Shown: in pieces, positions 1 to 64,000 of the stretch | Position numbering within the stretch: the first letter of the stretch is position 1 | Layout of the letters: each line of letters opens with the position of its first letter | Assembly: GCA_027307165.1 (NCBI GenBank) | Contig: DAHUXM010000021.1 | Span: 124,001 to 188,000 of the forward strand | Reading direction: 5' to 3' | Origin: Gemmatimonadota bacterium | GTDB taxonomy: Bacteria > Gemmatimonadota > Gemmatimonadetes > Gemmatimonadales > Gemmatimonadaceae | Length of the DNA: 64,000 bases | The notes under the pieces: model-generated | Databases searched by the model: none | Told to the model about the DNA's origin: nothing | Seen by the model: only the letters and a program-made list of their open reading frames with translations | Position numbers and translations under genes: made by a program

Positions 1-473
1 CGGGCGGGAACGCGGTTCGCGCGGATCCAAATGTGACTCCGATGATCGACGTCATGCTCGTTTTGCTGATCATCTTCATGGTCATCATTCCGACGCTGGT
101 GTCGGGCGTCAACGCGCAGCCGCCAGCTGGTCAGAACCTCAAGCCGCACCCGCAACAGGATCAGGACCAGCTTCTTGGTATCGACAATCAGGGCCAGTAT
201 TATCTCAATCGCAGTGCGATCCCGAATGCGTCACTCAGTACCGCTCTCACCGACATCTACAGCAAGCGCACCGAGGACAAGATTCTCTACGTCAAGGCTG
301 ACAAGAATCTCGACTACGGCAAGATCCTCGACGCGCTCGACATTGCGGCAAAGAGTGGCGTTCGCATGACGGCCATGGTCACGGACCAGCAGGCTGGCAC
401 GCATTCGTTGATTCCGAGTGATAACATCGAGGCGACAAGCGCTGGCACGCCGAGCAGCGGGGGACCAAAGTAA
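1..473 (+). CDS. ExbD/TolR biopolymer transport protein, 5' truncated by window edge
   Basis: The reading frame is open from base 3 and has no start inside the window before the conserved motif, so the gene begins upstream. The visible 156 residues start just before the single membrane helix. The segment TPMIDVMLVLLIIFMVI carries the aspartate (in MIDV) that ExbD/TolR proteins use as the proton-responsive residue of the ExbB-ExbD or TolQ-TolR motor. The rest is a periplasmic domain ending in a Gly/Ser/Pro-rich tail. The stop overlaps the start of the next ExbD gene (TAATG). An ExbB/TolQ gene is expected just outside the window; that is inference. ExbD and TolR cannot be told apart from this fragment. 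Confidence 0.93.
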   Translation, partial: GGNAVRADPNVTPMIDVMLVLLIIFMVIIPTLVSGVNAQPPAGQNLKPHPQQDQDQLLGIDNQGQYYLNRSAIPNASLSTALTDIYSKRTEDKILYVKADKNLDYGKILDALDIAAKSGVRMTAMVTDQQAGTHSLIPSDNIEATSAGTPSSGGPK

Positions 474-892
474 TGGCGATGTCAACAGGTGGTGGTCGCG
501 GCGGCTTCACGTCCGAGCCGAATCTGACCCCGATGATCGACGTGTTGCTGGTGCTTCTCATCATCTTCATGGTGATCGTGCCAACGGCGCGGAAGGCGAT
601 CGACGTCCAGCTTCCGGATCCGACTATCCAGCCGACGAGTGCGCCCAGCACCGATCAGATCGTGCTGGAAGTGGGCAAGGACGGCACGTATCTGATCAAC
701 AAGCAGCCGGTCCCTGGCGGGGCGAGCGGCTTGAGCCAGATGATCCACAACACGTTCGACAAGCGGCCCGAGAAGATCATGTTCGTCAAGGGTGATCCGG
801 CTGCCAAGTATCAGCAGATCATCCAGGCGATGGACATCGCTCGTGGCTCTGGTGTACTGGTCATCGGCATAACGCCAAAGTCGACGCAATAA
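473..892 (+). CDS. ExbD/TolR family biopolymer transport protein
   Basis: 139 residues, the usual size of ExbD. A short cytoplasmic head rich in Gly is followed by one transmembrane helix at about residues 18-38 with the conserved NLTPMIDVLLVLLIIFMVI motif, then a periplasmic domain with the typical YLINKQPV and late KGDPAAKYQQI segments. It uses the proton gradient together with an ExbB-type channel to energise a TonB- or Tol-like partner. Its ATG overlaps the stop of the preceding ExbD gene and a TonB-like gene follows after 9 nt, so the three are likely co-transcribed. Two ExbD copies in a row suggest a heteromeric motor. Confidence 0.95.
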   Translation: MAMSTGGGRGGFTSEPNLTPMIDVLLVLLIIFMVIVPTARKAIDVQLPDPTIQPTSAPSTDQIVLEVGKDGTYLINKQPVPGGASGLSQMIHNTFDKRPEKIMFVKGDPAAKYQQIIQAMDIARGSGVLVIGITPKSTQ

Positions 893-901
893 GGGTTTCA
901 C

Positions 902-1687
902 ATGTACCGTCCGCCCGTTGGAATTCCGCGGCGGGAGCAAAAGCGCTGGCAAGGGTGGTTATTCTCCCTGCTGGCGCATTTGCTTTTGCTGCTGTTTCTC
1001 CTTCGTCCAGTGCTGGATTCGGGGATCGATTACGGTCACCGCGATGGAGCCGGTGGTGCCGGCCCCGCGGGCGGCGGTGGCGGTGGCCTGGGCGATAACG
1101 CTGCGCCACGGTTGCGCTTCGTGCAGATCGCGCCGCAGGCAGCGCCTGCGCCAGCTGTAACGCGCACAACTCCGGTCCCGCCGGTGCCAGCTGTACTTCC
1201 GCCAATTCCAACACCTCCCCAGCCAAAGCCGGTGCCGCCTTTAGTTGCGCCGCCGCCGACTGCCGTGACAGGTGCAGCAACAGCGTCTTCCGCGACGGCC
1301 GGCGCAGGCAGCGGTATCGGAAAGACTGGCGGCGCTGGTGCCGGTCCTGGCAGCGGCGGCGGTGTCGGGTCGGGCGAGGGGCCGGGCAAGGGAAGCGGCG
1401 TTGGGCCCGGCACGGGAGGCGGCGCAGCAAAGAACTATCCGCCGACGCTCAAGCAGTTCGTGCTCCCTCCACTCCCGACTCCCGCGAGCGTGCGCGGATT
1501 CAAGCTCACTGCCTGGTTCGACGTCGACTCCACCGGCAAGGCCACACTGCTGCGCTTCACGCCAACTCCCGACCGCGGCTACAACGACAGAGTGCGCGAG
1601 ACGCTGCTCGCGCTGCGATTCCGGCCCGCGGTTCGGGCCGATGGTGTCGCTATCCGCGACACGGTGGACATCCAGGTTCTCTTCTAA
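902..1687 (+). CDS. TonB-like energy transducer
   Basis: 261 residues with classic TonB layout: a basic N-terminus, one signal-anchor helix at about residues 19-35, a very long Pro/Gly-rich spacer (about 50-175, including a Gly-Ser-Gly run) and a C-terminal domain of about 80 residues (about 180-261) with the FDVDSTGKATLLRF and LLALRFRPA signatures of TonB C-terminal domains. It would span the periplasm and pass energy from the ExbD motor to outer-membrane receptors. ATG at 902 has AAGGG upstream. A TolA-type role is the alternative; the C-terminus looks more like TonB. Confidence 0.85.
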   Translation: MYRPPVGIPRREQKRWQGWLFSLLAHLLLLLFLLRPVLDSGIDYGHRDGAGGAGPAGGGGGGLGDNAAPRLRFVQIAPQAAPAPAVTRTTPVPPVPAVLPPIPTPPQPKPVPPLVAPPPTAVTGAATASSATAGAGSGIGKTGGAGAGPGSGGGVGSGEGPGKGSGVGPGTGGGAAKNYPPTLKQFVLPPLPTPASVRGFKLTAWFDVDSTGKATLLRFTPTPDRGYNDRVRETLLALRFRPAVRADGVAIRDTVDIQVLF

Positions 1688-1719
1688 CCCCCTGTTCACC
1701 AGCAATCATCTTTGTGAGA

Positions 1720-1748
1720 ACTACGCAAAGTGGTCAGTATTGCGTAGT
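1720..1748. promoter_or_regulatory. Inverted repeat in the leader of the amino-acid permease gene
   Basis: In the 210-base gap before the permease, ACTACGCAA (1720-1728) and TTGCGTAGT (1740-1748) form perfect 9-bp arms around an 11-base spacer. There is no T-run after the right arm, so it does not look like a terminator. The size and spacing suit a dimeric repressor operator about 150 bases before the permease start, but no regulator is identified. I see no convincing promoter pair near it. Confidence 0.3.
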
Positions 1749-1897
1749 ACTCTGTGAAGTAAAGCAGCCGCGCGCACACATCCTCGTACGCGTCGCGAGA
1801 GTCTAGCCTCTCTCTGCGCGGAGCGTTACATTCACGCGAATTTTCCGCTCTGCTCATACATAAATGCAGAGCGCCGACCCGGAGCCGGAGGGCATGG

Positions 1898-3409
1898 GTG
1901 AGCAATAAAACCAGCCGTTCCGGTACCGGAACGGATACGGCCACGGCCGAACCCAATTTCGTCAAGGCGATGACCCTGACCGACGCCACGATGCTCGTGG
2001 CGGGGACAATGATCGGGTCGGGCATCTTTATCGTTTCCGCAGACATCGCGCGAAAGGTCCAGTCGCCATTCTGGCTCATCGCAGTCTGGGTCCTCACTGG
2101 AGTCATCACGCTGCTCGGCGCACTCGCCTACGGCGAGCTTGCCGCGATGTTCCCGCGAGCGGGCGGACAATATGTATTTCTTCGTGAATCCATGGGTCCA
2201 GTCGTAGGATTTCTCTACGGTTGGACTCTTTTCGTTGTCATTCAAACGGGCACGATCGCAGCGGTCGCCGTCGCGTTCGGAAAGTTTCTCGGCGTGCTCT
2301 GGCCGGCGATGACGCCGGATCTGTACTCGTGGTTTCCGCATTTCTCGTTCACGCTCACGGGCGCACCGGTGGATGTCGGACTGTCGCCACAGCGTCTCAT
2401 CGCACTGGTCACGGTGTGGGTACTCACCTGGATCAATCTTCGGGGCGTGCGTGAAGGGAAGCTCGTTCAGACGACGCTGACGATTGCCAAGGTGGGCGTC
2501 CTCGCCCTTCTCGTCATTCTCGGACTCACCATCGGGCGCAACGCGACAGCCATACTCGCGAACTTCTCCCCGGGTAATTTCGCGCCACACGTCGATCTCA
2601 ACGGAGCGTTCGTAGTTGCGTTCGGTGCGGCTATGGTCGGCTCGCTCTTCTCCAGCGACTCGTGGAACAACGTGACGTTCGCTGCTGCCGAAGTTCAAAA
2701 TCCCAAGCGCAACCTTCCGCTGTCGCTCGCGATCGGCGCGGGGATGGTGACGGTTCTCTACATTCTCGGCAACTTTGCATATCTAAGCGTGCTTCCGCTG
2801 CACGGTACGGCCAATGGTGCGACGGTGCTCGCGCGCGGTATCCAGTTCGCCACCCAGGATCGCGTCGGGACGGCAACTGCCGAAGTGATTTTCGGGGCCG
2901 CTGGCGGGAGCATAGTCGCGGCGGCGATTCTCATATCGACATTCGGTTGCAACAACGGGCTCATCCTGTCGGGTGCCCGCGTGTACTGGGCGATGGCACG
3001 CGACCGTCTCTTCTTCGCTCGCGCGGGCACACTGAGCGCACGCGAAGTCCCCGCATTCGGACTGGTCACCCAGGCGATCTGGACCAGCTTCCTGTGTCTC
3101 ACCGGGACGTACAACCAGCTGCTGGCATATGTGATCTTTGCCCAGCTGCTCTTCTACGCCGCGACGACCACGGGTCTTTTCGTGCTGCGTCGCACGCGTC
3201 CCAACGCCGAGCGTCCGTACAAGGCGATCGGGTACCCCGTGCTGCCGGCGCTGTATGTGGTGCTGGCCCTGGCGGTTGCTCTCACTCTCCTGCTGGCTCC
3301 GGATACGAGAACGCAGTCCGTGGCCGGGCTGATCATCGTTCTCGTTGGTGTTCCTGTGTACTTTCTGTGGCGCGGTGTAGCGGGCGACGCTGCGCGCAAT
3401 ACTGAATGA
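1898..3409 (+). CDS. APC-family amino acid permease
   Basis: 503 residues, about 12 hydrophobic segments. The first helix carries the APC substrate-binding motif GTMIGSGIF (about residues 36-44), and the next loop has AYGELAAMFPRAGGQYVFLRE, typical of amino acid/polyamine permeases of the LAT/serine-exchanger type. Cytoplasmic membrane uptake or exchange of amino acids is the family role; the substrate is not readable from sequence. The start is GTG at 1898, chosen because GGAGGG sits 5 bases upstream and the nearby ATG at 1894 runs into a stop after four codons. It is followed after 34 bases by the pyrophosphatase gene. Confidence 0.88.
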   Translation: MSNKTSRSGTGTDTATAEPNFVKAMTLTDATMLVAGTMIGSGIFIVSADIARKVQSPFWLIAVWVLTGVITLLGALAYGELAAMFPRAGGQYVFLRESMGPVVGFLYGWTLFVVIQTGTIAAVAVAFGKFLGVLWPAMTPDLYSWFPHFSFTLTGAPVDVGLSPQRLIALVTVWVLTWINLRGVREGKLVQTTLTIAKVGVLALLVILGLTIGRNATAILANFSPGNFAPHVDLNGAFVVAFGAAMVGSLFSSDSWNNVTFAAAEVQNPKRNLPLSLAIGAGMVTVLYILGNFAYLSVLPLHGTANGATVLARGIQFATQDRVGTATAEVIFGAAGGSIVAAAILISTFGCNNGLILSGARVYWAMARDRLFFARAGTLSAREVPAFGLVTQAIWTSFLCLTGTYNQLLAYVIFAQLLFYAATTTGLFVLRRTRPNAERPYKAIGYPVLPALYVVLALAVALTLLLAPDTRTQSVAGLIIVLVGVPVYFLWRGVAGDAARNTE

Positions 3410-3443
3410 CAGCTCCCGCTTCAGTCCTCATCACCGACCGTTC

Positions 3444-5600
3444 ATGACCGTTTCGCAATCATCGCTCCTCTGGATCGTACTCGGCTGCAGCGCATTCGCA
3501 CTGCTCTTCGCGATCTGGCTTTCAAGATGGGTTCTGTCGCGCGGGCGCGGCAACGCCGACATGCAGAAAATTTCGGACGCCATTCAGCAGGGCGCCGAGG
3601 CGTATCTGGCGCGACAGTACAAGACAATCGCCGCACTCGCGCTGGTTGTTGCGATCGTGTTGGCGCTTGGTTACGGCGTGCTGAGGACAAGCATTCCGAC
3701 CGATCCGGTGAGCAGCTCGACGCTGCTCGCGATCTACATAACGTTGTCGTTCCTGCTTGGCGCCCTCAGCTCCGGCATTGCGGGATACATGGGGATGTGG
3801 ATCTCGATACGAGCCAACATCCGTGTCGCCGCGGCTGCTACCACGTCACTGAACGGTGCGCTTCAGACTGCGCTTCGGTCCGGTGCGGTGTCGGGACTCT
3901 TCACCGTTGCGATGAGTCTGGCCGGCGTGGGCGGGCTCTTTGCCGTGATCAACAACTTCGTGCCGCCGGGTCTCGCACCCGATGTGTGGGCACAGCGAAT
4001 CCCTTATCTCATCGTCGGCTACGGCTTCGGCGCCTCGTTCGTGGCACTGTTCGCGCAGCTGGGCGGTGGTATCTACACCAAGGCCGCCGACGTCGGCGCA
4101 GATCTGGTCGGCAAGGTTGAGGCCGGCATTCCTGAAGATGACCCGCGCAATCCGGCGGTGATCGCCGATCTCGTCGGTGACAACGTCGGCGATTGCGCCG
4201 GCCGTGGCGCCGACCTGTTCGAGAGCATCGCTGCGGAGAACATCGGCGCGATGATTCTTGGCGTGATTCTGTTCAGTCAGTTCGGCATCGCAGGTATCCT
4301 GTTCCCGCTCGTGATCGGTGGACTCGGGCTGCTGTGCTCGATCATCGGAGTGATGTCTGTTCGCACGCGCGAAGATGCGGATCCGATGCAGGCGCTGAAC
4401 CGCGGGTACTACGTGACGGCAGCGCTCGTGACGATCGTATTCTTCTTTGCGACTCGCTGGCTGCTCAATCCGATCTCCGCCCCGGATGCGTGGTGGCACT
4501 TCTTCATCTGCGGAATGATCGGCATCGCGACATCCATCGCGTTCGTCTTCATCACGCAGTACTACACCGAGTATCGCTACCGCCCGGTGCTTGGCATCGC
4601 GGAAGCGAGCCAGACGGGACCGGCGACGAACATCATAGCCGGCCTCGCAGTCGGAATGGAGTCGACGGTTCTTCCCGTGATCACGATCGCGATCGCGATC
4701 ATCGCGAGCTATCATCTCGGCGAGGCGAGTGGAGTTGCGCAGGCGGGCCTGTTCGGTACCGCCGTCGCTACAATGGGAATGCTCGGCACGGCGGGTTACA
4801 TCCTGGCAATGGATGTCTTCGGACCCATCACCGACAACGCTGGCGGCATCGTCGAGATGTCCAAGCAGCCGGAAGAGATCCGCAACATCACTGACCGGCT
4901 TGATTCTGTCGGCAATACCACCAAGGCGCTCACCAAGGGTTACGCGATCGGGTCCGCGGCACTGGCGGCGTTCCTGCTATTCTCCGCATATCTCGACGAA
5001 GTTCGCAACTATCGCGGCGGGGTTCCGATCAAGGTCGATCTGGCGCGTCCCGAAGTGTTCGTCGCCGGTCTGCTTGGCGCGATGCTTGTGTTCTGGTTCT
5101 CGTCGCTGGCGCTCACAGCAGTACGCAAGGCCGCATCGTCGGTGATCACGGAAGTGCGTCGCCAGTTCCGCGAGCGTCCGGGCATCATGCTCGGAACCGA
5201 AAGTCCGGATTACGGAACTGCTGTGGACATCGTGACAGTTGGCGCGTTGAAGGCGATGATCGCCCCCGGTGCACTTGTAGTGTTGTTCCCGATCGCTGTC
5301 GGACTGGTATTCAAGCAGTTCGGCGTTGGTGCGGAAGCAGTTGCAGCGTTCCTCATGATCGGTACTATCGCCGGAATTCTCATGGCGGGCTTCCTGAACA
5401 ACGGTGGCGGCGCGTGGGACAATGCGAAGAAGTACATCGAGACCGGTGCATACGGCGGCAAACGGTCAGACGCACATAAGGCGGCAGTCGTCGGCGACAC
5501 GGTCGGTGATCCGTTCAAGGACACGGCTGGCCCGTCGCTGCACGTGCTCATCAAGCTGTTGAGCACGATCACTCTGGTTCTTGCACCGCTGTTCATTTGA
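3444..5600 (+). CDS. hppA: Membrane-bound H+-translocating pyrophosphatase, K+-independent type
   Basis: 718 residues, about 16 membrane helices. The pyrophosphate-binding core DVGADLVGKVE, then DDPRNPAVIADLVGDNVGD and CAGRGADLFES, is intact, and the late acidic motif VGDTVGDPFKDTAGPS is present. The enzyme hydrolyses cytoplasmic PPi and pumps protons out. At the site that sets potassium dependence (GNTTKALTKG) Lys494 and Thr497 replace the two alanines of K+-dependent enzymes, so this should be the K+-independent proton-pumping class; that is inference from the known signature. Its stop TGA overlaps the ATG of a downstream permease, suggesting coupled translation of a proton pump with transporters that could use the gradient. 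Confidence 0.96.
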   Translation: MTVSQSSLLWIVLGCSAFALLFAIWLSRWVLSRGRGNADMQKISDAIQQGAEAYLARQYKTIAALALVVAIVLALGYGVLRTSIPTDPVSSSTLLAIYITLSFLLGALSSGIAGYMGMWISIRANIRVAAAATTSLNGALQTALRSGAVSGLFTVAMSLAGVGGLFAVINNFVPPGLAPDVWAQRIPYLIVGYGFGASFVALFAQLGGGIYTKAADVGADLVGKVEAGIPEDDPRNPAVIADLVGDNVGDCAGRGADLFESIAAENIGAMILGVILFSQFGIAGILFPLVIGGLGLLCSIIGVMSVRTREDADPMQALNRGYYVTAALVTIVFFFATRWLLNPISAPDAWWHFFICGMIGIATSIAFVFITQYYTEYRYRPVLGIAEASQTGPATNIIAGLAVGMESTVLPVITIAIAIIASYHLGEASGVAQAGLFGTAVATMGMLGTAGYILAMDVFGPITDNAGGIVEMSKQPEEIRNITDRLDSVGNTTKALTKGYAIGSAALAAFLLFSAYLDEVRNYRGGVPIKVDLARPEVFVAGLLGAMLVFWFSSLALTAVRKAASSVITEVRRQFRERPGIMLGTESPDYGTAVDIVTVGALKAMIAPGALVVLFPIAVGLVFKQFGVGAEAVAAFLMIGTIAGILMAGFLNNGGGAWDNAKKYIETGAYGGKRSDAHKAAVVGDTVGDPFKDTAGPSLHVLIKLLSTITLVLAPLFI

Positions 5601-7153
5601 TGCGGGGCCTGTTTGCACGCAAGTCCGTTGCGGACTTCGAGGCGGACGTCGTTTCACATGGCGGGCTAAAACGCACGCTTGGCAAGTGGCACCTGACTGC
5701 TCTCGGCGTCGGTGCCACGATTGGCGCGGGAATCTTTGTCACCACCGGAACCGCCATCGTTGGCGATCCGTTGCGTCCCGGCGCCGGACCTGCGATCATC
5801 TTTTCGTTCCTGCTGACCGCGGTCGCGTGCGGCTTTGCGGCGCTGTGCTACGCTGAGTTTGCCGCGATGGTACCGATCTCGGGTTCCGCTTATACGTACG
5901 CATATGCGGCGCTTGGTGAGTTCATCGCGTGGATAATCGGCTGGGATCTGGTCATAGAATACGCCGTCGGCAACATCGGCGTCGCGATCGGCTGGTCCGG
6001 CTACTTTCGAGAGTTGATCGCGCATTTTGGCTGGAGTCTCCCGTCGTGGCTGGCGACAGATTATCGATCCGCGCATTCCGCGTTCGTTCAGTTGGGCGCC
6101 GCGGGCAGCACGGTGGACGCGACTACGCGTTACATCGCATCAGCGTGGACATCCGCGCCTCACGTTCTCGGCCTTCCGCTGATCATCAATCTCCCCGCCG
6201 CGGCGGTTGTCGCGCTGATAACGATCGTTCTGGTGATCGGCATCAAGGAGTCGGCAGATGCCAACAACGCGATGGTGCTTCTCAAGGTCGGGATCATACT
6301 GTTCTTCATCGCGGTTGGGCTCTTCCTGATCCACCCTTCCAACTGGACCAATCCAGCGACCGGCGGCTTCGTGCCGAACGGCATGGCGGGCATCAGCGCG
6401 GCGGCTGCGATTATCTTCTTCAGCTACATCGGCTTCGACGCCGTATCCACGGCTGCGGAGGAGACGCGCAACCCGGGCAAGGACATGCCGTTCGGCATCA
6501 TCATGAGTCTCGTGGTGACGACGCTGCTCTACATCGCGATCTCGGTGGTGATGACTGGAATGGCACCGTGGCAGCAGCTGGGAACGGCCGAGCCGATGAT
6601 CACCGCGCTCAGGTACGCCGCAGGACCGCCGGCACTTCTCAACGCGTCGCGATTCATCGTCGCGCTTGGTGCCGTGATAGCGATGGGCAGCGTGCTCCTG
6701 GTCTTTCAGCTCGGGCAACCGCGAATCTTCTTCTCGATGGCACGCGACGGACTGCTTCCTCCGGTGCTCGCGAAAGTTCATCCACGTTACAAGACGCCGT
6801 ACGTCGGCACGATCATAACGGGGATCTTCGTAGCCGTCTTTGCCGCATTTGCGAACATCGCCGAAGTGGTCGATCTCACGAATATCGGGACGCTATTTGC
6901 GTTCGTGCTGGTGTCGGCGGGCGTGATCGTCCTTCGCCGAACCGATCCGGACCGACCGCGGCCGTTCCGCGTGCCGTGGGTTCCGTTCACGCCGTTGATC
7001 TCCATCGTGGCGTGCTTCTATCTCATGACGCAGTTGCCGGGTATCACCTGGATTCGCTTTATCATCTGGCTCGCTGTGGGCCTCGTACTCTACTTCACTT
7101 ACGGCTATGGCCACTCGACGCTGCGTAACCGCCGGGTGAACGGCCATGGATAG
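5600..7153 (+). CDS. APC-family (cationic amino acid transporter-like) permease
   Basis: 517 residues with 12 or more membrane helices. GVGATIGAGIFVTTG near the N-terminus is the APC first-helix binding motif, and the sequence IIFFSYIGFDAVSTAAEETRNP is characteristic of the CAT/YfnA branch of bacterial amino acid permeases. The ATG at 5600 overlaps the hppA stop (TGATG); a TTG one codon earlier is possible but less likely. It overlaps the next gene, a DAACS symporter, by 8 bases. The cluster therefore couples a PPi-driven proton pump with amino acid uptake systems. The exact substrate cannot be told. Confidence 0.9.
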   Translation: MRGLFARKSVADFEADVVSHGGLKRTLGKWHLTALGVGATIGAGIFVTTGTAIVGDPLRPGAGPAIIFSFLLTAVACGFAALCYAEFAAMVPISGSAYTYAYAALGEFIAWIIGWDLVIEYAVGNIGVAIGWSGYFRELIAHFGWSLPSWLATDYRSAHSAFVQLGAAGSTVDATTRYIASAWTSAPHVLGLPLIINLPAAAVVALITIVLVIGIKESADANNAMVLLKVGIILFFIAVGLFLIHPSNWTNPATGGFVPNGMAGISAAAAIIFFSYIGFDAVSTAAEETRNPGKDMPFGIIMSLVVTTLLYIAISVVMTGMAPWQQLGTAEPMITALRYAAGPPALLNASRFIVALGAVIAMGSVLLVFQLGQPRIFFSMARDGLLPPVLAKVHPRYKTPYVGTIITGIFVAVFAAFANIAEVVDLTNIGTLFAFVLVSAGVIVLRRTDPDRPRPFRVPWVPFTPLISIVACFYLMTQLPGITWIRFIIWLAVGLVLYFTYGYGHSTLRNRRVNGHG

Positions 7154-8423
7154 CGCAGGATCCGACAAGAGCTCGACGACGCGGCGCGGTCTGCGGCGCG
7201 TCTCGCTGACGCAGTGGATTGTCATCGCAGCAATAGTCGGGATCATCATCGGGATCGCGTTCCCGGCATTCGCGGTCAAGCTGGATCCGTTGTCGCAGAT
7301 CTTCCTGCGCATGATCAAGTCGCTGATCGTACCGCTGATCTTCGCCACGCTCGTGGTGGGCATTGCCGGTCACGGCGACGACATGGCCAAGGTGGGCCGC
7401 CTCGCGCTGAGGTCTCTGATCTATTTCGAGCTCGTGACGACCGGCGCGCTCGTTATCGGATTGACTGCAGTCAACGTCCTCAAGCCTGGAATCGGCGTGT
7501 CGCTGGGCGGCGCGACCGCGGCCACAGGGACCGAGCTTGCGTCGCACCCGGTTACATTCGGTGGTGTGCTGGAGCACATGGTCCCGCAGAGCTTTTTCGA
7601 AGCTGCTTACCATAACGAAGTTCTGCAGATCGTGTTCTTCGCGATTCTGTTCGCGGTGGCGCTCACGCGGCAGAAGGGCGAAAAGAAGAAGTTGATGCTG
7701 GACTTCTGCGCCGCGACGTCGGATTTGATGTTCAAGTTCACGGAGATCGTGATGGCGTATGCACCCATCGGTATCGGTGCAGCACTCGCCGTTACGGTCG
7801 GCCACAGCGGGATCGGTGTGCTGCTCGGCCTCGGCAAGCTCGTGGCGACGCTCTACGGCGCGCTGATCGTATTCGCGCTCGTCGTGCTGCTGCCGATAGC
7901 GGTTCTCACCCGCATTCCGCTCAAGGCATTCCTTCGCTCCGTACGGGCACCTGCGCTGATCGCTTTCTCGACTGCGTCCTCCGAAGCAGCGCTCCCGCTG
8001 GCGATGGAGAACATGGAAGCGATGGGCGTTCCGGCGCGCATCGTGGCGTTCGTGATGCCAACGGGATATTCGTTCAATCTCGACGGAAGCACGCTGTATC
8101 TGGCGGTCGCGTCGGTATTCGCCGCGCAGGCTGGCGGAATCCACATGACACTCGGTCAGCAGATCGTGATGATGCTGACGCTCATGCTCACGAGCAAGGG
8201 TGTCGCAGCCGTGCCGCGCGCATCTCTCGTGATTCTGTCCGGCGCGCTCACCATGTTTGGATTGCCGCTTCAGGCCGTCGCGGTGATACTCGGCGTCGAC
8301 GCATTCATGGACATGGCGCGGACGTCTGTGAATCTCATCGGCAATTGCCTCGCGAGCGCCGTGATGGCGCGATGGGAAGGGGAGCTCGCACCGGCAGCCA
8401 AGACGGACGCGGTGACGGCGTAG
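7146..8423 (+). CDS. Dicarboxylate/amino acid:cation symporter (DAACS family)
   Basis: 425 residues. Family marks are all visible: the serine-rich hairpin FSTASSEAALP (about residues 277-287), the MPTGYSFNLDGSTLY substrate/cation motif, TSKGVAAVPRAS, and the helix 8 signature DMARTSVNLIGNCLAS. These belong to the GltP/DctA fold, which imports glutamate, aspartate or C4-dicarboxylates with H+ or Na+. ATG at 7146 overlaps the end of the upstream permease by 8 bases. It closes the hppA-permease-symporter set; no terminator hairpin with a T-run follows. Confidence 0.93.
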   Translation: MDSAGSDKSSTTRRGLRRVSLTQWIVIAAIVGIIIGIAFPAFAVKLDPLSQIFLRMIKSLIVPLIFATLVVGIAGHGDDMAKVGRLALRSLIYFELVTTGALVIGLTAVNVLKPGIGVSLGGATAATGTELASHPVTFGGVLEHMVPQSFFEAAYHNEVLQIVFFAILFAVALTRQKGEKKKLMLDFCAATSDLMFKFTEIVMAYAPIGIGAALAVTVGHSGIGVLLGLGKLVATLYGALIVFALVVLLPIAVLTRIPLKAFLRSVRAPALIAFSTASSEAALPLAMENMEAMGVPARIVAFVMPTGYSFNLDGSTLYLAVASVFAAQAGGIHMTLGQQIVMMLTLMLTSKGVAAVPRASLVILSGALTMFGLPLQAVAVILGVDAFMDMARTSVNLIGNCLASAVMARWEGELAPAAKTDAVTA

Positions 8424-8555
8424 GCGCCGTTACCGCCGTCGCCGGTCGCACGAAACTGCTCGAGCGCCTCCAGCGCTGATACACCCGCGCCCCGGTTGAC
8501 ACCACAGGTTTGTGGTCATGTCCACTTGCCCACTCGGCGCCGAGGAGCGTATCGT

Positions 8556-9128
8556 ATGGCCATGGTCACCGCCGATACTGAACGGAAACATTGGACCGCA
8601 GCTGAGCTGCGGGCGATTCCGGACGATCGGAACCGCTACGAGATCATCGACGGTGATCTGTTCGTGACGCCATCGCCATCGTGGTCACACCAGATTTTGT
8701 CCCAGGAAATCTTCCAGCTCCTTCATCCCTACACGGCGACGCACCAGATCGGGCAGATACTCTGGGCACCCGCTGATATCGCCCTGGCCGACGACACAGT
8801 GGTTGAGCCCGACCTGTTTGTTGTTCCGCTGGTCGGCGGGAAGCTGTCTCACTCTTGGGAACAGGTGGGCCGGCTATTGCTCGTTATTGAGATTCTCTCC
8901 CCGAGTACAGCGCGAATGGACCGAACTGTGAAGCGGCGCAGGTATCAGCGCGAAGGCGTCCCGGAGTATTGGATCGTCGACGGAAATGCACGGTTGGTGG
9001 AGCGCTGGCGTCCAGCGGACAATCGGCCGGAGATCCTCACCGAGAATCTTCCATGGCAGCCGGATCCTGCGCTACCAGCGCTGGATATCGACTTGCCCAG
9101 ACTGTTTGCCGTCGTGTTCGGCGAATAA
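8556..9128 (+). CDS. Uma2 family (DUF820) putative restriction-endonuclease-like protein
   Basis: 190 residues. The PD-(D/E)xK-like core is readable: VVEPDLFVVP, then VIEILSPSTARMDRTVKRRRYQ with the conserved Glu and Lys, then GVPEYWIVD. Uma2/DUF820 proteins are single-domain nuclease-fold proteins, abundant in cyanobacteria and other environmental bacteria, with no settled role. The ATG at 8556 was chosen because AGGAG lies 8 bases upstream; an in-frame start at 8496 has no comparable site. It stands alone between the transporter cluster and convergent minus-strand genes. Confidence 0.85.
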   Translation: MAMVTADTERKHWTAAELRAIPDDRNRYEIIDGDLFVTPSPSWSHQILSQEIFQLLHPYTATHQIGQILWAPADIALADDTVVEPDLFVVPLVGGKLSHSWEQVGRLLLVIEILSPSTARMDRTVKRRRYQREGVPEYWIVDGNARLVERWRPADNRPEILTENLPWQPDPALPALDIDLPRLFAVVFGE

Positions 9129-9169
9129 CCGTTGAATGGAGGGCGGAGCGGCCGCTTTCGTGCACCGCG

Positions 9170-10177
9170 CTAATTCGTCAGTACGACCTTGCCTATGTGC
9201 GGCTCTTCCATACGTCTGTGTGCATCCGCCGCACGCGACAGCGGAAAGGTCGAATCGATGACTGGCAGGATCAGCCCGCGCTCGAGCAACGGCCAGATAC
9301 GCAGCATCAGCTCCTGGGCGATCACGGCCTTCTCCTGCGGCGGAAGGCGGCGCATCAGCGAGCCGGTCACCGTCAGTCGCTTCTGCATGATCGGTCTCAG
9401 ATCGAGTGTGACGCGACTGCCAGCCATGTACGAGATGTTGACCAGGCGACCTTCCATCGCAAGCGCTCGAAAATTGCGCTCGACATATTCACCGCCGACC
9501 ATGTCGAGTATGACATCGACACCGCGGCCTCCGCTGCGCTCGAGCGCGACTGCGGCGAAGTCGGTTTCGTGGTAGTCGATCGCGACTTCCGCGCCGAGTC
9601 GGACACACACGCCGCACTTTTCAGCTGAACCGGCGGTCGCGAATACTTTCGCGCCGATCGCGCGCGCCATCTGGATGGCGATCACGCCGATGCCGCTCGT
9701 GCCGCCGTGCACCAGCAACGTTTCCCCCGCCGACAGCCGGCAACGCTGGAACACGTTGTACCATACCGTGAACAGTGCCTCGGGAAGCGCGGCCGCCTGC
9801 ACCATCGAGAAACCTTCGGGTATCGGCAGGCATTGCATCGACGGTGCAACGGTTTCGGTGGCGTAGCCGCCGCCGTCCACCAGTGCGCAAACCTCCTCTC
9901 CGATGTTCCACACCAGCGCAGCGCGCTCACCAGCAGCAGACACGTAGCCTGCGACCTCGAGTCCGAGTATCGGCGATGCGGTGCTCGGCACCGCGTACTT
10001 GCCCGCGCGCTGGAGCAGATCGGCGTGATTGATGCCGGCTGCTTCTACGTGGATGCGCACGTCATCAGGGCCGAGCGCCGGAACGGGTCCCTCGGTCAGA
10101 TGCATCTCATCCGGGCCGCCGGGCCGGAGTACTTCGATGTGCCGGATCGATCCCGGTCTGGAGAAAGGACTCGACAT
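9170..10177 (-). CDS. NADPH:quinone oxidoreductase (zinc-independent medium-chain dehydrogenase)
   Basis: 335 residues. An N-terminal GroES-like domain (about residues 1-130) with VRIHVEAAGINHADLLQRAGKY is followed by a Rossmann domain with HGGTSGIGVIAIQMAR. The pattern matches the PIG3/QOR branch of the MDR superfamily. The catalytic zinc-site cysteine and histidine of alcohol dehydrogenases are absent, as expected for quinone reductases. It would reduce quinones or enones with NADPH in the cytoplasm. It lies 9 bases after the sugar kinase gene on the same strand and is probably the last gene of that operon. Confidence 0.9.
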   Translation of the reverse strand: MSSPFSRPGSIRHIEVLRPGGPDEMHLTEGPVPALGPDDVRIHVEAAGINHADLLQRAGKYAVPSTASPILGLEVAGYVSAAGERAALVWNIGEEVCALVDGGGYATETVAPSMQCLPIPEGFSMVQAAALPEALFTVWYNVFQRCRLSAGETLLVHGGTSGIGVIAIQMARAIGAKVFATAGSAEKCGVCVRLGAEVAIDYHETDFAAVALERSGGRGVDVILDMVGGEYVERNFRALAMEGRLVNISYMAGSRVTLDLRPIMQKRLTVTGSLMRRLPPQEKAVIAQELMLRIWPLLERGLILPVIDSTFPLSRAADAHRRMEEPHIGKVVLTN

Positions 10178-10186
10178 CGCGCAGCG

Positions 10187-11128
10187 TCAGGCTATGGCTG
10201 AAGCAGTTTGGAGCGCGAGCTTGATCGCGCCGCGTGCACCGTCAACCTCTTCCACATGAACAGTCGCGCCGGGAACAGCGGCGCGGAGCCTGCGCTCCAG
10301 ACGCTTCCGGAGCAGCGATCCTTTGTGAAGCAAGCCGCCGGTCAGGGCCAGATCGAAAGCTGCCCGATCGTCGACAAACAGTTTCCGCGCGAGCGCGCGC
10401 ACGTGCAGCACGAGCTCTTCCACCGCCATGTCCACGATGCTGTTCGCACGCACGTCGTCCTGCATCGCCATTGCGAGCACCGATGGCGCAAGCGCCGCCA
10501 ACGCCTCTCTATCAGCGGCAAGCGCCCATGGAATGAGCTGTTCGACCTCGTTCACCTGCGCGGCGGTGAGTACGGCGCCGGTGAGCGTCGTCTCCGGTTC
10601 ACGACCGTCGTGCGACGCAGCAACGACACTGAGTGCACGGCGACCGATCCAGGCGCCACTTCCCTCATCGCCGAATGTGAAACCCCAGCCGCCGCAGCGA
10701 GCCAGCATCCCGGCAGGGCTGCGCCCAAACGCAATCGATCCCGTTCCGGAGATCAGAATCACACCGGAGCGATCGCCGAATGCATCCGCGAGCGCGATGC
10801 TCGCGTCGGTCTCCACGACGACTTCGTCGGCAATCTCCATGCGCGAGAGTGCATCCTGCAACGCGATCTGCTCGCTCTCGCGGCCAGTGCCTGCAACGCC
10901 CGCATACAGCACGCGCGGCACGACGTCGGTCAGCGCTGCACTCTCGAGCGCCGCGACGACAACCGCCGCAATCGTATTTGCGCAGGCGTCGGCGTTACCG
11001 GGCGCCATTGCAGCGCCGGGCCCAACGCTCTCGGCGATCTGGTCGCCAGAGAGCGATGCGATGATGACGCGCGTCTTGCTTCCACCGGCGTCGATCCCTA
11101 TTACGATTTCAGATTCCGAATCACTCAT
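10187..11128 (-). CDS. BadF/BadG/BcrA/BcrD-type ATPase, likely amino-sugar kinase (NagK/MurK-like)
   Basis: 313 residues of the actin-like ATPase fold: phosphate-1 loop IGIDAGGSKTR near residue 10, phosphate-2 loop ILISGTGSIAFGR near 130, and CGGWGFTFGDEGSGAWIGR. This family covers N-acetylglucosamine kinases and the MurNAc/GlcNAc kinase MurK as well as enzyme activators; the latter carry Fe-S cysteines that are not obvious here. The start overlaps the end of the sodium symporter gene by 4 bases. With the symporter and the NamZ-type muramidase 2 kb away, phosphorylation of a cell-wall amino sugar is a reasonable inference. Confidence 0.82.
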   Translation of the reverse strand: MSDSESEIVIGIDAGGSKTRVIIASLSGDQIAESVGPGAAMAPGNADACANTIAAVVVAALESAALTDVVPRVLYAGVAGTGRESEQIALQDALSRMEIADEVVVETDASIALADAFGDRSGVILISGTGSIAFGRSPAGMLARCGGWGFTFGDEGSGAWIGRRALSVVAASHDGREPETTLTGAVLTAAQVNEVEQLIPWALAADREALAALAPSVLAMAMQDDVRANSIVDMAVEELVLHVRALARKLFVDDRAAFDLALTGGLLHKGSLLRKRLERRLRAAVPGATVHVEEVDGARGAIKLALQTASAIA

Positions 11129-12639
11129 TCTGCGTCATCAACCCTGATTCGCGCGCTTCCGTGCGGGAAGAGCGACGTGAATACTCCGACACCTACTGTT
11201 ACCGCCGTCCCGATCAAAACGTACCACGGCCAGGCAATCGAGCCGATTGGCGCGAGTGCCGGCCACAGCGCGGAGAGCTGCTTCGCGAACACGACCACGC
11301 TCATCACGAGAATGCCTACGGCCATTCCAGTAATGGCGTCGCGCTGCTGCGCGCGGGCCCACATGATGCCGAGTGCAAAACCACCGAGCAGCGCGCCGTA
11401 CGTGAACGACGCAATCGAGAGCGCCACCACGACCACTGGCGTACCCTGCTGCTTGTACAGTAGCGCTATGATGAGCAGCAACAAGCCCCAGGCCAGACTG
11501 ACCAGCTTCGCCACCCTGAGTGTGCGCGGATCGTTGGCGTCACGATGGGTGAGCGGCAGGTAGATGTCGTGCACGGTCGCAGCGGCCAGCGAATTGATCG
11601 CGCCGGAGTGAGCGCTCATCGTTGCCGCCAGAATCGCCGCCACCAGGAGGCCGATCAGACCCGTCGGCATAGCCGTCACTATGAACGTCGGGAAGATCTT
11701 GTCGGGCGAGTCGAAGGTGTGAGCACCGAAGTACGCCCACAGTCCCGCGCCTATCATGAGGAAGAGGGCGAACTGAAAGAAGACGGCGAAGCCGCTGCCT
11801 ATGAGCGCGCGCCGCGCATCACGCAGCGACGATGCAGTCATGAGCCGTTGCACGATCACCTGATCTGCGCCGTGCGACGCCATCGACAGGAATGCACCGC
11901 CGAGCACGCCCGCCATCAGGGTCTGCGGCTTGTCGAAACCGGTGTAGAGATCGATTGCCTGGAGCTTTCCGGCCGCCGCGGCAGAGTGGATGATATGGCC
12001 CCAACCACCCGCAACTCCGCGTCCGATGATCACCACGGCCGCCGCCGCGCCGAGGAGATACACGCAGGTCTGGATGACGTCCGTCCAGACGACAGCGCGC
12101 ACGCCGCCAAAGTACGCGTAGATCAAAGTGAGAGCGCCGAGTACCAGAATCGCGATTGGCATTACCACTGTCGCTGGAAGAATCGGTGACAGGATCAGCG
12201 CGATTGGAATCGCAGTTGCGAAGACGCGGACCGAATCCGCGAAGGCGCGCGTGAACATGAAGACCACCGAAGCGAATCGACGCGTCGACACGCCGAAGCG
12301 GTTCTCGAGCAACGCGTACGCTGTTACGAGATTGCCGCCGTAGTAGCGTGGCAAGAGTACGTATGCGACAACTATTCGCCCGACGATGTATCCCGCGGCG
12401 ATCTGGAGAAACCCCAGGTTGCCGATGTAGGCCAGGCCGGGAATCGAGATGACGGTGAGTGCGCTGGTCTCGGTCGCCACGATCGAGAAGAGAACTGCCC
12501 ACCACGGAATCGTGTGGTCGGCGACAAAGTAGTCGCGTGTGTTCTTCTGATTGCGTCCCAGATAGACGCCCAGCAGCGTCGTTCCGACCAGGTACGCAAC
12601 GAGTACAATAAGGTCGAGGGCGGTGAATGAGTTCTTCAT
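11125..12639 (-). CDS. Sodium:solute symporter (SSS family)
   Basis: 504 residues, 13-14 predicted membrane helices. Conserved SSS features include GRNQKNTRDYFVADHTIPWWAV near residue 30, ATETSALTVISIPG, and the internal YFGGVRAVVWTDVIQ motif. It imports a solute with Na+ across the inner membrane; the coupled kinase suggests a sugar or amino sugar. Its start codon is enclosed in a perfect 16-bp hairpin (see the regulatory entry), which is unusual. It follows the Fe-S carrier gene after 31 bases and overlaps the kinase gene by 4. Confidence 0.9.
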   Translation of the reverse strand: MKNSFTALDLIVLVAYLVGTTLLGVYLGRNQKNTRDYFVADHTIPWWAVLFSIVATETSALTVISIPGLAYIGNLGFLQIAAGYIVGRIVVAYVLLPRYYGGNLVTAYALLENRFGVSTRRFASVVFMFTRAFADSVRVFATAIPIALILSPILPATVVMPIAILVLGALTLIYAYFGGVRAVVWTDVIQTCVYLLGAAAAVVIIGRGVAGGWGHIIHSAAAAGKLQAIDLYTGFDKPQTLMAGVLGGAFLSMASHGADQVIVQRLMTASSLRDARRALIGSGFAVFFQFALFLMIGAGLWAYFGAHTFDSPDKIFPTFIVTAMPTGLIGLLVAAILAATMSAHSGAINSLAAATVHDIYLPLTHRDANDPRTLRVAKLVSLAWGLLLLIIALLYKQQGTPVVVVALSIASFTYGALLGGFALGIMWARAQQRDAITGMAVGILVMSVVVFAKQLSALWPALAPIGSIAWPWYVLIGTAVTVGVGVFTSLFPHGSARIRVDDAE

Positions 12640-12651
12640 TCACCGCCCTCG
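12615..12651 (-). promoter_or_regulatory. Perfect 16-bp hairpin enclosing the symporter start codon
   Basis: Read on the minus strand, CGAGGGCGGTGAATGA, then loop AGAAC, then TCATTCACCGCCCTCG. The two arms are perfectly complementary. The left arm holds the GAGG ribosome-binding core and the ATG, and the right arm is codons 4-9 of the symporter. Such a stem would block ribosome loading unless opened, for example by translation of the upstream Fe-S carrier gene, heat or a factor. There is no T-run, so it is not a standard terminator. Confidence 0.6.
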
Positions 12652-12670
12652 GTAGTGCACGGAAACTGGA

Positions 12671-13027
12671 CTAAGCCGAGAAGGATGATCCGCAGCCGCA
12701 GCCGCCCGTCGCGTTCGGGTTCTTGAAGGTGAAGCCCGATCCCTGCATGGACGTCACGTAATCGATCGTCACGTTGTTGACATACTGCGCGGAGAACGGA
12801 TCGACGAAGACGCGATAGCCGTCCTGCGACAGGATCAGGTCGTCGTCGGCAGGCTTGTCCTCGATCAGCAGCGAGTACTTGAAGCCGCTGCAGCCGCCGG
12901 GCTGGATGCTGACGCGAAGGCCGCCTTCGTCCGGCGAGACCTTCTCGATCTCCATGAATTTCTGCACCTCGACGCCTGCTGATGGAGTCAGGGTCAGGTT
13001 GATTTCTGGTTGGCTGGATACCGCCAT
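12671..13027 (-). CDS. A-type iron-sulfur cluster carrier (IscA/ErpA/HesB family)
   Basis: 118 residues with the three invariant cysteines, Cys46 (in GGCSGF) and Cys110/Cys112 (in GGCGCG), at the standard spacing. It receives and delivers Fe-S clusters to target proteins in the cytoplasm. The start at 13027 was chosen over a longer upstream frame because AAAGGAG lies 7-8 bases before this ATG and the protein then has family length. It heads the minus-strand run with the symporter, kinase and oxidoreductase, and is divergent from the NamZ-type gene across a 180-base gap. ErpA or IscA cannot be decided from sequence alone. Confidence 0.95.
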   Translation of the reverse strand: MAVSSQPEINLTLTPSAGVEVQKFMEIEKVSPDEGGLRVSIQPGGCSGFKYSLLIEDKPADDDLILSQDGYRVFVDPFSAQYVNNVTIDYVTSMQGSGFTFKNPNATGGCGCGSSFSA

Positions 13028-13207
13028 GGCTCGCTCCTTTGGTGTAGCTGAAATATAAACGGAAAATACGACTTTCCAGCGCCCCGTTACACCCACGGTG
13101 GATGGCCGGTTCCGGGGACGGACCAATTATTTACAGCCGCGGTAATGGCAGGAAGGCTCGCCCTTTGCGATTATATCCTCACCCCACAACCTTCGGAATC
13201 CCACGTG

Positions 13208-14506
13208 ATGCCGCGACCACTCGTTCGACCGCTGTTCGTGCTTCTGCTCTTCACCGCGGGATGCTCAGTCGTGTACCACAAGCTGGACGATCCGACTGGC
13301 CTCCCCGAAGCGAACGTGCGGCCCGGCATATCGGTGCTGCTGAGTGATAGTATCGCCCTCGTCGCCGGCAAACGGGTCGGGTTGCTGACGAACGCCAGCG
13401 GGGTAGATGAGCACGGCAGAAGCGACGTCAAGCTGCTAATGACGGATAAGCGCGCCACGAGATCCAACGTCCATCTCGTCGAGCTGTTTTCGCCCGAGCA
13501 CGGGTTCGCGACTACGCTGGACAGGACCGGTATCGCGTCCGGAATCGATTCGGCGACCGGGCTGGTGGTCATCTCCCTGTACACCAACCAGACCATTCCG
13601 CCCCCAGATACGACTCTTCGCGCGATCGACGTTTTCGTGGTCGACCTACCGGATGTCGGCTCGCGCACCTGGACATACGACGGCGCCGTGGTTTACGCGA
13701 TGCGCGCGGCTGCGCGGGCGCACAAGCCGATCGTGGTACTGGACCGCCCCAACCCGATCACCGGATCGCTCGTCGAAGGGCCGATGCTCGACTCGGCGCT
13801 GTCGAATGCGGATGACCCTGCGCCGGGCAAGCCCGGACTCGCGTGGGCTCTGTATCCGATTCCTCTCCGGCACGGTATGACGATGGGCGAGCTTGCGCGG
13901 TTCTACAACGCTGAGCTCAAGATCGGAGCTGACTTGCACGTTGTGCCCGCAGCACGCTGGAGCCGTGAAGTCTGGTTCGACCGGACCGGCCTTCCGTTCG
14001 TCGCTCCGTCGCCAAGCCTGCAGTCGTTTCCAGCCATCATGCTCTACCCGGGGCTGGTCCCGTTCGAGGCGACCAACCTGTCAGTGGGTCGCGGAACGAG
14101 TGAGGCGTTCCGGCGGATCGGAGCGCCGTGGATGGATCCCAAGCGTGTGATCGAGCTCCTAAAGGACAGCCCCATTCGCGGCGTGCGATTCTCCCCCGTC
14201 GACTATACTCCGGTTTCTCCGGGCGACAACAAGTATGCCGGCCAGCTTGTGCACGGGATAAGGATCGAGGTGACGGAGCGCAGCCAGCTGCAGACGAGCC
14301 GCCTGGCCGCCGGTCTGCTCGCGGCGATCCACAAAGCCTATCCGACCGATTTCAGGATCGATTCGACGCGGTTCGATCGACTGTTCGGATCGCCGTCTGC
14401 GAGACGGGCAATCCTGAGCGGGGCCGACCCCGACGCTGTTATCGATTCGACCTACGGCCCGGCGTATGCGTTTCGTCAGCGCGTATCGAAATATCTCATC
14501 TACTAA
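13208..14506 (+). CDS. NamZ-type exo-beta-N-acetylmuramidase lipoprotein (DUF1343, GH171)
   Basis: 432 residues. A hydrophobic signal ends in FTAGC with the lipidated cysteine at residue 19; the protein should sit on the periplasmic face of a membrane. The body has the DUF1343 signatures: GLLTNASG, LFSPEHGF, DVGSRTWTYDG, LDRPNPITG, LRHGMTMGELARFYN and EATNLSVGRGTSEAF. This family was shown to release MurNAc from peptidoglycan fragment ends (NamZ). ATG 13208 was chosen so that the lipobox sits correctly; an in-frame start 63 bases upstream would place charged residues before the signal. It is divergent from the operon with a sodium symporter and a NagK/MurK-like kinase, which fits muropeptide recovery. 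Confidence 0.88.
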   Translation: MPRPLVRPLFVLLLFTAGCSVVYHKLDDPTGLPEANVRPGISVLLSDSIALVAGKRVGLLTNASGVDEHGRSDVKLLMTDKRATRSNVHLVELFSPEHGFATTLDRTGIASGIDSATGLVVISLYTNQTIPPPDTTLRAIDVFVVDLPDVGSRTWTYDGAVVYAMRAAARAHKPIVVLDRPNPITGSLVEGPMLDSALSNADDPAPGKPGLAWALYPIPLRHGMTMGELARFYNAELKIGADLHVVPAARWSREVWFDRTGLPFVAPSPSLQSFPAIMLYPGLVPFEATNLSVGRGTSEAFRRIGAPWMDPKRVIELLKDSPIRGVRFSPVDYTPVSPGDNKYAGQLVHGIRIEVTERSQLQTSRLAAGLLAAIHKAYPTDFRIDSTRFDRLFGSPSARRAILSGADPDAVIDSTYGPAYAFRQRVSKYLIY

Positions 14507-14554
14507 CAACATAGTAGTCGAGATGCAGGAATCGACCATTTTCCCGGAGCATAA

Positions 14555-14887
14555 ATGAAGAAACTGATAGTCATGCTGGGCCTCGCGGTGGCAGCGACGG
14601 CCTGCGGCCCGAGACAGGTCGAGGTCAAGACGGGACCGCAGCCGGTGAGCGAGGTGACGCTCAAGGTGACCAACAACCTCTCTCAGGCGGCCAACATCTA
14701 CGTCGTGAGCAGCGGCAGCGACATCTTTCTCAAGCAGGTTGGGGCGAACAGCACAGAGACCATGAACGTGCCGGGTATCTCCGCTGGCGCCACGGTAGGA
14801 TTGAAGGCGACACCGATCGACGGCTCCCGCTCCTACACGCGCGACAACGTAACGCTGTCGGGCTTGTACCAATGGCAGATACCGTAG
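14555..14887 (+). CDS. Small putative lipoprotein, unknown function
   Basis: 110 residues. The N-terminus MKKLIVMLGLAVAATAC is a lipoprotein signal with Cys17 as the lipidation site. The mature part of about 90 residues has alternating polar/hydrophobic beta-like stretches (VTLKVTNNLSQAANIYVVSS and IFLKQVGANSTETMNVPGIS), suggesting a small beta-sandwich on the periplasmic side. A good start context (CCGGAG 9 bases before ATG) and GC-rich codon use support expression. I do not recognise the family. It sits between the NamZ-type gene and the CDP-alcohol phosphatidyltransferase. Confidence 0.7.
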   Translation: MKKLIVMLGLAVAATACGPRQVEVKTGPQPVSEVTLKVTNNLSQAANIYVVSSGSDIFLKQVGANSTETMNVPGISAGATVGLKATPIDGSRSYTRDNVTLSGLYQWQIP

Positions 14888-14954
14888 CCATTGCAGCACG
14901 GTTCGCTGTCAAACACCTAGCCCGATAGCCTCCAGCGGGCTACCTTCCACGCCG

Positions 14955-15587
14955 ATGAAGGCGATCTGGGAGGCGATAAAAGCTGGTTATTTGCGGGTCA
15001 TCGAACCCGCCGCTGATTTTCTGGTCCGGCGGCGGGTAAATCCGAACGCAATAACGACAGTCGGGACGATCTGCACCCTTACCGGCGCGGTGGTGTACGC
15101 CACCGGCCACATCATGACAGCCGGCTGGATCATCGCGCTTACGGCGCTGTTCGATGTGCTGGACGGAACCGTGGCACGCCGTACCGGCCAGTCGAGCGTT
15201 TTTGGTGCCTTCTACGACTCGACGCTGGATCGGGTGGCCGACGGCGGCGTCATGGCGGGACTCGCGGTGTTTTACGCCTCGTCCGCGCTGTACCACAACA
15301 TCTACATGCTCGTGGTGTGCCTGCTCGGGATCATCGGAACCTTCCTCGTTTCGTACACTCGCGCCCGTGCGGCGGCCCTCGGAATCGATGCCAAGGTCGG
15401 GGTGATGCAGCGCCCGGAGCGCGTAGTGTTATTATCCGTACCACAGGCATTTTTCGGCCTGGCGCTGCATGGCTGGGTCCTCATGGCGATCGTTGTCCTG
15501 TTGACGGTTACAGCATGGATAACGGCAGTCCAGCGCATCAGCTTCGTCTATCGCGCAACATCCAAGAAACCACTGGTGAATGTCTAA
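14955..15587 (+). CDS. CDP-alcohol phosphatidyltransferase, candidate phosphatidylinositol(-phosphate) synthase
   Basis: 210 residues, about six membrane helices. The full catalytic signature is present: Asp67, Asp70-Gly71, Ala74-Arg75, Gly84, Asp88 and Asp92 (DVLDGTVARR then GAFYDSTLD). The family moves a phosphatidyl group from CDP-diacylglycerol to an alcohol at the inner membrane. Its last 8 bases overlap the inositol-3-phosphate synthase gene, so inositol phosphate or inositol is the likely acceptor, as in known bacterial inositol-lipid loci. The acceptor is inferred from context; PgsA-type glycerophosphate transfer is the alternative. Confidence 0.85.
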   Translation: MKAIWEAIKAGYLRVIEPAADFLVRRRVNPNAITTVGTICTLTGAVVYATGHIMTAGWIIALTALFDVLDGTVARRTGQSSVFGAFYDSTLDRVADGGVMAGLAVFYASSALYHNIYMLVVCLLGIIGTFLVSYTRARAAALGIDAKVGVMQRPERVVLLSVPQAFFGLALHGWVLMAIVVLLTVTAWITAVQRISFVYRATSKKPLVNV

Positions 15588-16902
15588 CAGCTCAGCTGTA
15601 CCCAAAATCGCGCCGGCTTCAGGCAAGCTCGGTATCCTCACGCCCGGCCTCGGCGCCGTGGCCACGACGTTCATTGCCGGAGTCGAGAGCATTCGCCGAG
15701 GGCTCGCCAAGCCGATCGGCTCGATCACTCAGACGGCGACGATTCGCCTCGGAAAGCGGACCGACAACCGCGCTCCGCTCATCAAGGACTTCGTTCCGCT
15801 CGCGAATCTCAATGATATCGTGTTCGGCGCATGGGATCCGATTCCGGATGACGCACTGACGGCCGTTCGCAAGGCGGGGGTTCTCGAAGAGAAGGACGTT
15901 GCTCCGATCGCGGACTTTCTGGCGGCGATCAAGCCGATGCCTGCGGTATTCGACAATCATTACGTGACGCGCATCCACGGTACCAACGTCAAGACGGGCA
16001 AGACGAAGCGTGATCTCGCAGAGCAGCTGCGTCAGGACATTCGTGATTTCAAGGCCAAGAACAAGCTCGACCGGGTGGTGATCGTCTGGTGTGCTTCGAC
16101 CGAGATATTCATCAAGGCGGGTCCGCAGCACGCGACGATCGAGCAGTTCGAGCGTGCCATGGACAACAACGACGAAGCAATTGCTCCGTCGATGCTGTAC
16201 GCGTATGCAGCGATCATGGAAAACGTGCCGTTCGCGAACGGCGCGCCGAATCTTTCCGCCGACGTTCCGGCGCTGCTCCAGCTCGCGCAGCAGCGTGGTG
16301 TTCCGGTTTCGGGCAAGGATTTCAAGACAGGCCAGACGTGGATGAAGACCGTCATCGCGCCAGGACTCAAGGCTCGCATGCTGGGACTTGCCGGATGGTA
16401 TTCGACCAACATCCTCGGCAACCGCGACGGAGAAGTGCTCGACGATCCACAGTCGTTCAAGACCAAGGAAGAGTCCAAGCTGTCGGTGCTGCACACGATC
16501 CTTCAGCCTGAGAAGTATCCGGATCTGTACAAGGATTTCTCGCACGTCGTTCGCATCAACTACTATCCACCGCGCGGCGACAACAAGGAAGGCTGGGACA
16601 ACATCGACATCTTCGGATGGATGAATTATCCCATGCAGATCAAGATCAACTTCCTCTGCCGCGACTCCATTCTCGCCGCGCCTCTCGTGCTGGATGTCGC
16701 GTTGTTCAGCGACTTCGCTCAGCGGGCAGGAATGAAGGGAATCCAGGAGTGGCTGTCGTTCTTCTACAAGAGCCCGATGACGGCGCCTGGATTGCAGCCC
16801 GAGCACGATCTCTTCATCCAGCAGACCAAGATGAAGAACACGCTCAGGCACCTCATGGGCGAGGATCAGATAACACACCTCGGACTCGAGTACTACGCAT
16901 AA
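15580..16902 (+). CDS. Inositol-3-phosphate synthase (MIPS)
   Basis: 440 residues. A Rossmann NAD-binding domain starts near GILTPGLGAVATTFIAGVE, and the conserved core includes GNRDGEVLDDPQSFKTKEESK around residues 284-304 and the NYPMQIKINFLCRDSILAAP segment typical of MIPS tetramerisation/catalytic regions. It converts glucose 6-phosphate to 1L-myo-inositol 1-phosphate, the first step to inositol lipids and other inositol compounds. ATG at 15580 lies inside the end of the phosphatidyltransferase gene (8-base overlap), implying coupled translation. Its stop overlaps the next start (TAATG). Confidence 0.94.
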   Translation: MSNSSAVPKIAPASGKLGILTPGLGAVATTFIAGVESIRRGLAKPIGSITQTATIRLGKRTDNRAPLIKDFVPLANLNDIVFGAWDPIPDDALTAVRKAGVLEEKDVAPIADFLAAIKPMPAVFDNHYVTRIHGTNVKTGKTKRDLAEQLRQDIRDFKAKNKLDRVVIVWCASTEIFIKAGPQHATIEQFERAMDNNDEAIAPSMLYAYAAIMENVPFANGAPNLSADVPALLQLAQQRGVPVSGKDFKTGQTWMKTVIAPGLKARMLGLAGWYSTNILGNRDGEVLDDPQSFKTKEESKLSVLHTILQPEKYPDLYKDFSHVVRINYYPPRGDNKEGWDNIDIFGWMNYPMQIKINFLCRDSILAAPLVLDVALFSDFAQRAGMKGIQEWLSFFYKSPMTAPGLQPEHDLFIQQTKMKNTLRHLMGEDQITHLGLEYYA

Positions 16903-17360
16903 TGAAGACAGCGACGCTGATGTGGACGTCACTGCTCGCGGCCGCGTCCGTTTCTCTGGCATCGTGCGGTGGCAACAACAACCGCGCGGGCGAGATTCGG
17001 CAGTGGACCGACGACATGGCTTTCCGCATCAGCGTCGTGCCAGCTCCGCCGATCTCGGAGGAGATGACGGTGTTCAAGGTCGTCGTGTCGGACAAGGAGA
17101 GCGGCCAGCCGATCCAGGCGGGGCAGGGACGCATCTTCGCGACGAGCCAGGAGCACGCGCAGACGGGCGACGGCCTTGCAAAGGGAGCTGAAGTCGGCAC
17201 GTACTACGCGCACGTTCGCTTTCCGGTATCAGGCGACTGGGCCGTCGGCCTGCAGTTCCGGCGGGATTCAACAAGCAAGCTCGAGCGCACGCAGGACTGG
17301 CAGCAGCAGGTTCTGCCAGCTCCACCGCTCGGCCAGAGCACAGATACGACCAAACGCTGA
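16902..17360 (+). CDS. Putative lipoprotein with FixH/YtkA-like domain
   Basis: 152 residues. The signal MKTATLMWTSLLAAASVSLASC has Cys22 at the lipobox. The mature domain contains PPISEEMTVFKVVVSDKESGQPIQ and EVGTYYAHVRFPVSGDWAVGLQF, the pattern of YtkA/FixH-like beta-sandwich domains (strands followed by YxAxVxFPxxGxW). Such domains occur in copper and cytochrome-oxidase contexts, but no metal-binding His/Met cluster is visible here. ATG overlaps the MIPS stop by one base. It is likely a periplasmic accessory lipoprotein; its function is unknown. Confidence 0.72.
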   Translation: MKTATLMWTSLLAAASVSLASCGGNNNRAGEIRQWTDDMAFRISVVPAPPISEEMTVFKVVVSDKESGQPIQAGQGRIFATSQEHAQTGDGLAKGAEVGTYYAHVRFPVSGDWAVGLQFRRDSTSKLERTQDWQQQVLPAPPLGQSTDTTKR

Positions 17361-17363
17361 CAA

Positions 17364-17657
17364 ATGCGCCATTTTTTCAGATCTCATCTGAAGCCCGATC
17401 AGGTCCTCGCAATTGCGGACACGTTCTTTCCGACCATCCAGGAAAACCGAACGGCATCGGCGAACCGTACTCGTGATTTTTCCGGTCCACTCGGCGCGCT
17501 CAAACTGAGCGTGAGGATGGAGGGTGGTCACTACACGTTCGTGCAGATCGACACGGACCAGACTGGCGAGAGCCGACTGGACCGCAACGCCAAGAAGTTC
17601 TTCGTCGAGCTGCATCGGGCCGAAGATCCGGCGTACAAGCTTACTGCTTCATACTAG
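17364..17657 (+). CDS. Hypothetical protein, 97 residues
   Basis: A compact, charged, apparently soluble protein with no signal peptide or membrane segment. An N-terminal helical part (HLKPDQVLAIADTFFPTIQ) is followed by a likely beta-hairpin region (GALKLSVRMEGGHYTFVQIDTDQTG) and a basic C-terminus. It lies 3 bases after the FixH-like lipoprotein gene and 8 bases before the E1alpha gene, so it is probably in the same transcript. I do not recognise the family. Confidence 0.65.
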   Translation: MRHFFRSHLKPDQVLAIADTFFPTIQENRTASANRTRDFSGPLGALKLSVRMEGGHYTFVQIDTDQTGESRLDRNAKKFFVELHRAEDPAYKLTASY

Positions 17658-17665
17658 GCGGCGTC

Positions 17666-18727
17666 ATGATGTTGACGCGCGAGCAGAAGCTCGAGCTGTA
17701 CTATTACATGCGGCTCACGCGCTCGCTCGAAGAGCGCCTCGTAAATCTCTATCGGCAGACCAAGGTGATCGGAGGTCTGTTCCGCTCACTGGGACAGGAA
17801 GCCGACGCCGTCGGTGCGGCGTACGCACTCGACAAGTCGAAGGGCGATATTCTCTCGCCGCTGATTCGCAACCTGGGCGCGATGCTCGTGCGCGGCGCGG
17901 AGCCGACCGAGGTCATCAAGCAGTACATGGCCAAGGGCGATTCGCCGACGAAGGGCAAGGAGCTCAACATCCACTTCGGCGGCATCGAGCGCGGATTCGT
18001 CGGACAGATATCGCACCTGGGTGACATGGTGCCGGTGATGGCTGGCGTCACGCTCGCTGCGAAAATGCGCGGCGAGGATCGCGTAGGTCTCGTCTTCGTT
18101 GGAGACGGCGCCACGTCGACGGGTGCATTCCACGAGGGAATCAACTTTGCCGCGGTGCAGCGCTGTCCGCTCGTCGTGATCGTCGAGAACAACGGTTACG
18201 CATACTCGACTCCCGTCGCGAAGCAAACCGCCGCCAAGTCGTTCGTCGACAAGGCGATCGGTTATGGAATTCCGGGCGAGCAGGCGGATGGGAACGACGT
18301 GCTTGCAGTGTACGACGTCACCAGACGTGCAGTCGATCGCGCGCGGCGTGGTGAAGGCGTGACGCTCATCGAGCTCATCACATACCGCAGAAAGGGCCAT
18401 GCGGAGCACGACAACCAATCGTACGTCCCGGAGGGCGAGATCGATCGCTGGGCCGCGGAGAACGATCCGATCGACCGCTTCGTGAAAGTGCTCCGCGCAG
18501 AAAAGGTGAAAGCATCGGAGCTCACTGCAATCGACGATCGCGTCAGGACGGAGATAGACACTGCGACTGACGTCGCCGACGCTTCTCCGATGCCGGAGCC
18601 CGGCGAGGCGCTCCGAGGTGTGTACGCGAATCAGGCGAACGTGCCGCCGTTGTGGTTTCGGGAAGATGTGAGCAACGCGGTGGACAGCCACGAGCGCGCG
18701 TCAGGGTGGGGGACGTACGATGTCTGA
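17666..18727 (+). CDS. 2-oxoacid (pyruvate-type) dehydrogenase E1 component, alpha subunit
   Basis: 353 residues. The thiamine diphosphate/Mg motif starts with GDGATS at residue 146 and ends with Asn175-Asn176 (VENNGYAYST). GLFRSLGQEADAVG and YRRKGHAEHDNQSY match E1alpha of pyruvate or branched-chain 2-oxoacid dehydrogenases. With E1beta and E2 it decarboxylates a 2-oxoacid and reductively acylates lipoyl groups. A second ATG one codon later is an equally possible start. The gene overlaps the E1beta gene by 8 bases. Pyruvate is the most likely substrate but branched-chain acids or acetoin cannot be excluded. Confidence 0.9.
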   Translation: MMLTREQKLELYYYMRLTRSLEERLVNLYRQTKVIGGLFRSLGQEADAVGAAYALDKSKGDILSPLIRNLGAMLVRGAEPTEVIKQYMAKGDSPTKGKELNIHFGGIERGFVGQISHLGDMVPVMAGVTLAAKMRGEDRVGLVFVGDGATSTGAFHEGINFAAVQRCPLVVIVENNGYAYSTPVAKQTAAKSFVDKAIGYGIPGEQADGNDVLAVYDVTRRAVDRARRGEGVTLIELITYRRKGHAEHDNQSYVPEGEIDRWAAENDPIDRFVKVLRAEKVKASELTAIDDRVRTEIDTATDVADASPMPEPGEALRGVYANQANVPPLWFREDVSNAVDSHERASGWGTYDV

Positions 18728-19697
18728 GGTCACCTACCTCGAAGGGATTCGGCAGGCGCTCTTCGAAGAGATGGAGCGCGATCCCAACGTCTTCTGTCTC
18801 GGTGAAGACATCGGCGCGTATGGCGGCGCATTCAAGGTTACCGAGGGATTGCAGGCGAAGTTCGGCGCATCGCGCGTGATCGACACGCCGATCTCCGAGA
18901 TCGCCATCGTCGGCGCAGCTGCGGGCGCAGCGCATATGGGAATGCGCCCTGTGTGCGAGATGCAATTCATGGATTTCGTGTCGAATGCGTACGACATGCT
19001 CACGAACTACGTCGCCACCGCGCGCTACCGGATTGGCCTCGGATGTCCGATGGTCGTGCGCGGTCCGAGCGGGGGCTACGTGCGCGGCGGGCCGTTTCAT
19101 TCACAGAATCCAGAGGCTGCATTCTTTCACACGCCGGGGCTCAAGATCGTGAGTCCGGCGAGCGCCGCCGATGCAAAGGGACTGATGAAGGCTGCAATCC
19201 GCGACGACGATTGCGTGCTCTTCTTCGAACACAAGTATCTGTACCGGCGCATCAAGGAAGAGATGCCGGCCGGCGATCATGTCGTGCCGATCGGGAAGGC
19301 CCGCACAGCCCGGGAAGGAACGGACGTTTCGATAATTACCTATTCGGCGACGCTCTGGAAGGCGCTGGAAGCGGCCGAAATCATGCAGGCGGAAGACGGT
19401 GTGTCAGTCGAAGTGATCGACCTTCGGACCCTTTTGCCGATGGACGATGCGGCCATTGTCGAGACGGTCAGAAAGACCAACCGGGTTCTGATAGTGCATG
19501 AGGATACCCGGACGGGCGGTATCGCTGGCGAGATTACGGCGCGGATCAACGAGACGTGCTTCGAGTGGCTCGACGCCCCCGTGCTCAGGGTCACTGCTGC
19601 CGACGTGCCCTTGCCGTATTCTCCGCCGCTCGAGGATTACGTGCTGCCGCAGACGTCGGACATAGTACGCGCGCTCCGGCGCATTGTAGCTTATTGA
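18720..19697 (+). CDS. 2-oxoacid (pyruvate-type) dehydrogenase E1 component, beta subunit
   Basis: 325 residues, the normal length. Conserved segments include VFCLGEDIGAYGGAFKVTEGL, DTPISEIAIVGAAAGAA (with the Glu that activates thiamine diphosphate), GPSGGYVRGGPFHSQ and the C-terminal VHEDTRTGGIAGEI with PLPYSPPLEDYVLP. It forms the heterotetramer with the upstream E1alpha. Its stop overlaps the ATG of a small membrane-protein gene (TGATG) that sits where E2 would normally follow. Confidence 0.93.
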   Translation: MSEVTYLEGIRQALFEEMERDPNVFCLGEDIGAYGGAFKVTEGLQAKFGASRVIDTPISEIAIVGAAAGAAHMGMRPVCEMQFMDFVSNAYDMLTNYVATARYRIGLGCPMVVRGPSGGYVRGGPFHSQNPEAAFFHTPGLKIVSPASAADAKGLMKAAIRDDDCVLFFEHKYLYRRIKEEMPAGDHVVPIGKARTAREGTDVSIITYSATLWKALEAAEIMQAEDGVSVEVIDLRTLLPMDDAAIVETVRKTNRVLIVHEDTRTGGIAGEITARINETCFEWLDAPVLRVTAADVPLPYSPPLEDYVLPQTSDIVRALRRIVAY

Positions 19698-19960
19698 TGA
19701 GTGCAGATCCGGCCGGCTCGGACCGGCTCTCGGTGGGCGCCCTGGTCGGGGCGGGTTGCTTTTCCGCCGTGGCGGGATTTTTCGGCGGCGGCATGATCGC
19801 CGTTCTGGTTGCGAAGTTCGTCGGGTCCTATCAGGGCTGTAAACCGCCCGAGGGGCTCCCGGCTTGCAACTGGGGATCATATGCGCTCGTCGGTATGATT
19901 GCGGGGGTGGTGCTGCTTCCGCTGGTGTCGATTATCAGGCTGACAAGCCGGAGGTCATAG
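19697..19960 (+). CDS. Small two-helix membrane protein inside the 2-oxoacid dehydrogenase operon
   Basis: 87 residues. Two hydrophobic helices (about 16-42 and 62-81) flank a loop YQGCKPPEGLPACNWGS with two cysteines that could form a disulfide if the loop faces the periplasm. The C-terminus is short and basic, favouring a cytoplasmic end. Start and stop are both tightly packed: ATG overlaps the E1beta stop and the E2 ATG follows immediately. That spacing and GC-rich codon use support a real, co-translated gene. I do not recognise the family. Confidence 0.72.
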   Translation: MSADPAGSDRLSVGALVGAGCFSAVAGFFGGGMIAVLVAKFVGSYQGCKPPEGLPACNWGSYALVGMIAGVVLLPLVSIIRLTSRRS

Positions 19961-21301
19961 ATGGCTCGTATAGATGTGACAATGCCGCAGATGGGCGAGT
20001 CGATCGCGGAAGGCACGCTCTCGAAGTGGCTGAAAAAGGTCGGCGACGAGGTCAAGCGCGACGAGCCGATCTTTGAGATCTCCACCGACAAGGTGGACGC
20101 TGAAATCCCGTCACCAACCGCTGGAACGCTCGCCGAGATCCTGGTTCCGGAAGGGAAGACGGTCGCGGTCCAGACGCTGGTTGCAAGGATCGAGACGGAA
20201 AAGGGCGCCCCGGTGGCTGCCACGACGCCCGCCGCAGCTGCTCCTGCCGCCGCGCCTGCGCCCCAAGCCGTCGCTGCGGCTGGTGTCGCGGCACCAGTGG
20301 CCGGCGCTGCGGCGAGTGCGCCGCCGGCTCACGGGAACGGCAACGGCGCGATTCCGGCGCCGGACTCGTTCGAGGGACGTCTGCGCTCCAAGTCGTCGCC
20401 GCTGGTCCGCAAGATGGCTGCAGAGCACGGCGTCGATATATCCGGTCTGAATGGGAGCGGCATCGCCGGACGTGTGACGAAGCGCGACCTGCTCGATCAT
20501 CTCGCGAGCGGACCGGCGCCGCAGCCGGCTGTATCAATGCATGCACCCGGCGGCGCAGGCGAGTTCCACGGGCCGGTTCCTGAGCCATGGCCCGGTGATC
20601 GTGTCGAGCCGATGTCGAAGATGCGCGCGCTCATAAGCGACCACATGGTCGCATCCCGCCGCACGTCCGCACACGTGACGTCGTTCATGGAGATGGACTT
20701 CACACGCATCGCGAAGATCCGCGCGAACAAGCGGCGCGAGTTCGAGACCGCGACGGGCGAGAAGTTGTCGTACATGCCCTTCATCATCAAGGCGACGGTG
20801 GACGCGATCAAGCAGTATCCGATCATGAACTCGTCCGTCGCCGGCACCAGCGTCATCTACCGTCGTCCGGTCAACATCGGAATTGCTGTTGCCCTCGACT
20901 GGGGTCTGCTCGTGCCCGTCATCAAGAACGCGGACGATCTGTCACTCACGGGTCTCACGCGCGCTCTCAACGACCTCGCCAACCGTGCGCGCAGCAAGAA
21001 GCTGTCCCCGCAGGAAGTGCAGGACGGCACATTCACGATCACCAACCCGGGCGGGTTCGGTTCCCTCATGGGAACTCCGATCATCAACCAGCCGCAGGTG
21101 GCGATCATGGGTATTGGTGCCATCGAGAAACGACCCAAGGTGATAACCGGGCCGGACGGTGAGGATACGATTGCGATTCGCACTTGCGCGTATTTCTCGA
21201 TCTCGTTCGACCATCGTGTGATCGATGGTGCAGTGGCTGACCAGTTCCTGGCGCAGATCAAACGGAACATCGAGTCGTTCCCAGAGACTGGAGTGATCTG
21301 A
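19961..21301 (+). CDS. Dihydrolipoamide acyltransferase, E2 component
   Basis: 446 residues in the standard order: one lipoyl domain (about 2-78) with the lipoylated Lys44 in STDKVD; an Ala/Pro-rich flexible linker; a peripheral-subunit-binding domain near 143-180 (SPLVRKMAAEHGVD then GRVTKRDLL); a second linker; and the catalytic domain from about 210, with His418 and Asp422 in DHRVIDGA. It transfers the acyl group to CoA and forms the complex core. E3 (lipoamide dehydrogenase) is not in the window. ATG follows directly on the stop of the small membrane-protein gene. Confidence 0.93.
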   Translation: MARIDVTMPQMGESIAEGTLSKWLKKVGDEVKRDEPIFEISTDKVDAEIPSPTAGTLAEILVPEGKTVAVQTLVARIETEKGAPVAATTPAAAAPAAAPAPQAVAAAGVAAPVAGAAASAPPAHGNGNGAIPAPDSFEGRLRSKSSPLVRKMAAEHGVDISGLNGSGIAGRVTKRDLLDHLASGPAPQPAVSMHAPGGAGEFHGPVPEPWPGDRVEPMSKMRALISDHMVASRRTSAHVTSFMEMDFTRIAKIRANKRREFETATGEKLSYMPFIIKATVDAIKQYPIMNSSVAGTSVIYRRPVNIGIAVALDWGLLVPVIKNADDLSLTGLTRALNDLANRARSKKLSPQEVQDGTFTITNPGGFGSLMGTPIINQPQVAIMGIGAIEKRPKVITGPDGEDTIAIRTCAYFSISFDHRVIDGAVADQFLAQIKRNIESFPETGVI

Positions 21302-21303
21302 TC

Positions 21304-21561
21304 GTGTCGCGTGCGCTCACGATTCAGCGGACAACCATACCGCCGAGTGAGCGCGCGCGATATCTGACGCGTCTTACCGAACGTGCGGCACACTACGCCG
21401 CCGCCGGCTGTCGCTTCTGGGTCTTCGAAGATCCAGCGCTGCGCAACGCATTCGTGGAATTCACGGAGGCCGACGATTCGGTGGTTCTCGCCGAGGCTGT
21501 TGCGTCGGCACCCGGGCCCGGGTCGGGCCCTCTGCGCATTTACCATCAAGTGGAGTTCTAG
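21304..21561 (+). CDS. Hypothetical protein, 85 residues
   Basis: Starts with GTG two bases after the E2 stop. The sequence has an N-terminal IQRTTIPPSERARYLTRLTERAAHYAAAGCRFWVFEDP pattern and a later FVEFTEADD stretch, reminiscent of a small ferredoxin-like alpha+beta fold such as stress-response ABM monooxygenase-like dimers, but this is only a resemblance by eye. No signal or membrane segment. It is immediately followed, with no gap, by another small unknown gene. Confidence 0.6.
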   Translation: MSRALTIQRTTIPPSERARYLTRLTERAAHYAAAGCRFWVFEDPALRNAFVEFTEADDSVVLAEAVASAPGPGSGPLRIYHQVEF

Positions 21562-21828
21562 ATGCCCTTTCGTACGGTTACGGTTGACGGCGCCGCGTGG
21601 CGCGTACAACCCACGGGTTACGTGACTGCGAACACGAAGGACGAGTTCGCTCTCATCTTCGCACGCGGCACAGGCGCCGAGCGCGAGACGCGCGTGGCTC
21701 GCTACTCGCCTGTTGGCGCGCGTTGGCGCGAGCAGTCGTTCGCGGCACTCAGCGACGACGATCTCCGTAGACTCTTTGCTCAGTCGCAGCCAAGCGCGAC
21801 TTCGCCCGAGGCGTTCTACGCTCGATGA
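21562..21828 (+). CDS. Hypothetical protein, 88 residues
   Basis: ATG directly abuts the stop of the preceding small gene, and its own stop overlaps the PHP gene start (ATGA). The protein is soluble, with RTVTVDGAAWRVQPTGY and a later RVARYSPVGARWREQSFAALSDDDLRRLFAQSQPS segment. The fully overlapping gene borders and GC-rich codon pattern argue for real translation. I do not recognise the family or any catalytic motif. Confidence 0.6.
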   Translation: MPFRTVTVDGAAWRVQPTGYVTANTKDEFALIFARGTGAERETRVARYSPVGARWREQSFAALSDDDLRRLFAQSQPSATSPEAFYAR

Positions 21829-22679
21829 GTGATCGCGGCACCGAGCCGCTTGATGAGCGTCATGTAGATCTGCACGCACATTCAACGGCCTCCGATGGAG
21901 CAGTGTCGCCGGCCGAGCTCGTCGAGGCCGCGTCGCGCGCGCGACTTCAGGCGATCGCGATCACCGATCATGACACCGTCGCGGGCAACGACGAGGCTTT
22001 CGCCACCGGTGCCGGCCTCGGGATACGCGTCGTGCGCGGTTGCGAACTCAGTGCATACCACGGTGACTTCGAGGTTCATCTGCTCGCGCTGCACATACGT
22101 TTCGCAGACGCGATCCGGCCGAGCCTCGAAGGCTTTCAGCGCGAGCGCGTCGATCGCGGCCATGCGATCGTGGAACGACTCGCCATCGCGGGCGTTCCGG
22201 TGAGCATCGAGGATGTTCTCGCCGAGGCGGCCGGCGGTGCGCTCGGACGACCGCATATTGCACGCGCGATGATTCGCGCAGGACACGTCGCCGATCATCG
22301 CGATGCGTTTGACAGATATCTCGGTGCGGGCAAGTGCGCGTACGTTCCCAAGCCTCGCCTCGACGTGGGCGATGCCATTGGCCTCGCGCATTCTGCCGGC
22401 GCCCTGGCAGTCTGGGCGCATCCGGGCCGCGACGGAACGCGCGAGCGACTTGCGCGACTGGCCGCGCTCGGCCTGGACGGCGTCGAGGTACGGCACCCCG
22501 GTCACACTCCGGCCGACACGCAGCGACTTGGCCGCCTCGCCAGCGAGCTGGATCTGGTGCCAAGCGGCGGCTCGGACTGGCATGGTGCCACGGAAGGCTA
22601 TCGCACACTCGGCAACATGCACGTTCCCGAAGCGTGGCTGGACCTGCAGGATGTGCGGCTTGTAACGCGCGTATCGTAG
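21825..22679 (+). CDS. PHP-domain phosphoesterase (TrpH/YciV-like nucleotide phosphatase)
   Basis: 284 residues. The PHP metal motifs are clear: HVDLHAHSTASDG near residue 14, AIAITDHDTVAGN near 45, CELSAYH near 72, then GRPHIAR and the late WAHPGRDG and GSDWHG. This matches the single-domain PHP phosphatases that hydrolyse 3',5'-nucleoside bisphosphates or short RNA/oligonucleotide ends with a trinuclear metal centre. Start ATG overlaps the preceding stop by 4 bases; the SDR gene follows after 18 bases. Confidence 0.87.
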   Translation: MSDRGTEPLDERHVDLHAHSTASDGAVSPAELVEAASRARLQAIAITDHDTVAGNDEAFATGAGLGIRVVRGCELSAYHGDFEVHLLALHIRFADAIRPSLEGFQRERVDRGHAIVERLAIAGVPVSIEDVLAEAAGGALGRPHIARAMIRAGHVADHRDAFDRYLGAGKCAYVPKPRLDVGDAIGLAHSAGALAVWAHPGRDGTRERLARLAALGLDGVEVRHPGHTPADTQRLGRLASELDLVPSGGSDWHGATEGYRTLGNMHVPEAWLDLQDVRLVTRVS

Positions 22680-22697
22680 CGCGCAACGGGGGATAGC

Positions 22698-23429
22698 ATG
22701 GAGATCAGCGGCCGCAGCGTGCTAGTCACTGGAGGCGCTCATCGCGTTGGGCGCGCCCTGAGCGTCGCGCTCGCCGATGCCGGTATGCGCGTCGCGATCA
22801 ATTACAACGCTGCGACTGCGGAAGCAGATGCGCTCGTGCGCGAACTGTCGGCAAACGGTCACGATTGCCGCGGGTACCAGGCCGATCTCACACAACCCGA
22901 TGCGCCGCGATCTCTGGTTGAATCCGTAACACGCGACTTCGGCGGCCTCGACGTCCTGATAAATTCTGCCGCTGTGATGCACCGCACTCCCGTCGATGAC
23001 GTGACCGTCGGTGAATGGGACTCGATGTTCGCGCTGAATCTGCGCGCACCGTTCTTTCTTGCGCAGGCGGCGCGGCCACACCTGCGGAGTGCCAGGGGCT
23101 GCATCGTCAATCTCGCGGACCTCGCTGCGTTCGAAACGTGGCCTGAATACATACCGCACGGGATAAGCAAGGCGGGCGTCGTGCAGATGACACGCGCACT
23201 GGCGCGCGCGTTCGCTCCCGATGTGCGCGTCAACGCGATTGCGCCCGGTGCAGTGCTGTTGCCGGATGATTGGGACGACGCGACGCGCGCCCACTTCGCC
23301 ACCACGACTCCATTGCGCCGGATAGGATCGCCGAACGATGTGGTCGAGGCGATGTTGTATCTTCTGCGTGCCGATTATGTGACCGGAGATACGCTGCTGG
23401 TCGATGGCGGACGCCATGTCCGGACCTGA
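22698..23429 (+). CDS. Short-chain dehydrogenase/reductase, pteridine-reductase-like, with His at the catalytic Tyr position
   Basis: 243 residues. The nucleotide-binding motif is TGGAHRVG (residues 11-18), the T-G-x3-R-x-G form known from PTR1/FolM pteridine reductases rather than the classical TGxxxGxG. In the active site Asp141 stands 13 residues before His154, and Lys158 follows 4 residues later. In PTR1 these positions are Asp, Tyr and Lys; here Tyr is replaced by His (codon CAC). The N-x-x-D motif and LINSAA are present. The overall length is normal. Reduction of a pterin or quinonoid substrate is possible, but the Tyr-to-His change means activity should not be assumed. Confidence 0.82.
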   Translation: MEISGRSVLVTGGAHRVGRALSVALADAGMRVAINYNAATAEADALVRELSANGHDCRGYQADLTQPDAPRSLVESVTRDFGGLDVLINSAAVMHRTPVDDVTVGEWDSMFALNLRAPFFLAQAARPHLRSARGCIVNLADLAAFETWPEYIPHGISKAGVVQMTRALARAFAPDVRVNAIAPGAVLLPDDWDDATRAHFATTTPLRRIGSPNDVVEAMLYLLRADYVTGDTLLVDGGRHVRT

Positions 23430-24156
23430 GGCGAGCGACTACGGCACGATCGTAATCGTCGGGGGCGGGTGCTACGGCTCCTACTATGTGCGGCAGCTGG
23501 GTCGTGCCCGTGAAGCCGGTGCAATCAGTTTTGAGAAGCTGCTCGTCGTCGACCATTCGGCGGAATGCGCGGTCGCGGAAATCGAGTCGGATGCCGGGAT
23601 CGTGATTGCGGAGTGGACTGACTTTTTCGATGATTATCTCGGTTCCGCGCCGGAAGACAATCGTGACGCAATAGTTCCCTCACCGCTGATGCCGCACCTG
23701 ATGTACCAGTGGCTGCGGGGCAGAGCAAGATCGCGTTGGCCGCAACGCGTCGTCGAGACTCGAGCGTTGACGCTGGAGCCCGATACGCCGTGGAAGAGCG
23801 CCGCGCCGGACGGAACGTTCTACGCCAGTTTTGCGACCTGGACCTGCCCCATCAACTGCGTCGAGCCGCGCGTCTGCCCGCATACGCGAGGCGAGCGAAC
23901 CTGGACCATGCCGAGTGCCGCGGTCGAGCTCGTGGAGAGATCCGCCGCCGCGGGCGAGCCGTTGCAGGGGCCGGTTATATTTCACTGTAGCCACCGCGCG
24001 TTCGGCGTTGGGATGTTCGATACGCGCGACGTGGTTGCCGCCGACAGGCTGGTCCAACGCGTGGCCGCTGACTCAGCCGCGAACGTGCTAGTCGGGACAG
24101 TTTCACATTGCCACGGTGCGTTCAACGTACTTCACGTCGGCGCTGAAACCTCATAG
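23404..24156 (+). CDS. Unrecognised Rossmann-type protein with a Cys/His-rich C-terminal half
   Basis: Up to 250 residues. The N-terminus IVIVGGGCYGSYYVRQL (residues 16-32) is a dinucleotide-binding loop, and LLVVD (46-50) ends the second strand with an Asp suited to NAD(H). The second half holds Cys148, Cys152 and Cys158 (TCPINCVEPRVCP), then His194-Cys195-x-His197, and His235-Cys236-His237. Such clusters usually hold a metal or Fe-S centre; that is inference. The start overlaps the SDR gene by 26 bases, or 14 if the second ATG at 23416 is used. Thioredoxin reductase follows after 6 bases. I cannot assign a family. Confidence 0.7.
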   Translation: MADAMSGPEASDYGTIVIVGGGCYGSYYVRQLGRAREAGAISFEKLLVVDHSAECAVAEIESDAGIVIAEWTDFFDDYLGSAPEDNRDAIVPSPLMPHLMYQWLRGRARSRWPQRVVETRALTLEPDTPWKSAAPDGTFYASFATWTCPINCVEPRVCPHTRGERTWTMPSAAVELVERSAAAGEPLQGPVIFHCSHRAFGVGMFDTRDVVAADRLVQRVAADSAANVLVGTVSHCHGAFNVLHVGAETS

Positions 24157-24162
24157 AAATTC

Positions 24163-25146
24163 ATGAGCAAGACTTTTGAATATGACGTCATAATCGTCGG
24201 TGCCGGCCCCGCTGGAATGACCGCGGGGATGTACGCCGGACGGTCGATGTTGAAGACAGTCATCATCGAGCGCGGTGGTTCGGGCGGAGAGCTGCTCAAC
24301 ACCGAAGCGATCGAGGACTATCCGGGCTTCGAGCACATCGAAGGCTGGGATCTCGCGCAGCGCTTCGAGAACCACGCAAAGAAATTTGGTGCTGAATTTC
24401 ATCAGGGCGTCGTTCTCACGGTAAGACGCCTCGAGGATGCAACATTCGAGGTGGAGACCGAGTCGGGCGACGTGTACCACGCACCGACCGTGATCATCAC
24501 GGCCGGCGGCACACCGATCAAGCTTGGCGTCCCCGGCGAGGCCGAGTATGCAGGGAAGGGTGTCTCCTACTGCGCCATCTGCGACGGAGCCTTCTTCAAG
24601 GGGCACGTCATCGCAGTTGTCGGCGGCGGTGATGCCGCCGCTGAAGAAAGTGACTTCCTCACGCGCTACGCTGACAAGGTCTATCTGATCCATCGCCGCG
24701 ATGAATTGCGCGCCTCCAAGATTCTGCAGAAGCGGCTGTTCGAAAACCCCAAGATCGAAGTGATCTGGGACACTCTCGTCGAGCGCGTCGAGGCGGACGA
24801 GCATGGGTTCGTGAACAATCTCAAGCTCCGCAACGTGAAGACGGGCGCCGAGAGCAATCTTGCCGCCACTGCGATGTTCGTGTTCATCGGATTCCGTCCC
24901 AATACGGGCATCATCGAAGGCCACGTCGATCACGACGAGATGGGCTACCTGCTGACCGACACGAACATGGAGACGTCGATCGACGGACTGTTCGCGGCGG
25001 GTGATGTCCGGTCCCAGCTCACGCGCCAGGTCACGACGGCGGCTGGCGATGGAACGACCGCAGCGATAGCTGCGGAGAAGTATCTCGCTTCACTGCGCGA
25101 TTCGTCCGTCGGCCGAATCGTGGCTACGGGCGGATACGCGGTGTGA
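24163..25146 (+). CDS. trxB: Thioredoxin-disulfide reductase
   Basis: 327 residues. FAD motif IIVGAGPAGMTAG near residue 10, the redox pair Cys137/Cys140 in CAICDG, NADPH-binding VVGGGDAAAEE and HRRDELRAS, and the C-terminal second FAD motif FAAGDVRS. HRRxxxR selects NADPH. It reduces thioredoxin in the cytoplasm. It is not a lipoamide dehydrogenase, which is longer and carries its CxxxxC near the N-terminus. Its stop overlaps the GTG of the metallo-hydrolase gene. Confidence 0.95.
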   Translation: MSKTFEYDVIIVGAGPAGMTAGMYAGRSMLKTVIIERGGSGGELLNTEAIEDYPGFEHIEGWDLAQRFENHAKKFGAEFHQGVVLTVRRLEDATFEVETESGDVYHAPTVIITAGGTPIKLGVPGEAEYAGKGVSYCAICDGAFFKGHVIAVVGGGDAAAEESDFLTRYADKVYLIHRRDELRASKILQKRLFENPKIEVIWDTLVERVEADEHGFVNNLKLRNVKTGAESNLAATAMFVFIGFRPNTGIIEGHVDHDEMGYLLTDTNMETSIDGLFAAGDVRSQLTRQVTTAAGDGTTAAIAAEKYLASLRDSSVGRIVATGGYAV

Positions 25147-25793
25147 AGATTCTGTCGCGTACCGTCGGCGCGTTCCAGGAGAACTCGTATCTCGTCGTCG
25201 ACGAGGAAACCGGCGACGCCGTGATCATCGATCCCGGTGCCGATGCCGACGAGCTTCTGGATATGATCGAGTCGAGCGGCGCGACGCTTCGTGCGGTGTG
25301 GATCACGCATGGGCATCTGGATCACATCGGCGCCATCTCCGCGATCCGTCGCAGCTTCGCGGGCGTGCCCGTGCACCTTCATCCACTCGACCGGCTCGTT
25401 TACGATGCGCAATCGTTCTTCGCGGAATCGTACCAGGTGCCGTTCGAGCAGCCAGAGCCACCCGACGAGGATCTCGCCCACGGCGACATTCTCCGCGTCG
25501 GGAATCTATCGTTCGACGTCCTTCATCTCCCGGGTCACAGTCCCGGCCACGTCGTGTTCCACGGCAATGGCATCGTGCTGGGCGGCGATGTTCTGTTTGC
25601 GGGATCGATCGGACGCACCGATCTCCCGATGGCGAATCCCGCACACATGCAGGAATCATTGCGCACAATGGCAGCACTTCCTCGTGAGACCGTCGTCTAT
25701 CCCGGCCACGGCGCCCCGACGACGATCGGCGACGAGCTCAACAGCAACCCTTTTCTGAACGGAATAGCAAATGTCAAACGCAACGCGGATTGA
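25143..25793 (+). CDS. MBL-fold metallo-hydrolase (glyoxalase II-like)
   Basis: 216 residues. The zinc motif THGHLDHIG lies at about residues 57-65, with LPGHSPGH and GDVLFAGSIGRTD downstream and the final YPGHG histidine, so all metal ligands of the glyoxalase II-like branch are present. It would hydrolyse a thioester or related bond in the cytoplasm. GTG at 25143 overlaps the trxB stop; its own 3' end overlaps the lyase gene by 23 bases. The substrate is not determinable; persulfide dioxygenase is a related alternative. Confidence 0.88.
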   Translation: MKILSRTVGAFQENSYLVVDEETGDAVIIDPGADADELLDMIESSGATLRAVWITHGHLDHIGAISAIRRSFAGVPVHLHPLDRLVYDAQSFFAESYQVPFEQPEPPDEDLAHGDILRVGNLSFDVLHLPGHSPGHVVFHGNGIVLGGDVLFAGSIGRTDLPMANPAHMQESLRTMAALPRETVVYPGHGAPTTIGDELNSNPFLNGIANVKRNAD

Positions 25794-27177
25794 GAAGGAC
25801 CCACTGGGCGAGCTCGCCGTACCCGCTGACGCGATGTACGGCGTGCAGACTCTGCGCGCGGTCCAGAACTTCCCAATCAGCGGTATTCGTCCGCTTCCCG
25901 CGTTCGTCGATGCGGTCGTACGCATCAAGCGGGCGGCAGCACTGACCCACAAGGAAACCGGCCGCCTGGAAGCTCGTCTTGCCGACGCAATCGTCGCAGC
26001 CGCCGACGAAGTGCTCGGCGGCCGGTGGCGCGACCAGTTCATCGTCGATGTGTACCAGGCTGGCGCCGGCACGTCGCATAACATGAACATCAACGAAGTG
26101 CTCGCCAATCGCGCCAACGAGATGCTCGGCAGCGAGCGCGGCAAGTATTCACCAGTTCATCCGAACGATCACGTCAACATGGCGCAGTCCACGAACGACG
26201 TGATTCCAACGGCGATCCGAATCGCGTGCATCGCGCAGCTTCCACAGTTGAACGACTCGATTCAGTCTCTGATCGACGCGCTGGCCAAGAAGGGCCGGGA
26301 ATTCGACGGCATAGTGAAGGCTGGGCGCACGCATCTTCAGGATGCGATGCCGATCCGGTTGGGACAGGAGTTCACCGCATTCGCCGGAACGCTGGCGCGG
26401 AATCTCAAGCGCGTCAACCAGGCCGCCGACTATCTGCGTGATCTGGGAATCGGCGGCAGCGCCGTCGGCACCGGCGTCAACGTCGAGCCGCAGTATCCCG
26501 CGCTGATGGTGAAGTACCTCAACACCATGATGGACGGCAACCTCCGCCCAGGGTCGGATCGAATTCAGCTCATGCAGAGCATGGGTGACGCCGCTGCCTT
26601 CAGCGCGGCGATGAAGGTGCTCGCGCTCGATCTCAGCAAGATCGCGAGCGATCTCCGTATCATGGTGAGCGGCCCACGCACGGGTCTCGACGAAATCACG
26701 TTGCCGGCGGTACAGCCGGGATCGTCGATCATGCCCGGCAAGATCAATCCGTCAATCGCGGAGATGGTGAATCAGGTCTGCTTCCAGATCGTTGGTCTCG
26801 ACGCCTGTGTTGCAGCGGCAGCCGAGCACGGTCAGCTGGAGCTGAACGTCATGATGCCGGTGATCGCATACAATGTTCTGCTCGCAGAGCACATACTCGC
26901 CACTGCGTCGCGCACGTTCGCGGAGAAGTGCGTCGCGGGAATCCAGGCCAACGCAGAACAGTGCGCGTACTGGGTCGAGCGTTCAGCAGCGCTCGCGACG
27001 GCACTTGCGCCGCAGATCGGTTACGCGAAGGCGGCCGACATCAGCAAGCGATCGGTCAAGGAAGGAGTTCTGATCCGAGATCTCGTCAAGCGCGAGCACG
27101 TGCTCCCGGATAGCGAGATCGATGATGTGCTGGATCTCAAGAGGATGACAGAAATCGGGGTGCCTGGGACTCACTGA
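25771..27177 (+). CDS. Aspartate ammonia-lyase / class II fumarase family enzyme
   Basis: 468 residues, full length. The superfamily signature GSSIMPGKINPSIAEMVNQV is at about residue 317 and contains the mobile catalytic serine loop. The N-terminal motif MYGVQTLRAVQNFPISG, with TLRA rather than the TQRS of fumarase C, and AGTSHNMNINEVLANRA favour aspartase. It would interconvert aspartate with fumarate and ammonia. Fumarate hydratase remains an alternative, as the two families differ by few residues. The gene overlaps the MBL gene and ends the run that starts near the E1alpha gene. Confidence 0.85.
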   Translation: MSNATRIEKDPLGELAVPADAMYGVQTLRAVQNFPISGIRPLPAFVDAVVRIKRAAALTHKETGRLEARLADAIVAAADEVLGGRWRDQFIVDVYQAGAGTSHNMNINEVLANRANEMLGSERGKYSPVHPNDHVNMAQSTNDVIPTAIRIACIAQLPQLNDSIQSLIDALAKKGREFDGIVKAGRTHLQDAMPIRLGQEFTAFAGTLARNLKRVNQAADYLRDLGIGGSAVGTGVNVEPQYPALMVKYLNTMMDGNLRPGSDRIQLMQSMGDAAAFSAAMKVLALDLSKIASDLRIMVSGPRTGLDEITLPAVQPGSSIMPGKINPSIAEMVNQVCFQIVGLDACVAAAAEHGQLELNVMMPVIAYNVLLAEHILATASRTFAEKCVAGIQANAEQCAYWVERSAALATALAPQIGYAKAADISKRSVKEGVLIRDLVKREHVLPDSEIDDVLDLKRMTEIGVPGTH

Positions 27178-27188
27178 CGAATCTTGGG

Positions 27189-27218
27189 TGTCGGGCACGG
27201 ATGCATCCGTGCCCGACA
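27189..27218. repeat. 30-bp perfect palindrome after the aspartase gene
   Basis: A self-complementary sequence of 30 bases centred on GGATGCATCC, with GC-rich arms TGTCGGGCAC and GTGCCCGACA. No T-run follows, so it is a poor rho-independent terminator, though it could still stabilise the 3' end of the upstream mRNA. Its GGAT..ATCC core recalls the palindromic unit near 51214 and 58834, suggesting an interspersed repeat class. Confidence 0.6.
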
Positions 27219-27269
27219 TGCGCTTGCCATCGTTACGGGTGGCGAGCCTTGGTTTAGGTGGGTGGGTAC

Positions 27270-27298
27270 TTGCCTGCTGGTGATCAATTATCTAATAT
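27270..27298 (+). promoter_or_regulatory. Candidate sigma70-type promoter of the hydrolase-arsR-sdpI operon
   Basis: TTGCCT at 27270-27275 and TAATAT at 27293-27298 are separated by 17 bases, in a distinctly AT-rich island (27281-27316) in otherwise GC-rich DNA. The island also carries AATTA/TAATT-type inverted elements (GCTAATTAACTAATT) downstream of the -10 element, where an ArsR-type autorepressor could bind. The hydrolase ATG lies 28 bases after the -10 box. Confidence 0.55.
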
Positions 27299-27325
27299 GC
27301 TAATTAACTAATTTCTGAGACTCCG

Positions 27326-28303
27326 ATGCTCACCGCGCTTCTCCTGACGGCACTCTCGCTTGCGCCCATGCCTCAGCACCAGGACAGCATTCCGTCCGTT
27401 CCGATAACTCTCAAGACGCCAACGGGCGATATCGCGGGGTCGCTCGTGGTCGGGACCGGAACGGCCCCACAGCCGGTCGTCTTGATCATCGCCGGATCCG
27501 GTCCCACGGACCGGGATGGAAACTCGCCCGCGCCAGTCGCGCCGGGCAGGACGCTCCACACGGATTCATACAAGCTGCTCGCCCAGGCACTCGCGGCGAA
27601 CGGCATCGCGTCGGTGCGTTACGACAAGCGCGGAATAGGTGCAAGCGCGAAGGCGATGTCGGGAATGAAGGAGGACGACTACCGCTTTGACATGGGAGTG
27701 GACGACGCCGCTGCCTGGATCCGCATGCTGCGCGCGGATCCGCGGTTCTCCAGGGTCGTGGTAGTCGGCCACAGTGAAGGGTCGCTGGTCGGAATGATCG
27801 CAGCACAACGCGCGCAAGCCGACGGATTCGTCTCGCTCGAGGGTGCAGGGCGTCCTGCTGCCGACATACTGCGTGAGCAGCTCACGGCGGCCGGACTGCC
27901 ACCGGCAATGTTCGAATCCACTCTCGATTCGCTCGTCGCCGGCAGGACAGTCGCCAACACGCCGCCCGCACTCGCTTCAGTGTTCCGCGCGAGCGTGCAG
28001 CCTTACATGATCTCGTGGTTCAAGTACGATCCGGCCGCTGAGCTCGCGAAGTTGCCGTACGCAACGCTCGTGATTCAGGGGACGCACGACGTGCAGGTTT
28101 CCGCGAAGGACGCGGCGCTGCTGGCGGCCGCGCCCGGCGCGACGCTCGTCACGGTCGATGGAATGACGCACGTGCTGAAGTTCGGGCCGGCTGACAAGGC
28201 GGAGCAGGTGACGACGGTGTATTCCGATCCGGGAATTCCGATCGCGCCCCAGGTGGTCTCAGCGATCGTGGCGTATGTTCGCGCCGCACCACACGCACGG
28301 TGA
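27326..28303 (+). CDS. Secreted alpha/beta hydrolase
   Basis: 325 residues. A hydrophobic N-terminus (MLTALLLTALSLAPMPQ) looks like a signal peptide. The hydrolase fold shows VVLIIAGSGPTDRDGNS (oxyanion region), RYDKRGIGAS and the nucleophile elbow GHSEGS with its serine at about residue 153, and the final VDGMTHVLK with the catalytic histidine. It resembles the periplasmic or extracellular esterase/peptidase-like hydrolases; the substrate is unknown. The ArsR gene overlaps its stop (GTGA), so it is the first gene of a three-gene operon. Confidence 0.82.
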   Translation: MLTALLLTALSLAPMPQHQDSIPSVPITLKTPTGDIAGSLVVGTGTAPQPVVLIIAGSGPTDRDGNSPAPVAPGRTLHTDSYKLLAQALAANGIASVRYDKRGIGASAKAMSGMKEDDYRFDMGVDDAAAWIRMLRADPRFSRVVVVGHSEGSLVGMIAAQRAQADGFVSLEGAGRPAADILREQLTAAGLPPAMFESTLDSLVAGRTVANTPPALASVFRASVQPYMISWFKYDPAAELAKLPYATLVIQGTHDVQVSAKDAALLAAAPGATLVTVDGMTHVLKFGPADKAEQVTTVYSDPGIPIAPQVVSAIVAYVRAAPHAR

Positions 28304-28584
28304 CTGACGCCTTCCGTGCACTCGCGGATCCGACGCGCCGCGCAATTCTCGACCTTCTCCGCGGCGGCTCGCTCACGTCCGGAGAAATCGCGGAGCAATT
28401 CGGTTCATCCTGGCCAACGATCTCGCGTCATCTGAGCGTACTGAAAGACGCGGGTCTCATCAACGCGGAAAAGGAAGGACAGTTCATGCGCTACGAACTC
28501 GCGACGACGGTGTTTCAGGATGTGTTGCAGAAGCTTGCGTCGTGGACCAAACCTCAGGCAGCGGAGTCGGAACAAGATGCGTGA
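28300..28584 (+). CDS. ArsR-family transcriptional regulator (SdpR-like)
   Basis: 94 residues, a single winged-helix domain. FRALADPTRRAILDLLRGGSLTSGEIAEQFGSSWPTISRHLSVLKDAGLI is the ArsR/SdpR recognition region, without the metal-sensing cysteines of ArsR/SmtB. The gene starts with GTG overlapping the hydrolase stop and overlaps the following SdpI gene by 8 bases. In Bacillus the SdpR-SdpI pair is an autoregulated immunity module in which membrane SdpI sequesters the repressor; the same arrangement here suggests autoregulation of this operon. Confidence 0.88.
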   Translation: MTDAFRALADPTRRAILDLLRGGSLTSGEIAEQFGSSWPTISRHLSVLKDAGLINAEKEGQFMRYELATTVFQDVLQKLASWTKPQAAESEQDA

Positions 28585-29254
28585 CCATGGTCGACTGATT
28601 TCGTTTCTAATGGTCGTTGCGGCGTTCGCGATTTCGATCGTGGCATTTCCGCATCTGCCCGCGATTGTCCCGACGCATTGGGGGGTTTCCGGAGCGCCGG
28701 ATCACTTTGGCAGCAGGGTCCAGGGCGCGTTTCTTCTTCCAGTGGCGATGTTGGCTGCGTGGATCATCGTGGGCTTCGTGCCGCGTTACGATCGATCGTT
28801 GTTCATCAGGTATGACGACCGCGAATCGGACGACTCCACTGCTCGTCCAGCATACAACGTCGTCATCGTTGCCGTCATCGCATCGATGCTCGCGATCCAC
28901 GCTTTCGCGATAACGAGCTCGCTCGGGCTCCTTGCGCAGAAAAGACTCCCGCTTCTCCTCGCGTTGATCGTCTCGATAGCCATGATCCTGATCGGCAACT
29001 ATCTCCCGCAGGTAACACGGCGCAACGCGTTCATCGGCGTGCGTTTTCCGTGGGCATACGCAAGTGAGGAGGTATGGCGTCGAACCCAGCGTGCTGGCGG
29101 GTATGGCATGGTCACGGCAGGAATCCTCGGAATGATCGGTGCTGTTGCGTTTCCACAGTCAGCCCTGAAGCCGCTCCTTGCGGCCCTTCTGGCGCAGTTG
29201 GTCGTCGTCGCCATCTACTCGTATTCCATCGCTCATTCGAGCAAGGTGCCCTGA
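28577..29254 (+). CDS. SdpI-family multipass membrane protein
   Basis: 225 residues with about six membrane helices. The N-terminal DUF1648-type motif PAIVPTHWGVSGAPDHFGS and the C-terminal GNYLPQVTRRNAFIGVRFPWAYASEEVWRRT are diagnostic of SdpI proteins. In Bacillus SdpI gives immunity to the SdpC killing factor and signals to the SdpR repressor. The ATG at 28577 lies within the end of the ArsR gene; a longer frame upstream would run fully through that gene and is unlikely. No SdpC-like toxin gene is visible in the window. Confidence 0.87.
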   Translation: MRDHGRLISFLMVVAAFAISIVAFPHLPAIVPTHWGVSGAPDHFGSRVQGAFLLPVAMLAAWIIVGFVPRYDRSLFIRYDDRESDDSTARPAYNVVIVAVIASMLAIHAFAITSSLGLLAQKRLPLLLALIVSIAMILIGNYLPQVTRRNAFIGVRFPWAYASEEVWRRTQRAGGYGMVTAGILGMIGAVAFPQSALKPLLAALLAQLVVVAIYSYSIAHSSKVP

Positions 29255-29306
29255 GGTTCGGCCGCAAGGACTTGCTCGGAGCCCTGCCGGCCGGTATCCT
29301 CCAAGG

Positions 29307-29765
29307 ATGCGGATCACTACTTGGGCTGAATACGGTGTAATCTGCGCGCTGCACCTGGCGCGTCGGTCCGAAGACGGTCCCGTGACCGGACGCGACATCG
29401 CCGCACAGGAGCGCTTGCCGGCGGATTACGTCGAACAGATCCTCCTCAGGCTCCGTCGCGCCGACGTCATCAAGAGCGTGCGCGGTGCCCGCGGCGGTTA
29501 CATGCTGGCGCGGCCGTCCAGCGAGATCACCATCCGCGACGTGATCCACGCCTCCGAGCTGGAGACGTTCGACCTGCACTGCGTCAGTCATCCGGTCGAG
29601 GAGATGCGTTGTGCTGCGTCACACAACTGCAGCATCCGTCCCATCTGGGTGATGCTGCAGCAGAAGATCGACGACGTCCTGGACAGCGTTCATCTCTCCG
29701 ACCTGCTGCACGACGAGCCGACCGTGCGCGAGCGCATCGGGCTGCCGATTCTGGAAACGGTCTAG
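29307..29765 (+). CDS. Rrf2-family transcriptional regulator with three C-terminal cysteines
   Basis: 152 residues. The winged-helix MRITTWAEYGVICALHLARR with VRGARGGYMLARP is typical of Rrf2. Cys92, Cys102 and Cys108 lie in the position where IscR, NsrR and RsrR bind Fe-S, but the spacing C-x9-C-x5-C is wider than the C-x5-C-x5-C of IscR. It is likely an Fe-S-sensing repressor or activator; the signal (iron, NO, redox) is not clear. ATG at 29307 was chosen because the reading frame before it overlaps the SdpI gene and the family starts with MR(I/L)T. It stands as a single gene. Confidence 0.85.
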   Translation: MRITTWAEYGVICALHLARRSEDGPVTGRDIAAQERLPADYVEQILLRLRRADVIKSVRGARGGYMLARPSSEITIRDVIHASELETFDLHCVSHPVEEMRCAASHNCSIRPIWVMLQQKIDDVLDSVHLSDLLHDEPTVRERIGLPILETV

Positions 29766-29842
29766 CAGGTTCGGACCGGCTCTCCCTGCACACGGGGCGC
29801 CAGCGGGCGGCTGGCACGGATCCACTTTACAGGCGGCGCGCA

Positions 29843-29926
29843 TGCTCGGGGCGGGACTCGAACCCGCACGGCCTCTCGGCCACAGCGTTCTGAGCGCTGC
29901 GTGTATACCAGTTTCACCACCCGAGC
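29843..29926 (-). tRNA. tRNA-Leu (anticodon CAG)
   Basis: 84 bases on the minus strand fold as a class II tRNA: acceptor stem GCTCGGG/CCCGAGC, 3-bp D stem, anticodon stem CAGCG/CGCTG with loop CTCAGAA (anticodon CAG, reads CUG), a long variable arm of about 15 bases, and T arm GCGGG/CCCGC with loop TTCGAGT. The discriminator is A, as for leucine tRNAs. CCA is not encoded. It lies in the 335-base gap between the Rrf2 gene and smpB, which otherwise holds no gene I can support. Confidence 0.97.
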
Positions 29927-30100
29927 GAAGCGGCTGAGTGCCGCACTACGCTGTCTGCCGCCTGGCGCCTGTCCCATCCGGAATTCGAATCAAATGGGGC
30001 GCAGATTCCCGAGAGCGGTGTCACACTCACCGGAAGCCTCTCAACATAGCCGCACGGACGGGGTGGCGCAACGCCGCCCCACACACCTAACTTGACAGCC

Positions 30101-30571
30101 ATGCCCGACGTTACCGCCACGCCGGCGCGCCAGTCAATTGCGAAGAACCGCAGGGCGTCGCACGACTATCAACTCCTCGAGACCTGGGAAGCGGGCATCG
30201 CGCTCACGGGTACCGAAGTGAAGGCGCTGCGTGACGGGAAGGCAAACATCTCCGACGCCTACGGCATTGTTCGCGATGGTGAAGTCTATCTGCTCAACCT
30301 CCACATCTCTCCGTACGAGCGCGGCGGCTACGTCAACCACGAGCCGACGCGTACGCGCAAGCTTCTGCTGCACAAAAAGGAGATTCGCAAGATGATCGGA
30401 GCCGTCGAGCGGCAGGGCCTTACACTCGTTCCCCTGGAGCTCTACTTCAAGGGCGGCCGCGCCAAGGTCGCTCTCGCGCTCGGCAAGGGCAAGAAACTGC
30501 ACGACAAGCGAGAAGACGCTCGCAAGCGCGACGACGAACGCGACATGGCGCGCGCCATGCGGCGTTCGTGA
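30101..30571 (+). CDS. smpB: SsrA-binding protein
   Basis: 156 residues. The OB-fold core is readable: AKNRRASHDYQLLETWEAGIALTGTEVKALRDGKANI, then EVYLLNLHISPY and the charged C-terminal tail KGKKLHDKREDARKRDDERD that probes the mRNA channel. It delivers tmRNA to stalled ribosomes. ATG at 30101 was chosen; an in-frame TTG three codons earlier is a weaker possibility. The tmRNA gene is not seen in the window. The amidase gene starts 8 bases later. Confidence 0.97.
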   Translation: MPDVTATPARQSIAKNRRASHDYQLLETWEAGIALTGTEVKALRDGKANISDAYGIVRDGEVYLLNLHISPYERGGYVNHEPTRTRKLLLHKKEIRKMIGAVERQGLTLVPLELYFKGGRAKVALALGKGKKLHDKREDARKRDDERDMARAMRRS

Positions 30572-30578
30572 GGCGTTC

Positions 30579-31889
30579 ATGATCGTAGCGGGGCTGGTTC
30601 TGCTGCTCCAGACAGCTGCAACCGTTGGTCGTCAGACGAACGCTCGCGCGCAGCCTGTTCCGGCGCCGCCTGAATCGGTCGTCGTGCGCACGCCCGCGCG
30701 TACAACCACGTTGCGGCTCGTCGACACGGCGGGCGTCGTCGGCGTCGATGCCGGCAAGCTCGCAGCCGCACTCGGTGGCACGTTCAAGCTCACATCGCCA
30801 AGCCACTATTCACTGACCGTCGGCGACTCGCACATCAGCTTCACCGATGCGGTGCCGTTCGCGGGCGACGACTCGACGATAGTTCCGCTGACGTCGCCGC
30901 CGCGCGTCGTCGGCAGGAATGTCATCCTCCCGTTCTTCGTCGTGACGGAGCTGGTGCCGCGTTTTTTTTCTGACTACATGTACGACCAGGATTTGCACGA
31001 GGTACGCCAGTTCAACAGTGCTGCGCGCCGAGTGCAGGCGCCAGCGACAGCGCCACCCGATACGCCCGCGGCTGGCGCGACGCCGCGCGAGATCGGCGAG
31101 GCTGCGGCCATAGCACGGGTCGCGTCTGAGACGCCCATCCGGGTCAAGCGGCCGGGCCATCGGCTGATCGTCGTCGATGCCGGACACGGCGGCGTCGATC
31201 CCGGCATGCATGGACCGATCGGCGGCGGCCCGCAGATCCTGGAGAAGAACATCACCCTCGCCGTGTCGAAAATGCTCGCTACTGCGCTGCGCGAGGAGGG
31301 CGCCGATGTGTTGATGACACGCACCACGGACACGCTGATCGGTCTGTACGATCGCGGCCCGATCGCCAACAAGGCACGCGGCGACATCTTCGTCTCGATT
31401 CACGTCAACGCGACGGGCCAGCGCGGCGCCGCCGCTGCGCGCGACCGCGGCTATGAGACGTACTTCCTTGCCGAAGCGAAGACGGAAGATGCAAAGCGTG
31501 TGGAGCGCATGGAAAACGAAGCAGTGCGCTTCGAGACCGCCGATCCGAACACGAAGAAGGGCGATCCGCTCAACTTCATTCTCAACGACATGGCGCAGAA
31601 CGAGCACCTGCGCGAGAGCGCAGATCTCGCAGAGCAGATCGAGTCGGGATTTCGCTCCTTCCATCCCGGCCCGGATCGCGGCGTTCAGCAGGCCAACTTC
31701 GCCGTCCTGCGCGGTGCATTCATGCCTGCTGTGCTGGTCGAGATCGGATTCGGCACGAACAGGTCCGAGGCTGCGTACATTAGTGATCCGGACAATGAGC
31801 GAAAGATCGCACGGTCGATAGCAAAATCGATAATGGCGTACATGGATAGATACGACGCACGCGTTGGCGGCGGGAGCGCTGCGAAGTGA
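30579..31889 (+). CDS. N-acetylmuramoyl-L-alanine amidase (Amidase_3)
   Basis: 436 residues. A signal-like N-terminus (MIVAGLVLLLQTAATVG) is followed by a region of about 120 residues resembling a copper-amine-oxidase N-like/stalk domain, a Pro/Ala linker (about 150-175) and the Amidase_3 domain from about 194. Zinc ligands are His203 (DAGHGG), Glu222 (ILEKN) and His275 (SIHVNA); Glu388 in VLVEIGF is the catalytic glutamate. It cuts the MurNAc-L-Ala bond in peptidoglycan in the periplasm, as in cell separation. The stop overlaps the pyrD GTG. Confidence 0.93.
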   Translation: MIVAGLVLLLQTAATVGRQTNARAQPVPAPPESVVVRTPARTTTLRLVDTAGVVGVDAGKLAAALGGTFKLTSPSHYSLTVGDSHISFTDAVPFAGDDSTIVPLTSPPRVVGRNVILPFFVVTELVPRFFSDYMYDQDLHEVRQFNSAARRVQAPATAPPDTPAAGATPREIGEAAAIARVASETPIRVKRPGHRLIVVDAGHGGVDPGMHGPIGGGPQILEKNITLAVSKMLATALREEGADVLMTRTTDTLIGLYDRGPIANKARGDIFVSIHVNATGQRGAAAARDRGYETYFLAEAKTEDAKRVERMENEAVRFETADPNTKKGDPLNFILNDMAQNEHLRESADLAEQIESGFRSFHPGPDRGVQQANFAVLRGAFMPAVLVEIGFGTNRSEAAYISDPDNERKIARSIAKSIMAYMDRYDARVGGGSAAK

Positions 31890-32809
31890 CCGATCTTCGG
31901 GTGACGGCAGCTGGCATACAGTTCCAGAACCCGATCATCCTTGCATCCGGAACCGCTGCATTCGGTCGCGCGCTCGACGGTGTCGTAAATCTCGATGCGC
32001 TCGGCGGCATCGTCACGAAGGCCGTCAGTCTGGAGCCACGAGGCGGCAACCTCGCGCCTCGCGTCGCGGAGTTCGAAGGCGGAATGCTCAACGCCGTGGG
32101 ACTCGCCAATCCCGGCGTCGAGGCGGTGAAGCGAGATGATCTGCCGTGGCTCGCCCAGCACGTGAAGCGCGCGCGCGTGATCGTGAACGTGGTCGGGAGC
32201 CGGACCGAAGACTTCGCCGATGTAGTGCGTCATCTGGATGACGCCGACATCATCAGCGCGTTCGAGCTCAACGTCAGCTGTCCAAACGTTCGCGCCGGCG
32301 GAATCGAATTCTGTGCCGACAGCACGTCGCTCGCGGCAGTCGTTTCCGGCGCAAGATCGGCGACGCGGAAACCGATCTTCGTCAAACTGTCACCCGTGCT
32401 GCCGAACATCGGCGATGCGGCGCTCACGGCTGCTGCAGCTGGCGCCGACGGAATCACGGTGGTGAACACGCTGCCGGGACTCGTGATCGACATCGATGCC
32501 CGTCGCCCGCGGATCGGGTTCGGCAGCGGCGGCGCGAGCGGACCGGGACTGCTCCCGGTAGGCGTGCTGGCGACGCATCGCGTGCGCAGCGCGGTGTCGC
32601 TTCCGATTATCGGTGTGGGCGGGGTGACATCCGCGAGTGACGCACTTCAATACATGATCGCCGGCGCATCTCTGGTCGCAATCGGCACCGCAAGCCTGCG
32701 CGATCCGCGCACTGCGGAACGTGTCGTGCGCGACCTGTCGCACTGGTGTGACGAGCACGATGTGAGTGCGATTCAGGACATCATCGGCACCCTGCAGTGG
32801 CCGGCATGA
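31886..32809 (+). CDS. pyrD: Dihydroorotate dehydrogenase, class 1B type
   Basis: 307 residues. FMN-site residues are in ILASGTAAFG and NAVGLANPGVE; the active-site base is Cys132 in ELNVSCPN, which marks class 1 enzymes (class 2 uses Ser). The C-terminus has IGVGGVTSASDALQYMIAGASLVAIGTA for phosphate binding. It makes orotate from dihydroorotate in pyrimidine synthesis. Class 1B enzymes work with a PyrK electron-transfer subunit; none is visible here. GTG start overlaps the amidase stop; pyrF overlaps its end by 4 bases. Confidence 0.93.
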   Translation: MTDLRVTAAGIQFQNPIILASGTAAFGRALDGVVNLDALGGIVTKAVSLEPRGGNLAPRVAEFEGGMLNAVGLANPGVEAVKRDDLPWLAQHVKRARVIVNVVGSRTEDFADVVRHLDDADIISAFELNVSCPNVRAGGIEFCADSTSLAAVVSGARSATRKPIFVKLSPVLPNIGDAALTAAAAGADGITVVNTLPGLVIDIDARRPRIGFGSGGASGPGLLPVGVLATHRVRSAVSLPIIGVGGVTSASDALQYMIAGASLVAIGTASLRDPRTAERVVRDLSHWCDEHDVSAIQDIIGTLQWPA

Positions 32810-33516
32810 CGGGAGCCGGCCACGCGACCCCGATCGTCGCGCTGGACTTCTGGATGCCCGACGCTGCACTGCAGATGGTCGACCTGCTCGGCGACCGGTG
32901 CGATTTCTACAAGGTCGGAGGCGAGCTCTTTACCGTGGCGGGACCGACCATCGTCCGGCAGCTGGTCGCGCGCGGCAAGCGTGTATTTCTCGATCTCAAG
33001 TTCCACGACATTCCCAACACCGTCGAGAAGGCCGTCGCGGCGGCCGCGGAGCTGGGGGCCTCGATAGTCACCGTTCACGCGAGCGGCGGCGTGCGAATGA
33101 TCCGGGCGGCCGTGGGAATCGCCGGACCGGATTGCGAGGTCTTCGCGGTGACCGTCCTGACGTCGCTTACCGGTGCCGATCTGGACGAGGCGTGGGGCGG
33201 GGACCGGGGCGAGGGGTCCGCCGATCTCACGCCTGACGTCCTGCGGCTGGCCAGGCTGGCGCAGGGGGCCGGCGCGGCCGGGGTGGTCTGCAGCGGTCTG
33301 GAGGCTCCCGTGCTCAGGGACAGCTTCGGCTCAGCGCTCAAGCTTCTGGTGCCGGGGGTTCGGCTACCCGGGAGCGACAGGGGCGATCAGAGCCGGGTTG
33401 TGACGCCGGCCGAGGCGGCGCGGGGCGGCGCGTCGTATGTGGTGTTGGGGCGGACCGTTACGTCGGCGCATGACCCCGCCGCAGCGATGGATCAGGCGGT
33501 TGCGTCCCTGGCCTGA
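32806..33516 (+). CDS. pyrF: Orotidine 5'-phosphate decarboxylase
   Basis: 236 residues. ALDFWMPDAALQMVDLL and the catalytic Lys/Asp motif DLKFHDIPNTVEKAV are unmistakable; the C-terminal LVPGVRLPGSDRGDQSRV and VVLGRTVTSAHDPA bind phosphate. It makes UMP from OMP. The ATG at 32806 overlaps the pyrD stop (ATGA); a GTG three codons upstream is possible but less favoured. The rpmJ gene follows after 42 bases. Confidence 0.96.
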   Translation: MTGAGHATPIVALDFWMPDAALQMVDLLGDRCDFYKVGGELFTVAGPTIVRQLVARGKRVFLDLKFHDIPNTVEKAVAAAAELGASIVTVHASGGVRMIRAAVGIAGPDCEVFAVTVLTSLTGADLDEAWGGDRGEGSADLTPDVLRLARLAQGAGAAGVVCSGLEAPVLRDSFGSALKLLVPGVRLPGSDRGDQSRVVTPAEAARGGASYVVLGRTVTSAHDPAAAMDQAVASLA

Positions 33517-33558
33517 CCGGACTATTTTCAAAGGCTGACCCAAAATTCGGAGCAGTTC

Positions 33559-33675
33559 GTGAAAGTACGTAGCAGCGTCAAGCCGATATGCGAGCATTGC
33601 AAGGTGATCAAGCGCCAGGGCGTGATCAGGATCATCTGCAGCCGCAATCCCAAGCATAAGCAGCGTCAGGGTTAA
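33559..33675 (+). CDS. rpmJ: 50S ribosomal protein L36
   Basis: 38 residues starting with GTG, with GGAGC 7-8 bases upstream. The zinc ligands Cys11, Cys14, Cys27 and His33 are intact (ICEHCK and IICSRNPKH), so this is the zinc-binding C+ form. It is the first gene of the alpha-operon-type cluster and lies 3 bases before rpsM. No infA, map, adk or secY gene precedes it here; pyrF does. Confidence 0.96.
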
Positions 33676-33678
33676 CTA

Positions 33679-34056
33679 ATGGCTCGTATTGCGGGCGTGG
33701 ATCTTCCGCGCGACAAGAAGCTCGAGATCGGGCTTACTTACATATTCGGCATCGGTCGCAAGACCGCTCAGTCCATTCTCGAATCGACGGGAGTGAGTCC
33801 GGCGCAGCGCGTCCGCGATCTGAGCGATGCTGACACGAACAAGCTTCGCCAGGCCATCGAGCGCGACCTCAAGGTCGAGGGCGCTCTTCGGACCGAAGTC
33901 GCGATGAACATCAAGCGCCTCATGGACATCGGCTCGTATCGCGGCACGCGTCATCGCCGCGGTCTGCCGGTTCGTGGGCAGCGCACGCACACTAACGCCC
34001 GCACCAAGAAGGGGCCGCGCCGCGCGATCGCCGGCAAGAAGAAGGTCACGAAGTAA
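33679..34056 (+). CDS. rpsM: 30S ribosomal protein S13
   Basis: 125 residues, normal length. [26 protein letters not shown] at the N-terminus and [21 protein letters not shown] at the C-terminus are typical. It sits at the head of the small subunit and contacts the large subunit and P-site tRNA. Spacing to the neighbours is 3 bases on each side, consistent with one transcript. Confidence 0.98.
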
Positions 34057-34059
34057 CAC

Positions 34060-34437
34060 ATGGCAACTGCGAAGAAAGTAAAGAAGATCGTCGAGGCCGA
34101 AGGCCTCGCTCACGTGTCGGCGACGTTCAACAACACTACCATCACGATCACGGACAACCGGGGCAACACGATCTCGTGGAGCTCGTCAGGAAAGGCCGGA
34201 TTCAAGGGGTCCAAGAAGTCCACGCCGTTTGCCGCGACCGTTGCGGGCGAGCAGGCTGGACGCGAGGCCTTCTCGGCTGGTGTCCGCCGCGTGAATGTGC
34301 GCGTGCAGGGACCGGGCTCCGGTCGCGAGTCCGCCATTCAGGCGCTCGCCACCGCTGGTCTGCAGGTCAAGTCGATTCGCGACGTAACACCGATCCCACA
34401 CAATGGTTGCCGTCCGCCCAAGCGGCGGAGGGTTTAG
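34060..34437 (+). CDS. rpsK: 30S ribosomal protein S11
   Basis: 125 residues. [31 protein letters not shown] and the C-terminal [17 protein letters not shown] are the standard S11 signatures. It is part of the small-subunit platform near the mRNA exit. The N-terminal extension [15 protein letters not shown] is basic and short. It follows rpsM by 3 bases and precedes rpsD by 3. Confidence 0.98.
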
Positions 34438-34440
34438 TAC

Positions 34441-35073
34441 ATGCGTTACACAGGACCAAGCTGCCGTCAGTGCCGCCGCGAGGGGACCAAGCTCTTCCTC
34501 AAGGGCACCAAGTGCTTCACCGAGAAGTGCCCCGTCGAGCGTCGCCCGACACCGCCCGGCCAGCATGGCGCGAGCGTTGCCCGTCGCCGCAAGGTTTCGG
34601 AGTACTCCAAGCAGCTCCGTGAGAAGCAGAAGATCAAGCGCATCTATGGCGTGAGTGAGAAGCAGTTCCGCAACACGTTCGAGCGCGTCACGACGCTGCC
34701 CGGCGTGACCGGACACAATCTTCTCGCCGCACTCGAGAGCCGTCTGGACAACATCATCTACCGCATGGGCTTCGCGCAGAGCCGCAAGGCAGCTCGCCAG
34801 CTCGTTCGTCACCGTCACGTCGAGGTGAACGGCCGGTCGGTGGACGTTCCGAGCTTCCTCGTGCAGCCTGGGCAGGAAGTGCGCGTTCGCGCCAAGTCGC
34901 GCGAGCAGGCCTCGATCATCGTTTCGATGGATCAGGCTTCGCGCGGCGCTCCGCTCTCGTGGATCGCCGTCGACAAGGAGTCGTTCAGTGGCCGGATGCT
35001 GGAGCGTCCGACCCGCCCGAACATCCCGATCGCCGCGCAGGAGCAGTTGGTCGTGGAGTTGTATTCGAAGTAG
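34441..35073 (+). CDS. rpsD: 30S ribosomal protein S4
   Basis: 210 residues. The N-terminal domain has Cys8, Cys11, Cys25 and Cys30 (SCRQC, then KCFTEKC), the zinc-binding C+ form. The S4 RNA-binding domain follows at about 95-160 (LESRLDNIIYRMGFAQSRKAARQLVRHRHVEVNG). S4 is a primary 16S rRNA binder and, in many bacteria, represses its own alpha operon; whether that holds here is not shown. A 215-base gap with two repeat hairpins separates it from rpoA. Confidence 0.98.
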   Translation: MRYTGPSCRQCRREGTKLFLKGTKCFTEKCPVERRPTPPGQHGASVARRRKVSEYSKQLREKQKIKRIYGVSEKQFRNTFERVTTLPGVTGHNLLAALESRLDNIIYRMGFAQSRKAARQLVRHRHVEVNGRSVDVPSFLVQPGQEVRVRAKSREQASIIVSMDQASRGAPLSWIAVDKESFSGRMLERPTRPNIPIAAQEQLVVELYSK

Positions 35074-35089
35074 GGCGTGGATGTTGTAG

Positions 35090-35175
35090 GGGCGGGCCCC
35101 CGTGCCCGCCCGCCGTTCGACGACGTTTTAGGATTTGTGCCAGCCCGGAGATGGGGCAGGCACGGGGGCCTGCCC
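35090..35175. repeat. Pair of REP-like GC hairpins between rpsD and rpoA
   Basis: Two related hairpins: GGGCGGGC-CCCCGT-GCCCGCCC at 35090-35111, and at 35154-35175 GGGCAGGC-ACGGGG-GCCTGCCC, whose loop is the reverse complement of the first loop, so the pair faces opposite ways like a REP doublet. A further copy in the first orientation lies at 36373-36394 after rpoA. Neither is followed by a convincing T-run. They occupy the only sizeable gap in the ribosomal cluster (35074-35288), where I see no other gene and no certain promoter. Confidence 0.7.
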
Positions 35176-35288
35176 TTACGATTTTCGTATCGATCAGGCA
35201 TCCCGGCAGGTGTAGTGACGAGGCCCTAACCTTCGTACCGACTTACCACGCGTTAGGGGCGGGGTAACGGTTAAATCAGACAAACATC

Positions 35289-36365
35289 ATGGCTAACGCA
35301 ATCGATCTCCGCGGGCTCGTACGCCCGCAGCTGGTAGAGTCCACCAAGCGCGAGGACACACCCAATGTCGCCGAGTTCCGGCTGCAGCCGCTCGAACGCG
35401 GCTTCGGCTACACACTCGGCAACGCAATGCGCCGCATGCTTCTGTCATCGCTGCGCGGCTCTGCCGTTTGGGGTTTCCGCATCGATGGCGTCGTACACGA
35501 GCACCAGACCATTCCGGGTGTCGTGGAAGACGTCCACCAGATCATCGCGAACCTCAAGACGCTCGTCCTGAGTCTCGACGATGCGACGGAGACGACCGTC
35601 GTTCGCGTCACCAAGAGCGGACCGGCTGCGATCAAGGCAAGCGACATTACCGGAGCGGCCGGACTCACTGTTCTCGAGCCCGACCATCATCTCTTCACGC
35701 TGCAGGACGATCGCGACATCACCTTCGAGCTGTACGTGAACCACGGCCGTGGTTATGTCGAGGCCGATCAGCACGTCGCCGACCGGAATCTTCCGGTTGA
35801 CCTCGTCCGCATCGACTCGATCTACAACCCGGTTCGTCGCTGCAACTTCAGCGTTGACGCGACCCGCGTCGGCCAGCGCACAGACTACGATCGTCTTACG
35901 CTGCTCGTCGAGACCAACGGCACGATCGCACCGGAAGAAGCGGTGAGCTATGCCGCAGCCCTGGCGCAGACGCACTTCCAGTACTTCGCGGGCTTCGGCT
36001 CGCACACGTCGGCTCCGATCACGGCGGCCAGCGAGATGGGCGGCAACGACGCAGCCCGGCTCGCGCAGCTGCTCTCGACGCCGATCGAAGATCTCGAGCT
36101 CTCCGTACGCTCGGTCAACTCGCTCAAGAACAGCGAGATCCGGACGCTCGGCGATCTCGTCAAGCGCACCGAGGATCAGATCCTCGATGTCAAGAATTTC
36201 GGCAAGAAGTCGCTCAATGAAATTGCAGAGCTGCTCGAGCGCGAGAATCTGAACTTCGGCATGAAGTTCGAGCAGTCTGAAGAAGGCGTGCGGATCACGG
36301 ATCGGGGCACCCCCCCGAACCGCGCCGCGCTCGCCGAGGCCGCCATCGGCGACGACGACGAATAA
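35289..36365 (+). CDS. rpoA: DNA-directed RNA polymerase alpha subunit
   Basis: 358 residues, slightly longer than the common 330. The N-terminal dimerisation domain has AEFRLQPLERGFGYTLGNAMRRMLLSSLRG, and the C-terminal domain has IEDLELSVRSVNSLKNSEI and VKNFGKKSLNEIAELLE, which contact UP elements and activators. The extra length is an N-terminal leader before AEFRL and an acidic tail ending in GDDDE. It is flanked on both sides by the same REP-like hairpin family. Confidence 0.98.
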   Translation: MANAIDLRGLVRPQLVESTKREDTPNVAEFRLQPLERGFGYTLGNAMRRMLLSSLRGSAVWGFRIDGVVHEHQTIPGVVEDVHQIIANLKTLVLSLDDATETTVVRVTKSGPAAIKASDITGAAGLTVLEPDHHLFTLQDDRDITFELYVNHGRGYVEADQHVADRNLPVDLVRIDSIYNPVRRCNFSVDATRVGQRTDYDRLTLLVETNGTIAPEEAVSYAAALAQTHFQYFAGFGSHTSAPITAASEMGGNDAARLAQLLSTPIEDLELSVRSVNSLKNSEIRTLGDLVKRTEDQILDVKNFGKKSLNEIAELLERENLNFGMKFEQSEEGVRITDRGTPPNRAALAEAAIGDDDE

Positions 36366-36372
36366 CGTGTAC

Positions 36373-36394
36373 GGGCAGGCCCCCGTGCCTGCCC
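36373..36394. repeat. REP-like GC hairpin between rpoA and rplQ
   Basis: Arms GGGCAGGC (36373-36380) and GCCTGCCC (36387-36394) with loop CCCCGT, the same family and loop as the copy at 35090. It starts 8 bases after the rpoA stop. Only short AT-rich sequence follows (TAATTGGACCC), so it is more likely an mRNA-stabilising or repeat element than a strong terminator. Confidence 0.65.
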
Positions 36395-36420
36395 TAATTG
36401 GACCCTTGAGGATTTTTTAG

Positions 36421-36783
36421 ATGCGACATAGAAAAGTCGGCCGGCAACTTCGGCGCACCCCCGAGCAGCGTCTCGCTCTGCTTCGGAACCTTGCGCAGTC
36501 GCTGATCCAGCACGGCGCGATCGAGACGACGGAAGCCAAGGCCAAGGAGCTGCGGCCGTTCGTCGAGAAGCTCATCACGAAGGCGAAGGAAGGCACGCTT
36601 CACTCGCGCCGTCTTGCGGCTCGTCACGTGCAGCAGCGCACCGTGAACGACAAGCTGTTCCAGGAAGTCGCACCCAAGTTCGCGACGCGCCAGGGCGGCT
36701 ACACGCGCATCCTCAAGACTGGCCATCGCAAGGGTGACGGCGCCGAGATGGCCCGTATCGAGCTCATGCCGGAGACCAAGTGA
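36421..36783 (+). CDS. rplQ: 50S ribosomal protein L17
   Basis: 120 residues. [29 protein letters not shown] and the middle [19 protein letters not shown], then [24 protein letters not shown], are typical L17. It sits near the peptide exit tunnel. ATG lies 6 bases after a GAGGA site (TTGAGGATTTTTTAG). The stop overlaps the GTG of the L28 gene. Confidence 0.98.
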
Positions 36784-37034
36784 AGATGAAGAGCCAACTC
36801 GCTGAAAAGCGCACCAAGGCGATCGAGCGGAACAAGTGTTACGCATGTGGCAAGGGCGTTACATTCGGTAACAACGTCTCGCACGCCAACAACAAGACGC
36901 GCCGCACCTGGAAGCCGAATCTTCAGGTAGCACGCGTCGCCGTCGCCGACAAGATCGTCAAGGTCAAGGTCTGCACGAGCTGTCTCGCCGCCGGCAAGAT
37001 TGTCCGCGCGCCGCGGAGTCAGGCGGTAGCCTGA
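36780..37034 (+). CDS. rpmB: 50S ribosomal protein L28
   Basis: 84 residues with [32 protein letters not shown], the L28 core, and two CxxC pairs (Cys20/Cys23 and Cys65/Cys68) that make a zinc site. A basic stretch of about 17 residues precedes the usual family start. GTG at 36780 overlaps the rplQ stop and has GGAG 5 bases upstream; the ATG at 36786 is the alternative. L28 directly after rplQ is not the common arrangement. A strong terminator follows. Confidence 0.95.
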
Positions 37035-37066
37035 ACGCCCTGCCGGCTTCAGATTCCTCCTCATTC

Positions 37067-37094
37067 GGGGCGACTCGTCAGTCGCCCCGTTTTT
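37067..37094 (+). terminator. Rho-independent terminator after rpmB
   Basis: GGGGCGACT (37067-37075), loop CGTC, AGTCGCCCC (37080-37088), then G and five T. The 9-bp perfect stem plus T-run is the clearest intrinsic terminator in the window. It closes the ribosomal protein/rpoA transcript before carB, which starts 19 bases later. Confidence 0.92.
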
Positions 37095-37112
37095 GTATCT
37101 TAGAAGGTCGAA

Positions 37113-40100
37113 ATGCCCAAGCGTACTGATATCCATCGCATCCTCGTCATTGGCTCCGGACCGATCGTCATCGGTCAGGGCGCCGAGTTCGATTACTCGG
37201 GCACCCAGGCGACGAAGGCTTTGAAGGAAGAGGGATACGAGGTGATTCTCATCAACTCGAATCCCGCCACCATCATGACCGATCCGGAGTTCGCGGACGC
37301 GACCTACGTCGAGCCCGTCACACCGCGGTTCGTCGAGCTCGTGATCGAGAAGGAGCGCCCCGATGCGCTGCTGCCGACAATGGGCGGCCAGACCGCGCTC
37401 AACGTCGCGATGGCGCTGTCGCAGAACGGCGTGCTCGAGAAATACGGCGTCGAGCTGATCGGCGCCGACGAGCGTGCGATACGCACCGCCGAGGATCGCG
37501 CCCTGTTCAACGAGGCGATGAAACGCATCGGACTGCAGGTCGCGCGCGGCGGAACGGCGACGACGTTCGAGGAAGCACTCGTGCTGGTGGAGGACACCGG
37601 CTTCCCGTCGATCATCCGACCTGCGTTCACGCTCGGCGGCAGCGGCGGTGGCATCGCTTACAATCGCGATGAGTTCGAGGAGATCGTGAAGCGCGGACTC
37701 GATCTTTCGCCGATGAGCCAGGTGCTCGTGGAGCGCAGTCTCATCGGGTGGAAGGAATTCGAGCTGGAAGTGATGCGCGATGCGGCGGACAACGTGGTCA
37801 TCGTGTGCTCCATCGAGAATATCGATCCGATGGGTGTGCACACGGGCGACTCGATTACCGTCGCGCCGGCGATGACGCTCACCGATCGCGAGTATCAGGT
37901 GATGCGCGACGCTTCCGTGGCAATCATACGCGAGATCGGTGTCGCCGCAGGCGGATGCAACATCCAGTTCGCGGTGAATCCTGCCGACGGAGAGATGATC
38001 GTCATCGAGATGAATCCGCGCGTGTCGCGCTCATCCGCACTCGCGTCCAAGGCTACCGGATTCCCGATCGCGCGCATCGGCGCCAAGCTCGCCGTGGGCT
38101 ACAGACTGGACGAGATCCCGAACGACATCACGGGCACCACGCCGGCGTCGTTCGAGCCAGTGCTCGATTACGTAGTCGTCAAGTGCCCACGCTTCGCGTT
38201 CGAGAAATTCACATCCGCAAAGGCACACCTCACCACGCAGATGCAATCTGTCGGTGAGTCGATGGCGATCGGCCGTACGTTCAAGGAAGCATTCCAGAAG
38301 GGGCTGCGCGCACTCGAGACTGGCCGTTACGGTTGGGAAGTTGGCGCTCGTCTCATCGACGATCGCCTCGCCGACGACTCCGCGGATACGTTGCGTGCCG
38401 CGCTGCGCCAGCCGACGCCGGAGCGCTTGTTTCAGATCAAGCGCGCCATGCTCGCCGGCTTTGCTGTCGCCGAGATATTCGAGCTCACGTGGATCGATCC
38501 GTGGTTTCTGGAGCAGCTGCACGAGCTGATCGAGGCGGAGCGTAGATGGAGCGCGTTGCCGGAAGTCACGGCGACCGAGATGCGTCGCATGAAGCGCATG
38601 GGTTTTTCGGATCGCCAGCTTGGCAACCTGCGCAGCGTGTCCGAGGGCGAGATGCGCGCACAGCGCTGGGCGCTCGGCGTGCGTCCTGCCTACAAGATGG
38701 TGGACACGTGCGCCGGTGAGTTCCCGTCTGCGACGCCGTACCTGTACGGCTCGTACGACGAAGAGAGCGAGGCACCGCCAACAGGCCGCAAGTCCATCGT
38801 CATACTCGGCAGCGGTCCGAATCGCATTGGTCAGGGCGTCGAGTTCGATTACTGCTGTGTGCGCGCGTCACTCGCGCTGCGCGAGCAGGGTTTCGAGACG
38901 ATAATGATCAACTCGAATCCGGAAACGGTCTCGACTGACTTCGATATCTCCGACAAGCTGTATTTCGAGCCGTTGACGCTCGAGCACGTACTCGAAATCG
39001 TCGATCGTGAACAGCCGGTCGGAGTGATCGTACAGCTCGGCGGTCAGACGCCGCTCAAGCTGACGCGCGGGCTCGAAGCCGCGGGAGTTCCGATACTCGG
39101 CACATCGCCCGACGCGATCGATGTCGCGGAGGACCGCCAGCGTTTCGACGCGATAGCGCGCAAGCTTGGAATTCGGCAGCCTGAGAATGGAACGGCGACC
39201 AGCGTTGCTGGAGCAGTGGAAGCCGCGACGAGAATCGGCTATCCCGTGCTGGTGCGACCGTCGTACGTACTTGGCGGACGGGCGATGGAGATCGTGTACG
39301 ACGAGGATTCTCTGCGCGACTACTTCGAGCGCGCGGTGCGTGTATCGGAAGACCGGCCGGTTCTGATCGACCAGTTTCTGGAAGATGCATTCGAGGCCGA
39401 CGTCGATGCGATATCGGATGGTGATCAGGTTGTCATCGGCGGAATCATGCAGCACATCGAGGACGCAGGTATTCACTCCGGTGATTCCGCGTGCGTTCTC
39501 CCGCCGTACCTGATCGGCGAGGACGAGCAGGAAGCGATGCGCGCGCATACTGTTGCGCTGGCCGAGGCGCTCGGTGTCATCGGACTGATCAACGTGCAGT
39601 ACGCCATCAAGAACGGCGTGGTGTACGTGCTGGAAGTGAATCCGCGCGGCAGTCGCACGATTCCATTTGTGTCGAAGACCATCGGTGTGCCACTCGCGTC
39701 GATCGCGGCGCGTGTCATGGCCGGTGAGAAGCTCGCCGACATCGGCTTCACTGAAGAAGTACTCCCGCCGTATGTCGCCGTGAAGGAAGCCGTCTTCCCA
39801 TTCAACAAGTTCCGCGAGTTCGATCCGATACTCGGGCCCGAGATGCGATCGACGGGCGAAGTGATGGGGACCTCCGAGTCGTTCGGAACCGCGTTCTACA
39901 AGGCGCAGCTGGCCGCAGATAACGGCTTGCCGATGAGCGGCGGCATATTCGTGTCGGTGAATGACTCCGACAAGGCATCAGTTACGCCGATCGTGCGCAG
40001 ATTCCACGAGCTCGGCTTCACCGTGCACGCGACAGAGGGGACCGGCCGCCATCTGCGCAAGCTCGGCATTCCGGTGACGAGGGTATACAAGGTGCATGAG

Positions 40101-40358
40101 GGCCGGCCACACGTGATCGACCTCATCGTGAACGGAACTGTCCAGCTTCTCATCAACACGCCAATGGGCAAGCGCGCACAGAAGGACGACTACTCCATGC
40201 GCCAGGCCGCGATAGCGCACCATGTACCGTACACGACGACGCTGTCTGCCGCCAGCGCCGCTTGTGACGCAGTGCTCGCGATGCGATCGCGCCCTGCGTC
40301 GGTCACTTCGCTGCAGGAATGGCACTCGCGCATCGAGCGCCCCGTCGAGGCGCGATGA
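37113..40358 (+). CDS. carB: Carbamoyl-phosphate synthase large subunit
   Basis: 1081 residues, full length. The two homologous ATP-grasp halves start with [24 protein letters not shown] near residue 10 and [22 protein letters not shown] near 565; the C-terminal allosteric MGS-like domain runs from about 945 ([21 protein letters not shown]). It makes carbamoyl phosphate from bicarbonate, ammonia and two ATP for arginine and pyrimidine synthesis. The carA glutaminase subunit is not in the window. Its stop overlaps the start of a sugar acetyltransferase gene, an unusual partner. Confidence 0.97.
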
Positions 40359-40924
40359 GCGACGACGTTTTCATTCACGAATCGGCGTACGTCGATGAAG
40401 GTGCGCAGATCGGCGCCGGAACTCGTGTGTGGCATTTCTGTCACATACTCGGTGGCGCCGTAATCGGCGAGCGGTGCTCGCTGGGCCAGAACGTCGTCGT
40501 CATGAACGGCACGCGTATCGGCACCAACGTCAAGATCCAGAACAACGTTTCCATCTACGAAGGCGTCACGCTCGAAGATGACGTGTTTTGCGGACCGTCG
40601 ATGGTGTTCACCAACGTCATCAATCCGCGCAGCCACGTCTCTCGGAAGAACGAATACCGCGCAACTCTCGTCAAGCGCGGTTCGTCCATCGGAGCAAACG
40701 CGACGATCATCTGCGGCTCCACGTTGGGAGAGTTCTGTTTCATCGGCGCGGGAGCAGTCGTGTCGAAGGACGTTCCGCCATACGCGCTGATGGTCGGCGT
40801 GCCTGCACGACGAGTGGGTTGGGTATGCGAGTGTGGCGAGAAGCTTCCGGCTGGAGATGCACCGGGTTGTGAGGCGTGTGGCAAGCAGTACGTGAATCAC
40901 GGCAACACCATCGCCCGTGTCTGA
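40355..40924 (+). CDS. UDP-2-acetamido-3-amino-glucuronate N-acetyltransferase-like (WbpD/WlbB), with zinc-ribbon tail
   Basis: 189 residues. A left-handed beta-helix of hexapeptide repeats ([40 protein letters not shown]) with [15 protein letters not shown] is diagnostic of WbpD/WlbB, which acetylates the 3-amino group in UDP-GlcNAc3NAcA synthesis. After the fold comes a tail with Cys158/Cys160 and Cys172/Cys175 (CECGEK and GCEACGK), a probable small zinc ribbon not found in the minimal family form. ATG overlaps the carB stop (ATGA), and its own end overlaps the oxidase gene by 8 bases. Confidence 0.88.
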
Positions 40925-41939
40925 GACATTTCGCGTAGCGCTGGTCGGTTGCGGTCGCATCGCGAAGAATCATTTCGACGCGATAGAGCGCGTCGACGGG
41001 CTGGACCTTGTAGCTGTGGCCGATGTCGTTCAGGCACGGGCAGAGGCCGCCGGCGCGGCGAATGGCGTTCCTGCCTTCGCGTCGCTGGCCGAGATGATGG
41101 CCGCAGTGGATTGCGACATCGTTACCGTCGCGACACCGTCCGGATTGCATCCCGTGCATGGAATCGAAGCTGCGCGCGCGGGGAAGCATGTGGTTAGCGA
41201 GAAGCCGATGGCCATCTCACTTGCCGGTGCAGACTCGCTGATCGATGCGTGCTCCGAAGCCCGTGTCAGGCTGTTCGTGGTGAAGCAGAACCGGCTGAAT
41301 CCGGCGATCCAGCTCGTGAAGCGTGCAGTGGAGAAGGGTCGCTTCGGGCGGATCCACTCGGCCAACTGTACTGTGCGATGGGCTCGTCCGCAGGAATACT
41401 ACGACCAGGCACCGTGGCGCGGTACGTGGGCCATGGACGGCGGTGCATTCATGAACCAGGCGTCGCACTACGTCGACCTGATTCAGTGGCTTGCTGGGCC
41501 CGTGGAGAGCGTTGCAGCAATGACCGCGACGCAGGAGCGGAAGATCGAAGCCGAGGACTCCGGCGCCGCGGTGCTGCGGTTCCAGAACGGCGCGATCGGC
41601 GTTCTTGACGTGACAATGCTGACGTATCCCAGAAACCTCGAAGGCTCGCTCACGATCCTCGGCAACCGCGGATCCGTGAAGATCGGCGGCACAGCCGTCA
41701 ATCGGGTGGAGACGTGGCTGTTCGAGGATTACGACGACGACGACAAACTGATCGAGTCAGCTGCCACGACACCGCCCACGGTGTACGGATTTGGTCATCA
41801 GGGCTACTACCGGAACGTGCTTCGGGTGCTGCGGGGAGAGGCAGTGCCGGATACCGACGGACGCGAAGGGCGGAAGTCGCTCGAGATCATTCTCGCGATC
41901 TACGAGTCGGCCCGGACGGGGAAGGTCGTCAGCCTGTAG
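40917..41939 (+). CDS. Gfo/Idh/MocA oxidoreductase, WbpB/WlbA-like
   Basis: 340 residues. The Rossmann start [17 protein letters not shown] is followed by EKPMAIS and by [24 protein letters not shown], a pattern specific to the UDP-N-acetylglucuronate 3-dehydrogenase branch. It would oxidise C3 of UDP-GlcNAcA, making the ketosugar for the aminotransferase. GTG at 40917 overlaps the acetyltransferase stop. A 294-base repeat cluster follows instead of the aminotransferase gene, which comes 741 bases later. Confidence 0.87.
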
Positions 41940-41962
41940 GAAGAGGCGTAGACCCCGGGGAA

Positions 41963-42110
41963 ACTCGTCATCCCCGCGAAGGCGCTCTCGGACTCGTCAT
42001 CCCTGCCGAAATCACTCTCGGACTCGTCATCCCCGCCGAAATCGCTCTCGGACTCGTCATCCCCGCCGAAATCGCTCTCGGACTCGTCGTTCCCGCGAAA
42101 GCGGGAATCC
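41963..42110. repeat. Tandem array of about 30-bp units ending in a complete REP palindrome
   Basis: Units start at 41963, 41992, 42022, 42052 and 42082 (spacing 29, 30, 30, 30), each beginning ACTCGTCATCCCCGC and most ending in GCTCTCGG. The last unit is a complete copy of the 25-base REP palindrome that recurs at 42163, 42198 and 58878-59016 (arms ATTCCCGC and GCGGGAAT; here the base change CATT to CGTT). The first four look like repeated half-palindromes. An apparent minus-strand reading frame through the array encodes only an Asp/Glu/Ser repeat and is spurious. Confidence 0.85.
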
Positions 42111-42162
42111 ATTTGCAGCCGATCAGCTTCGTGCCAGCATTGGACTTGAAGACCGATGACAC

Positions 42163-42222
42163 GGATTCCCGCTTTCGCGGGAATGACGATGGCAGTTGGA
42201 TTCCTGCAGTCGCGGGAATGAC
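42163..42222. repeat. Two further REP palindromes in the same gap
   Basis: A perfect copy of the 25-base palindrome at 42163-42187 (GGATTCCCGC then GCGGGAATGAC), in the opposite orientation to the one at 42086, and a diverged copy at 42198-42222. Together with the tandem array they fill the 41940-42233 gap between the oxidase gene and a minus-strand gene, where no other signal is seen. Confidence 0.85.
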
Positions 42223-42233
42223 GATCCGACGTG

Positions 42234-42530
42234 TCAGTCCTTACTCTCCGGCGGCTTGAGACGGGCCGGCTCCGCCAGCAGCTTGGTCATGAACCGCTGG
42301 CCCTCCGCCATCCGTTCCACTTCGAGCGCCATTGCCTCGACAGCCCTCTCGATCCGCTCCATCCGCGCCTCGGCAGCCTCTGCTGACTGCAGCGACCGTG
42401 GCAGGTTGGCGATCCCCTTCTCGACCCGCTTGCCGTAGGCTCGCGCCATGGGGTAGCCGATTCCCGCGATCGCCGCGATGGCAATGAAAGTGACGTCGCG
42501 GATGATAGTGTGGGCGGTGTACGGATCCAT
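42234..42530 (-). CDS. Small membrane-anchored coiled-coil protein, unknown
   Basis: 98 residues. One membrane helix (about 9-30, IIRDVTFIAIAAIAGIGYPMA) follows a short N-terminus and is followed by a charged, heptad-like region to residue 90 (AEARMERIERAVEAMALEVERMAEG) that should form a coiled coil. The start ATG at 42530 has AGGAAGG almost touching it, a short spacing; longer frames upstream are possible but less protein-like. It sits on the opposite strand inside the nucleotide-sugar block, between the oxidase and aminotransferase genes. Family not recognised. Confidence 0.65.
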   Translation of the reverse strand: MDPYTAHTIIRDVTFIAIAAIAGIGYPMARAYGKRVEKGIANLPRSLQSAEAAEARMERIERAVEAMALEVERMAEGQRFMTKLLAEPARLKPPESKD

Positions 42531-42680
42531 CCTTCCTCGCGGCCAGAGTTGCGGGGGCGCACACCTGGCGCCCATAGCGGAAATTAATTGACTTAGGGCG
42601 CTCCGACCGGCGATCTTTCCAGGCTGTATCGTCGTTTGTCCGGCCTCCTGACTGGACGGCGCCCGCAACCCCCGAATATC

Positions 42681-43802
42681 ATGGCCGTACCCCTTCTAGA
42701 CCTCAAAGCCCAACACGGGACGATTCGCGACGAAGTCCTCGCCGCAATCATGCCAATCGTCGACGGGCAGACATTCATACTCGGCGAGCCCGTCGAGCGC
42801 CTCGAGAAACAGGTCGCCCAGCTCTCGCACACCAGACATGCGGTAGGCTGCGCCAACGGGACAGATGCGATTCTGCTCGCACTCCGCGCCCTCGACGTCG
42901 GACGCAACGACGCAGTAGTTACAACGCCGTTCACGTTCTTCGCGACCGCCGGCGCAATTCACAACGTCGGCGCGCGAACCGTCTTCGCCGACATCGACCC
43001 CGATACGTTCAACATCTCTCCCCAAGCCGTCGACGAAACGGTACGCAGCACGCCCGACACCAAGGCCGTCATTGCGGTCGATCTCTTCGGCCAGATGGCA
43101 GCGATCGACGAGATCCGGAACGTGCTGCCGCAGGGAATGCCCGTCATCGAGGACGCCGCGCAATCCATCGGCGCGAGCAGACATGTCGACGGACGTCAGG
43201 TGATGGCCGGCGAAATCGCTGACATCGGTACGTTCAGCTTCTTTCCGTCCAAGAACCTCGGCGGTTACGGCGACGGCGGCATGACCGTCACTCAGAGCGA
43301 TGAGCTCGCCGCACGTCTCCGGAGACTCAGGACTCACGGCAGCGTCAAGACGTACTTTCACGAAGAGGTCGGCTACAACAGCAGACTCGATGCGCTGCAG
43401 GCCGTAGTGCTGTCCGCCAAGCTGCCGCACCTGGAAGCATGGAGCGCCGCACGTCGTCGCAACGCATCGCTTTACGATAGGGCATTCGCGGATCTCGACG
43501 GTGTGCGTACTCCCGTGATCGACAGCAGGAATCAATCGATCTACAACCAGTACACGTTGCGCGCCGCGCGCCGCGACGAGCTTCAGAAATTTCTGAAGAA
43601 ACGCGGCATCGGCAACTCTGTTTATTATCCGCTGCCGCTGCATCTCCAACCGTGCTTCGCTTACCTCGGTTACGAGGAAGGCGATTTCCCGGAGAGCGAG
43701 CGTGCGGCAAAGGAAGTTGTATCGCTACCGGTATACCCGGAGCTTACCGACTCACAGCGCGACGAGGTAATCTCGGCGGTTCGCGCTTTCTACGGCCGTT
43801 GA
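42681..43802 (+). CDS. DegT/DnrJ/EryC1/StrS aminotransferase, WbpE/WlbC-like
   Basis: 373 residues. AVPLLDLKAQHGTIRDEVLAAI, CANGTDAILLALRAL, EDAAQSIGA and the PLP-lysine motif FFPSKNLGGYGDGG are typical of nucleotide-sugar aminotransferases; the lysine is at about residue 191. It would aminate UDP-3-keto-GlcNAcA before acetylation. ATG at 42681 follows a 150-base gap after the minus-strand gene, so it likely has its own promoter, though no clear -35/-10 pair is visible. The dehydrogenase gene follows after 15 bases. Confidence 0.9.
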   Translation: MAVPLLDLKAQHGTIRDEVLAAIMPIVDGQTFILGEPVERLEKQVAQLSHTRHAVGCANGTDAILLALRALDVGRNDAVVTTPFTFFATAGAIHNVGARTVFADIDPDTFNISPQAVDETVRSTPDTKAVIAVDLFGQMAAIDEIRNVLPQGMPVIEDAAQSIGASRHVDGRQVMAGEIADIGTFSFFPSKNLGGYGDGGMTVTQSDELAARLRRLRTHGSVKTYFHEEVGYNSRLDALQAVVLSAKLPHLEAWSAARRRNASLYDRAFADLDGVRTPVIDSRNQSIYNQYTLRAARRDELQKFLKKRGIGNSVYYPLPLHLQPCFAYLGYEEGDFPESERAAKEVVSLPVYPELTDSQRDEVISAVRAFYGR

Positions 43803-43817
43803 GGGCCCTCCAAACGA

Positions 43818-45146
43818 ATGGATAACAAGCAGCGTCTTCTCGACAAAATCGCCGACCGCAGCGCCGTCATCGGCGTCGTCGGACTTGGCTACGTAGGACT
43901 TCCGCTCGCGGTCGAGTTCGCGAAAGCCGGATTCAAGGTCATTGGCTTCGACGTAACAAAGAGCCTGACCGACATGCTCAATACCGGCAAGTCACACATT
44001 CAGGACGTTCCATCCGCTGAGCTCGCCGACGTCGTCGGCAGGAAGCTGTTCGAGGCCACGACCGATCCCAAGCGCATCAAGGAGATGGATTGCGTCTCGA
44101 TCGCCGTTCCGACTCCGCTCGTCAAGACACGCGACCCCGACATGAGCTACGTCGTCGCTGCGACCGCTACCATCAGCGATTACGCCCATCCCGGCATGCT
44201 CGTAGTGCTCGAGAGCACGACGTATCCCGGCACCACGCGCGAGCTGATGCAGCCCAAGCTCGAATCCGCCGGCCTCAAGATCGGTAGCGACGTGTTCCTC
44301 GCCTTCAGCCCCGAGCGCGTCGATCCCGGCAATCCGGTCTGGCATACCAAGAACACGCCCAAGGTGGTCGGTGGAATAACGCCGGCCTGCACGGAAGTCG
44401 CGACTGCGTTGTACCAGAGCTGCCTCGATACGATCGTGCCGGTCAGCTCGACGGAGACGGCAGAGCTTGTGAAGTTGCTCGAGAACACGTTCCGCTCGGT
44501 CAACATCGGCCTTGCAAATGAGATGGCGATCGTCTGCGAGAAGCTCGGCGTCAACGTCTGGGAAGTGATCGACGCAGCTGGCACCAAGCCTTTTGGCTTC
44601 ATGAAGTTCACGCCAGGTCCTGGTATCGGCGGCCACTGCATCCCGCTCGATCCGCACTACCTCGCGTGGAAGATGCGCACGCTCAACTACAAGACGCGCT
44701 TCATCGATCTGGCCAGCGAGATCAACTCGCAGATGCCGGCCCTGGTAGTCGAAAAGGTCGCGCAGGCGCTCAATCACGAGCACAAGTCGGTGAATGGCAG
44801 CAAGGTTCTCGTGCTCGGCGTCGCTTACAAGAAGAACATCGACGATATGCGTGAGAGTCCGGCACTCGATGTGATCAAGCTGCTGGAGGGACGTGGTGCA
44901 AAGGTCTCGTTCCACGACCCGCACGTGCCGACGTTCAGGGAGGACGGTCACACGTTCACGAGCGTCGAGCTGACGGATGCCGTGCTCAAGCACTCGGACG
45001 CAGTGGTCATCGTTACCGATCACGACGCAGTGAATTATCAGCGAGTGGTCGATCTGGCGCCCGTTGTAGTGGATGCACGCAATGCCACCAAGGGTCTCAC
45101 GTCCAAGACCGGGCGCATCGTGCCGCTGTCGGCAGACGCGGCCTAG
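43818..45146 (+). CDS. UDP-N-acetylglucosamine 6-dehydrogenase-like (WbpA family)
   Basis: 442 residues. NAD-binding GVVGLGYVGLPLAVEFAKAGF at residue 19, the catalytic Cys in GPGIGGHCIPLDP near residue 276, and the third-domain VLGVAYKKNIDDMRESPALDVI are typical of the WbpA/WecC branch of nucleotide-sugar dehydrogenases, which oxidise C6 of UDP-GlcNAc or UDP-ManNAc. It gives UDP-GlcNAcA for the oxidase and aminotransferase in this block. UDP-glucose dehydrogenase follows 6 bases later. Confidence 0.9.
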   Translation: MDNKQRLLDKIADRSAVIGVVGLGYVGLPLAVEFAKAGFKVIGFDVTKSLTDMLNTGKSHIQDVPSAELADVVGRKLFEATTDPKRIKEMDCVSIAVPTPLVKTRDPDMSYVVAATATISDYAHPGMLVVLESTTYPGTTRELMQPKLESAGLKIGSDVFLAFSPERVDPGNPVWHTKNTPKVVGGITPACTEVATALYQSCLDTIVPVSSTETAELVKLLENTFRSVNIGLANEMAIVCEKLGVNVWEVIDAAGTKPFGFMKFTPGPGIGGHCIPLDPHYLAWKMRTLNYKTRFIDLASEINSQMPALVVEKVAQALNHEHKSVNGSKVLVLGVAYKKNIDDMRESPALDVIKLLEGRGAKVSFHDPHVPTFREDGHTFTSVELTDAVLKHSDAVVIVTDHDAVNYQRVVDLAPVVVDARNATKGLTSKTGRIVPLSADAA

Positions 45147-45152
45147 CGCAAC

Positions 45153-46559
45153 ATGAACATCGCCGTAATAGGAACGGGCTATGTCGGCCTGGTCGCCGGG
45201 GCGTGCCTCGCCGAAACCGGCAACGCGGTGATCTGCGCCGACCTGGACGAAGGGAAGATCTCGCGCCTCAAGCGAAACGAGATCCCGATCTTCGAGCCGG
45301 GCCTGGACGCGATCGTAGAAAGGAACCAGGCTGACGGCCGACTCGTCTTCACCACGGACGTCGAAGCGGCCATCGCCGATGCGGAAGTGGTGTTCATCGC
45401 GGTCGGAACGCCGCCGGACGAGGACGGATCAGCGGACCTGTCCCACGTCCTTGCCGTCGCCGACGCCGTCGGGCGCTCGATCACGCGCGAGACTGTCGTC
45501 GTCACCAAGTCCACCGTTCCCGTAGGTACCGCTCCGCTGGTCAAGAAGGCGGTCGCCAGGCACGCGCGGTTTCCGTTCCACATCGTCAGCAATCCCGAGT
45601 TTCTGAAAGAGGGCGCGGCCGTCGAGGACTTCCTCAAGCCTGACCGCGTGGTCCTGGGCGTCGAGAGCGAGTTCGCGACCACTGTCATGGGGGAGCTCTA
45701 CGCTCCGTTCGTGCGTACCGGCCGCCCGGTCATCTACATGGACATCGCGTCAGCGGAGATGACCAAGTACGCCGCAAACGGAATGCTGGCGACCCGCATC
45801 AGCTTCATGAACGAGATCGCCGCGCTGTGCGAGGTGACCGGTGCGGATGTCGATGAGGTTCGCCGAGGACTGGGTAGCGATACGCGGATCGGGCCAAGCT
45901 TTCTGTTCCCGGGGCCAGGGTACGGCGGAAGCTGTTTCCCCAAGGACGTAAAGGCGCTGGTACGCACCGGCGCACAGTCCGGCGTCCCGCTCGAGATACT
46001 CAGTTCGGTCGATAGTTCCAACGAGCGTCAGAAGCGACGGCTAGGCGAGAAAGTCCGCCGCGCCTTATTATCTCACGTAATACATGAACAAGGACAAGAT
46101 AAATCCTTGTCAGATAGTGATTTGGGCAATTCAGAGAACAAACACCTCCAAGGCGTTCGCGTGGCCGTCTGGGGGCTTTCGTTCAAGCCGGGAACTGACG
46201 ACATGCGGGAAGCACCTGCACTCGTTCTGATCGAACAGCTGCTTGGTTGGGGCGCAACCGTCTGCGCGCACGACCCTGCGGCGATGGAAGAGGCTCGTCG
46301 CCGGATCGGCGATTGCGGCGGAAAGATCTGCTACGCCGAAACGGGGTACGATGCTCTGGCCGGCGCTGACGCGCTGGTAATCGTCACGGATTGGAACGAA
46401 TACCGGCACCCCGACTTCAACCGTCTGAAGGCTACGCTCAAGCGCCCCATCGTCGTTGACGGTCGCAACCTGTACGATCCCAAAAAGATGTCCAATGTCG
46501 GAATCACTTACTACTCGATAGGACGCCAGCACAACGGCGCCCAGGAAAAAACCGCGTGA
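45153..46559 (+). CDS. UDP-glucose 6-dehydrogenase with an AT-rich insert
   Basis: 468 residues. NIAVIGTGYVGLVAGACLAETG, EFLKEGAAVEDFLKPDRVVLG and the catalytic Cys in PGPGYGGSCFPKDV mark UDP-glucose/GDP-mannose dehydrogenases of the Ugd type; it makes UDP-glucuronate for surface polysaccharides. Between the central helix domain and the C-terminal WGLSFKPGTDDMREAPA about 25 extra, polar residues (SHVIHEQGQDKSLSDSDLGN and the next few) are encoded by DNA of about 36% GC, against well over 60% around it, with rare codons TTA, ATA and AAA. The frame is kept. Confidence 0.93.
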   Translation: MNIAVIGTGYVGLVAGACLAETGNAVICADLDEGKISRLKRNEIPIFEPGLDAIVERNQADGRLVFTTDVEAAIADAEVVFIAVGTPPDEDGSADLSHVLAVADAVGRSITRETVVVTKSTVPVGTAPLVKKAVARHARFPFHIVSNPEFLKEGAAVEDFLKPDRVVLGVESEFATTVMGELYAPFVRTGRPVIYMDIASAEMTKYAANGMLATRISFMNEIAALCEVTGADVDEVRRGLGSDTRIGPSFLFPGPGYGGSCFPKDVKALVRTGAQSGVPLEILSSVDSSNERQKRRLGEKVRRALLSHVIHEQGQDKSLSDSDLGNSENKHLQGVRVAVWGLSFKPGTDDMREAPALVLIEQLLGWGATVCAHDPAAMEEARRRIGDCGGKICYAETGYDALAGADALVIVTDWNEYRHPDFNRLKATLKRPIVVDGRNLYDPKKMSNVGITYYSIGRQHNGAQEKTA

Positions 46560-47338
46560 ACCGTGCTCGCCGCTCGTTTGTAATTCTCGGACCGCTCCTG
46601 GCGCTCGCCCTCGCCACGGCGTGCCACGGCAACTTCGATCCAAAGGTGTACGCCAGCAACCCCGAGTCGCTGTTTGCGGCGTCACTCAAGCAGTTCAACT
46701 CGCATCACTACGACGACGCGGCCAAGGGCTTCGAGCAGCTCACGCACGACCTGCCTGCCCGCGATGCGTTGCTGCCGCTGTCCTACTACTACCTGGGCGA
46801 GTCTCAGGAAAAGAACGGCGACCACCTTCTGGCTGCGCAGAGCTTCACTCGCATCTCGGACGCGTTCCCCGACGACAGTCTCGCTCCCAGAGCGCTTCTC
46901 GCCGGCGGGCGGTCGTACGCCAAGATGTGGCGCAAGCCGGAGCTCGATCCCACCTACGGTACGTCTGCGCTGAATACGTTCGAGTCGCTGGTGTCACTGT
47001 ATCCCGATTCGCATCTGGTGCCACAGGCGAACGCAGAGATCGCGCGCCTGGACAACATGTTCGCGACCAAGGATCTGGACGTCGGCGACCATTATCTGCG
47101 GCGCGGCGCATATGATTCGGCGATCATCTACCTCAAGGACGTCATCAAGAAGCACCCCACGGCCACGGCGACACACAAGGCGTACCTCGACTTGCTGACG
47201 GCGTATCGCGCGATCAAGTACGACGCGGATGCGAAGGATCTCTGTACAGCAGCGCTCAAGGCCTACCCCAATGACAAGGAGGTTGCCAAGCAGTGCGGCT
47301 CGGCGTCTTCGGCGGAAGCTTCGACCCCCCGCACATAG
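46556..47338 (+). CDS. bamD: Outer membrane assembly lipoprotein, BamD/YfiO-like
   Basis: 260 residues. Signal with the lipidated Cys23 (ALALATAC), then tetratricopeptide-like repeats: SLFAASLKQFNSHHYDDAAKGFEQL, LLAAQSFTRISDAFPDDSLAPRALL and SAIIYLKDVIKKHPTATATHKAYLDLLTAY. BamD is the essential lipoprotein of the beta-barrel insertion complex and interacts with BamA. GTG start overlaps the dehydrogenase stop. The 3' end overlaps nadD by 46 bases. An unrelated TPR lipoprotein is a minor alternative. Confidence 0.85.
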   Translation: MNRARRSFVILGPLLALALATACHGNFDPKVYASNPESLFAASLKQFNSHHYDDAAKGFEQLTHDLPARDALLPLSYYYLGESQEKNGDHLLAAQSFTRISDAFPDDSLAPRALLAGGRSYAKMWRKPELDPTYGTSALNTFESLVSLYPDSHLVPQANAEIARLDNMFATKDLDVGDHYLRRGAYDSAIIYLKDVIKKHPTATATHKAYLDLLTAYRAIKYDADAKDLCTAALKAYPNDKEVAKQCGSASSAEASTPRT

Positions 47339-47838
47339 GGCACTATCTCGCGGCAGTGGATGCCGCCGAGCGCCTGGGACTTGATCGCGTGCTGTGGGTG
47401 CCAACCGCCCAGCAGCCGCTCAAGGCCGGAGCGCAGCACGTCGCGTCGGCCGATCAGCGCTTCAGAATGGTACAGGCTGCGGTTTCAGAGAACTCGGGCT
47501 TCGAGGCGAGCAGGATCGAAATCGACCGGCCTGGGTTATCTTACACGGTTGCGACCGTACAATCGCTTTTGGCCGAATTCCCGGGCGTGGAGCTGTATCT
47601 GCTCATAGGGGAAGATGCCTGGTCGCGCTTCGAGGAATGGCGCGAGCCGGAGACTATTCGAACGCTCGTTCATATAGAGATTCTTGCGCGGAAGACGGAG
47701 AGCGAGTTCGCCGGCCGCGTTGTTGAGGTTTCATCGACTGAGGTTCGCGCGCGGGCGCGTGCGGGGAAGTCGGTGCGCGGCTTCGTGCTGGACGCGGTCG
47801 CTGAGATCATCGAATCGGAAAGGTTGTATCAATGGTGA
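47293..47838 (+). CDS. nadD: Nicotinate-nucleotide adenylyltransferase
   Basis: 181 residues. The nucleotidyltransferase start MRLGVFGGSFDPPHIGHYLAAVDA, with the HxGH ATP motif, and the C-terminal EVSSTEVRARARAGKSVRGFV (the SSTxxR motif) are complete. It adenylates NaMN in NAD synthesis. The GTG start lies inside the bamD gene: the GGSFDPPH motif fixes the start, and the overlap of 46 bases is long for independent genes. Its stop overlaps the secA start. Confidence 0.96.
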   Translation: MRLGVFGGSFDPPHIGHYLAAVDAAERLGLDRVLWVPTAQQPLKAGAQHVASADQRFRMVQAAVSENSGFEASRIEIDRPGLSYTVATVQSLLAEFPGVELYLLIGEDAWSRFEEWREPETIRTLVHIEILARKTESEFAGRVVEVSSTEVRARARAGKSVRGFVLDAVAEIIESERLYQW

Positions 47839-50800
47839 CAGAGGTAACTGGTCTGATCAAGAACGTCTTCGGCACCCGGCATGACAGGGAACGGAGGCGT
47901 GTGCAGCCACTGGTCAATCAGATCAACGCTGAATACGAGCGACTGCACTCGCTGTCGGATGACGAGCTGCGCGGCCAGACGGCCAAGTTCCGCGCGCACA
48001 TCAAGGAAGTCACGGGTGAGCTCGAAGCACGTATCGCCGAGCTGAAGGAGCAGAAGCACGTCGCGAGCTCCGCGGCGGAGCGCGAGAAGCTGGACGACGA
48101 GCTGGGCGGATCGGACGGCAGGGGCGGTCTCGAAGGACAGCTGCGCGAGGTGGTTGCGCGCACGCTCGAAGAGATCCTCCCCGAAGCGTTCGCCACGGTA
48201 CGCGAGGCTGCGCGCCGGCTGCTGGGCACGACGGTGAACGTCACGGGGCACGATCAGGAGTGGAACATGGTCCACTACGACGTGCAGCTCATCGGCGGAA
48301 TCCAGTTGCATCGCGGACGCATCGCAGAGATGGCGACGGGCGAGGGAAAGACGCTCGTCGCGACGTTGCCACTGTATCTCAACGCGCTTCCCGGCCGCGG
48401 CGCGCACCTCATCACCGTCAATTCATACCTGGCCCGCCGCGATTCGCAGTGGATGGGTCATCTCTACAAGTATCTCGGCCTGACAGTCGGCTGTCTGGAC
48501 GATACAGAGCCGGGCAGTTACGAGCGTCGCATGGTGTACGAGTGCGACATCACGTACGGCACGAACAACGAGTTCGGCTTCGACTATCTGCGCGACAACA
48601 TGGTGGTGTCGCTGGATCAGCGCGTGCAGCGCACCCATGCGTACGCGATCGTCGATGAAGTCGATTCCGTGCTCATCGATGAGGCGCGCACTCCGCTCAT
48701 CATCTCGGGACCGGTTGGTAACGAGGTGGATGAGGAGTATGCACGTCACAACCCCGCAGTTGCGCGGCTCGTGCGCATGCAGGGCGAAATGGCCAACACG
48801 CTCGCCGCTGACGGCGAGCGCGCCCTGCGCGACGGCGACACCGACACCGCGGCGACGCTGCTGTACAAGGCACGTCTTGGCGCCCCGAAGAACAAACGGT
48901 TGCTCAAGCTGCTCAACGAGCCCGGCGTCAAGCAGCTGGTCCAGGGCATGGAGCTCAAGCATATCGCTGATCGGCGCGTCACGGCGAGCCGTCAGGAAAT
49001 GCGCGACATCGAGGAAGATCTGCTCTTCGTCCTGGACGAGAAGGGACAGGCGGTCCATCTCACCGATCGCGGCATCGACTTCATGTCGCCGAACGATCGC
49101 GAGCAGTTCATCCTCCCCGACATCTCGCAACAGGTTCATCTCATCGATCACGATCCGGAGATGACGCCGGCTGAGAAGATCGAGCAGCGAAACAGGATCA
49201 ATGCGGAGTATGCAGCCAAGTCCGAGAAGCTGCACATCATCCATCAGCTGCTGCGTGCGCACTCTCTGTACGAGAAGGACGTGAACTACGTCGTGCAGGA
49301 AGGCGAGGTTCTGATCGTGGATGAGTTCACCGGCCGTACCATGCCGGGTCGCCGCTGGTCGGAAGGTCTGCATCAGGCGGTCGAGGCGAAGGAAGGTGTG
49401 AGCGTGAAGGGCGAGACTCAGACTCTCGCGACGATCACGATTCAGAATTACTTCCGCATGTACGACAAGCTGTCCGGTATGACCGGCACAGCGGAGACGG
49501 AAGAATCCGAGTTCCATCAAATCTACAAGCTTGGTGTAGCTGTAATCCCGACGAACCGTCCCGTCGTGCGCGACGATCGCAACGATCTCGTCTTCAAGAC
49601 ACGCCGCGAGAAGTACAACGCGATAGCGGAAGAGACGCAGCGACTGCACGAGCTCGGTTTCCCGGTGCTGGTCGGAACGGTGAACGTCGACGTTTCCGAG
49701 ACACTGTCCAAGCTGTTCAAGCGCGCCGGCATTCCGCACAACGTGCTCAACGCCAAGTACCACCAGCGTGAGGCCGAGATAGTCGCCGAGGCAGGTCATC
49801 CCGGCGCAGTCACGATCGCGACCAACATGGCCGGCCGCGGAACCGACATCAAGCTCGGCGAGGGTGTAACGACCGCCAAGCCGTCCAAGGTGAAGGACGC
49901 CGAGGGAAAGATCGTCGACGTGATGGAGGATGGCGGACTTCACATAATCGGATCGGAGCGACACGAGTCGCGGCGCATCGACCGGCAGTTGCGCGGTCGT
50001 GCGGGACGTCAGGGCGATCCGGGCGCGTCGCAGTTCTTCCTGTCGCTCGAAGACGACCTCATGCGTCTCTTCGGATCCGATCGCATCGCGAAGCTGATGG
50101 ACGCGATGGGCGCGAAGGAGGGTGAGGTGCTCACTCACTCGCTCATTACACGGTCGATCGAGCAGGCACAGAAGCGCGTGGAGCTGCAGAACTTCCAGTC
50201 GCGCAAGCGTCTGCTCGAGTACGACGATGTGATGAATCAGCAGCGCGAGGTCGTGTACTCGCTGCGCTCCTTCGCGCTGGAAGGTGGCGAGGAGCTGCGC
50301 GGCGAGGCCGAGCGCATGATCGAGAAGGCCGTCGGCAAGCGCGTCGAGACGGCACTCGCGGAGACCGAGGAGGACGGCGCGTTCGACATCGAGCTTCTGC
50401 GTCAGGAGCTGATGCAGAATTACATGCTGATCGTTCCCGAATTCGAGAAGGCTGGTGAATGGCCGACGACGATCGCATCCGCGCGCCAGGCTGCGGTGAC
50501 TGCGGCTATCGCGGCGTTCGAAGCGAAGATGCGTGGGCTCAATGAATTTGCCGGCCGTCTGCTGTCGCTCGTGATGCTGAACGTCCTGGACGAGAAGTGG
50601 AAGGACCATCTCTACGATCTGGATCAGCTGCGCAACGCGATCCACTATCGCTCATGGGGCCAGCAGGATCCGCTCGTCGAGTACAAGCAGGAAGCGTACA
50701 CGATGTTCGTGGACCTGATGCAGGACATGCAGCACACGTTCACCGAGCGCTTCGCGCGCGCGCAGATCGTGTTCGAGGGTCAGCAGGGCGGCGACGGTGG

Positions 50801-51149
50801 CCAGCCCTCGGCGCCGCCAGCGCCGCCGCGCCCGACACGGCATTACAACGCGCTCGGAATTCTGGAAGACATCGAAGACGTTGCGCGGCCGGCGACGGGC
50901 ACCGACGAGGACATGGACATCGGTCCCGCGGAAACGCCGACGCAGGAAGTCGCGGCAACGCGTGCCGATCCCGCGGTCGTCGGGCTGGGCCGGCAGAAGT
51001 CGCTCACCCCGCAAGCGCCCGCTGGCGTGCCAGGTGTCTCCAGCGGCGCACCCGCCGGCGCAGAGTGGACAAATGTGAAGCGGAACGACCCGTGCCCGTG
51101 CGGTTCCGGCAAGAAGTTCAAGAAGTGTCACGGTGCCGTATTGGCGTGA
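47832..51149 (+). CDS. secA: Preprotein translocase subunit SecA
   Basis: 1105 residues, longer than the common 850-950. Walker A EMATGEGKTLVATLP near residue 167, Walker B VDEVDSVLIDEARTPLIISGP near 273, and MAGRGTDIKLGEGV and IDRQLRGRAGRQGDPG in the second motor domain. The C-terminus has a Pro/Ala-rich linker and the SecB/lipid-binding zinc tail with CPCGSGKKFKKCHG. SecA drives export through SecYEG with ATP. The extra length is mostly in the 320-440 region and the C-terminal linker. Its start overlaps nadD by 7 bases. Confidence 0.98.
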   Translation: MVTEVTGLIKNVFGTRHDRERRRVQPLVNQINAEYERLHSLSDDELRGQTAKFRAHIKEVTGELEARIAELKEQKHVASSAAEREKLDDELGGSDGRGGLEGQLREVVARTLEEILPEAFATVREAARRLLGTTVNVTGHDQEWNMVHYDVQLIGGIQLHRGRIAEMATGEGKTLVATLPLYLNALPGRGAHLITVNSYLARRDSQWMGHLYKYLGLTVGCLDDTEPGSYERRMVYECDITYGTNNEFGFDYLRDNMVVSLDQRVQRTHAYAIVDEVDSVLIDEARTPLIISGPVGNEVDEEYARHNPAVARLVRMQGEMANTLAADGERALRDGDTDTAATLLYKARLGAPKNKRLLKLLNEPGVKQLVQGMELKHIADRRVTASRQEMRDIEEDLLFVLDEKGQAVHLTDRGIDFMSPNDREQFILPDISQQVHLIDHDPEMTPAEKIEQRNRINAEYAAKSEKLHIIHQLLRAHSLYEKDVNYVVQEGEVLIVDEFTGRTMPGRRWSEGLHQAVEAKEGVSVKGETQTLATITIQNYFRMYDKLSGMTGTAETEESEFHQIYKLGVAVIPTNRPVVRDDRNDLVFKTRREKYNAIAEETQRLHELGFPVLVGTVNVDVSETLSKLFKRAGIPHNVLNAKYHQREAEIVAEAGHPGAVTIATNMAGRGTDIKLGEGVTTAKPSKVKDAEGKIVDVMEDGGLHIIGSERHESRRIDRQLRGRAGRQGDPGASQFFLSLEDDLMRLFGSDRIAKLMDAMGAKEGEVLTHSLITRSIEQAQKRVELQNFQSRKRLLEYDDVMNQQREVVYSLRSFALEGGEELRGEAERMIEKAVGKRVETALAETEEDGAFDIELLRQELMQNYMLIVPEFEKAGEWPTTIASARQAAVTAAIAAFEAKMRGLNEFAGRLLSLVMLNVLDEKWKDHLYDLDQLRNAIHYRSWGQQDPLVEYKQEAYTMFVDLMQDMQHTFTERFARAQIVFEGQQGGDGGQPSAPPAPPRPTRHYNALGILEDIEDVARPATGTDEDMDIGPAETPTQEVAATRADPAVVGLGRQKSLTPQAPAGVPGVSSGAPAGAEWTNVKRNDPCPCGSGKKFKKCHGAVLA

Positions 51150-51213
51150 TGGCGTGATGACGTAACGCGCCATCACGGACGACAATATCCACGCACCGAA
51201 TCGGCGGTCCCGC

Positions 51214-51500
51214 GTAGGGCGCGGATTCTTCCGCGCCTGGCCCCTTTACGCGCAATCGGATTCGGATGTCCGCCGGATTCTTCCGCGCCTGGCCCCTTTA
51301 CCCGCAATCGGATTCGGATGTCCGCCGGATGTCCGCCGGATTCTTCCGCGCCTGGCCCCTTCACCCGCAATCGGATTCGGATGTCTGCCGGATGTCCGCC
51401 GGATTCTTCCGCGCCTGGCCCCTTTCCCCGCAATCGGATTCGGATGTCCGCCGGATGTCCGCCGGATGTACCCGCGCCCGCCCCATTTACGCGCAATCGA
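51214..51500. repeat. Tandem array of 63-bp units between secA and radC
   Basis: A palindromic unit GTAGGGCGCGGATTCTTCC... begins the array at 51214. Units beginning GATTCTTCCGCGCCTGG start at 51224, 51276, 51339 and 51402, with a diverged copy at 51465 (spacing 52, 63, 63, 63). The 52-base unit lacks one copy of an inner 11-base repeat GATGTCCGCCG. The three full units differ at only a few bases. The remainder of the 454-base gap shows a weak hairpin at 51146-51176 (arms GTGATGGCG and CGCCATCAC) over the secA stop. Reading frames through the array exist on both strands only because 63 is divisible by three. Confidence 0.88.
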
Positions 51501-51603
51501 CATTCGAAATTACGCGCGTTGAAACGACACCGGCCGCTGGCGATTGCCGATCGCAGCGGCCGTCGTTGCATGTATCCATGTGGGACCCCATTTCGGAGCT
51601 CAC

Positions 51604-52293
51604 ATGTCCGCCATTTCAATTCGCGAAATTCCCGTAACCGAACGTCCGCGCGAGCGGCTCAAACAACATGGTGCTCAGGCGCTGAGCGCTGTCGAGCTGG
51701 TCGCCATCCTCTTTGGCTCAGGTGGCGAGGGGCGGTCCGCGATAGATCTCGCACGTGACGTTCTCGCAGCGTCGCAAGGCTCTCTGCGACGACTGTCATC
51801 GCGTCCCGTCGCTTCACTCACTTCCGTGGCGGGCGTTGGACCTGCGCGCGCGATCACGGTCCACGCTGCTCTCGAACTCGGTCGCAGAATGATGGCCGAG
51901 CAGCGGGAGCAGGGAAGGCCGATGCGCGAAGCGCGCGACGTGTACGATGCATACTCGGCGAGGATGCAGGATCTCCCGGTAGAGGAGTTTCATATAGCCA
52001 CGCTCGATGCGCAGCACCGGCTCGAGAACGACATTCTCGTCACGCGTGGAATACTGAACTCGTCGCTCGTTCACGCGCGTGAAGTATTTCGCCAGGCGAT
52101 CGCGGAAAACGCATATGCGGTGATTCTCATCCACAATCACCCATCCGGCGACCCGACGCCATCGCCGGAGGACAGGGTGGTCACCTCGCAGCTGGTATCG
52201 GCCGGCAAGCTGCTCGGCATCGACGTCCTGGACCACATTATCATCGGGAGAGGTCGGTTCACCAGCTTCGCGGAGAGCGGCATCCTGGTGTGA
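51604..52293 (+). CDS. radC: RadC/JAB-domain protein (former DNA repair protein RadC)
   Basis: 229 residues. An N-terminal helix-hairpin-helix region (SLTSVAGVGPARAITVHAALELG, about 71-93) precedes the JAMM/MPN metalloprotease-like domain with His177 and His179 and Asp183 region in HNHPSGDPTPSPED, and the final LDHIIIGRGRFTSFAESG. RadC's true biochemical role is unresolved despite its name. ATG at 51604 has GGAG 6 bases upstream; an in-frame start at 51544 has no such site and adds residues foreign to the family. Confidence 0.93.
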   Translation: MSAISIREIPVTERPRERLKQHGAQALSAVELVAILFGSGGEGRSAIDLARDVLAASQGSLRRLSSRPVASLTSVAGVGPARAITVHAALELGRRMMAEQREQGRPMREARDVYDAYSARMQDLPVEEFHIATLDAQHRLENDILVTRGILNSSLVHAREVFRQAIAENAYAVILIHNHPSGDPTPSPEDRVVTSQLVSAGKLLGIDVLDHIIIGRGRFTSFAESGILV

Positions 52294-52385
52294 AGCGGCC
52301 AGCGACTCGCGCATCCAACCATCTTTGTGATCTAAATATGCCTCCAGCCAGTTTGCCTGGCACGGTCATGGCGTCATATTGAAAG

Positions 52386-54575
52386 ATGGCGGTCAGCGTC
52401 GCTAGGCCAGAGGTTGTGGCCGGGAGCGGGCTCATTCCCGGCTGGGACTTTGTCGTCGATCCGCTTCCCGAGCGGATCGACGTGGAGCAGCTTCTGCGCG
52501 CCTACCGGTTTAGCGAGGATGCGCACCGGGGCCAGAAGCGCCAATCGGGAGAGGATTACGTACTCCACTGTGTCGCGGTCGCCAAGATCCTGGCGGGGCT
52601 CAACCTCGATACCACGACGGTCATCGCGGGGCTCGTCCACGATGTGATCGAGGACACCCGCTTCACCCTCGCCGACATCGAACTGGAGTTCGGCAAGGAA
52701 GTCGCGGGGATCGTGGATGGGCTCACCAAGATCGAGCACCTGCCAGCGCATGCGCCGCGCGACGCGCAGGTCGAGAACTATCGCAAGCTGCTGCTCTCGA
52801 TCGCCAAGGATGCGCGCGTCATCATCATCAAGCTCGCCGATCGCCTGCACAACATGCGTACGCTCGAGTCGCTTCCGGAAGAGAAGCGCCGGCGCATCGC
52901 ACAGGAGACGCGCGACCTGTACGCGCCGCTGGCGCACCGTTTCGGAATGGCGCAGGTCCGCTGGGAGCTCGAGGATCTCGCGTTCAAGCATCTCGAGACG
53001 GATGCATATCGCCACCTCGCGCGTCTCGTGGCGCAGAAGCGTGCCGAGCGCGACGATCTCGTCGAGCGGATGCGGAAGCCGCTCACCGCGGAAATGACGC
53101 GAGCCGGAATCATCGACGTGGAGATCACCGGGCGACCGAAGCATCTCTGGTCCATCTACAAGAAGATGGTGAATCGCGACAAGCCATACGAGGAGATCTA
53201 CGATCTTCTCGCGATTCGCGTGCTCGTGAACAGCGTTCCTGATTGTTACCACGCGCTCGGCGTCATCCACGACGGGTGGACGCCGGTTCAGGAACGTATC
53301 AAGGACTACATCGCGCAGCCGAAGTCCAACGGATACCAGTCGCTGCACACGACCGTATTCGGACCCGGCAGGCAATTGTTCGAGATCCAGATACGTACGC
53401 GCGAGATGCACCGCACCGCGGAATACGGAATCGCCGCGCACTGGCGCTTCAAGGAAAACGCGCGCAACTCCGATGAACTCGACCGGCATCTCCAGTGGTT
53501 CCGGCAGGTGCTCGAGCTGCAGCTCGATGCCAAGACGCCGGACGAGTTTCTCGAGTTCCTCAAGCTGGATCTGTACCAGGACGAGATATTCGTGTTCACG
53601 CCGACTGGTGATGTGATCCAGCTTCCCAAGGGTGCGACGCCGATCGACTTCGCGTTCGCCGTGCACACGGAAGTTGGCCTCCACTGCAATGGCGCGCGCG
53701 TGAACGGGCGCATGGCTCCGCTCTCGCGCGAGCTCAAGAACTCCGACACGGTCGAGATAATCGCGTCACCGTCGGCGCGTCCGAATCGTGACTGGCTCGC
53801 GCACGTGCGGACCGGACGCGCGCGGCATCGCATCAAGCAGCGCCTCCGCATGGAGGAGCAGAAGGCGTCGATCAAGCTGGGTCGCGAGATGATCGACAAG
53901 GAAGCAAAGCGTCGCCGGGTGCTGCGGCCGACCGATGACGAGCTCGACACGGCGGCGAAGACGCTCAAGCTCAACGATCGCGGGCACCTGGTGAGCGCCG
54001 TCGGTCAGGGCGAGCTGAGCGGTCGCGACGTCATTCGCAGTCTGCATCCGGAAATCGACACGGAACTCGAGCCGCCGCGGCCGAACCGGCTGGAGCGGCT
54101 GGTCGATCGCGTGCGCGGGACCGGTCGCGGAGTGCGGATTCAGGGCGCCGATGGGTTGCTCGTGCGCTACGCGCAATGTTGTCAGCCGGTGCCAGGCGAT
54201 CCGGTCTCGGGGTATGTAACGCGCGGACGCGGTGTGAGCATTCACCGCGCCGACTGCCCCAACCTCATGTTATTGGACGACGAGCCGGAGCGCAGGCTCG
54301 AAATAGACTGGCAGGAGGTGCAGGGCGAGCGATTCCTCGTGCGGTTGGCGGTCGAGGCTAGCGACCGTCGCGGACTGTACGCGGACATTGCGACCGCGGT
54401 CAGTGAGACCAAGACCGATATCAGAAGCTTCGAGCTGCGCAGCGAGGATGCGCGCGTGTTCGGCGTGATAGAGGTGCAGGTCGAGAATCTTCCACATCTC
54501 CGCAAGACGCTGCGCGCAATCAGGCGCGTGAAGGGTGTCACAGAAGTGTCGCGGCGAGAGCAGACGTCGGAGTAG
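52386..54575 (+). CDS. Bifunctional (p)ppGpp synthetase/hydrolase (Rel/SpoT)
   Basis: 729 residues in standard order: HD hydrolase (about 40-190) with the metal pair His85-Asp86 in HDVIEDT, the synthetase domain (about 230-350) with IKDYIAQPKSNGYQSLHT and EIQIRTREMHRTAEYG, a TGS domain near 395-455 and a C-terminal ACT domain from about 655. RPKHLW in the synthetase fits the basic RxKD-type motif of bifunctional enzymes rather than the acidic form of RelA. It sets ppGpp levels in the stringent response. ATG lies 92 bases after radC. Confidence 0.95.
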   Translation: MAVSVARPEVVAGSGLIPGWDFVVDPLPERIDVEQLLRAYRFSEDAHRGQKRQSGEDYVLHCVAVAKILAGLNLDTTTVIAGLVHDVIEDTRFTLADIELEFGKEVAGIVDGLTKIEHLPAHAPRDAQVENYRKLLLSIAKDARVIIIKLADRLHNMRTLESLPEEKRRRIAQETRDLYAPLAHRFGMAQVRWELEDLAFKHLETDAYRHLARLVAQKRAERDDLVERMRKPLTAEMTRAGIIDVEITGRPKHLWSIYKKMVNRDKPYEEIYDLLAIRVLVNSVPDCYHALGVIHDGWTPVQERIKDYIAQPKSNGYQSLHTTVFGPGRQLFEIQIRTREMHRTAEYGIAAHWRFKENARNSDELDRHLQWFRQVLELQLDAKTPDEFLEFLKLDLYQDEIFVFTPTGDVIQLPKGATPIDFAFAVHTEVGLHCNGARVNGRMAPLSRELKNSDTVEIIASPSARPNRDWLAHVRTGRARHRIKQRLRMEEQKASIKLGREMIDKEAKRRRVLRPTDDELDTAAKTLKLNDRGHLVSAVGQGELSGRDVIRSLHPEIDTELEPPRPNRLERLVDRVRGTGRGVRIQGADGLLVRYAQCCQPVPGDPVSGYVTRGRGVSIHRADCPNLMLLDDEPERRLEIDWQEVQGERFLVRLAVEASDRRGLYADIATAVSETKTDIRSFELRSEDARVFGVIEVQVENLPHLRKTLRAIRRVKGVTEVSRREQTSE

Positions 54576-54638
54576 GGCTCGCCGCTCGCCGCACGTGAGA
54601 GCCGCGCGGGCATGGTGCGTGCTCAGGCAGGGATCTAG

Positions 54639-56129
54639 ATGCAATCCAAATTTCCCGCAATGCTGGACCGCCCGCTCATCCTGCTCTCAAACCGCGAGCC
54701 GTACGAGCACGTACACAAACCCAATGGAATCGAAGTGCGATTCCCGGCAGGCGGCCTGGTCTCGGCGCTGGATCCGATTCTCCGTCGTACGCACGGAACC
54801 TGGGTCGCGTGGGCGTCCGGAAATGCCGATCGTACCGTCGCGGACGACGTCGGACGCCTGGCGGTTCCACCTGGCGATCCGTCATACACGTTACGCCGCG
54901 TGTGGCTGTCGGAGAACGACGTCGAGGGTTTCTATCTCGGCTTCGCCAACAGTGCGTTGTGGCCCTTATGCCATCTGTTCGTGAGCAAGGTCGATATCCG
55001 GCGAAGTGACTGGGAGAGTTACGAGCACGCGAACCGGATGTTCGCCGCAGCCGTGGTGCAGGAGGCCGAGCGTGTCGGTGGCGCACCGATGGTGTGGGTG
55101 CATGACTATCACTTTGCACTCGCGCCGTCATTGATACGACCACTGGTCCCGGATGCACTGATCCATCAATTCTGGCACATTCCATTTCCTCCCCCCGATG
55201 TCTTTGGCATTCTGCCCGTCGGAGTGCAGAACTCGCTGCTGCGTGGGCTGCTGGGAAACGATCTGATCGAGTTTCAGACCGATGGCTTTGCCTGGAATTT
55301 CATGGACTGTGTCGCGCGTACACTGCCGGAGGCCCATGTGAGTCTGGACCAGAGCGTCATCCATCTGGATGGGCGGCAGACGCGAGTCGGCGCGTTTCCG
55401 ATCAGCATCGATGTCGCGGAATGGCAACGGCTGTCTGCGTTGCCGCACACGATCGATGTGTGCAGAACGCTTCGTCAGCGATACGCACCGCGCGAAAGGC
55501 AACTGGTCGTCAGTGTCGATCGAATGGATTACACCAAGGGAATCGAAAGACGACTGCGGGCGCTGGAGCACATGTGGAGGGACACTCCGGAACGACGCGG
55601 AACGTTTACGATGCTGATCGTCGCCACGCCATCGCGCACTGATATTCCAGCGTACGCCAGGCTGGAGCGCGACGTGCTCGAAGCGATAGAGCGGCTCAAC
55701 GATGAATTCCGCACGCTCGACTGGACGCCGATCGTGCTCGTGCACGAGAACGTCGACGCGGATCTGCTGGCCGCCGTGTACGGTGCTGCCGATGTGTGCG
55801 TCGTGTCGTCGCTTCAGGACGGAATGAACCTCGTGGCCAAGGAATTCATCGCGTGCAGAACTGACGGAAACGGCGTGCTGGTTCTGAGCCGTTTCGCCGG
55901 CGCGTCCGATGAGCTGAGTGCGGCGCTGTTGGTGAATCCGTTCTTCATCGATGCATTCGCGGATACGCTCGCGGTTGCTCTCGACATGCCGCGGCACGAA
56001 CGTGTGGAGCGCATGGCTGCGCTCAGGGATCGCGTCGCCAACGCCACCATCGAGGACTGGCTGGAAGGGATTCTCGTGGCCGCCGAGGCGGCCGACCACG
56101 CCGCGGAAGGCGGAGCGGCAGCCCTGTGA
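54639..56129 (+). CDS. otsA: Alpha,alpha-trehalose-phosphate synthase (GT20)
   Basis: 496 residues. LILLSNREPYEHV at the N-terminus, then PAGGLVSALDP, WVHDYHFALAP, HIPFPPPDVFGILP, VDRMDYTKGIERRLRALE, and SSLQDGMNLVAKEFIACR, the GT20 nucleotide-sugar site. It joins glucose from UDP- or ADP-glucose to glucose 6-phosphate. The phosphatase gene next door makes trehalose the likely product; GT20 also includes glucosylglycerol-phosphate synthases. ATG 54639 has AGGGA upstream. Confidence 0.9.
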   Translation: MQSKFPAMLDRPLILLSNREPYEHVHKPNGIEVRFPAGGLVSALDPILRRTHGTWVAWASGNADRTVADDVGRLAVPPGDPSYTLRRVWLSENDVEGFYLGFANSALWPLCHLFVSKVDIRRSDWESYEHANRMFAAAVVQEAERVGGAPMVWVHDYHFALAPSLIRPLVPDALIHQFWHIPFPPPDVFGILPVGVQNSLLRGLLGNDLIEFQTDGFAWNFMDCVARTLPEAHVSLDQSVIHLDGRQTRVGAFPISIDVAEWQRLSALPHTIDVCRTLRQRYAPRERQLVVSVDRMDYTKGIERRLRALEHMWRDTPERRGTFTMLIVATPSRTDIPAYARLERDVLEAIERLNDEFRTLDWTPIVLVHENVDADLLAAVYGAADVCVVSSLQDGMNLVAKEFIACRTDGNGVLVLSRFAGASDELSAALLVNPFFIDAFADTLAVALDMPRHERVERMAALRDRVANATIEDWLEGILVAAEAADHAAEGGAAAL

Positions 56130-56133
56130 TCCC

Positions 56134-56922
56134 GTGACGCCCGCAGAGCCGGACGAAATTGCGCAGAGGCTGAGAGGAACTCCACTCATCATTATGCTGG
56201 ACATCGACGGAACGCTGTGTGACATCGTCGAGCGCGCCGACGTGGCGAGCATTCCGGGAACGGCGCGCGAGTCGCTACGGACGCTGATCGGGAAGCGCGA
56301 CCGCGGCGTGCATGTTGCGTTTGTCACAGGTCGCTCCGTCGCAGATGCGCGCCGGATGCTGTCGATCGGCGGCGTGACGATCTACGGGAATCACGGAATG
56401 GAGCACCTGTCGGAGTCGGGAAACATTACAGGGCCGAAGGGGTGGGAAGATGCAGGACTCGCGCTGCGCGACGCCAGGAACGATCTCCACGCGGTCGTCG
56501 CTCGGTTTCCGGGAACCAGTATCGAGGACAAGGGGTTCAGCTTGACACTACACTTCCGCGAAATGGACATGGCGCTGCTTCCGGCGCTCGACGCGCGGGT
56601 TGCGGAGATCGCGCGGGCGCGCGGCGTTACGCTCGCGCCGGGCAAGTGCGTGATCAACGTCCTGGCAAGTGAGAGTCTGACCAAGGGCGATGCTGTGCTG
56701 GAAATAGTTCACGAGCTCGGTGGCGACTCGCCGGATGCATCCATCCTGTTCGCCGGCGACGACGTGACCGATGAGGATGGCTTTCGTGCATTGCGGGCAT
56801 TTCGCAATGCGACGACGGTTCGCGTAGGCGCGCCGGACGCGACGACAGATGCGCAATTCTCCGTGGACACTCCCCGCGAAATCCACGACCTGCTGGATGT
56901 GCTTGCCGTCTCGAGATCATGA
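56134..56922 (+). CDS. otsB: Trehalose-6-phosphate phosphatase
   Basis: 262 residues. HAD motif I is MLDIDGTLCDI near residue 23, FVTGRSVADARRML carries motif II, GKCVINVLASESLTKGDAV holds the conserved lysine, and FAGDDVTDEDGFRAL carries the late acidic motif. It removes phosphate from trehalose 6-phosphate. No ATG fits; the GTG at 56134, 4 bases after otsA, gives a family-length protein. Its stop overlaps the GH15 gene start (ATGA). Confidence 0.92.
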   Translation: MTPAEPDEIAQRLRGTPLIIMLDIDGTLCDIVERADVASIPGTARESLRTLIGKRDRGVHVAFVTGRSVADARRMLSIGGVTIYGNHGMEHLSESGNITGPKGWEDAGLALRDARNDLHAVVARFPGTSIEDKGFSLTLHFREMDMALLPALDARVAEIARARGVTLAPGKCVINVLASESLTKGDAVLEIVHELGGDSPDASILFAGDDVTDEDGFRALRAFRNATTVRVGAPDATTDAQFSVDTPREIHDLLDVLAVSRS

Positions 56923-58814
56923 CAGCGACGTCGATACCAGCGCTGCAACCCTCGCAGAGCGCGACTTCCGGCGCGACTTCGGCGAATGATCAGGCGCCGG
57001 CAGCGTGGTCTTCGGCTGCGACTTCCGCTTATCCGCCCATCTCGGCGTATGCAGTGATCGGCGACATGCGGACTGCGGCGCTCGTCGGTCTCAACGGATC
57101 GATCGACTGGTGCTGCCTGCCGGAGTTTCCGTCTCCGTCCACGTTCGCGGCGATTCTGGACGAGTCGCACGGCGGGCGTTTTCAGATCGTGCCCGCGGGA
57201 ACGCACACGAGCGAGCAAAGATATCTTCCTGCGACCAACGTGCTCGTTACAGCCTTTCATGACAGTACCGGCGCGCTCGAGCTGTGCGACTTCATGCCCG
57301 TGGGGCCCGACGGACGGCGTCCTGGTTTCGCCGAGATCCACCGGGAGGTGAAGTGCACGCGCGGGCAGATGGACATATCGATCTGCTTTTCGCCGCGATT
57401 CGACTACGCGGTTAAGCCAGCGCACATCATTCCGCGAAAGAACGGGCTGCTCGCTACCGACGACGACAACGAAGCCGCGGCACTTTCGGCGCCGCCCGAC
57501 CTGTGGTGGCGTCTGGATGAGATGGGCGCGACAGCGCAATTGCGGATGCGCGCCGGAGAGTCCGCGTGGTTCGTGTTGCGATACGATGACGATGAGGTGC
57601 TCCCGATCGCGTCGTACAAATCGCAGGAGCGGTTGCAGCAGACAGTCGCGTTCTGGGATGGCTGGGTCGCGACACTCAAGTACGAGGGTACTCGCCGCGC
57701 CGTGGTCGAGCGATCCGCGCTCACTCTCAAGTTGCTGTGTTACGAGCCGACCGGCGCGATCATAGCGGCGCCGACGACATCGCTTCCGGAGGAAATCGGC
57801 GGCGAGCGCAACTGGGATTATCGCTTCATCTGGCTGCGCGACGCCTCGTTCACACTCGACGCGCTGCAGGGACTCGGACGGCACGAAGAGGCGAGCGCGT
57901 TCATGGCGTTTCTGCGACGCATTACACGCAAGGCTACCAATTCGCATCTGCAGATCATGTACGGAGTGGACGGCTCGCGCGATCTGCCTGAGCGCACGTT
58001 GCCGCACCTTTCGGGATATCGCAACTCCGCGCCAGTGCGGGTCGGCAACGCCGCCGTGAACCAGTTGCAGCTGGACGTGTACGGCGAGGTTCTGAATACC
58101 GCCTACCGATGGAGTCGGACCGCGACCGTCGGCGAGGGTACCTGGTGGTCGCTCAGCCGAGTGGTCGACTGGATCGCCGTCCACTGGCGCGATCCCGACA
58201 GCGGCATATGGGAAGTGCGCGCGACCGAAGAGCACTACGTGATGAGCAAGGTCATGTGCTGGGTCGCTCTCGACCGCGGTGTGAAGATGGGTCGCGAGTT
58301 CGACCTGCCGTGCGACCTTGCGCGGTGGGAAGCTGCGCGCGACGCGGTGTGGGCCGAGGTGATGGAGCGCGGCTGGAGCGAGAAGCGCCAGAGTTTCGTG
58401 CAGTTCTACGGCACCGAAGCGCTCGACGCGGCTAATCTCGTCATACCGATGGTAGGTTTCCTGCCGCCCGATCACGAGCGAGTGAAGGGGACGATAGCGG
58501 CAACGTTGCGCGACCTCACGAGCGAGGACAGGGAACTGGTGTACCGTTATCGCAACGACGACGGTCTGCCGGGTTCCGAGGGCGTCTTCTCGATCTGCAC
58601 CTTCTGGATGGCGCAGGCTCTCGTGCTGTCGGGTGATGCAGAGCAGGGCGAGCGCATCTTCTGTCGCATGCTGAAGCACGCCAACCATGTCGGCCTCTAC
58701 AGCGAGGAGCTGGATCCCGGGACCGGCGGGTTCGCCGGTAATTTCCCCCAGGGTCTGACTCACATTGCGCTCATAAACTGTGCGCTGGCACTGGCCGATG
58801 TGGGCAGAGGGTAG
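56919..58814 (+). CDS. Glycoside hydrolase family 15 protein (trehalase/glucoamylase type)
   Basis: 631 residues. After a Ser/Thr/Ala-rich leader (about 1-40), a trehalase-like N-terminal beta domain begins at YPPISAYAVIGDMRTAALVGLNGSIDWCC. The (alpha/alpha)6 barrel contains NWDYRFIWLRDASFTLDAL, the catalytic acid Glu432 in GIWEVR, and the C-terminal EELDPGTGGFAGNFPQGLTH with the general base glutamate. GH15 members hydrolyse alpha-glucosides and, in actinobacteria, trehalose. Overlap with otsB suggests a role in trehalose turnover. Substrate not provable from sequence. Confidence 0.88.
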   Translation: MTATSIPALQPSQSATSGATSANDQAPAAWSSAATSAYPPISAYAVIGDMRTAALVGLNGSIDWCCLPEFPSPSTFAAILDESHGGRFQIVPAGTHTSEQRYLPATNVLVTAFHDSTGALELCDFMPVGPDGRRPGFAEIHREVKCTRGQMDISICFSPRFDYAVKPAHIIPRKNGLLATDDDNEAAALSAPPDLWWRLDEMGATAQLRMRAGESAWFVLRYDDDEVLPIASYKSQERLQQTVAFWDGWVATLKYEGTRRAVVERSALTLKLLCYEPTGAIIAAPTTSLPEEIGGERNWDYRFIWLRDASFTLDALQGLGRHEEASAFMAFLRRITRKATNSHLQIMYGVDGSRDLPERTLPHLSGYRNSAPVRVGNAAVNQLQLDVYGEVLNTAYRWSRTATVGEGTWWSLSRVVDWIAVHWRDPDSGIWEVRATEEHYVMSKVMCWVALDRGVKMGREFDLPCDLARWEAARDAVWAEVMERGWSEKRQSFVQFYGTEALDAANLVIPMVGFLPPDHERVKGTIAATLRDLTSEDRELVYRYRNDDGLPGSEGVFSICTFWMAQALVLSGDAEQGERIFCRMLKHANHVGLYSEELDPGTGGFAGNFPQGLTHIALINCALALADVGRG

Positions 58815-58833
58815 ATACGTCGTCATTCCCGCT

Positions 58834-59016
58834 GTAGGGCGCGGATATGTCCGCGCCTTGGAACGCATCCGTCCTTCGTCATTCCCGCGAAAGCGGGAAT
58901 CCATCTGGTGCCGACCCGCTTCGCGCTGTCATCGCACTCGGAGATCGATAACATGGATTCCCGCTTTCGCGGGAATGACGGCGTGCCCGATGGATTCCCG
59001 CTTTCGCGGGAATGAC
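58834..59016. repeat. Composite repeat cluster between the GH15 gene and uvrB
   Basis: The block begins with a half REP (GTCATTCCCGC at 58822) fused to a palindromic unit (GTAGGGCGCGGATATGTCC then GCGCC, 58834-58857) that shares its flanks with the start of the 51214 array. Then come three complete copies of the 25-base REP palindrome: 58878-58902 (forward), 58955-58979 and 58992-59016 (reverse). The 260-base gap 58815-59074 holds no gene. A short AT-rich stretch (59049-59067) before uvrB may hold its promoter, but I cannot define it. Confidence 0.85.
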
Positions 59017-59074
59017 GATTCGCGCATTTCCGAACACTCGTTCTACCCCGATCTTCGGTTAAATTTCGGTACTC

Positions 59075-61132
59075 ATGGCAAAGTTCGACTTGGTGGCACC
59101 CTTTGAGCCGGCCGGAGATCAGCCGAAAGCGATAGCCGAGCTTACGCGCGGCCTCGAGCGTGGCGATCGGTTCCAGACGCTGTTGGGTGTAACGGGCTCT
59201 GGAAAGACGATGTCGATCGCGAACGTGATCCAGGCGTATGGCAAGCCGACGCTCGTTCTGTCCCACAACAAGACGCTCGCTGCGCAGCTGTATGGCGAGA
59301 TCAAGTCCTTCTTCCCGCACAACGCGGTGGAGTACTTCATCTCCTACTACGACTACTATCAGCCAGAGGCGTACGTCCCGACGACCGACACCTACATCGA
59401 GAAGGACGCGTCGATAAACGAGGATATCGACCGGTTGCGACTGCGTGCAACGTCGAGCCTGATGGAGCGCGACGACGTGATAATCGTCGCGACTGTTTCG
59501 GCGATCTACGGCCTGGGTGATCCGGTGCAGTACCGGGAGCAGATGGTGACGCTGGTGCAGGGTCAGAAGATCGCGCGCGACGACATCCTGCGTTCACTCG
59601 TGAAGATCCAGTACGGCCGCAACGACGTTGCCTTCGAGCGCGGTACCTTCCGCGTTCGAGGTGACACGGTCGAGATTCTGCCAGCCTATGAGGAGCAGGG
59701 CGTTCGCATCGAGCTCTGGGGTGATGAGATCGAGCGCATCAGCAAGATCGATCCACTTACCGGCAACGTCATCGCCGCGCTGGAACGTGCGGCGATCTAT
59801 CCTGCGAAACACTTCGTTACCAGTCGACCGACCATCGAGCGCGCGGTGCGGCGCATTCAGGCAGAGCTGGCGGAGCGCCTGCAGGAGCTGCGCAACACCA
59901 ACAAGCTGCTGGAAGCGCAGAGACTCGAGTCGCGTACCAACTTCGACATCGAGATGATGCTCGAGATCGGCACGTGTGCGGGAATCGAGAACTATTCGCG
60001 GCATCTGTCGGGACGTGAGATCGGCGAGCGGCCTGCCTGCCTGTTCGACTACTTCCCTGACGATTTCCTGGTCGTGGTCGACGAGTCACACGTCACGCTG
60101 CCGCAGATCGGCGGAATGTTCAACGGCGATCGCGCACGCAAGCTGACGCTGGTCGATTACGGGTTCAGATTGCCGAGCGCGCTGGACAACAGACCGCTCA
60201 CCTTCGATGAGTTTCTGTCGCTCACACCCCGAGCGATCAACGTGTCCGCAACGCCGGGTGACATCGAGCTGAGGCTGTGCGAGGGTGTGGTGGTGGAGCA
60301 GATCATCCGTCCCACGGGACTGATCGATCCGGAGATCGAAGTTCGGCCCGTGCGCGGCCAGGTCGACGATCTGCTCAAGGAGATCCGGCTCCGTGAGCGC
60401 AAGGGCGAGCGTGTGCTGGTGACCACGCTCACCAAGCGGATGTCTGAAGACCTGACCGACTATTTGCAGCAGATGGGCGTTCGCGTGCGCTACATGCACT
60501 CGGACATCGACGCGATCGAGCGCATGGAGATCGTGCGCGGTCTGCGCCTCGGCGAGTTCGACGTACTGGTAGGAATCAATCTGCTGCGCGAAGGCCTGGA
60601 CATGCCCGAGGTGTCGCTGGTGGCGATCCTCGATGCGGATCAGGAGGGTTTCCTGCGCAGCGACCGCTCCCTCATCCAGACGACCGGCCGCGCCGCGCGG
60701 CATCTCAACGGCCGCGCGATATTCTATGCGGATCGCATCACGGGATCGATGAAGCGCTGCATGGACGAGACCGCGCGTCGCCGTGCCACGCAGCTCGCGT
60801 ACAATACCGAGCATGGAATCACACCGCGCAGCGTGGTCAAGAGTACCGATCAGGTTCGTTTCATCACGCGCGTGGCCGATGCACGGTCGGAGCGGCAGGA
60901 CAGACAGGCCGAGCAGTCGCGCAGAGTCGCGGAATCGTCCCCGGAATATTCCGGGATCGCCGACATCGATACGTTGATAAAGACGCTGGAGGATGACATG
61001 AAGGTGGCCGCAAAGGATCTCGATTTCGAGAGTGCTGCGCGCATTCGTGACCAGTTGTTCGAGCTGCGTGCGCAGCGCGACAACAAGTCCAGGCGCACCT
61101 CACCGTCACTCGCTGCGCTCCGGAACGAATAG
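59075..61132 (+). CDS. uvrB: UvrABC system protein B
   Basis: 685 residues. Walker [16 protein letters not shown] near residue 38, the beta-hairpin [42 protein letters not shown], and helicase motif [18 protein letters not shown]; the C-terminal UVR domain ([29 protein letters not shown]) binds UvrC. It verifies lesions in nucleotide excision repair. Its stop shares a base with the GTG of tsaE, so repair and tRNA-modification genes are in one chain. Confidence 0.98.
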
Positions 61133-61587
61133 TGGACGCGCATCATCATACGATGCCGCCGCGCGCGACGCGCGGCCATCTCGTAATGAGCGAGCAGGAG
61201 TTGATCGCGTGGGGTGAGCGATTGGGTGCCGATTCGCGTCCGCGCCTCGTCATCGCGCTCACGGGCGAGCTGGGTGCAGGGAAGACGACGCTCGCGCAAG
61301 CGATCTGCCGGGGCTACGGCGTCACGACACCCGTCACGAGTCCGACATATGCGCTGGTGCACGAATATGCGGCGCCGCACTCACCGGTGTTTCACATCGA
61401 TCTGTATCGCATCGAGCGCGTCGAGGACCTTGAGCAGATCGGATGGAGCGACATCGTTGCTTCCAACGCGCTTGTGATCGTGGAATGGCCGGAGCATGCG
61501 GGTGATCTCCTTCCGGCCGATCACCTGCCCATCGCTCTCGATTATGATCCCGAGCGCGCCGACCGTCGTCTACTCCTGGCCGGTTGA
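61132..61587 (+). CDS. tsaE: tRNA threonylcarbamoyladenosine biosynthesis ATPase TsaE
   Basis: 151 residues. Walker A ALTGELGAGKTTLAQAI near residue 43, SPTYALVHEY and the HIDLYRIERVEDLEQIGW motif (HxDxYR) are diagnostic. TsaE works with TsaB and TsaD to make t6A37 on tRNAs. The frame opens with GTG touching the uvrB stop, giving a His-rich N-terminus; a later ATG at about 61153 or 61186 could be the true start since the family usually begins nearer MSEQELIAWG. Confidence 0.94.
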   Translation: MDAHHHTMPPRATRGHLVMSEQELIAWGERLGADSRPRLVIALTGELGAGKTTLAQAICRGYGVTTPVTSPTYALVHEYAAPHSPVFHIDLYRIERVEDLEQIGWSDIVASNALVIVEWPEHAGDLLPADHLPIALDYDPERADRRLLLAG

Positions 61588-62252
61588 TGCGCGGACGCGT
61601 GCTGGTACTCGAGACTTCGACGGAGACGGGATCCGTCGCAATAACGCGAGACGGCGTGCTCGTGAACGAGCTGTCGTTCGCGTCACGCGACGCAACTGGC
61701 GCGCGCACCGAAGCGCTCGCCCCCGCGGTCGTGCAGTGCCTCGGCGGCGCCACGACGCCGCTGCGTGAAGTTTCCGCTGTAGTGTGCGGAGCCGGCCCGG
61801 GTGGTTTCACGAGTCTTCGGTCGGCTGCTGCGTTCGCCAAGGGAATCTGTTCCGCGCTGAGCATTCCACTCTATGCCGTGTCGTCGCTGGAATTGCTTGC
61901 GTGGAGCGCAGTTACGTCCGACGGATATCTCATTGCTGCGCTGCACGCCGGACGTGGTGAATGGTTCTGCCAGGATGCGAATCGCGACGGCGATCGCACG
62001 GAACTGGTCGGCGTGACCTATCTCATGGGCGACGACGAGTTGCACGCGCGCGCGGTGCGGATGCACGCGCAATTGATCGGGCCGGGATTGGACGTGGACG
62101 CGAGGCCGCTCGCGCGTGCGGTTGTTCCCCGACTGAGTGACATCGAGGCGCGCGGAGCGGTCGACCTGGATTCATGGGAGCCGACCTATGGGAGGCTCGC
62201 GGAGGCGCAGGTCAAGTGGGAGGCGGCGCACGGACGGCCGCTGACGACGTGA
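61587..62252 (+). CDS. tsaB: tRNA threonylcarbamoyladenosine biosynthesis protein TsaB
   Basis: 221 residues. VLVLETSTETGSVAI and the conserved GAGPGGFTSLRSAAAFAKGI (GPGSFTGLR-type) belong to TsaB, the inactive ASKHA partner of TsaD. The ATG overlaps the tsaE stop (TGATG). The tsaD gene is not in the window. The C-terminal 90 residues are less conserved, as usual. The rimI gene overlaps its end by 4 bases. Confidence 0.93.
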   Translation: MRGRVLVLETSTETGSVAITRDGVLVNELSFASRDATGARTEALAPAVVQCLGGATTPLREVSAVVCGAGPGGFTSLRSAAAFAKGICSALSIPLYAVSSLELLAWSAVTSDGYLIAALHAGRGEWFCQDANRDGDRTELVGVTYLMGDDELHARAVRMHAQLIGPGLDVDARPLARAVVPRLSDIEARGAVDLDSWEPTYGRLAEAQVKWEAAHGRPLTT

Positions 62253-62803
62253 CGGCAACGGTGCGTGTCGCCGCGCGTTCGGATCTTGGGGCGGTCATCG
62301 CCATAGAACGTGTTTCGTTCGGTGATCCGTGGACACGCGGGATGTTTGGCGCACACCTGACGTCAGAGGGCGGCAATAACTTTCTTGTCGCCGAACAGGC
62401 CGGAAGCGTGGTTGGCTACGCCATCACGGTGGCCGTGTCGGACGAATCGGAGCTGCTGAACATTGCCGTGGATCCCGAGCACCGAGGTCAGGGTCTCGGC
62501 GCATTGCTGCTGGACGCTGCGATGGAGCTTTGCCGCATAAGCGGTGCGAAGGAGATGTGGCTGGAAGTGCGTGCGTCGAACGCTGGGGCGCGCACGCTGT
62601 ACAGCAGTCGCGGATTCGCCGAAATGGGGGTTCGCAAGCGATATTATCATGCGCCGCGAGAGGACGCGATCGTGCTTCGATCGGATCTTCGCTCACTCGT
62701 GCGCAATGAAACGGTAACAGAAACGGCGACCGGCTTTCCCGCTGGAGTCCGAGATCCCATACTTTCATCGGCGAGCCACTTTCCTCGCCAGGAGAACAAA
62801 TGA
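62249..62803 (+). CDS. rimI: Ribosomal-protein-alanine N-acetyltransferase RimI-like (GNAT)
   Basis: 184 residues. The GNAT acetyl-CoA motif LLNIAVDPEHRGQGLGALLLDAAMELC is at about residues 69-95, followed by WLEVRASNAGARTLYSSRGFAEMGVRKRYYHAPREDAIVL, the RimI C-terminal pattern. Position after tsaB is the common context for RimI, which acetylates the N-terminus of S18. A tail of about 35 residues after the domain is unusual. GTG start overlaps the tsaB stop; the end overlaps ssb. Confidence 0.9.
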   Translation: MTATVRVAARSDLGAVIAIERVSFGDPWTRGMFGAHLTSEGGNNFLVAEQAGSVVGYAITVAVSDESELLNIAVDPEHRGQGLGALLLDAAMELCRISGAKEMWLEVRASNAGARTLYSSRGFAEMGVRKRYYHAPREDAIVLRSDLRSLVRNETVTETATGFPAGVRDPILSSASHFPRQENK

Positions 62804-63309
62804 GCCGAAGCCTCAATAAAGCGATGTTGATCGGGAATGTCGGGCAGGACCCGGAAGTTCGTTCGACCACCAACGGTGGCCGCGTAGCGACGTTCTCGCT
62901 CGCGACGTCTCGTACCTGGAACGGGCCGTCGGGCGACCGTCAGGAAAAGACGGAATGGCACCGCTGCGTCGTCTGGAACGCCGGACGCGGCCAGGGTGCA
63001 GAAAAGGGAATGGGACTCGCCGACGTGGTCGAGAAGTACGTCAAGAAGGGCGACAAGCTGTACGTCGAAGGGCCCATCGAGTACCGCCAGTGGCAGGACA
63101 AGGAGAACCAGACGCGCTACACGACCGAGATCCGCGTTCGCGAGCTCGTCATGCTGAGTTCGCGCGGCGGCAGTGATTTCGACGGCGAGGCTCCGCCGGC
63201 ACGCGCTTCACGTCCTGCGGCCGCCAAGAGCGGTGCAGGGCAGAGCGGTGGCGAGTTCGAGGATTTCCCGGCGGCGTTGCAGGACGAGGACGACGACCTA
63301 CCGTTCTAG
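62800..63309 (+). CDS. ssb: Single-stranded DNA-binding protein
   Basis: 169 residues. The OB fold covers about 1-115 (SLNKAMLIGNVGQDPEVRST, TEWHRCVVWN, KLYVEGPIEYRQW), then a Gly/Ala/Pro linker and the acidic tip ending DEDDDLPF, which recruits repair and replication partners. It coats ssDNA. ATG overlaps the rimI stop by 4 bases. A perfect hairpin follows the stop. Confidence 0.97.
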   Translation: MSRSLNKAMLIGNVGQDPEVRSTTNGGRVATFSLATSRTWNGPSGDRQEKTEWHRCVVWNAGRGQGAEKGMGLADVVEKYVKKGDKLYVEGPIEYRQWQDKENQTRYTTEIRVRELVMLSSRGGSDFDGEAPPARASRPAAAKSGAGQSGGEFEDFPAALQDEDDDLPF

Positions 63310-63317
63310 AGTCGCTT

Positions 63318-63356
63318 GTTCAGCCGTCGACTCCAGTACGGAGTCGACGGCTGAAC
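63318..63356. terminator. Perfect 17-bp hairpin between convergent ssb and the S9 peptidase gene
   Basis: GTTCAGCCGTCGACTCC (63318-63334), loop AGTAC, and the exact complement at 63340-63356. It lies 9 bases after the ssb stop and about 60 bases before the end of the convergent peptidase gene. No T-run follows on either strand, so it may work as a factor-dependent or bidirectional 3'-end structure rather than a textbook intrinsic terminator. Confidence 0.55.
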
Positions 63357-63414
63357 CACTCTCGCAGTTCCGAACGCGGGTAGTATGTCGTGCGTCGCGA
63401 AACTCCCGGCGCTG

Positions 63415-64000
63415 TTACTTGACGCCGAACTGCTTGTTGAAGTAGCTGACCGTCGCCGAGTCAGCGCTCGCCCAGGACGCGTGTCGCAAGAAGCCATGGA
63501 TCTCGTCCGGGATCACCATTTCCTCGTAGCTCACTCCGGCGGTGGAAAGGCGGCGCGCAAGGTCGACTGTTTCGTGAAAGTGCACGTTGCGATCGTCGTC
63601 GCCCTGGATCAACAACACCGGACTCTTCCACGTTGCAATTGCCGACACCGGCGATGAAGTCCACGCGACGTCAAGCGCCTTCTTGATGTCACTCTTCTCG
63701 TAACGCAGCTGTGCGTTGAGGAGCCTGCTGCCAGATTCGTCCAGCCAGTTGTGAACGCCGTGCATGTCGACGCCGGCCTTGAAGATGTCGGAGTTGTGCG
63801 CGAGCGCCATTGCGGTCAGGAAGCCGCCGTACGATCCTCCCCAGATTCCGATGCGCCGCGAATCGACCGACGCGAGCAAGCGCAGATACTCGCCACCCGC
63901 CTTCACGTCCTGATACTCGGACGCGCCAGCCGATCCAGCGTGCGCCGGATGGTGGAAGTTGTGTCCGTAGCCAATTCCCAGTCTGTAGTTAACCGACAGC
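63415..64000 (-). CDS. S9 family prolyl oligopeptidase-like peptidase, C-terminal part (cut by window edge)
   Basis: The visible frame runs off the right edge; only about 195 residues of the catalytic alpha/beta-hydrolase domain are present. The nucleophile serine is in GIWGGSYGGFLT, the acid is in LLIQGDDDRNVHFHE, and the histidine in IPDEIHGFLRHASW, a complete S9 triad. Upstream the sequence LSVNYRLGIGYGHNFHH is typical of the oxyanion-side strand. The missing N-terminal beta-propeller and any signal peptide are outside the window. It should be a serine peptidase acting on short peptides, probably exported. Confidence 0.93.
   Translation of the reverse strand, partial: LSVNYRLGIGYGHNFHHPAHAGSAGASEYQDVKAGGEYLRLLASVDSRRIGIWGGSYGGFLTAMALAHNSDIFKAGVDMHGVHNWLDESGSRLLNAQLRYEKSDIKKALDVAWTSSPVSAIATWKSPVLLIQGDDDRNVHFHETVDLARRLSTAGVSYEEMVIPDEIHGFLRHASWASADSATVSYFNKQFGVK

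Follow-up and report, generated by a model that had tools for sequence, protein, structure and literature searches.

The locus analysed here raises the question of why a long and perfect RNA hairpin should enclose the start codon of a membrane transporter gene. It lies in a 64,000-nucleotide stretch of Gemmatimonadota DNA (the window), where a first-pass annotation had described a perfect 16-bp hairpin with a 5-base loop at the start of a sodium:solute symporter gene, had placed the ribosome-binding core and the ATG in the left arm and codons 4–9 in the right arm, and had noted an iron–sulphur carrier gene ending 31 bases earlier. All of these positions were confirmed: 16 of 16 base pairs form, the SD-like GAGGG and the ATG lie inside the 5′ arm with six bases between them, and the erpA-like stop codon is 31 bases from the ATG and 19 nt from the stem (Table 1). 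We propose that the hairpin and the T-rich tract behind it are probably an intrinsic terminator of the erpA-like gene that has merged with the symporter’s translation start, where it would limit read-through and mask the start codon on read-through mRNA.

Table 1. Genes and hairpin elements at the erpA–symporter junction, in window coordinates.
Feature	Position	Strand	Remarks
PIG3-type quinone oxidoreductase	9170..10177	-	Likely third gene of the same transcript, judging from position
BadF/NagK-like sugar kinase	10187..11128	-	Start overlaps symporter stop by 4 nt
Sodium:solute symporter (SSS family)	11125..12639	-	Start sits in the hairpin
T-rich tract 3′ of the stem, ACCTTATTG	12606..12614	-	Codons D-L-I-V; weak in the window, strong in relatives (GATTTTTTTGT)
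Hairpin (16 pairs, 5-nt loop)	12615..12651	-	
Hairpin 3′ arm, TCATTCACCGCCCTCG	12615..12630	-	Symporter codons 4–9 (S-F-T-A-L and first base of D)
Hairpin loop, AGAAC	12631..12635	-	Relatives have loops of 3 to about 14 nt
Hairpin 5′ arm, CGAGGGCGGTGAATGA	12636..12651	-	Contains SD-like GAGGG and symporter ATG
Symporter ATG	12637..12639	-	
SD-like GAGGG	12646..12650	-	
erpA-like stop codon	12671..12673	-	
ErpA/IscA-type iron–sulphur carrier, upstream gene	12671..13033	-	Stop codon 19 nt before the stem

The start-codon hairpin is genuine and no product of chance. Taken alone, it folds with −30.6 kcal/mol, and the surrounding 141-nt RNA reaches −58.3 kcal/mol compared to −43.1 ± 3.9 kcal/mol in dinucleotide shuffles (z = −3.9; none of the 200 shuffles reached this value), a stable fold in which both the SD and the start codon are paired. 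When the leader and protein were held fixed and codons were drawn from the gene’s own usage, only about 0.4% of the draws reached the observed fold stability. A 400-kb portion of this genome has only five places with a perfect Watson–Crick stem of at least 16 bp and a loop of at most 10 nt. An alternative, downstream start codon was ruled out: the next in-frame ATG, GTG or TTG is codon 54, within the membrane region, and the annotated symporter start is therefore sound.

We mapped the start of the symporter gene at 150 loci, all of the same family, and carried out the comparison of this junction in related genomes that the first-pass annotation had suggested. The hairpin is present at the start codon in 20 of 20 loci of three genera, g1 (the window’s genus, 4 loci), g5 (12 loci) and g7 (4 loci), and is missing in the other 130 homologues, one isolated look-alike in g23 aside. 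Between the three genera, the symporter proteins of carriers are about 70–75% identical. The left-arm motif CGAGGG(C/T)GGTG is retained in all 20 loci, and the right-arm segment TTCACCGCCCTCGA is identical in all of them. The right-arm codons ACC and GCC are retained although ACG and GCG are the preferred Thr and Ala codons in g1 and g5; in g7, ACC is used equally with ACG, and GCG exceeds GCC. Where the arms do vary, the loop-proximal pairs differ (GGTGAATGA/TCATTCACC in g1 versus GGTGAAAT/ATTTCACC in most g5 loci), and a C-to-T change in the left arm of three g5 loci yields a U–G pair. Across 11 distinct rows, 93% of the cells are paired compared to 37–49% in slid registers, and eight cells, at two loop-proximal pairs, show two-sided changes; 10 of the 16 pairs are invariant and thus uninformative in either direction. 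The conserved pairing, G–U wobbles and two-sided changes support the earlier claim that the pairing is under selection, including its coding arm (codons 4–9).

Codon-level maintenance also extends past the stem, into a tract that the first-pass annotation had not noted. In most carriers, a T-run directly follows the right arm (for example, GATTTTTTTGTC, encoding Asp-Phe-Phe-Val), amounting to 6.55 T per 10 nt after the stem against a comparison value of 3.05. At the two codons after Asp, the frequencies of third-position T are 0.90 and 0.85 in the 20 hairpin loci versus 0.03 and 0.04 in the 130 others (uncorrected for relatedness), and at codons further on in carriers they are 0–0.35. Phe at these two tract codons is TTT in 19 of 19 cases (11/11 and 8/8), Phe in the stem is TTC in 20 of 20, and the gene-wide TTT fraction is 0.08–0.24. 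Likewise, Leu at the first tract codon is CTT in six of eight cases, versus 0.04–0.15 gene-wide. The codon choices in the right arm and in the T-tract therefore indicate that stem and tract are maintained at the nucleotide level inside the coding sequence. By its sequence, the tract would correspond to the U-tract of an intrinsic terminator, for which a pure translational switch would have no need.

Hairpin and tract together rank first in a terminator scan of window bases 1–20000, combining a stable, GC-rich, short-loop stem with a T-rich tract directly after it and a same-strand stop codon shortly before it. A stem followed by such a tract is the hallmark of intrinsic terminators. The tract is strong in g5 and g7 and weak in g1 (4–5 T in 10), where, taken alone, it does not differ significantly from synonymous codon draws (P-values of 0.25–0.70); even so, the tract Leu of all four g1 loci is encoded by CTT, a rare codon that accounts for 7% of the Leu residues in these genes. 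Because the g1 tract is weak, the element of the window’s species could terminate only leakily, or could serve chiefly as a 3′-end hairpin that also masks the start codon.

The distribution of the hairpin follows the upstream gene. An erpA gene lies upstream at 64 loci: the start-codon hairpin is found at 20 of them, an ordinary, separate terminator-like hairpin in the intergenic region at 26 (genera g18, g24, g25, g26, g31 and g32) and neither at 18 (g2, where the genes overlap, g10, g20, g22 and one g24 locus). At none of these 64 junctions does the start-codon hairpin occur together with a separate intergenic one. Among the 86 loci with another upstream gene, a comparable start hairpin was found in only one (L053). 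Because the hairpin occurs only with erpA upstream, this look-alike aside, the element is associated with the erpA 3′ end rather than with the symporter as such. An element devoted to masking a ribosome-binding site should be kept with its regulated gene whatever lies upstream; here, it is found at 0–1 of the 86 non-erpA loci and is absent from 44 of the 64 erpA loci. The L053 look-alike (genome G102, genus g23), spanning −17 to +15 of the symporter start, is an independent 14-pair hairpin with a different upstream gene and no clear T-tract.

The distance between the erpA-like stop codon and the stem is also typical of 3′-end hairpins in this genome. In 400 kb of one contig of the window’s genome, we counted 23 strong hairpins, including the symporter hairpin, that begin at most 60 nt after a same-strand stop codon (crude gene calls). 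Their median start is 19 nt after the stop, equal to that of the symporter hairpin, and the T-tracts of many are weak. One perfect hairpin (17 bp, 5-nt loop; 63318–63356, plus strand) lies 8 nt past the stop of an ORF whose tail, we assume, resembles a single-strand binding protein, and has nearly no T-tract; this case suggests that 3′-end hairpins without U-runs are usual in the window’s genome. A perfect 15-bp palindrome without spacer (27189–27218, plus strand) begins about 11 nt past a predicted stop codon and likewise has a poor T-tract. Outside the window, a 16-pair hairpin (G000:C25:196733–196768) lies 6 nt after a stop and overlaps another predicted start codon, according to a crude gene call.

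A covariance model run over 23 genomes yielded no further confident copies of the element in the 20 carrier genomes. One strong extra match, in the g5 genome G189, was discarded as the same junction at a broken contig end: the assembly breaks at the hairpin and places the junction at two contig ends (L189, at the end of contig C111, and L106), with another sodium symporter-like ORF upstream of erpA. A single-clade origin of the hairpin carriers was rejected in the symporter tree (p-AU = 0.009, four changes). Consequently, the history of the hairpin is not simple: the junction may have stayed in place through exchanges of the symporter bodies, or else the tree is misleading. The symporter bodies of three g5 loci (L041, L042 and L044) cluster apart from the other carriers and have the same hairpin and erpA junction, for which a gene exchange with the junction retained is possible.

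In the proposed mechanism, a polymerase leaving erpA would first transcribe the left arm with its SD and AUG, followed by the right arm (codons 4–9) and finally the U-tract (codons 9–12). We infer that closure of the hairpin at the U-tract would halt part of the polymerases in vivo; the erpA mRNA would thereby gain its 3′ end, and the symporter–kinase operon would be transcribed less. On RNA that is read through, the same stem would hide the SD and AUG and suppress symporter translation. Both effects would be prevented if a 30S subunit bound the start while the right arm had yet to emerge; initiation and termination would therefore exclude each other. The codon-kept T-tract, together with a stop-codon distance matching that of the genome’s 3′-end hairpins, supports the view that the element is an intrinsic terminator first, with start masking as a built-in consequence.

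Since the SD and AUG form the terminator’s own 5′ arm, the hairpin could go further and act as a ribosome-gated attenuator that needs neither leader peptide nor ligand. Whether the polymerase reads on would be decided by a 30S subunit binding the start as it is made, and transcription of the operon would depend on its own translation initiation; we regard this extension as tentative and on balance rather unlikely. Complete termination would leave the symporter in need of a promoter of its own. A consensus scan revealed no sigma-70-like site near the 19-nt gap or the stem, in a phylum whose promoter types are poorly covered by such scans, and inspection by eye found no conserved −10-like motif among the leaders inside or just before the 5′ arm.

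The 4-nt overlap between the symporter and kinase genes implies that the hairpin should affect the kinase as well. Judging from its position, the quinone oxidoreductase gene is likely the third gene on the same transcript. A divergent NamZ (exo-N-acetylmuramidase) gene is located beyond erpA, and the cluster of NamZ, symporter and NagK-like kinase (9170–14506) surrounds a housekeeping iron–sulphur gene. The cluster likely functions in amino-sugar recovery from cell walls, and its neighbour genes suggest a role of the symporter–kinase pair in amino-sugar uptake. The closest named relatives with the symporter are metagenome-assembled Gemmatimonadetes, isolates fen_1247 and palsa_1236 (88% protein identity); carriers are soil and peat Gemmatimonadota from three genera of one family.

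Several alternative mechanisms would account for parts of these observations. The first-pass annotation had read the hairpin as a translational switch that evolved to hide the SD and AUG, is opened by upstream translation, temperature or a ligand, and has no role in termination. In its favour, the SD and AUG are inside a stem whose pairing is conserved with wobbles and two-sided changes, and sequences within ORFs that mask ribosome-binding sites are already known (PMC4999090). The same reading leaves unexplained the T-tract of rare codons just 3′ of the stem, the distance match to 3′-end hairpins and the tie to the erpA upstream context. An Rfam scan of the window returned tRNA only and no riboswitch, and the stem follows the erpA stop codon too closely, at 19 nt, to leave room for a conserved upstream aptamer. 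At about −31 kcal/mol, the stem would make an implausible thermometer. A ribosome halted at the erpA stop codon would, given its footprint, end short of the stem, and simple coupling to erpA translation is therefore not an obvious opener. We consequently retain the masking of the start and the selection on pairing, and consider it unlikely that the hairpin is mainly a switch awaiting temperature or a ligand.

A more doubtful alternative is that the hairpin shields the erpA mRNA from 3′ exonucleases, after processing or downstream Rho-dependent termination, and causes little intrinsic termination. Many 3′-end hairpins of this genome do have poor T-tracts, as does the window’s element, but the strong, codon-kept T-tract of g5 and g7 would be superfluous for protection. 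It is very improbable that the hairpin is a merely inherited mutational relic, in which a template switch copied codons 4–9 into the leader. Template switching can yield perfect long arms with a short loop and could be the hairpin’s origin, but the element has been kept across three genera while the remaining protein diverged, its loop-proximal pairs change on both sides and its T-tract is retained. It is hardly credible that the element is a DNA operator to which a dimeric repressor binds at the symporter start, as the perfect inverted repeat and strongly conserved arms might suggest, when the inter-arm spacer varies by several nucleotides, some arms pair only as G–U, the T-tract is on one side only and the 20 carrier genomes hold no further confident site.

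If the terminator–start fusion is correct, about 50 nt would serve as the terminator of one gene, the start site of the next and the coding sequence of a membrane protein, with a transcription signal carried by synonymous codon choice. Terminator predictors confined to intergenic DNA would miss such cases, and codon changes at gene starts could alter operon transcription. At this junction, the competition between 30S binding and terminator folding could also be measured in a simple system that involves no ligand.

Our literature search, which mostly covered non-subscription journals, turned up no terminator that has the SD and AUG of the following gene in its stem and draws its second arm and U-tract from codons; the individual parts have known counterparts. 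Intercistronic intrinsic terminators set the ratio between neighbouring genes in ABC importers of cellulolytic Clostridia (PMC9045158), and the arsC–arsD attenuator of Bacillus sp. CDB3 is a terminator between genes (PMC4562236). Like these intra-operon terminators, the symporter hairpin has a GC-rich stem and a T-tract after an upstream gene, with partial read-through expected; unlike the ars attenuator, which lies between genes, it has the SD and AUG within its stem, and codons make up its 3′ arm and T-tract. In the Sinorhizobium meliloti metA SAM-II leader, a terminator is located between AUG1 and AUG2 and the downstream AUG is used (PMC9373788), which is similar in placing a terminator right at a start region, whereas the symporter has no aptamer and its AUG is in the stem rather than downstream of it. 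The fHbp thermosensor of N. meningitidis carries an anti-RBS sequence within its ORF (PMC4999090). There, too, the ribosome-binding site is complementary to codons close to the start, but fHbp responds to temperature, while the symporter stem, which is very long and very stable, has a codon-kept T-tract behind it. In phage T4 genes of the I-TevI type, a stable stem masks the ribosome-binding site on read-through transcripts from upstream, and late-promoter transcripts are too short to form it (PMC2988022). The symporter would share such a stem on read-through transcripts from its upstream gene; it differs in that no stem-escaping promoter was seen, and a terminator role is not described for T4. 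A promoter giving transcripts without the 5′ arm, as in T4, would let dedicated symporter transcripts escape the hairpin. Terminators that tune neighbouring genes and ORF sequences that mask ribosome-binding sites are thus known separately, and the symporter hairpin appears to combine both.
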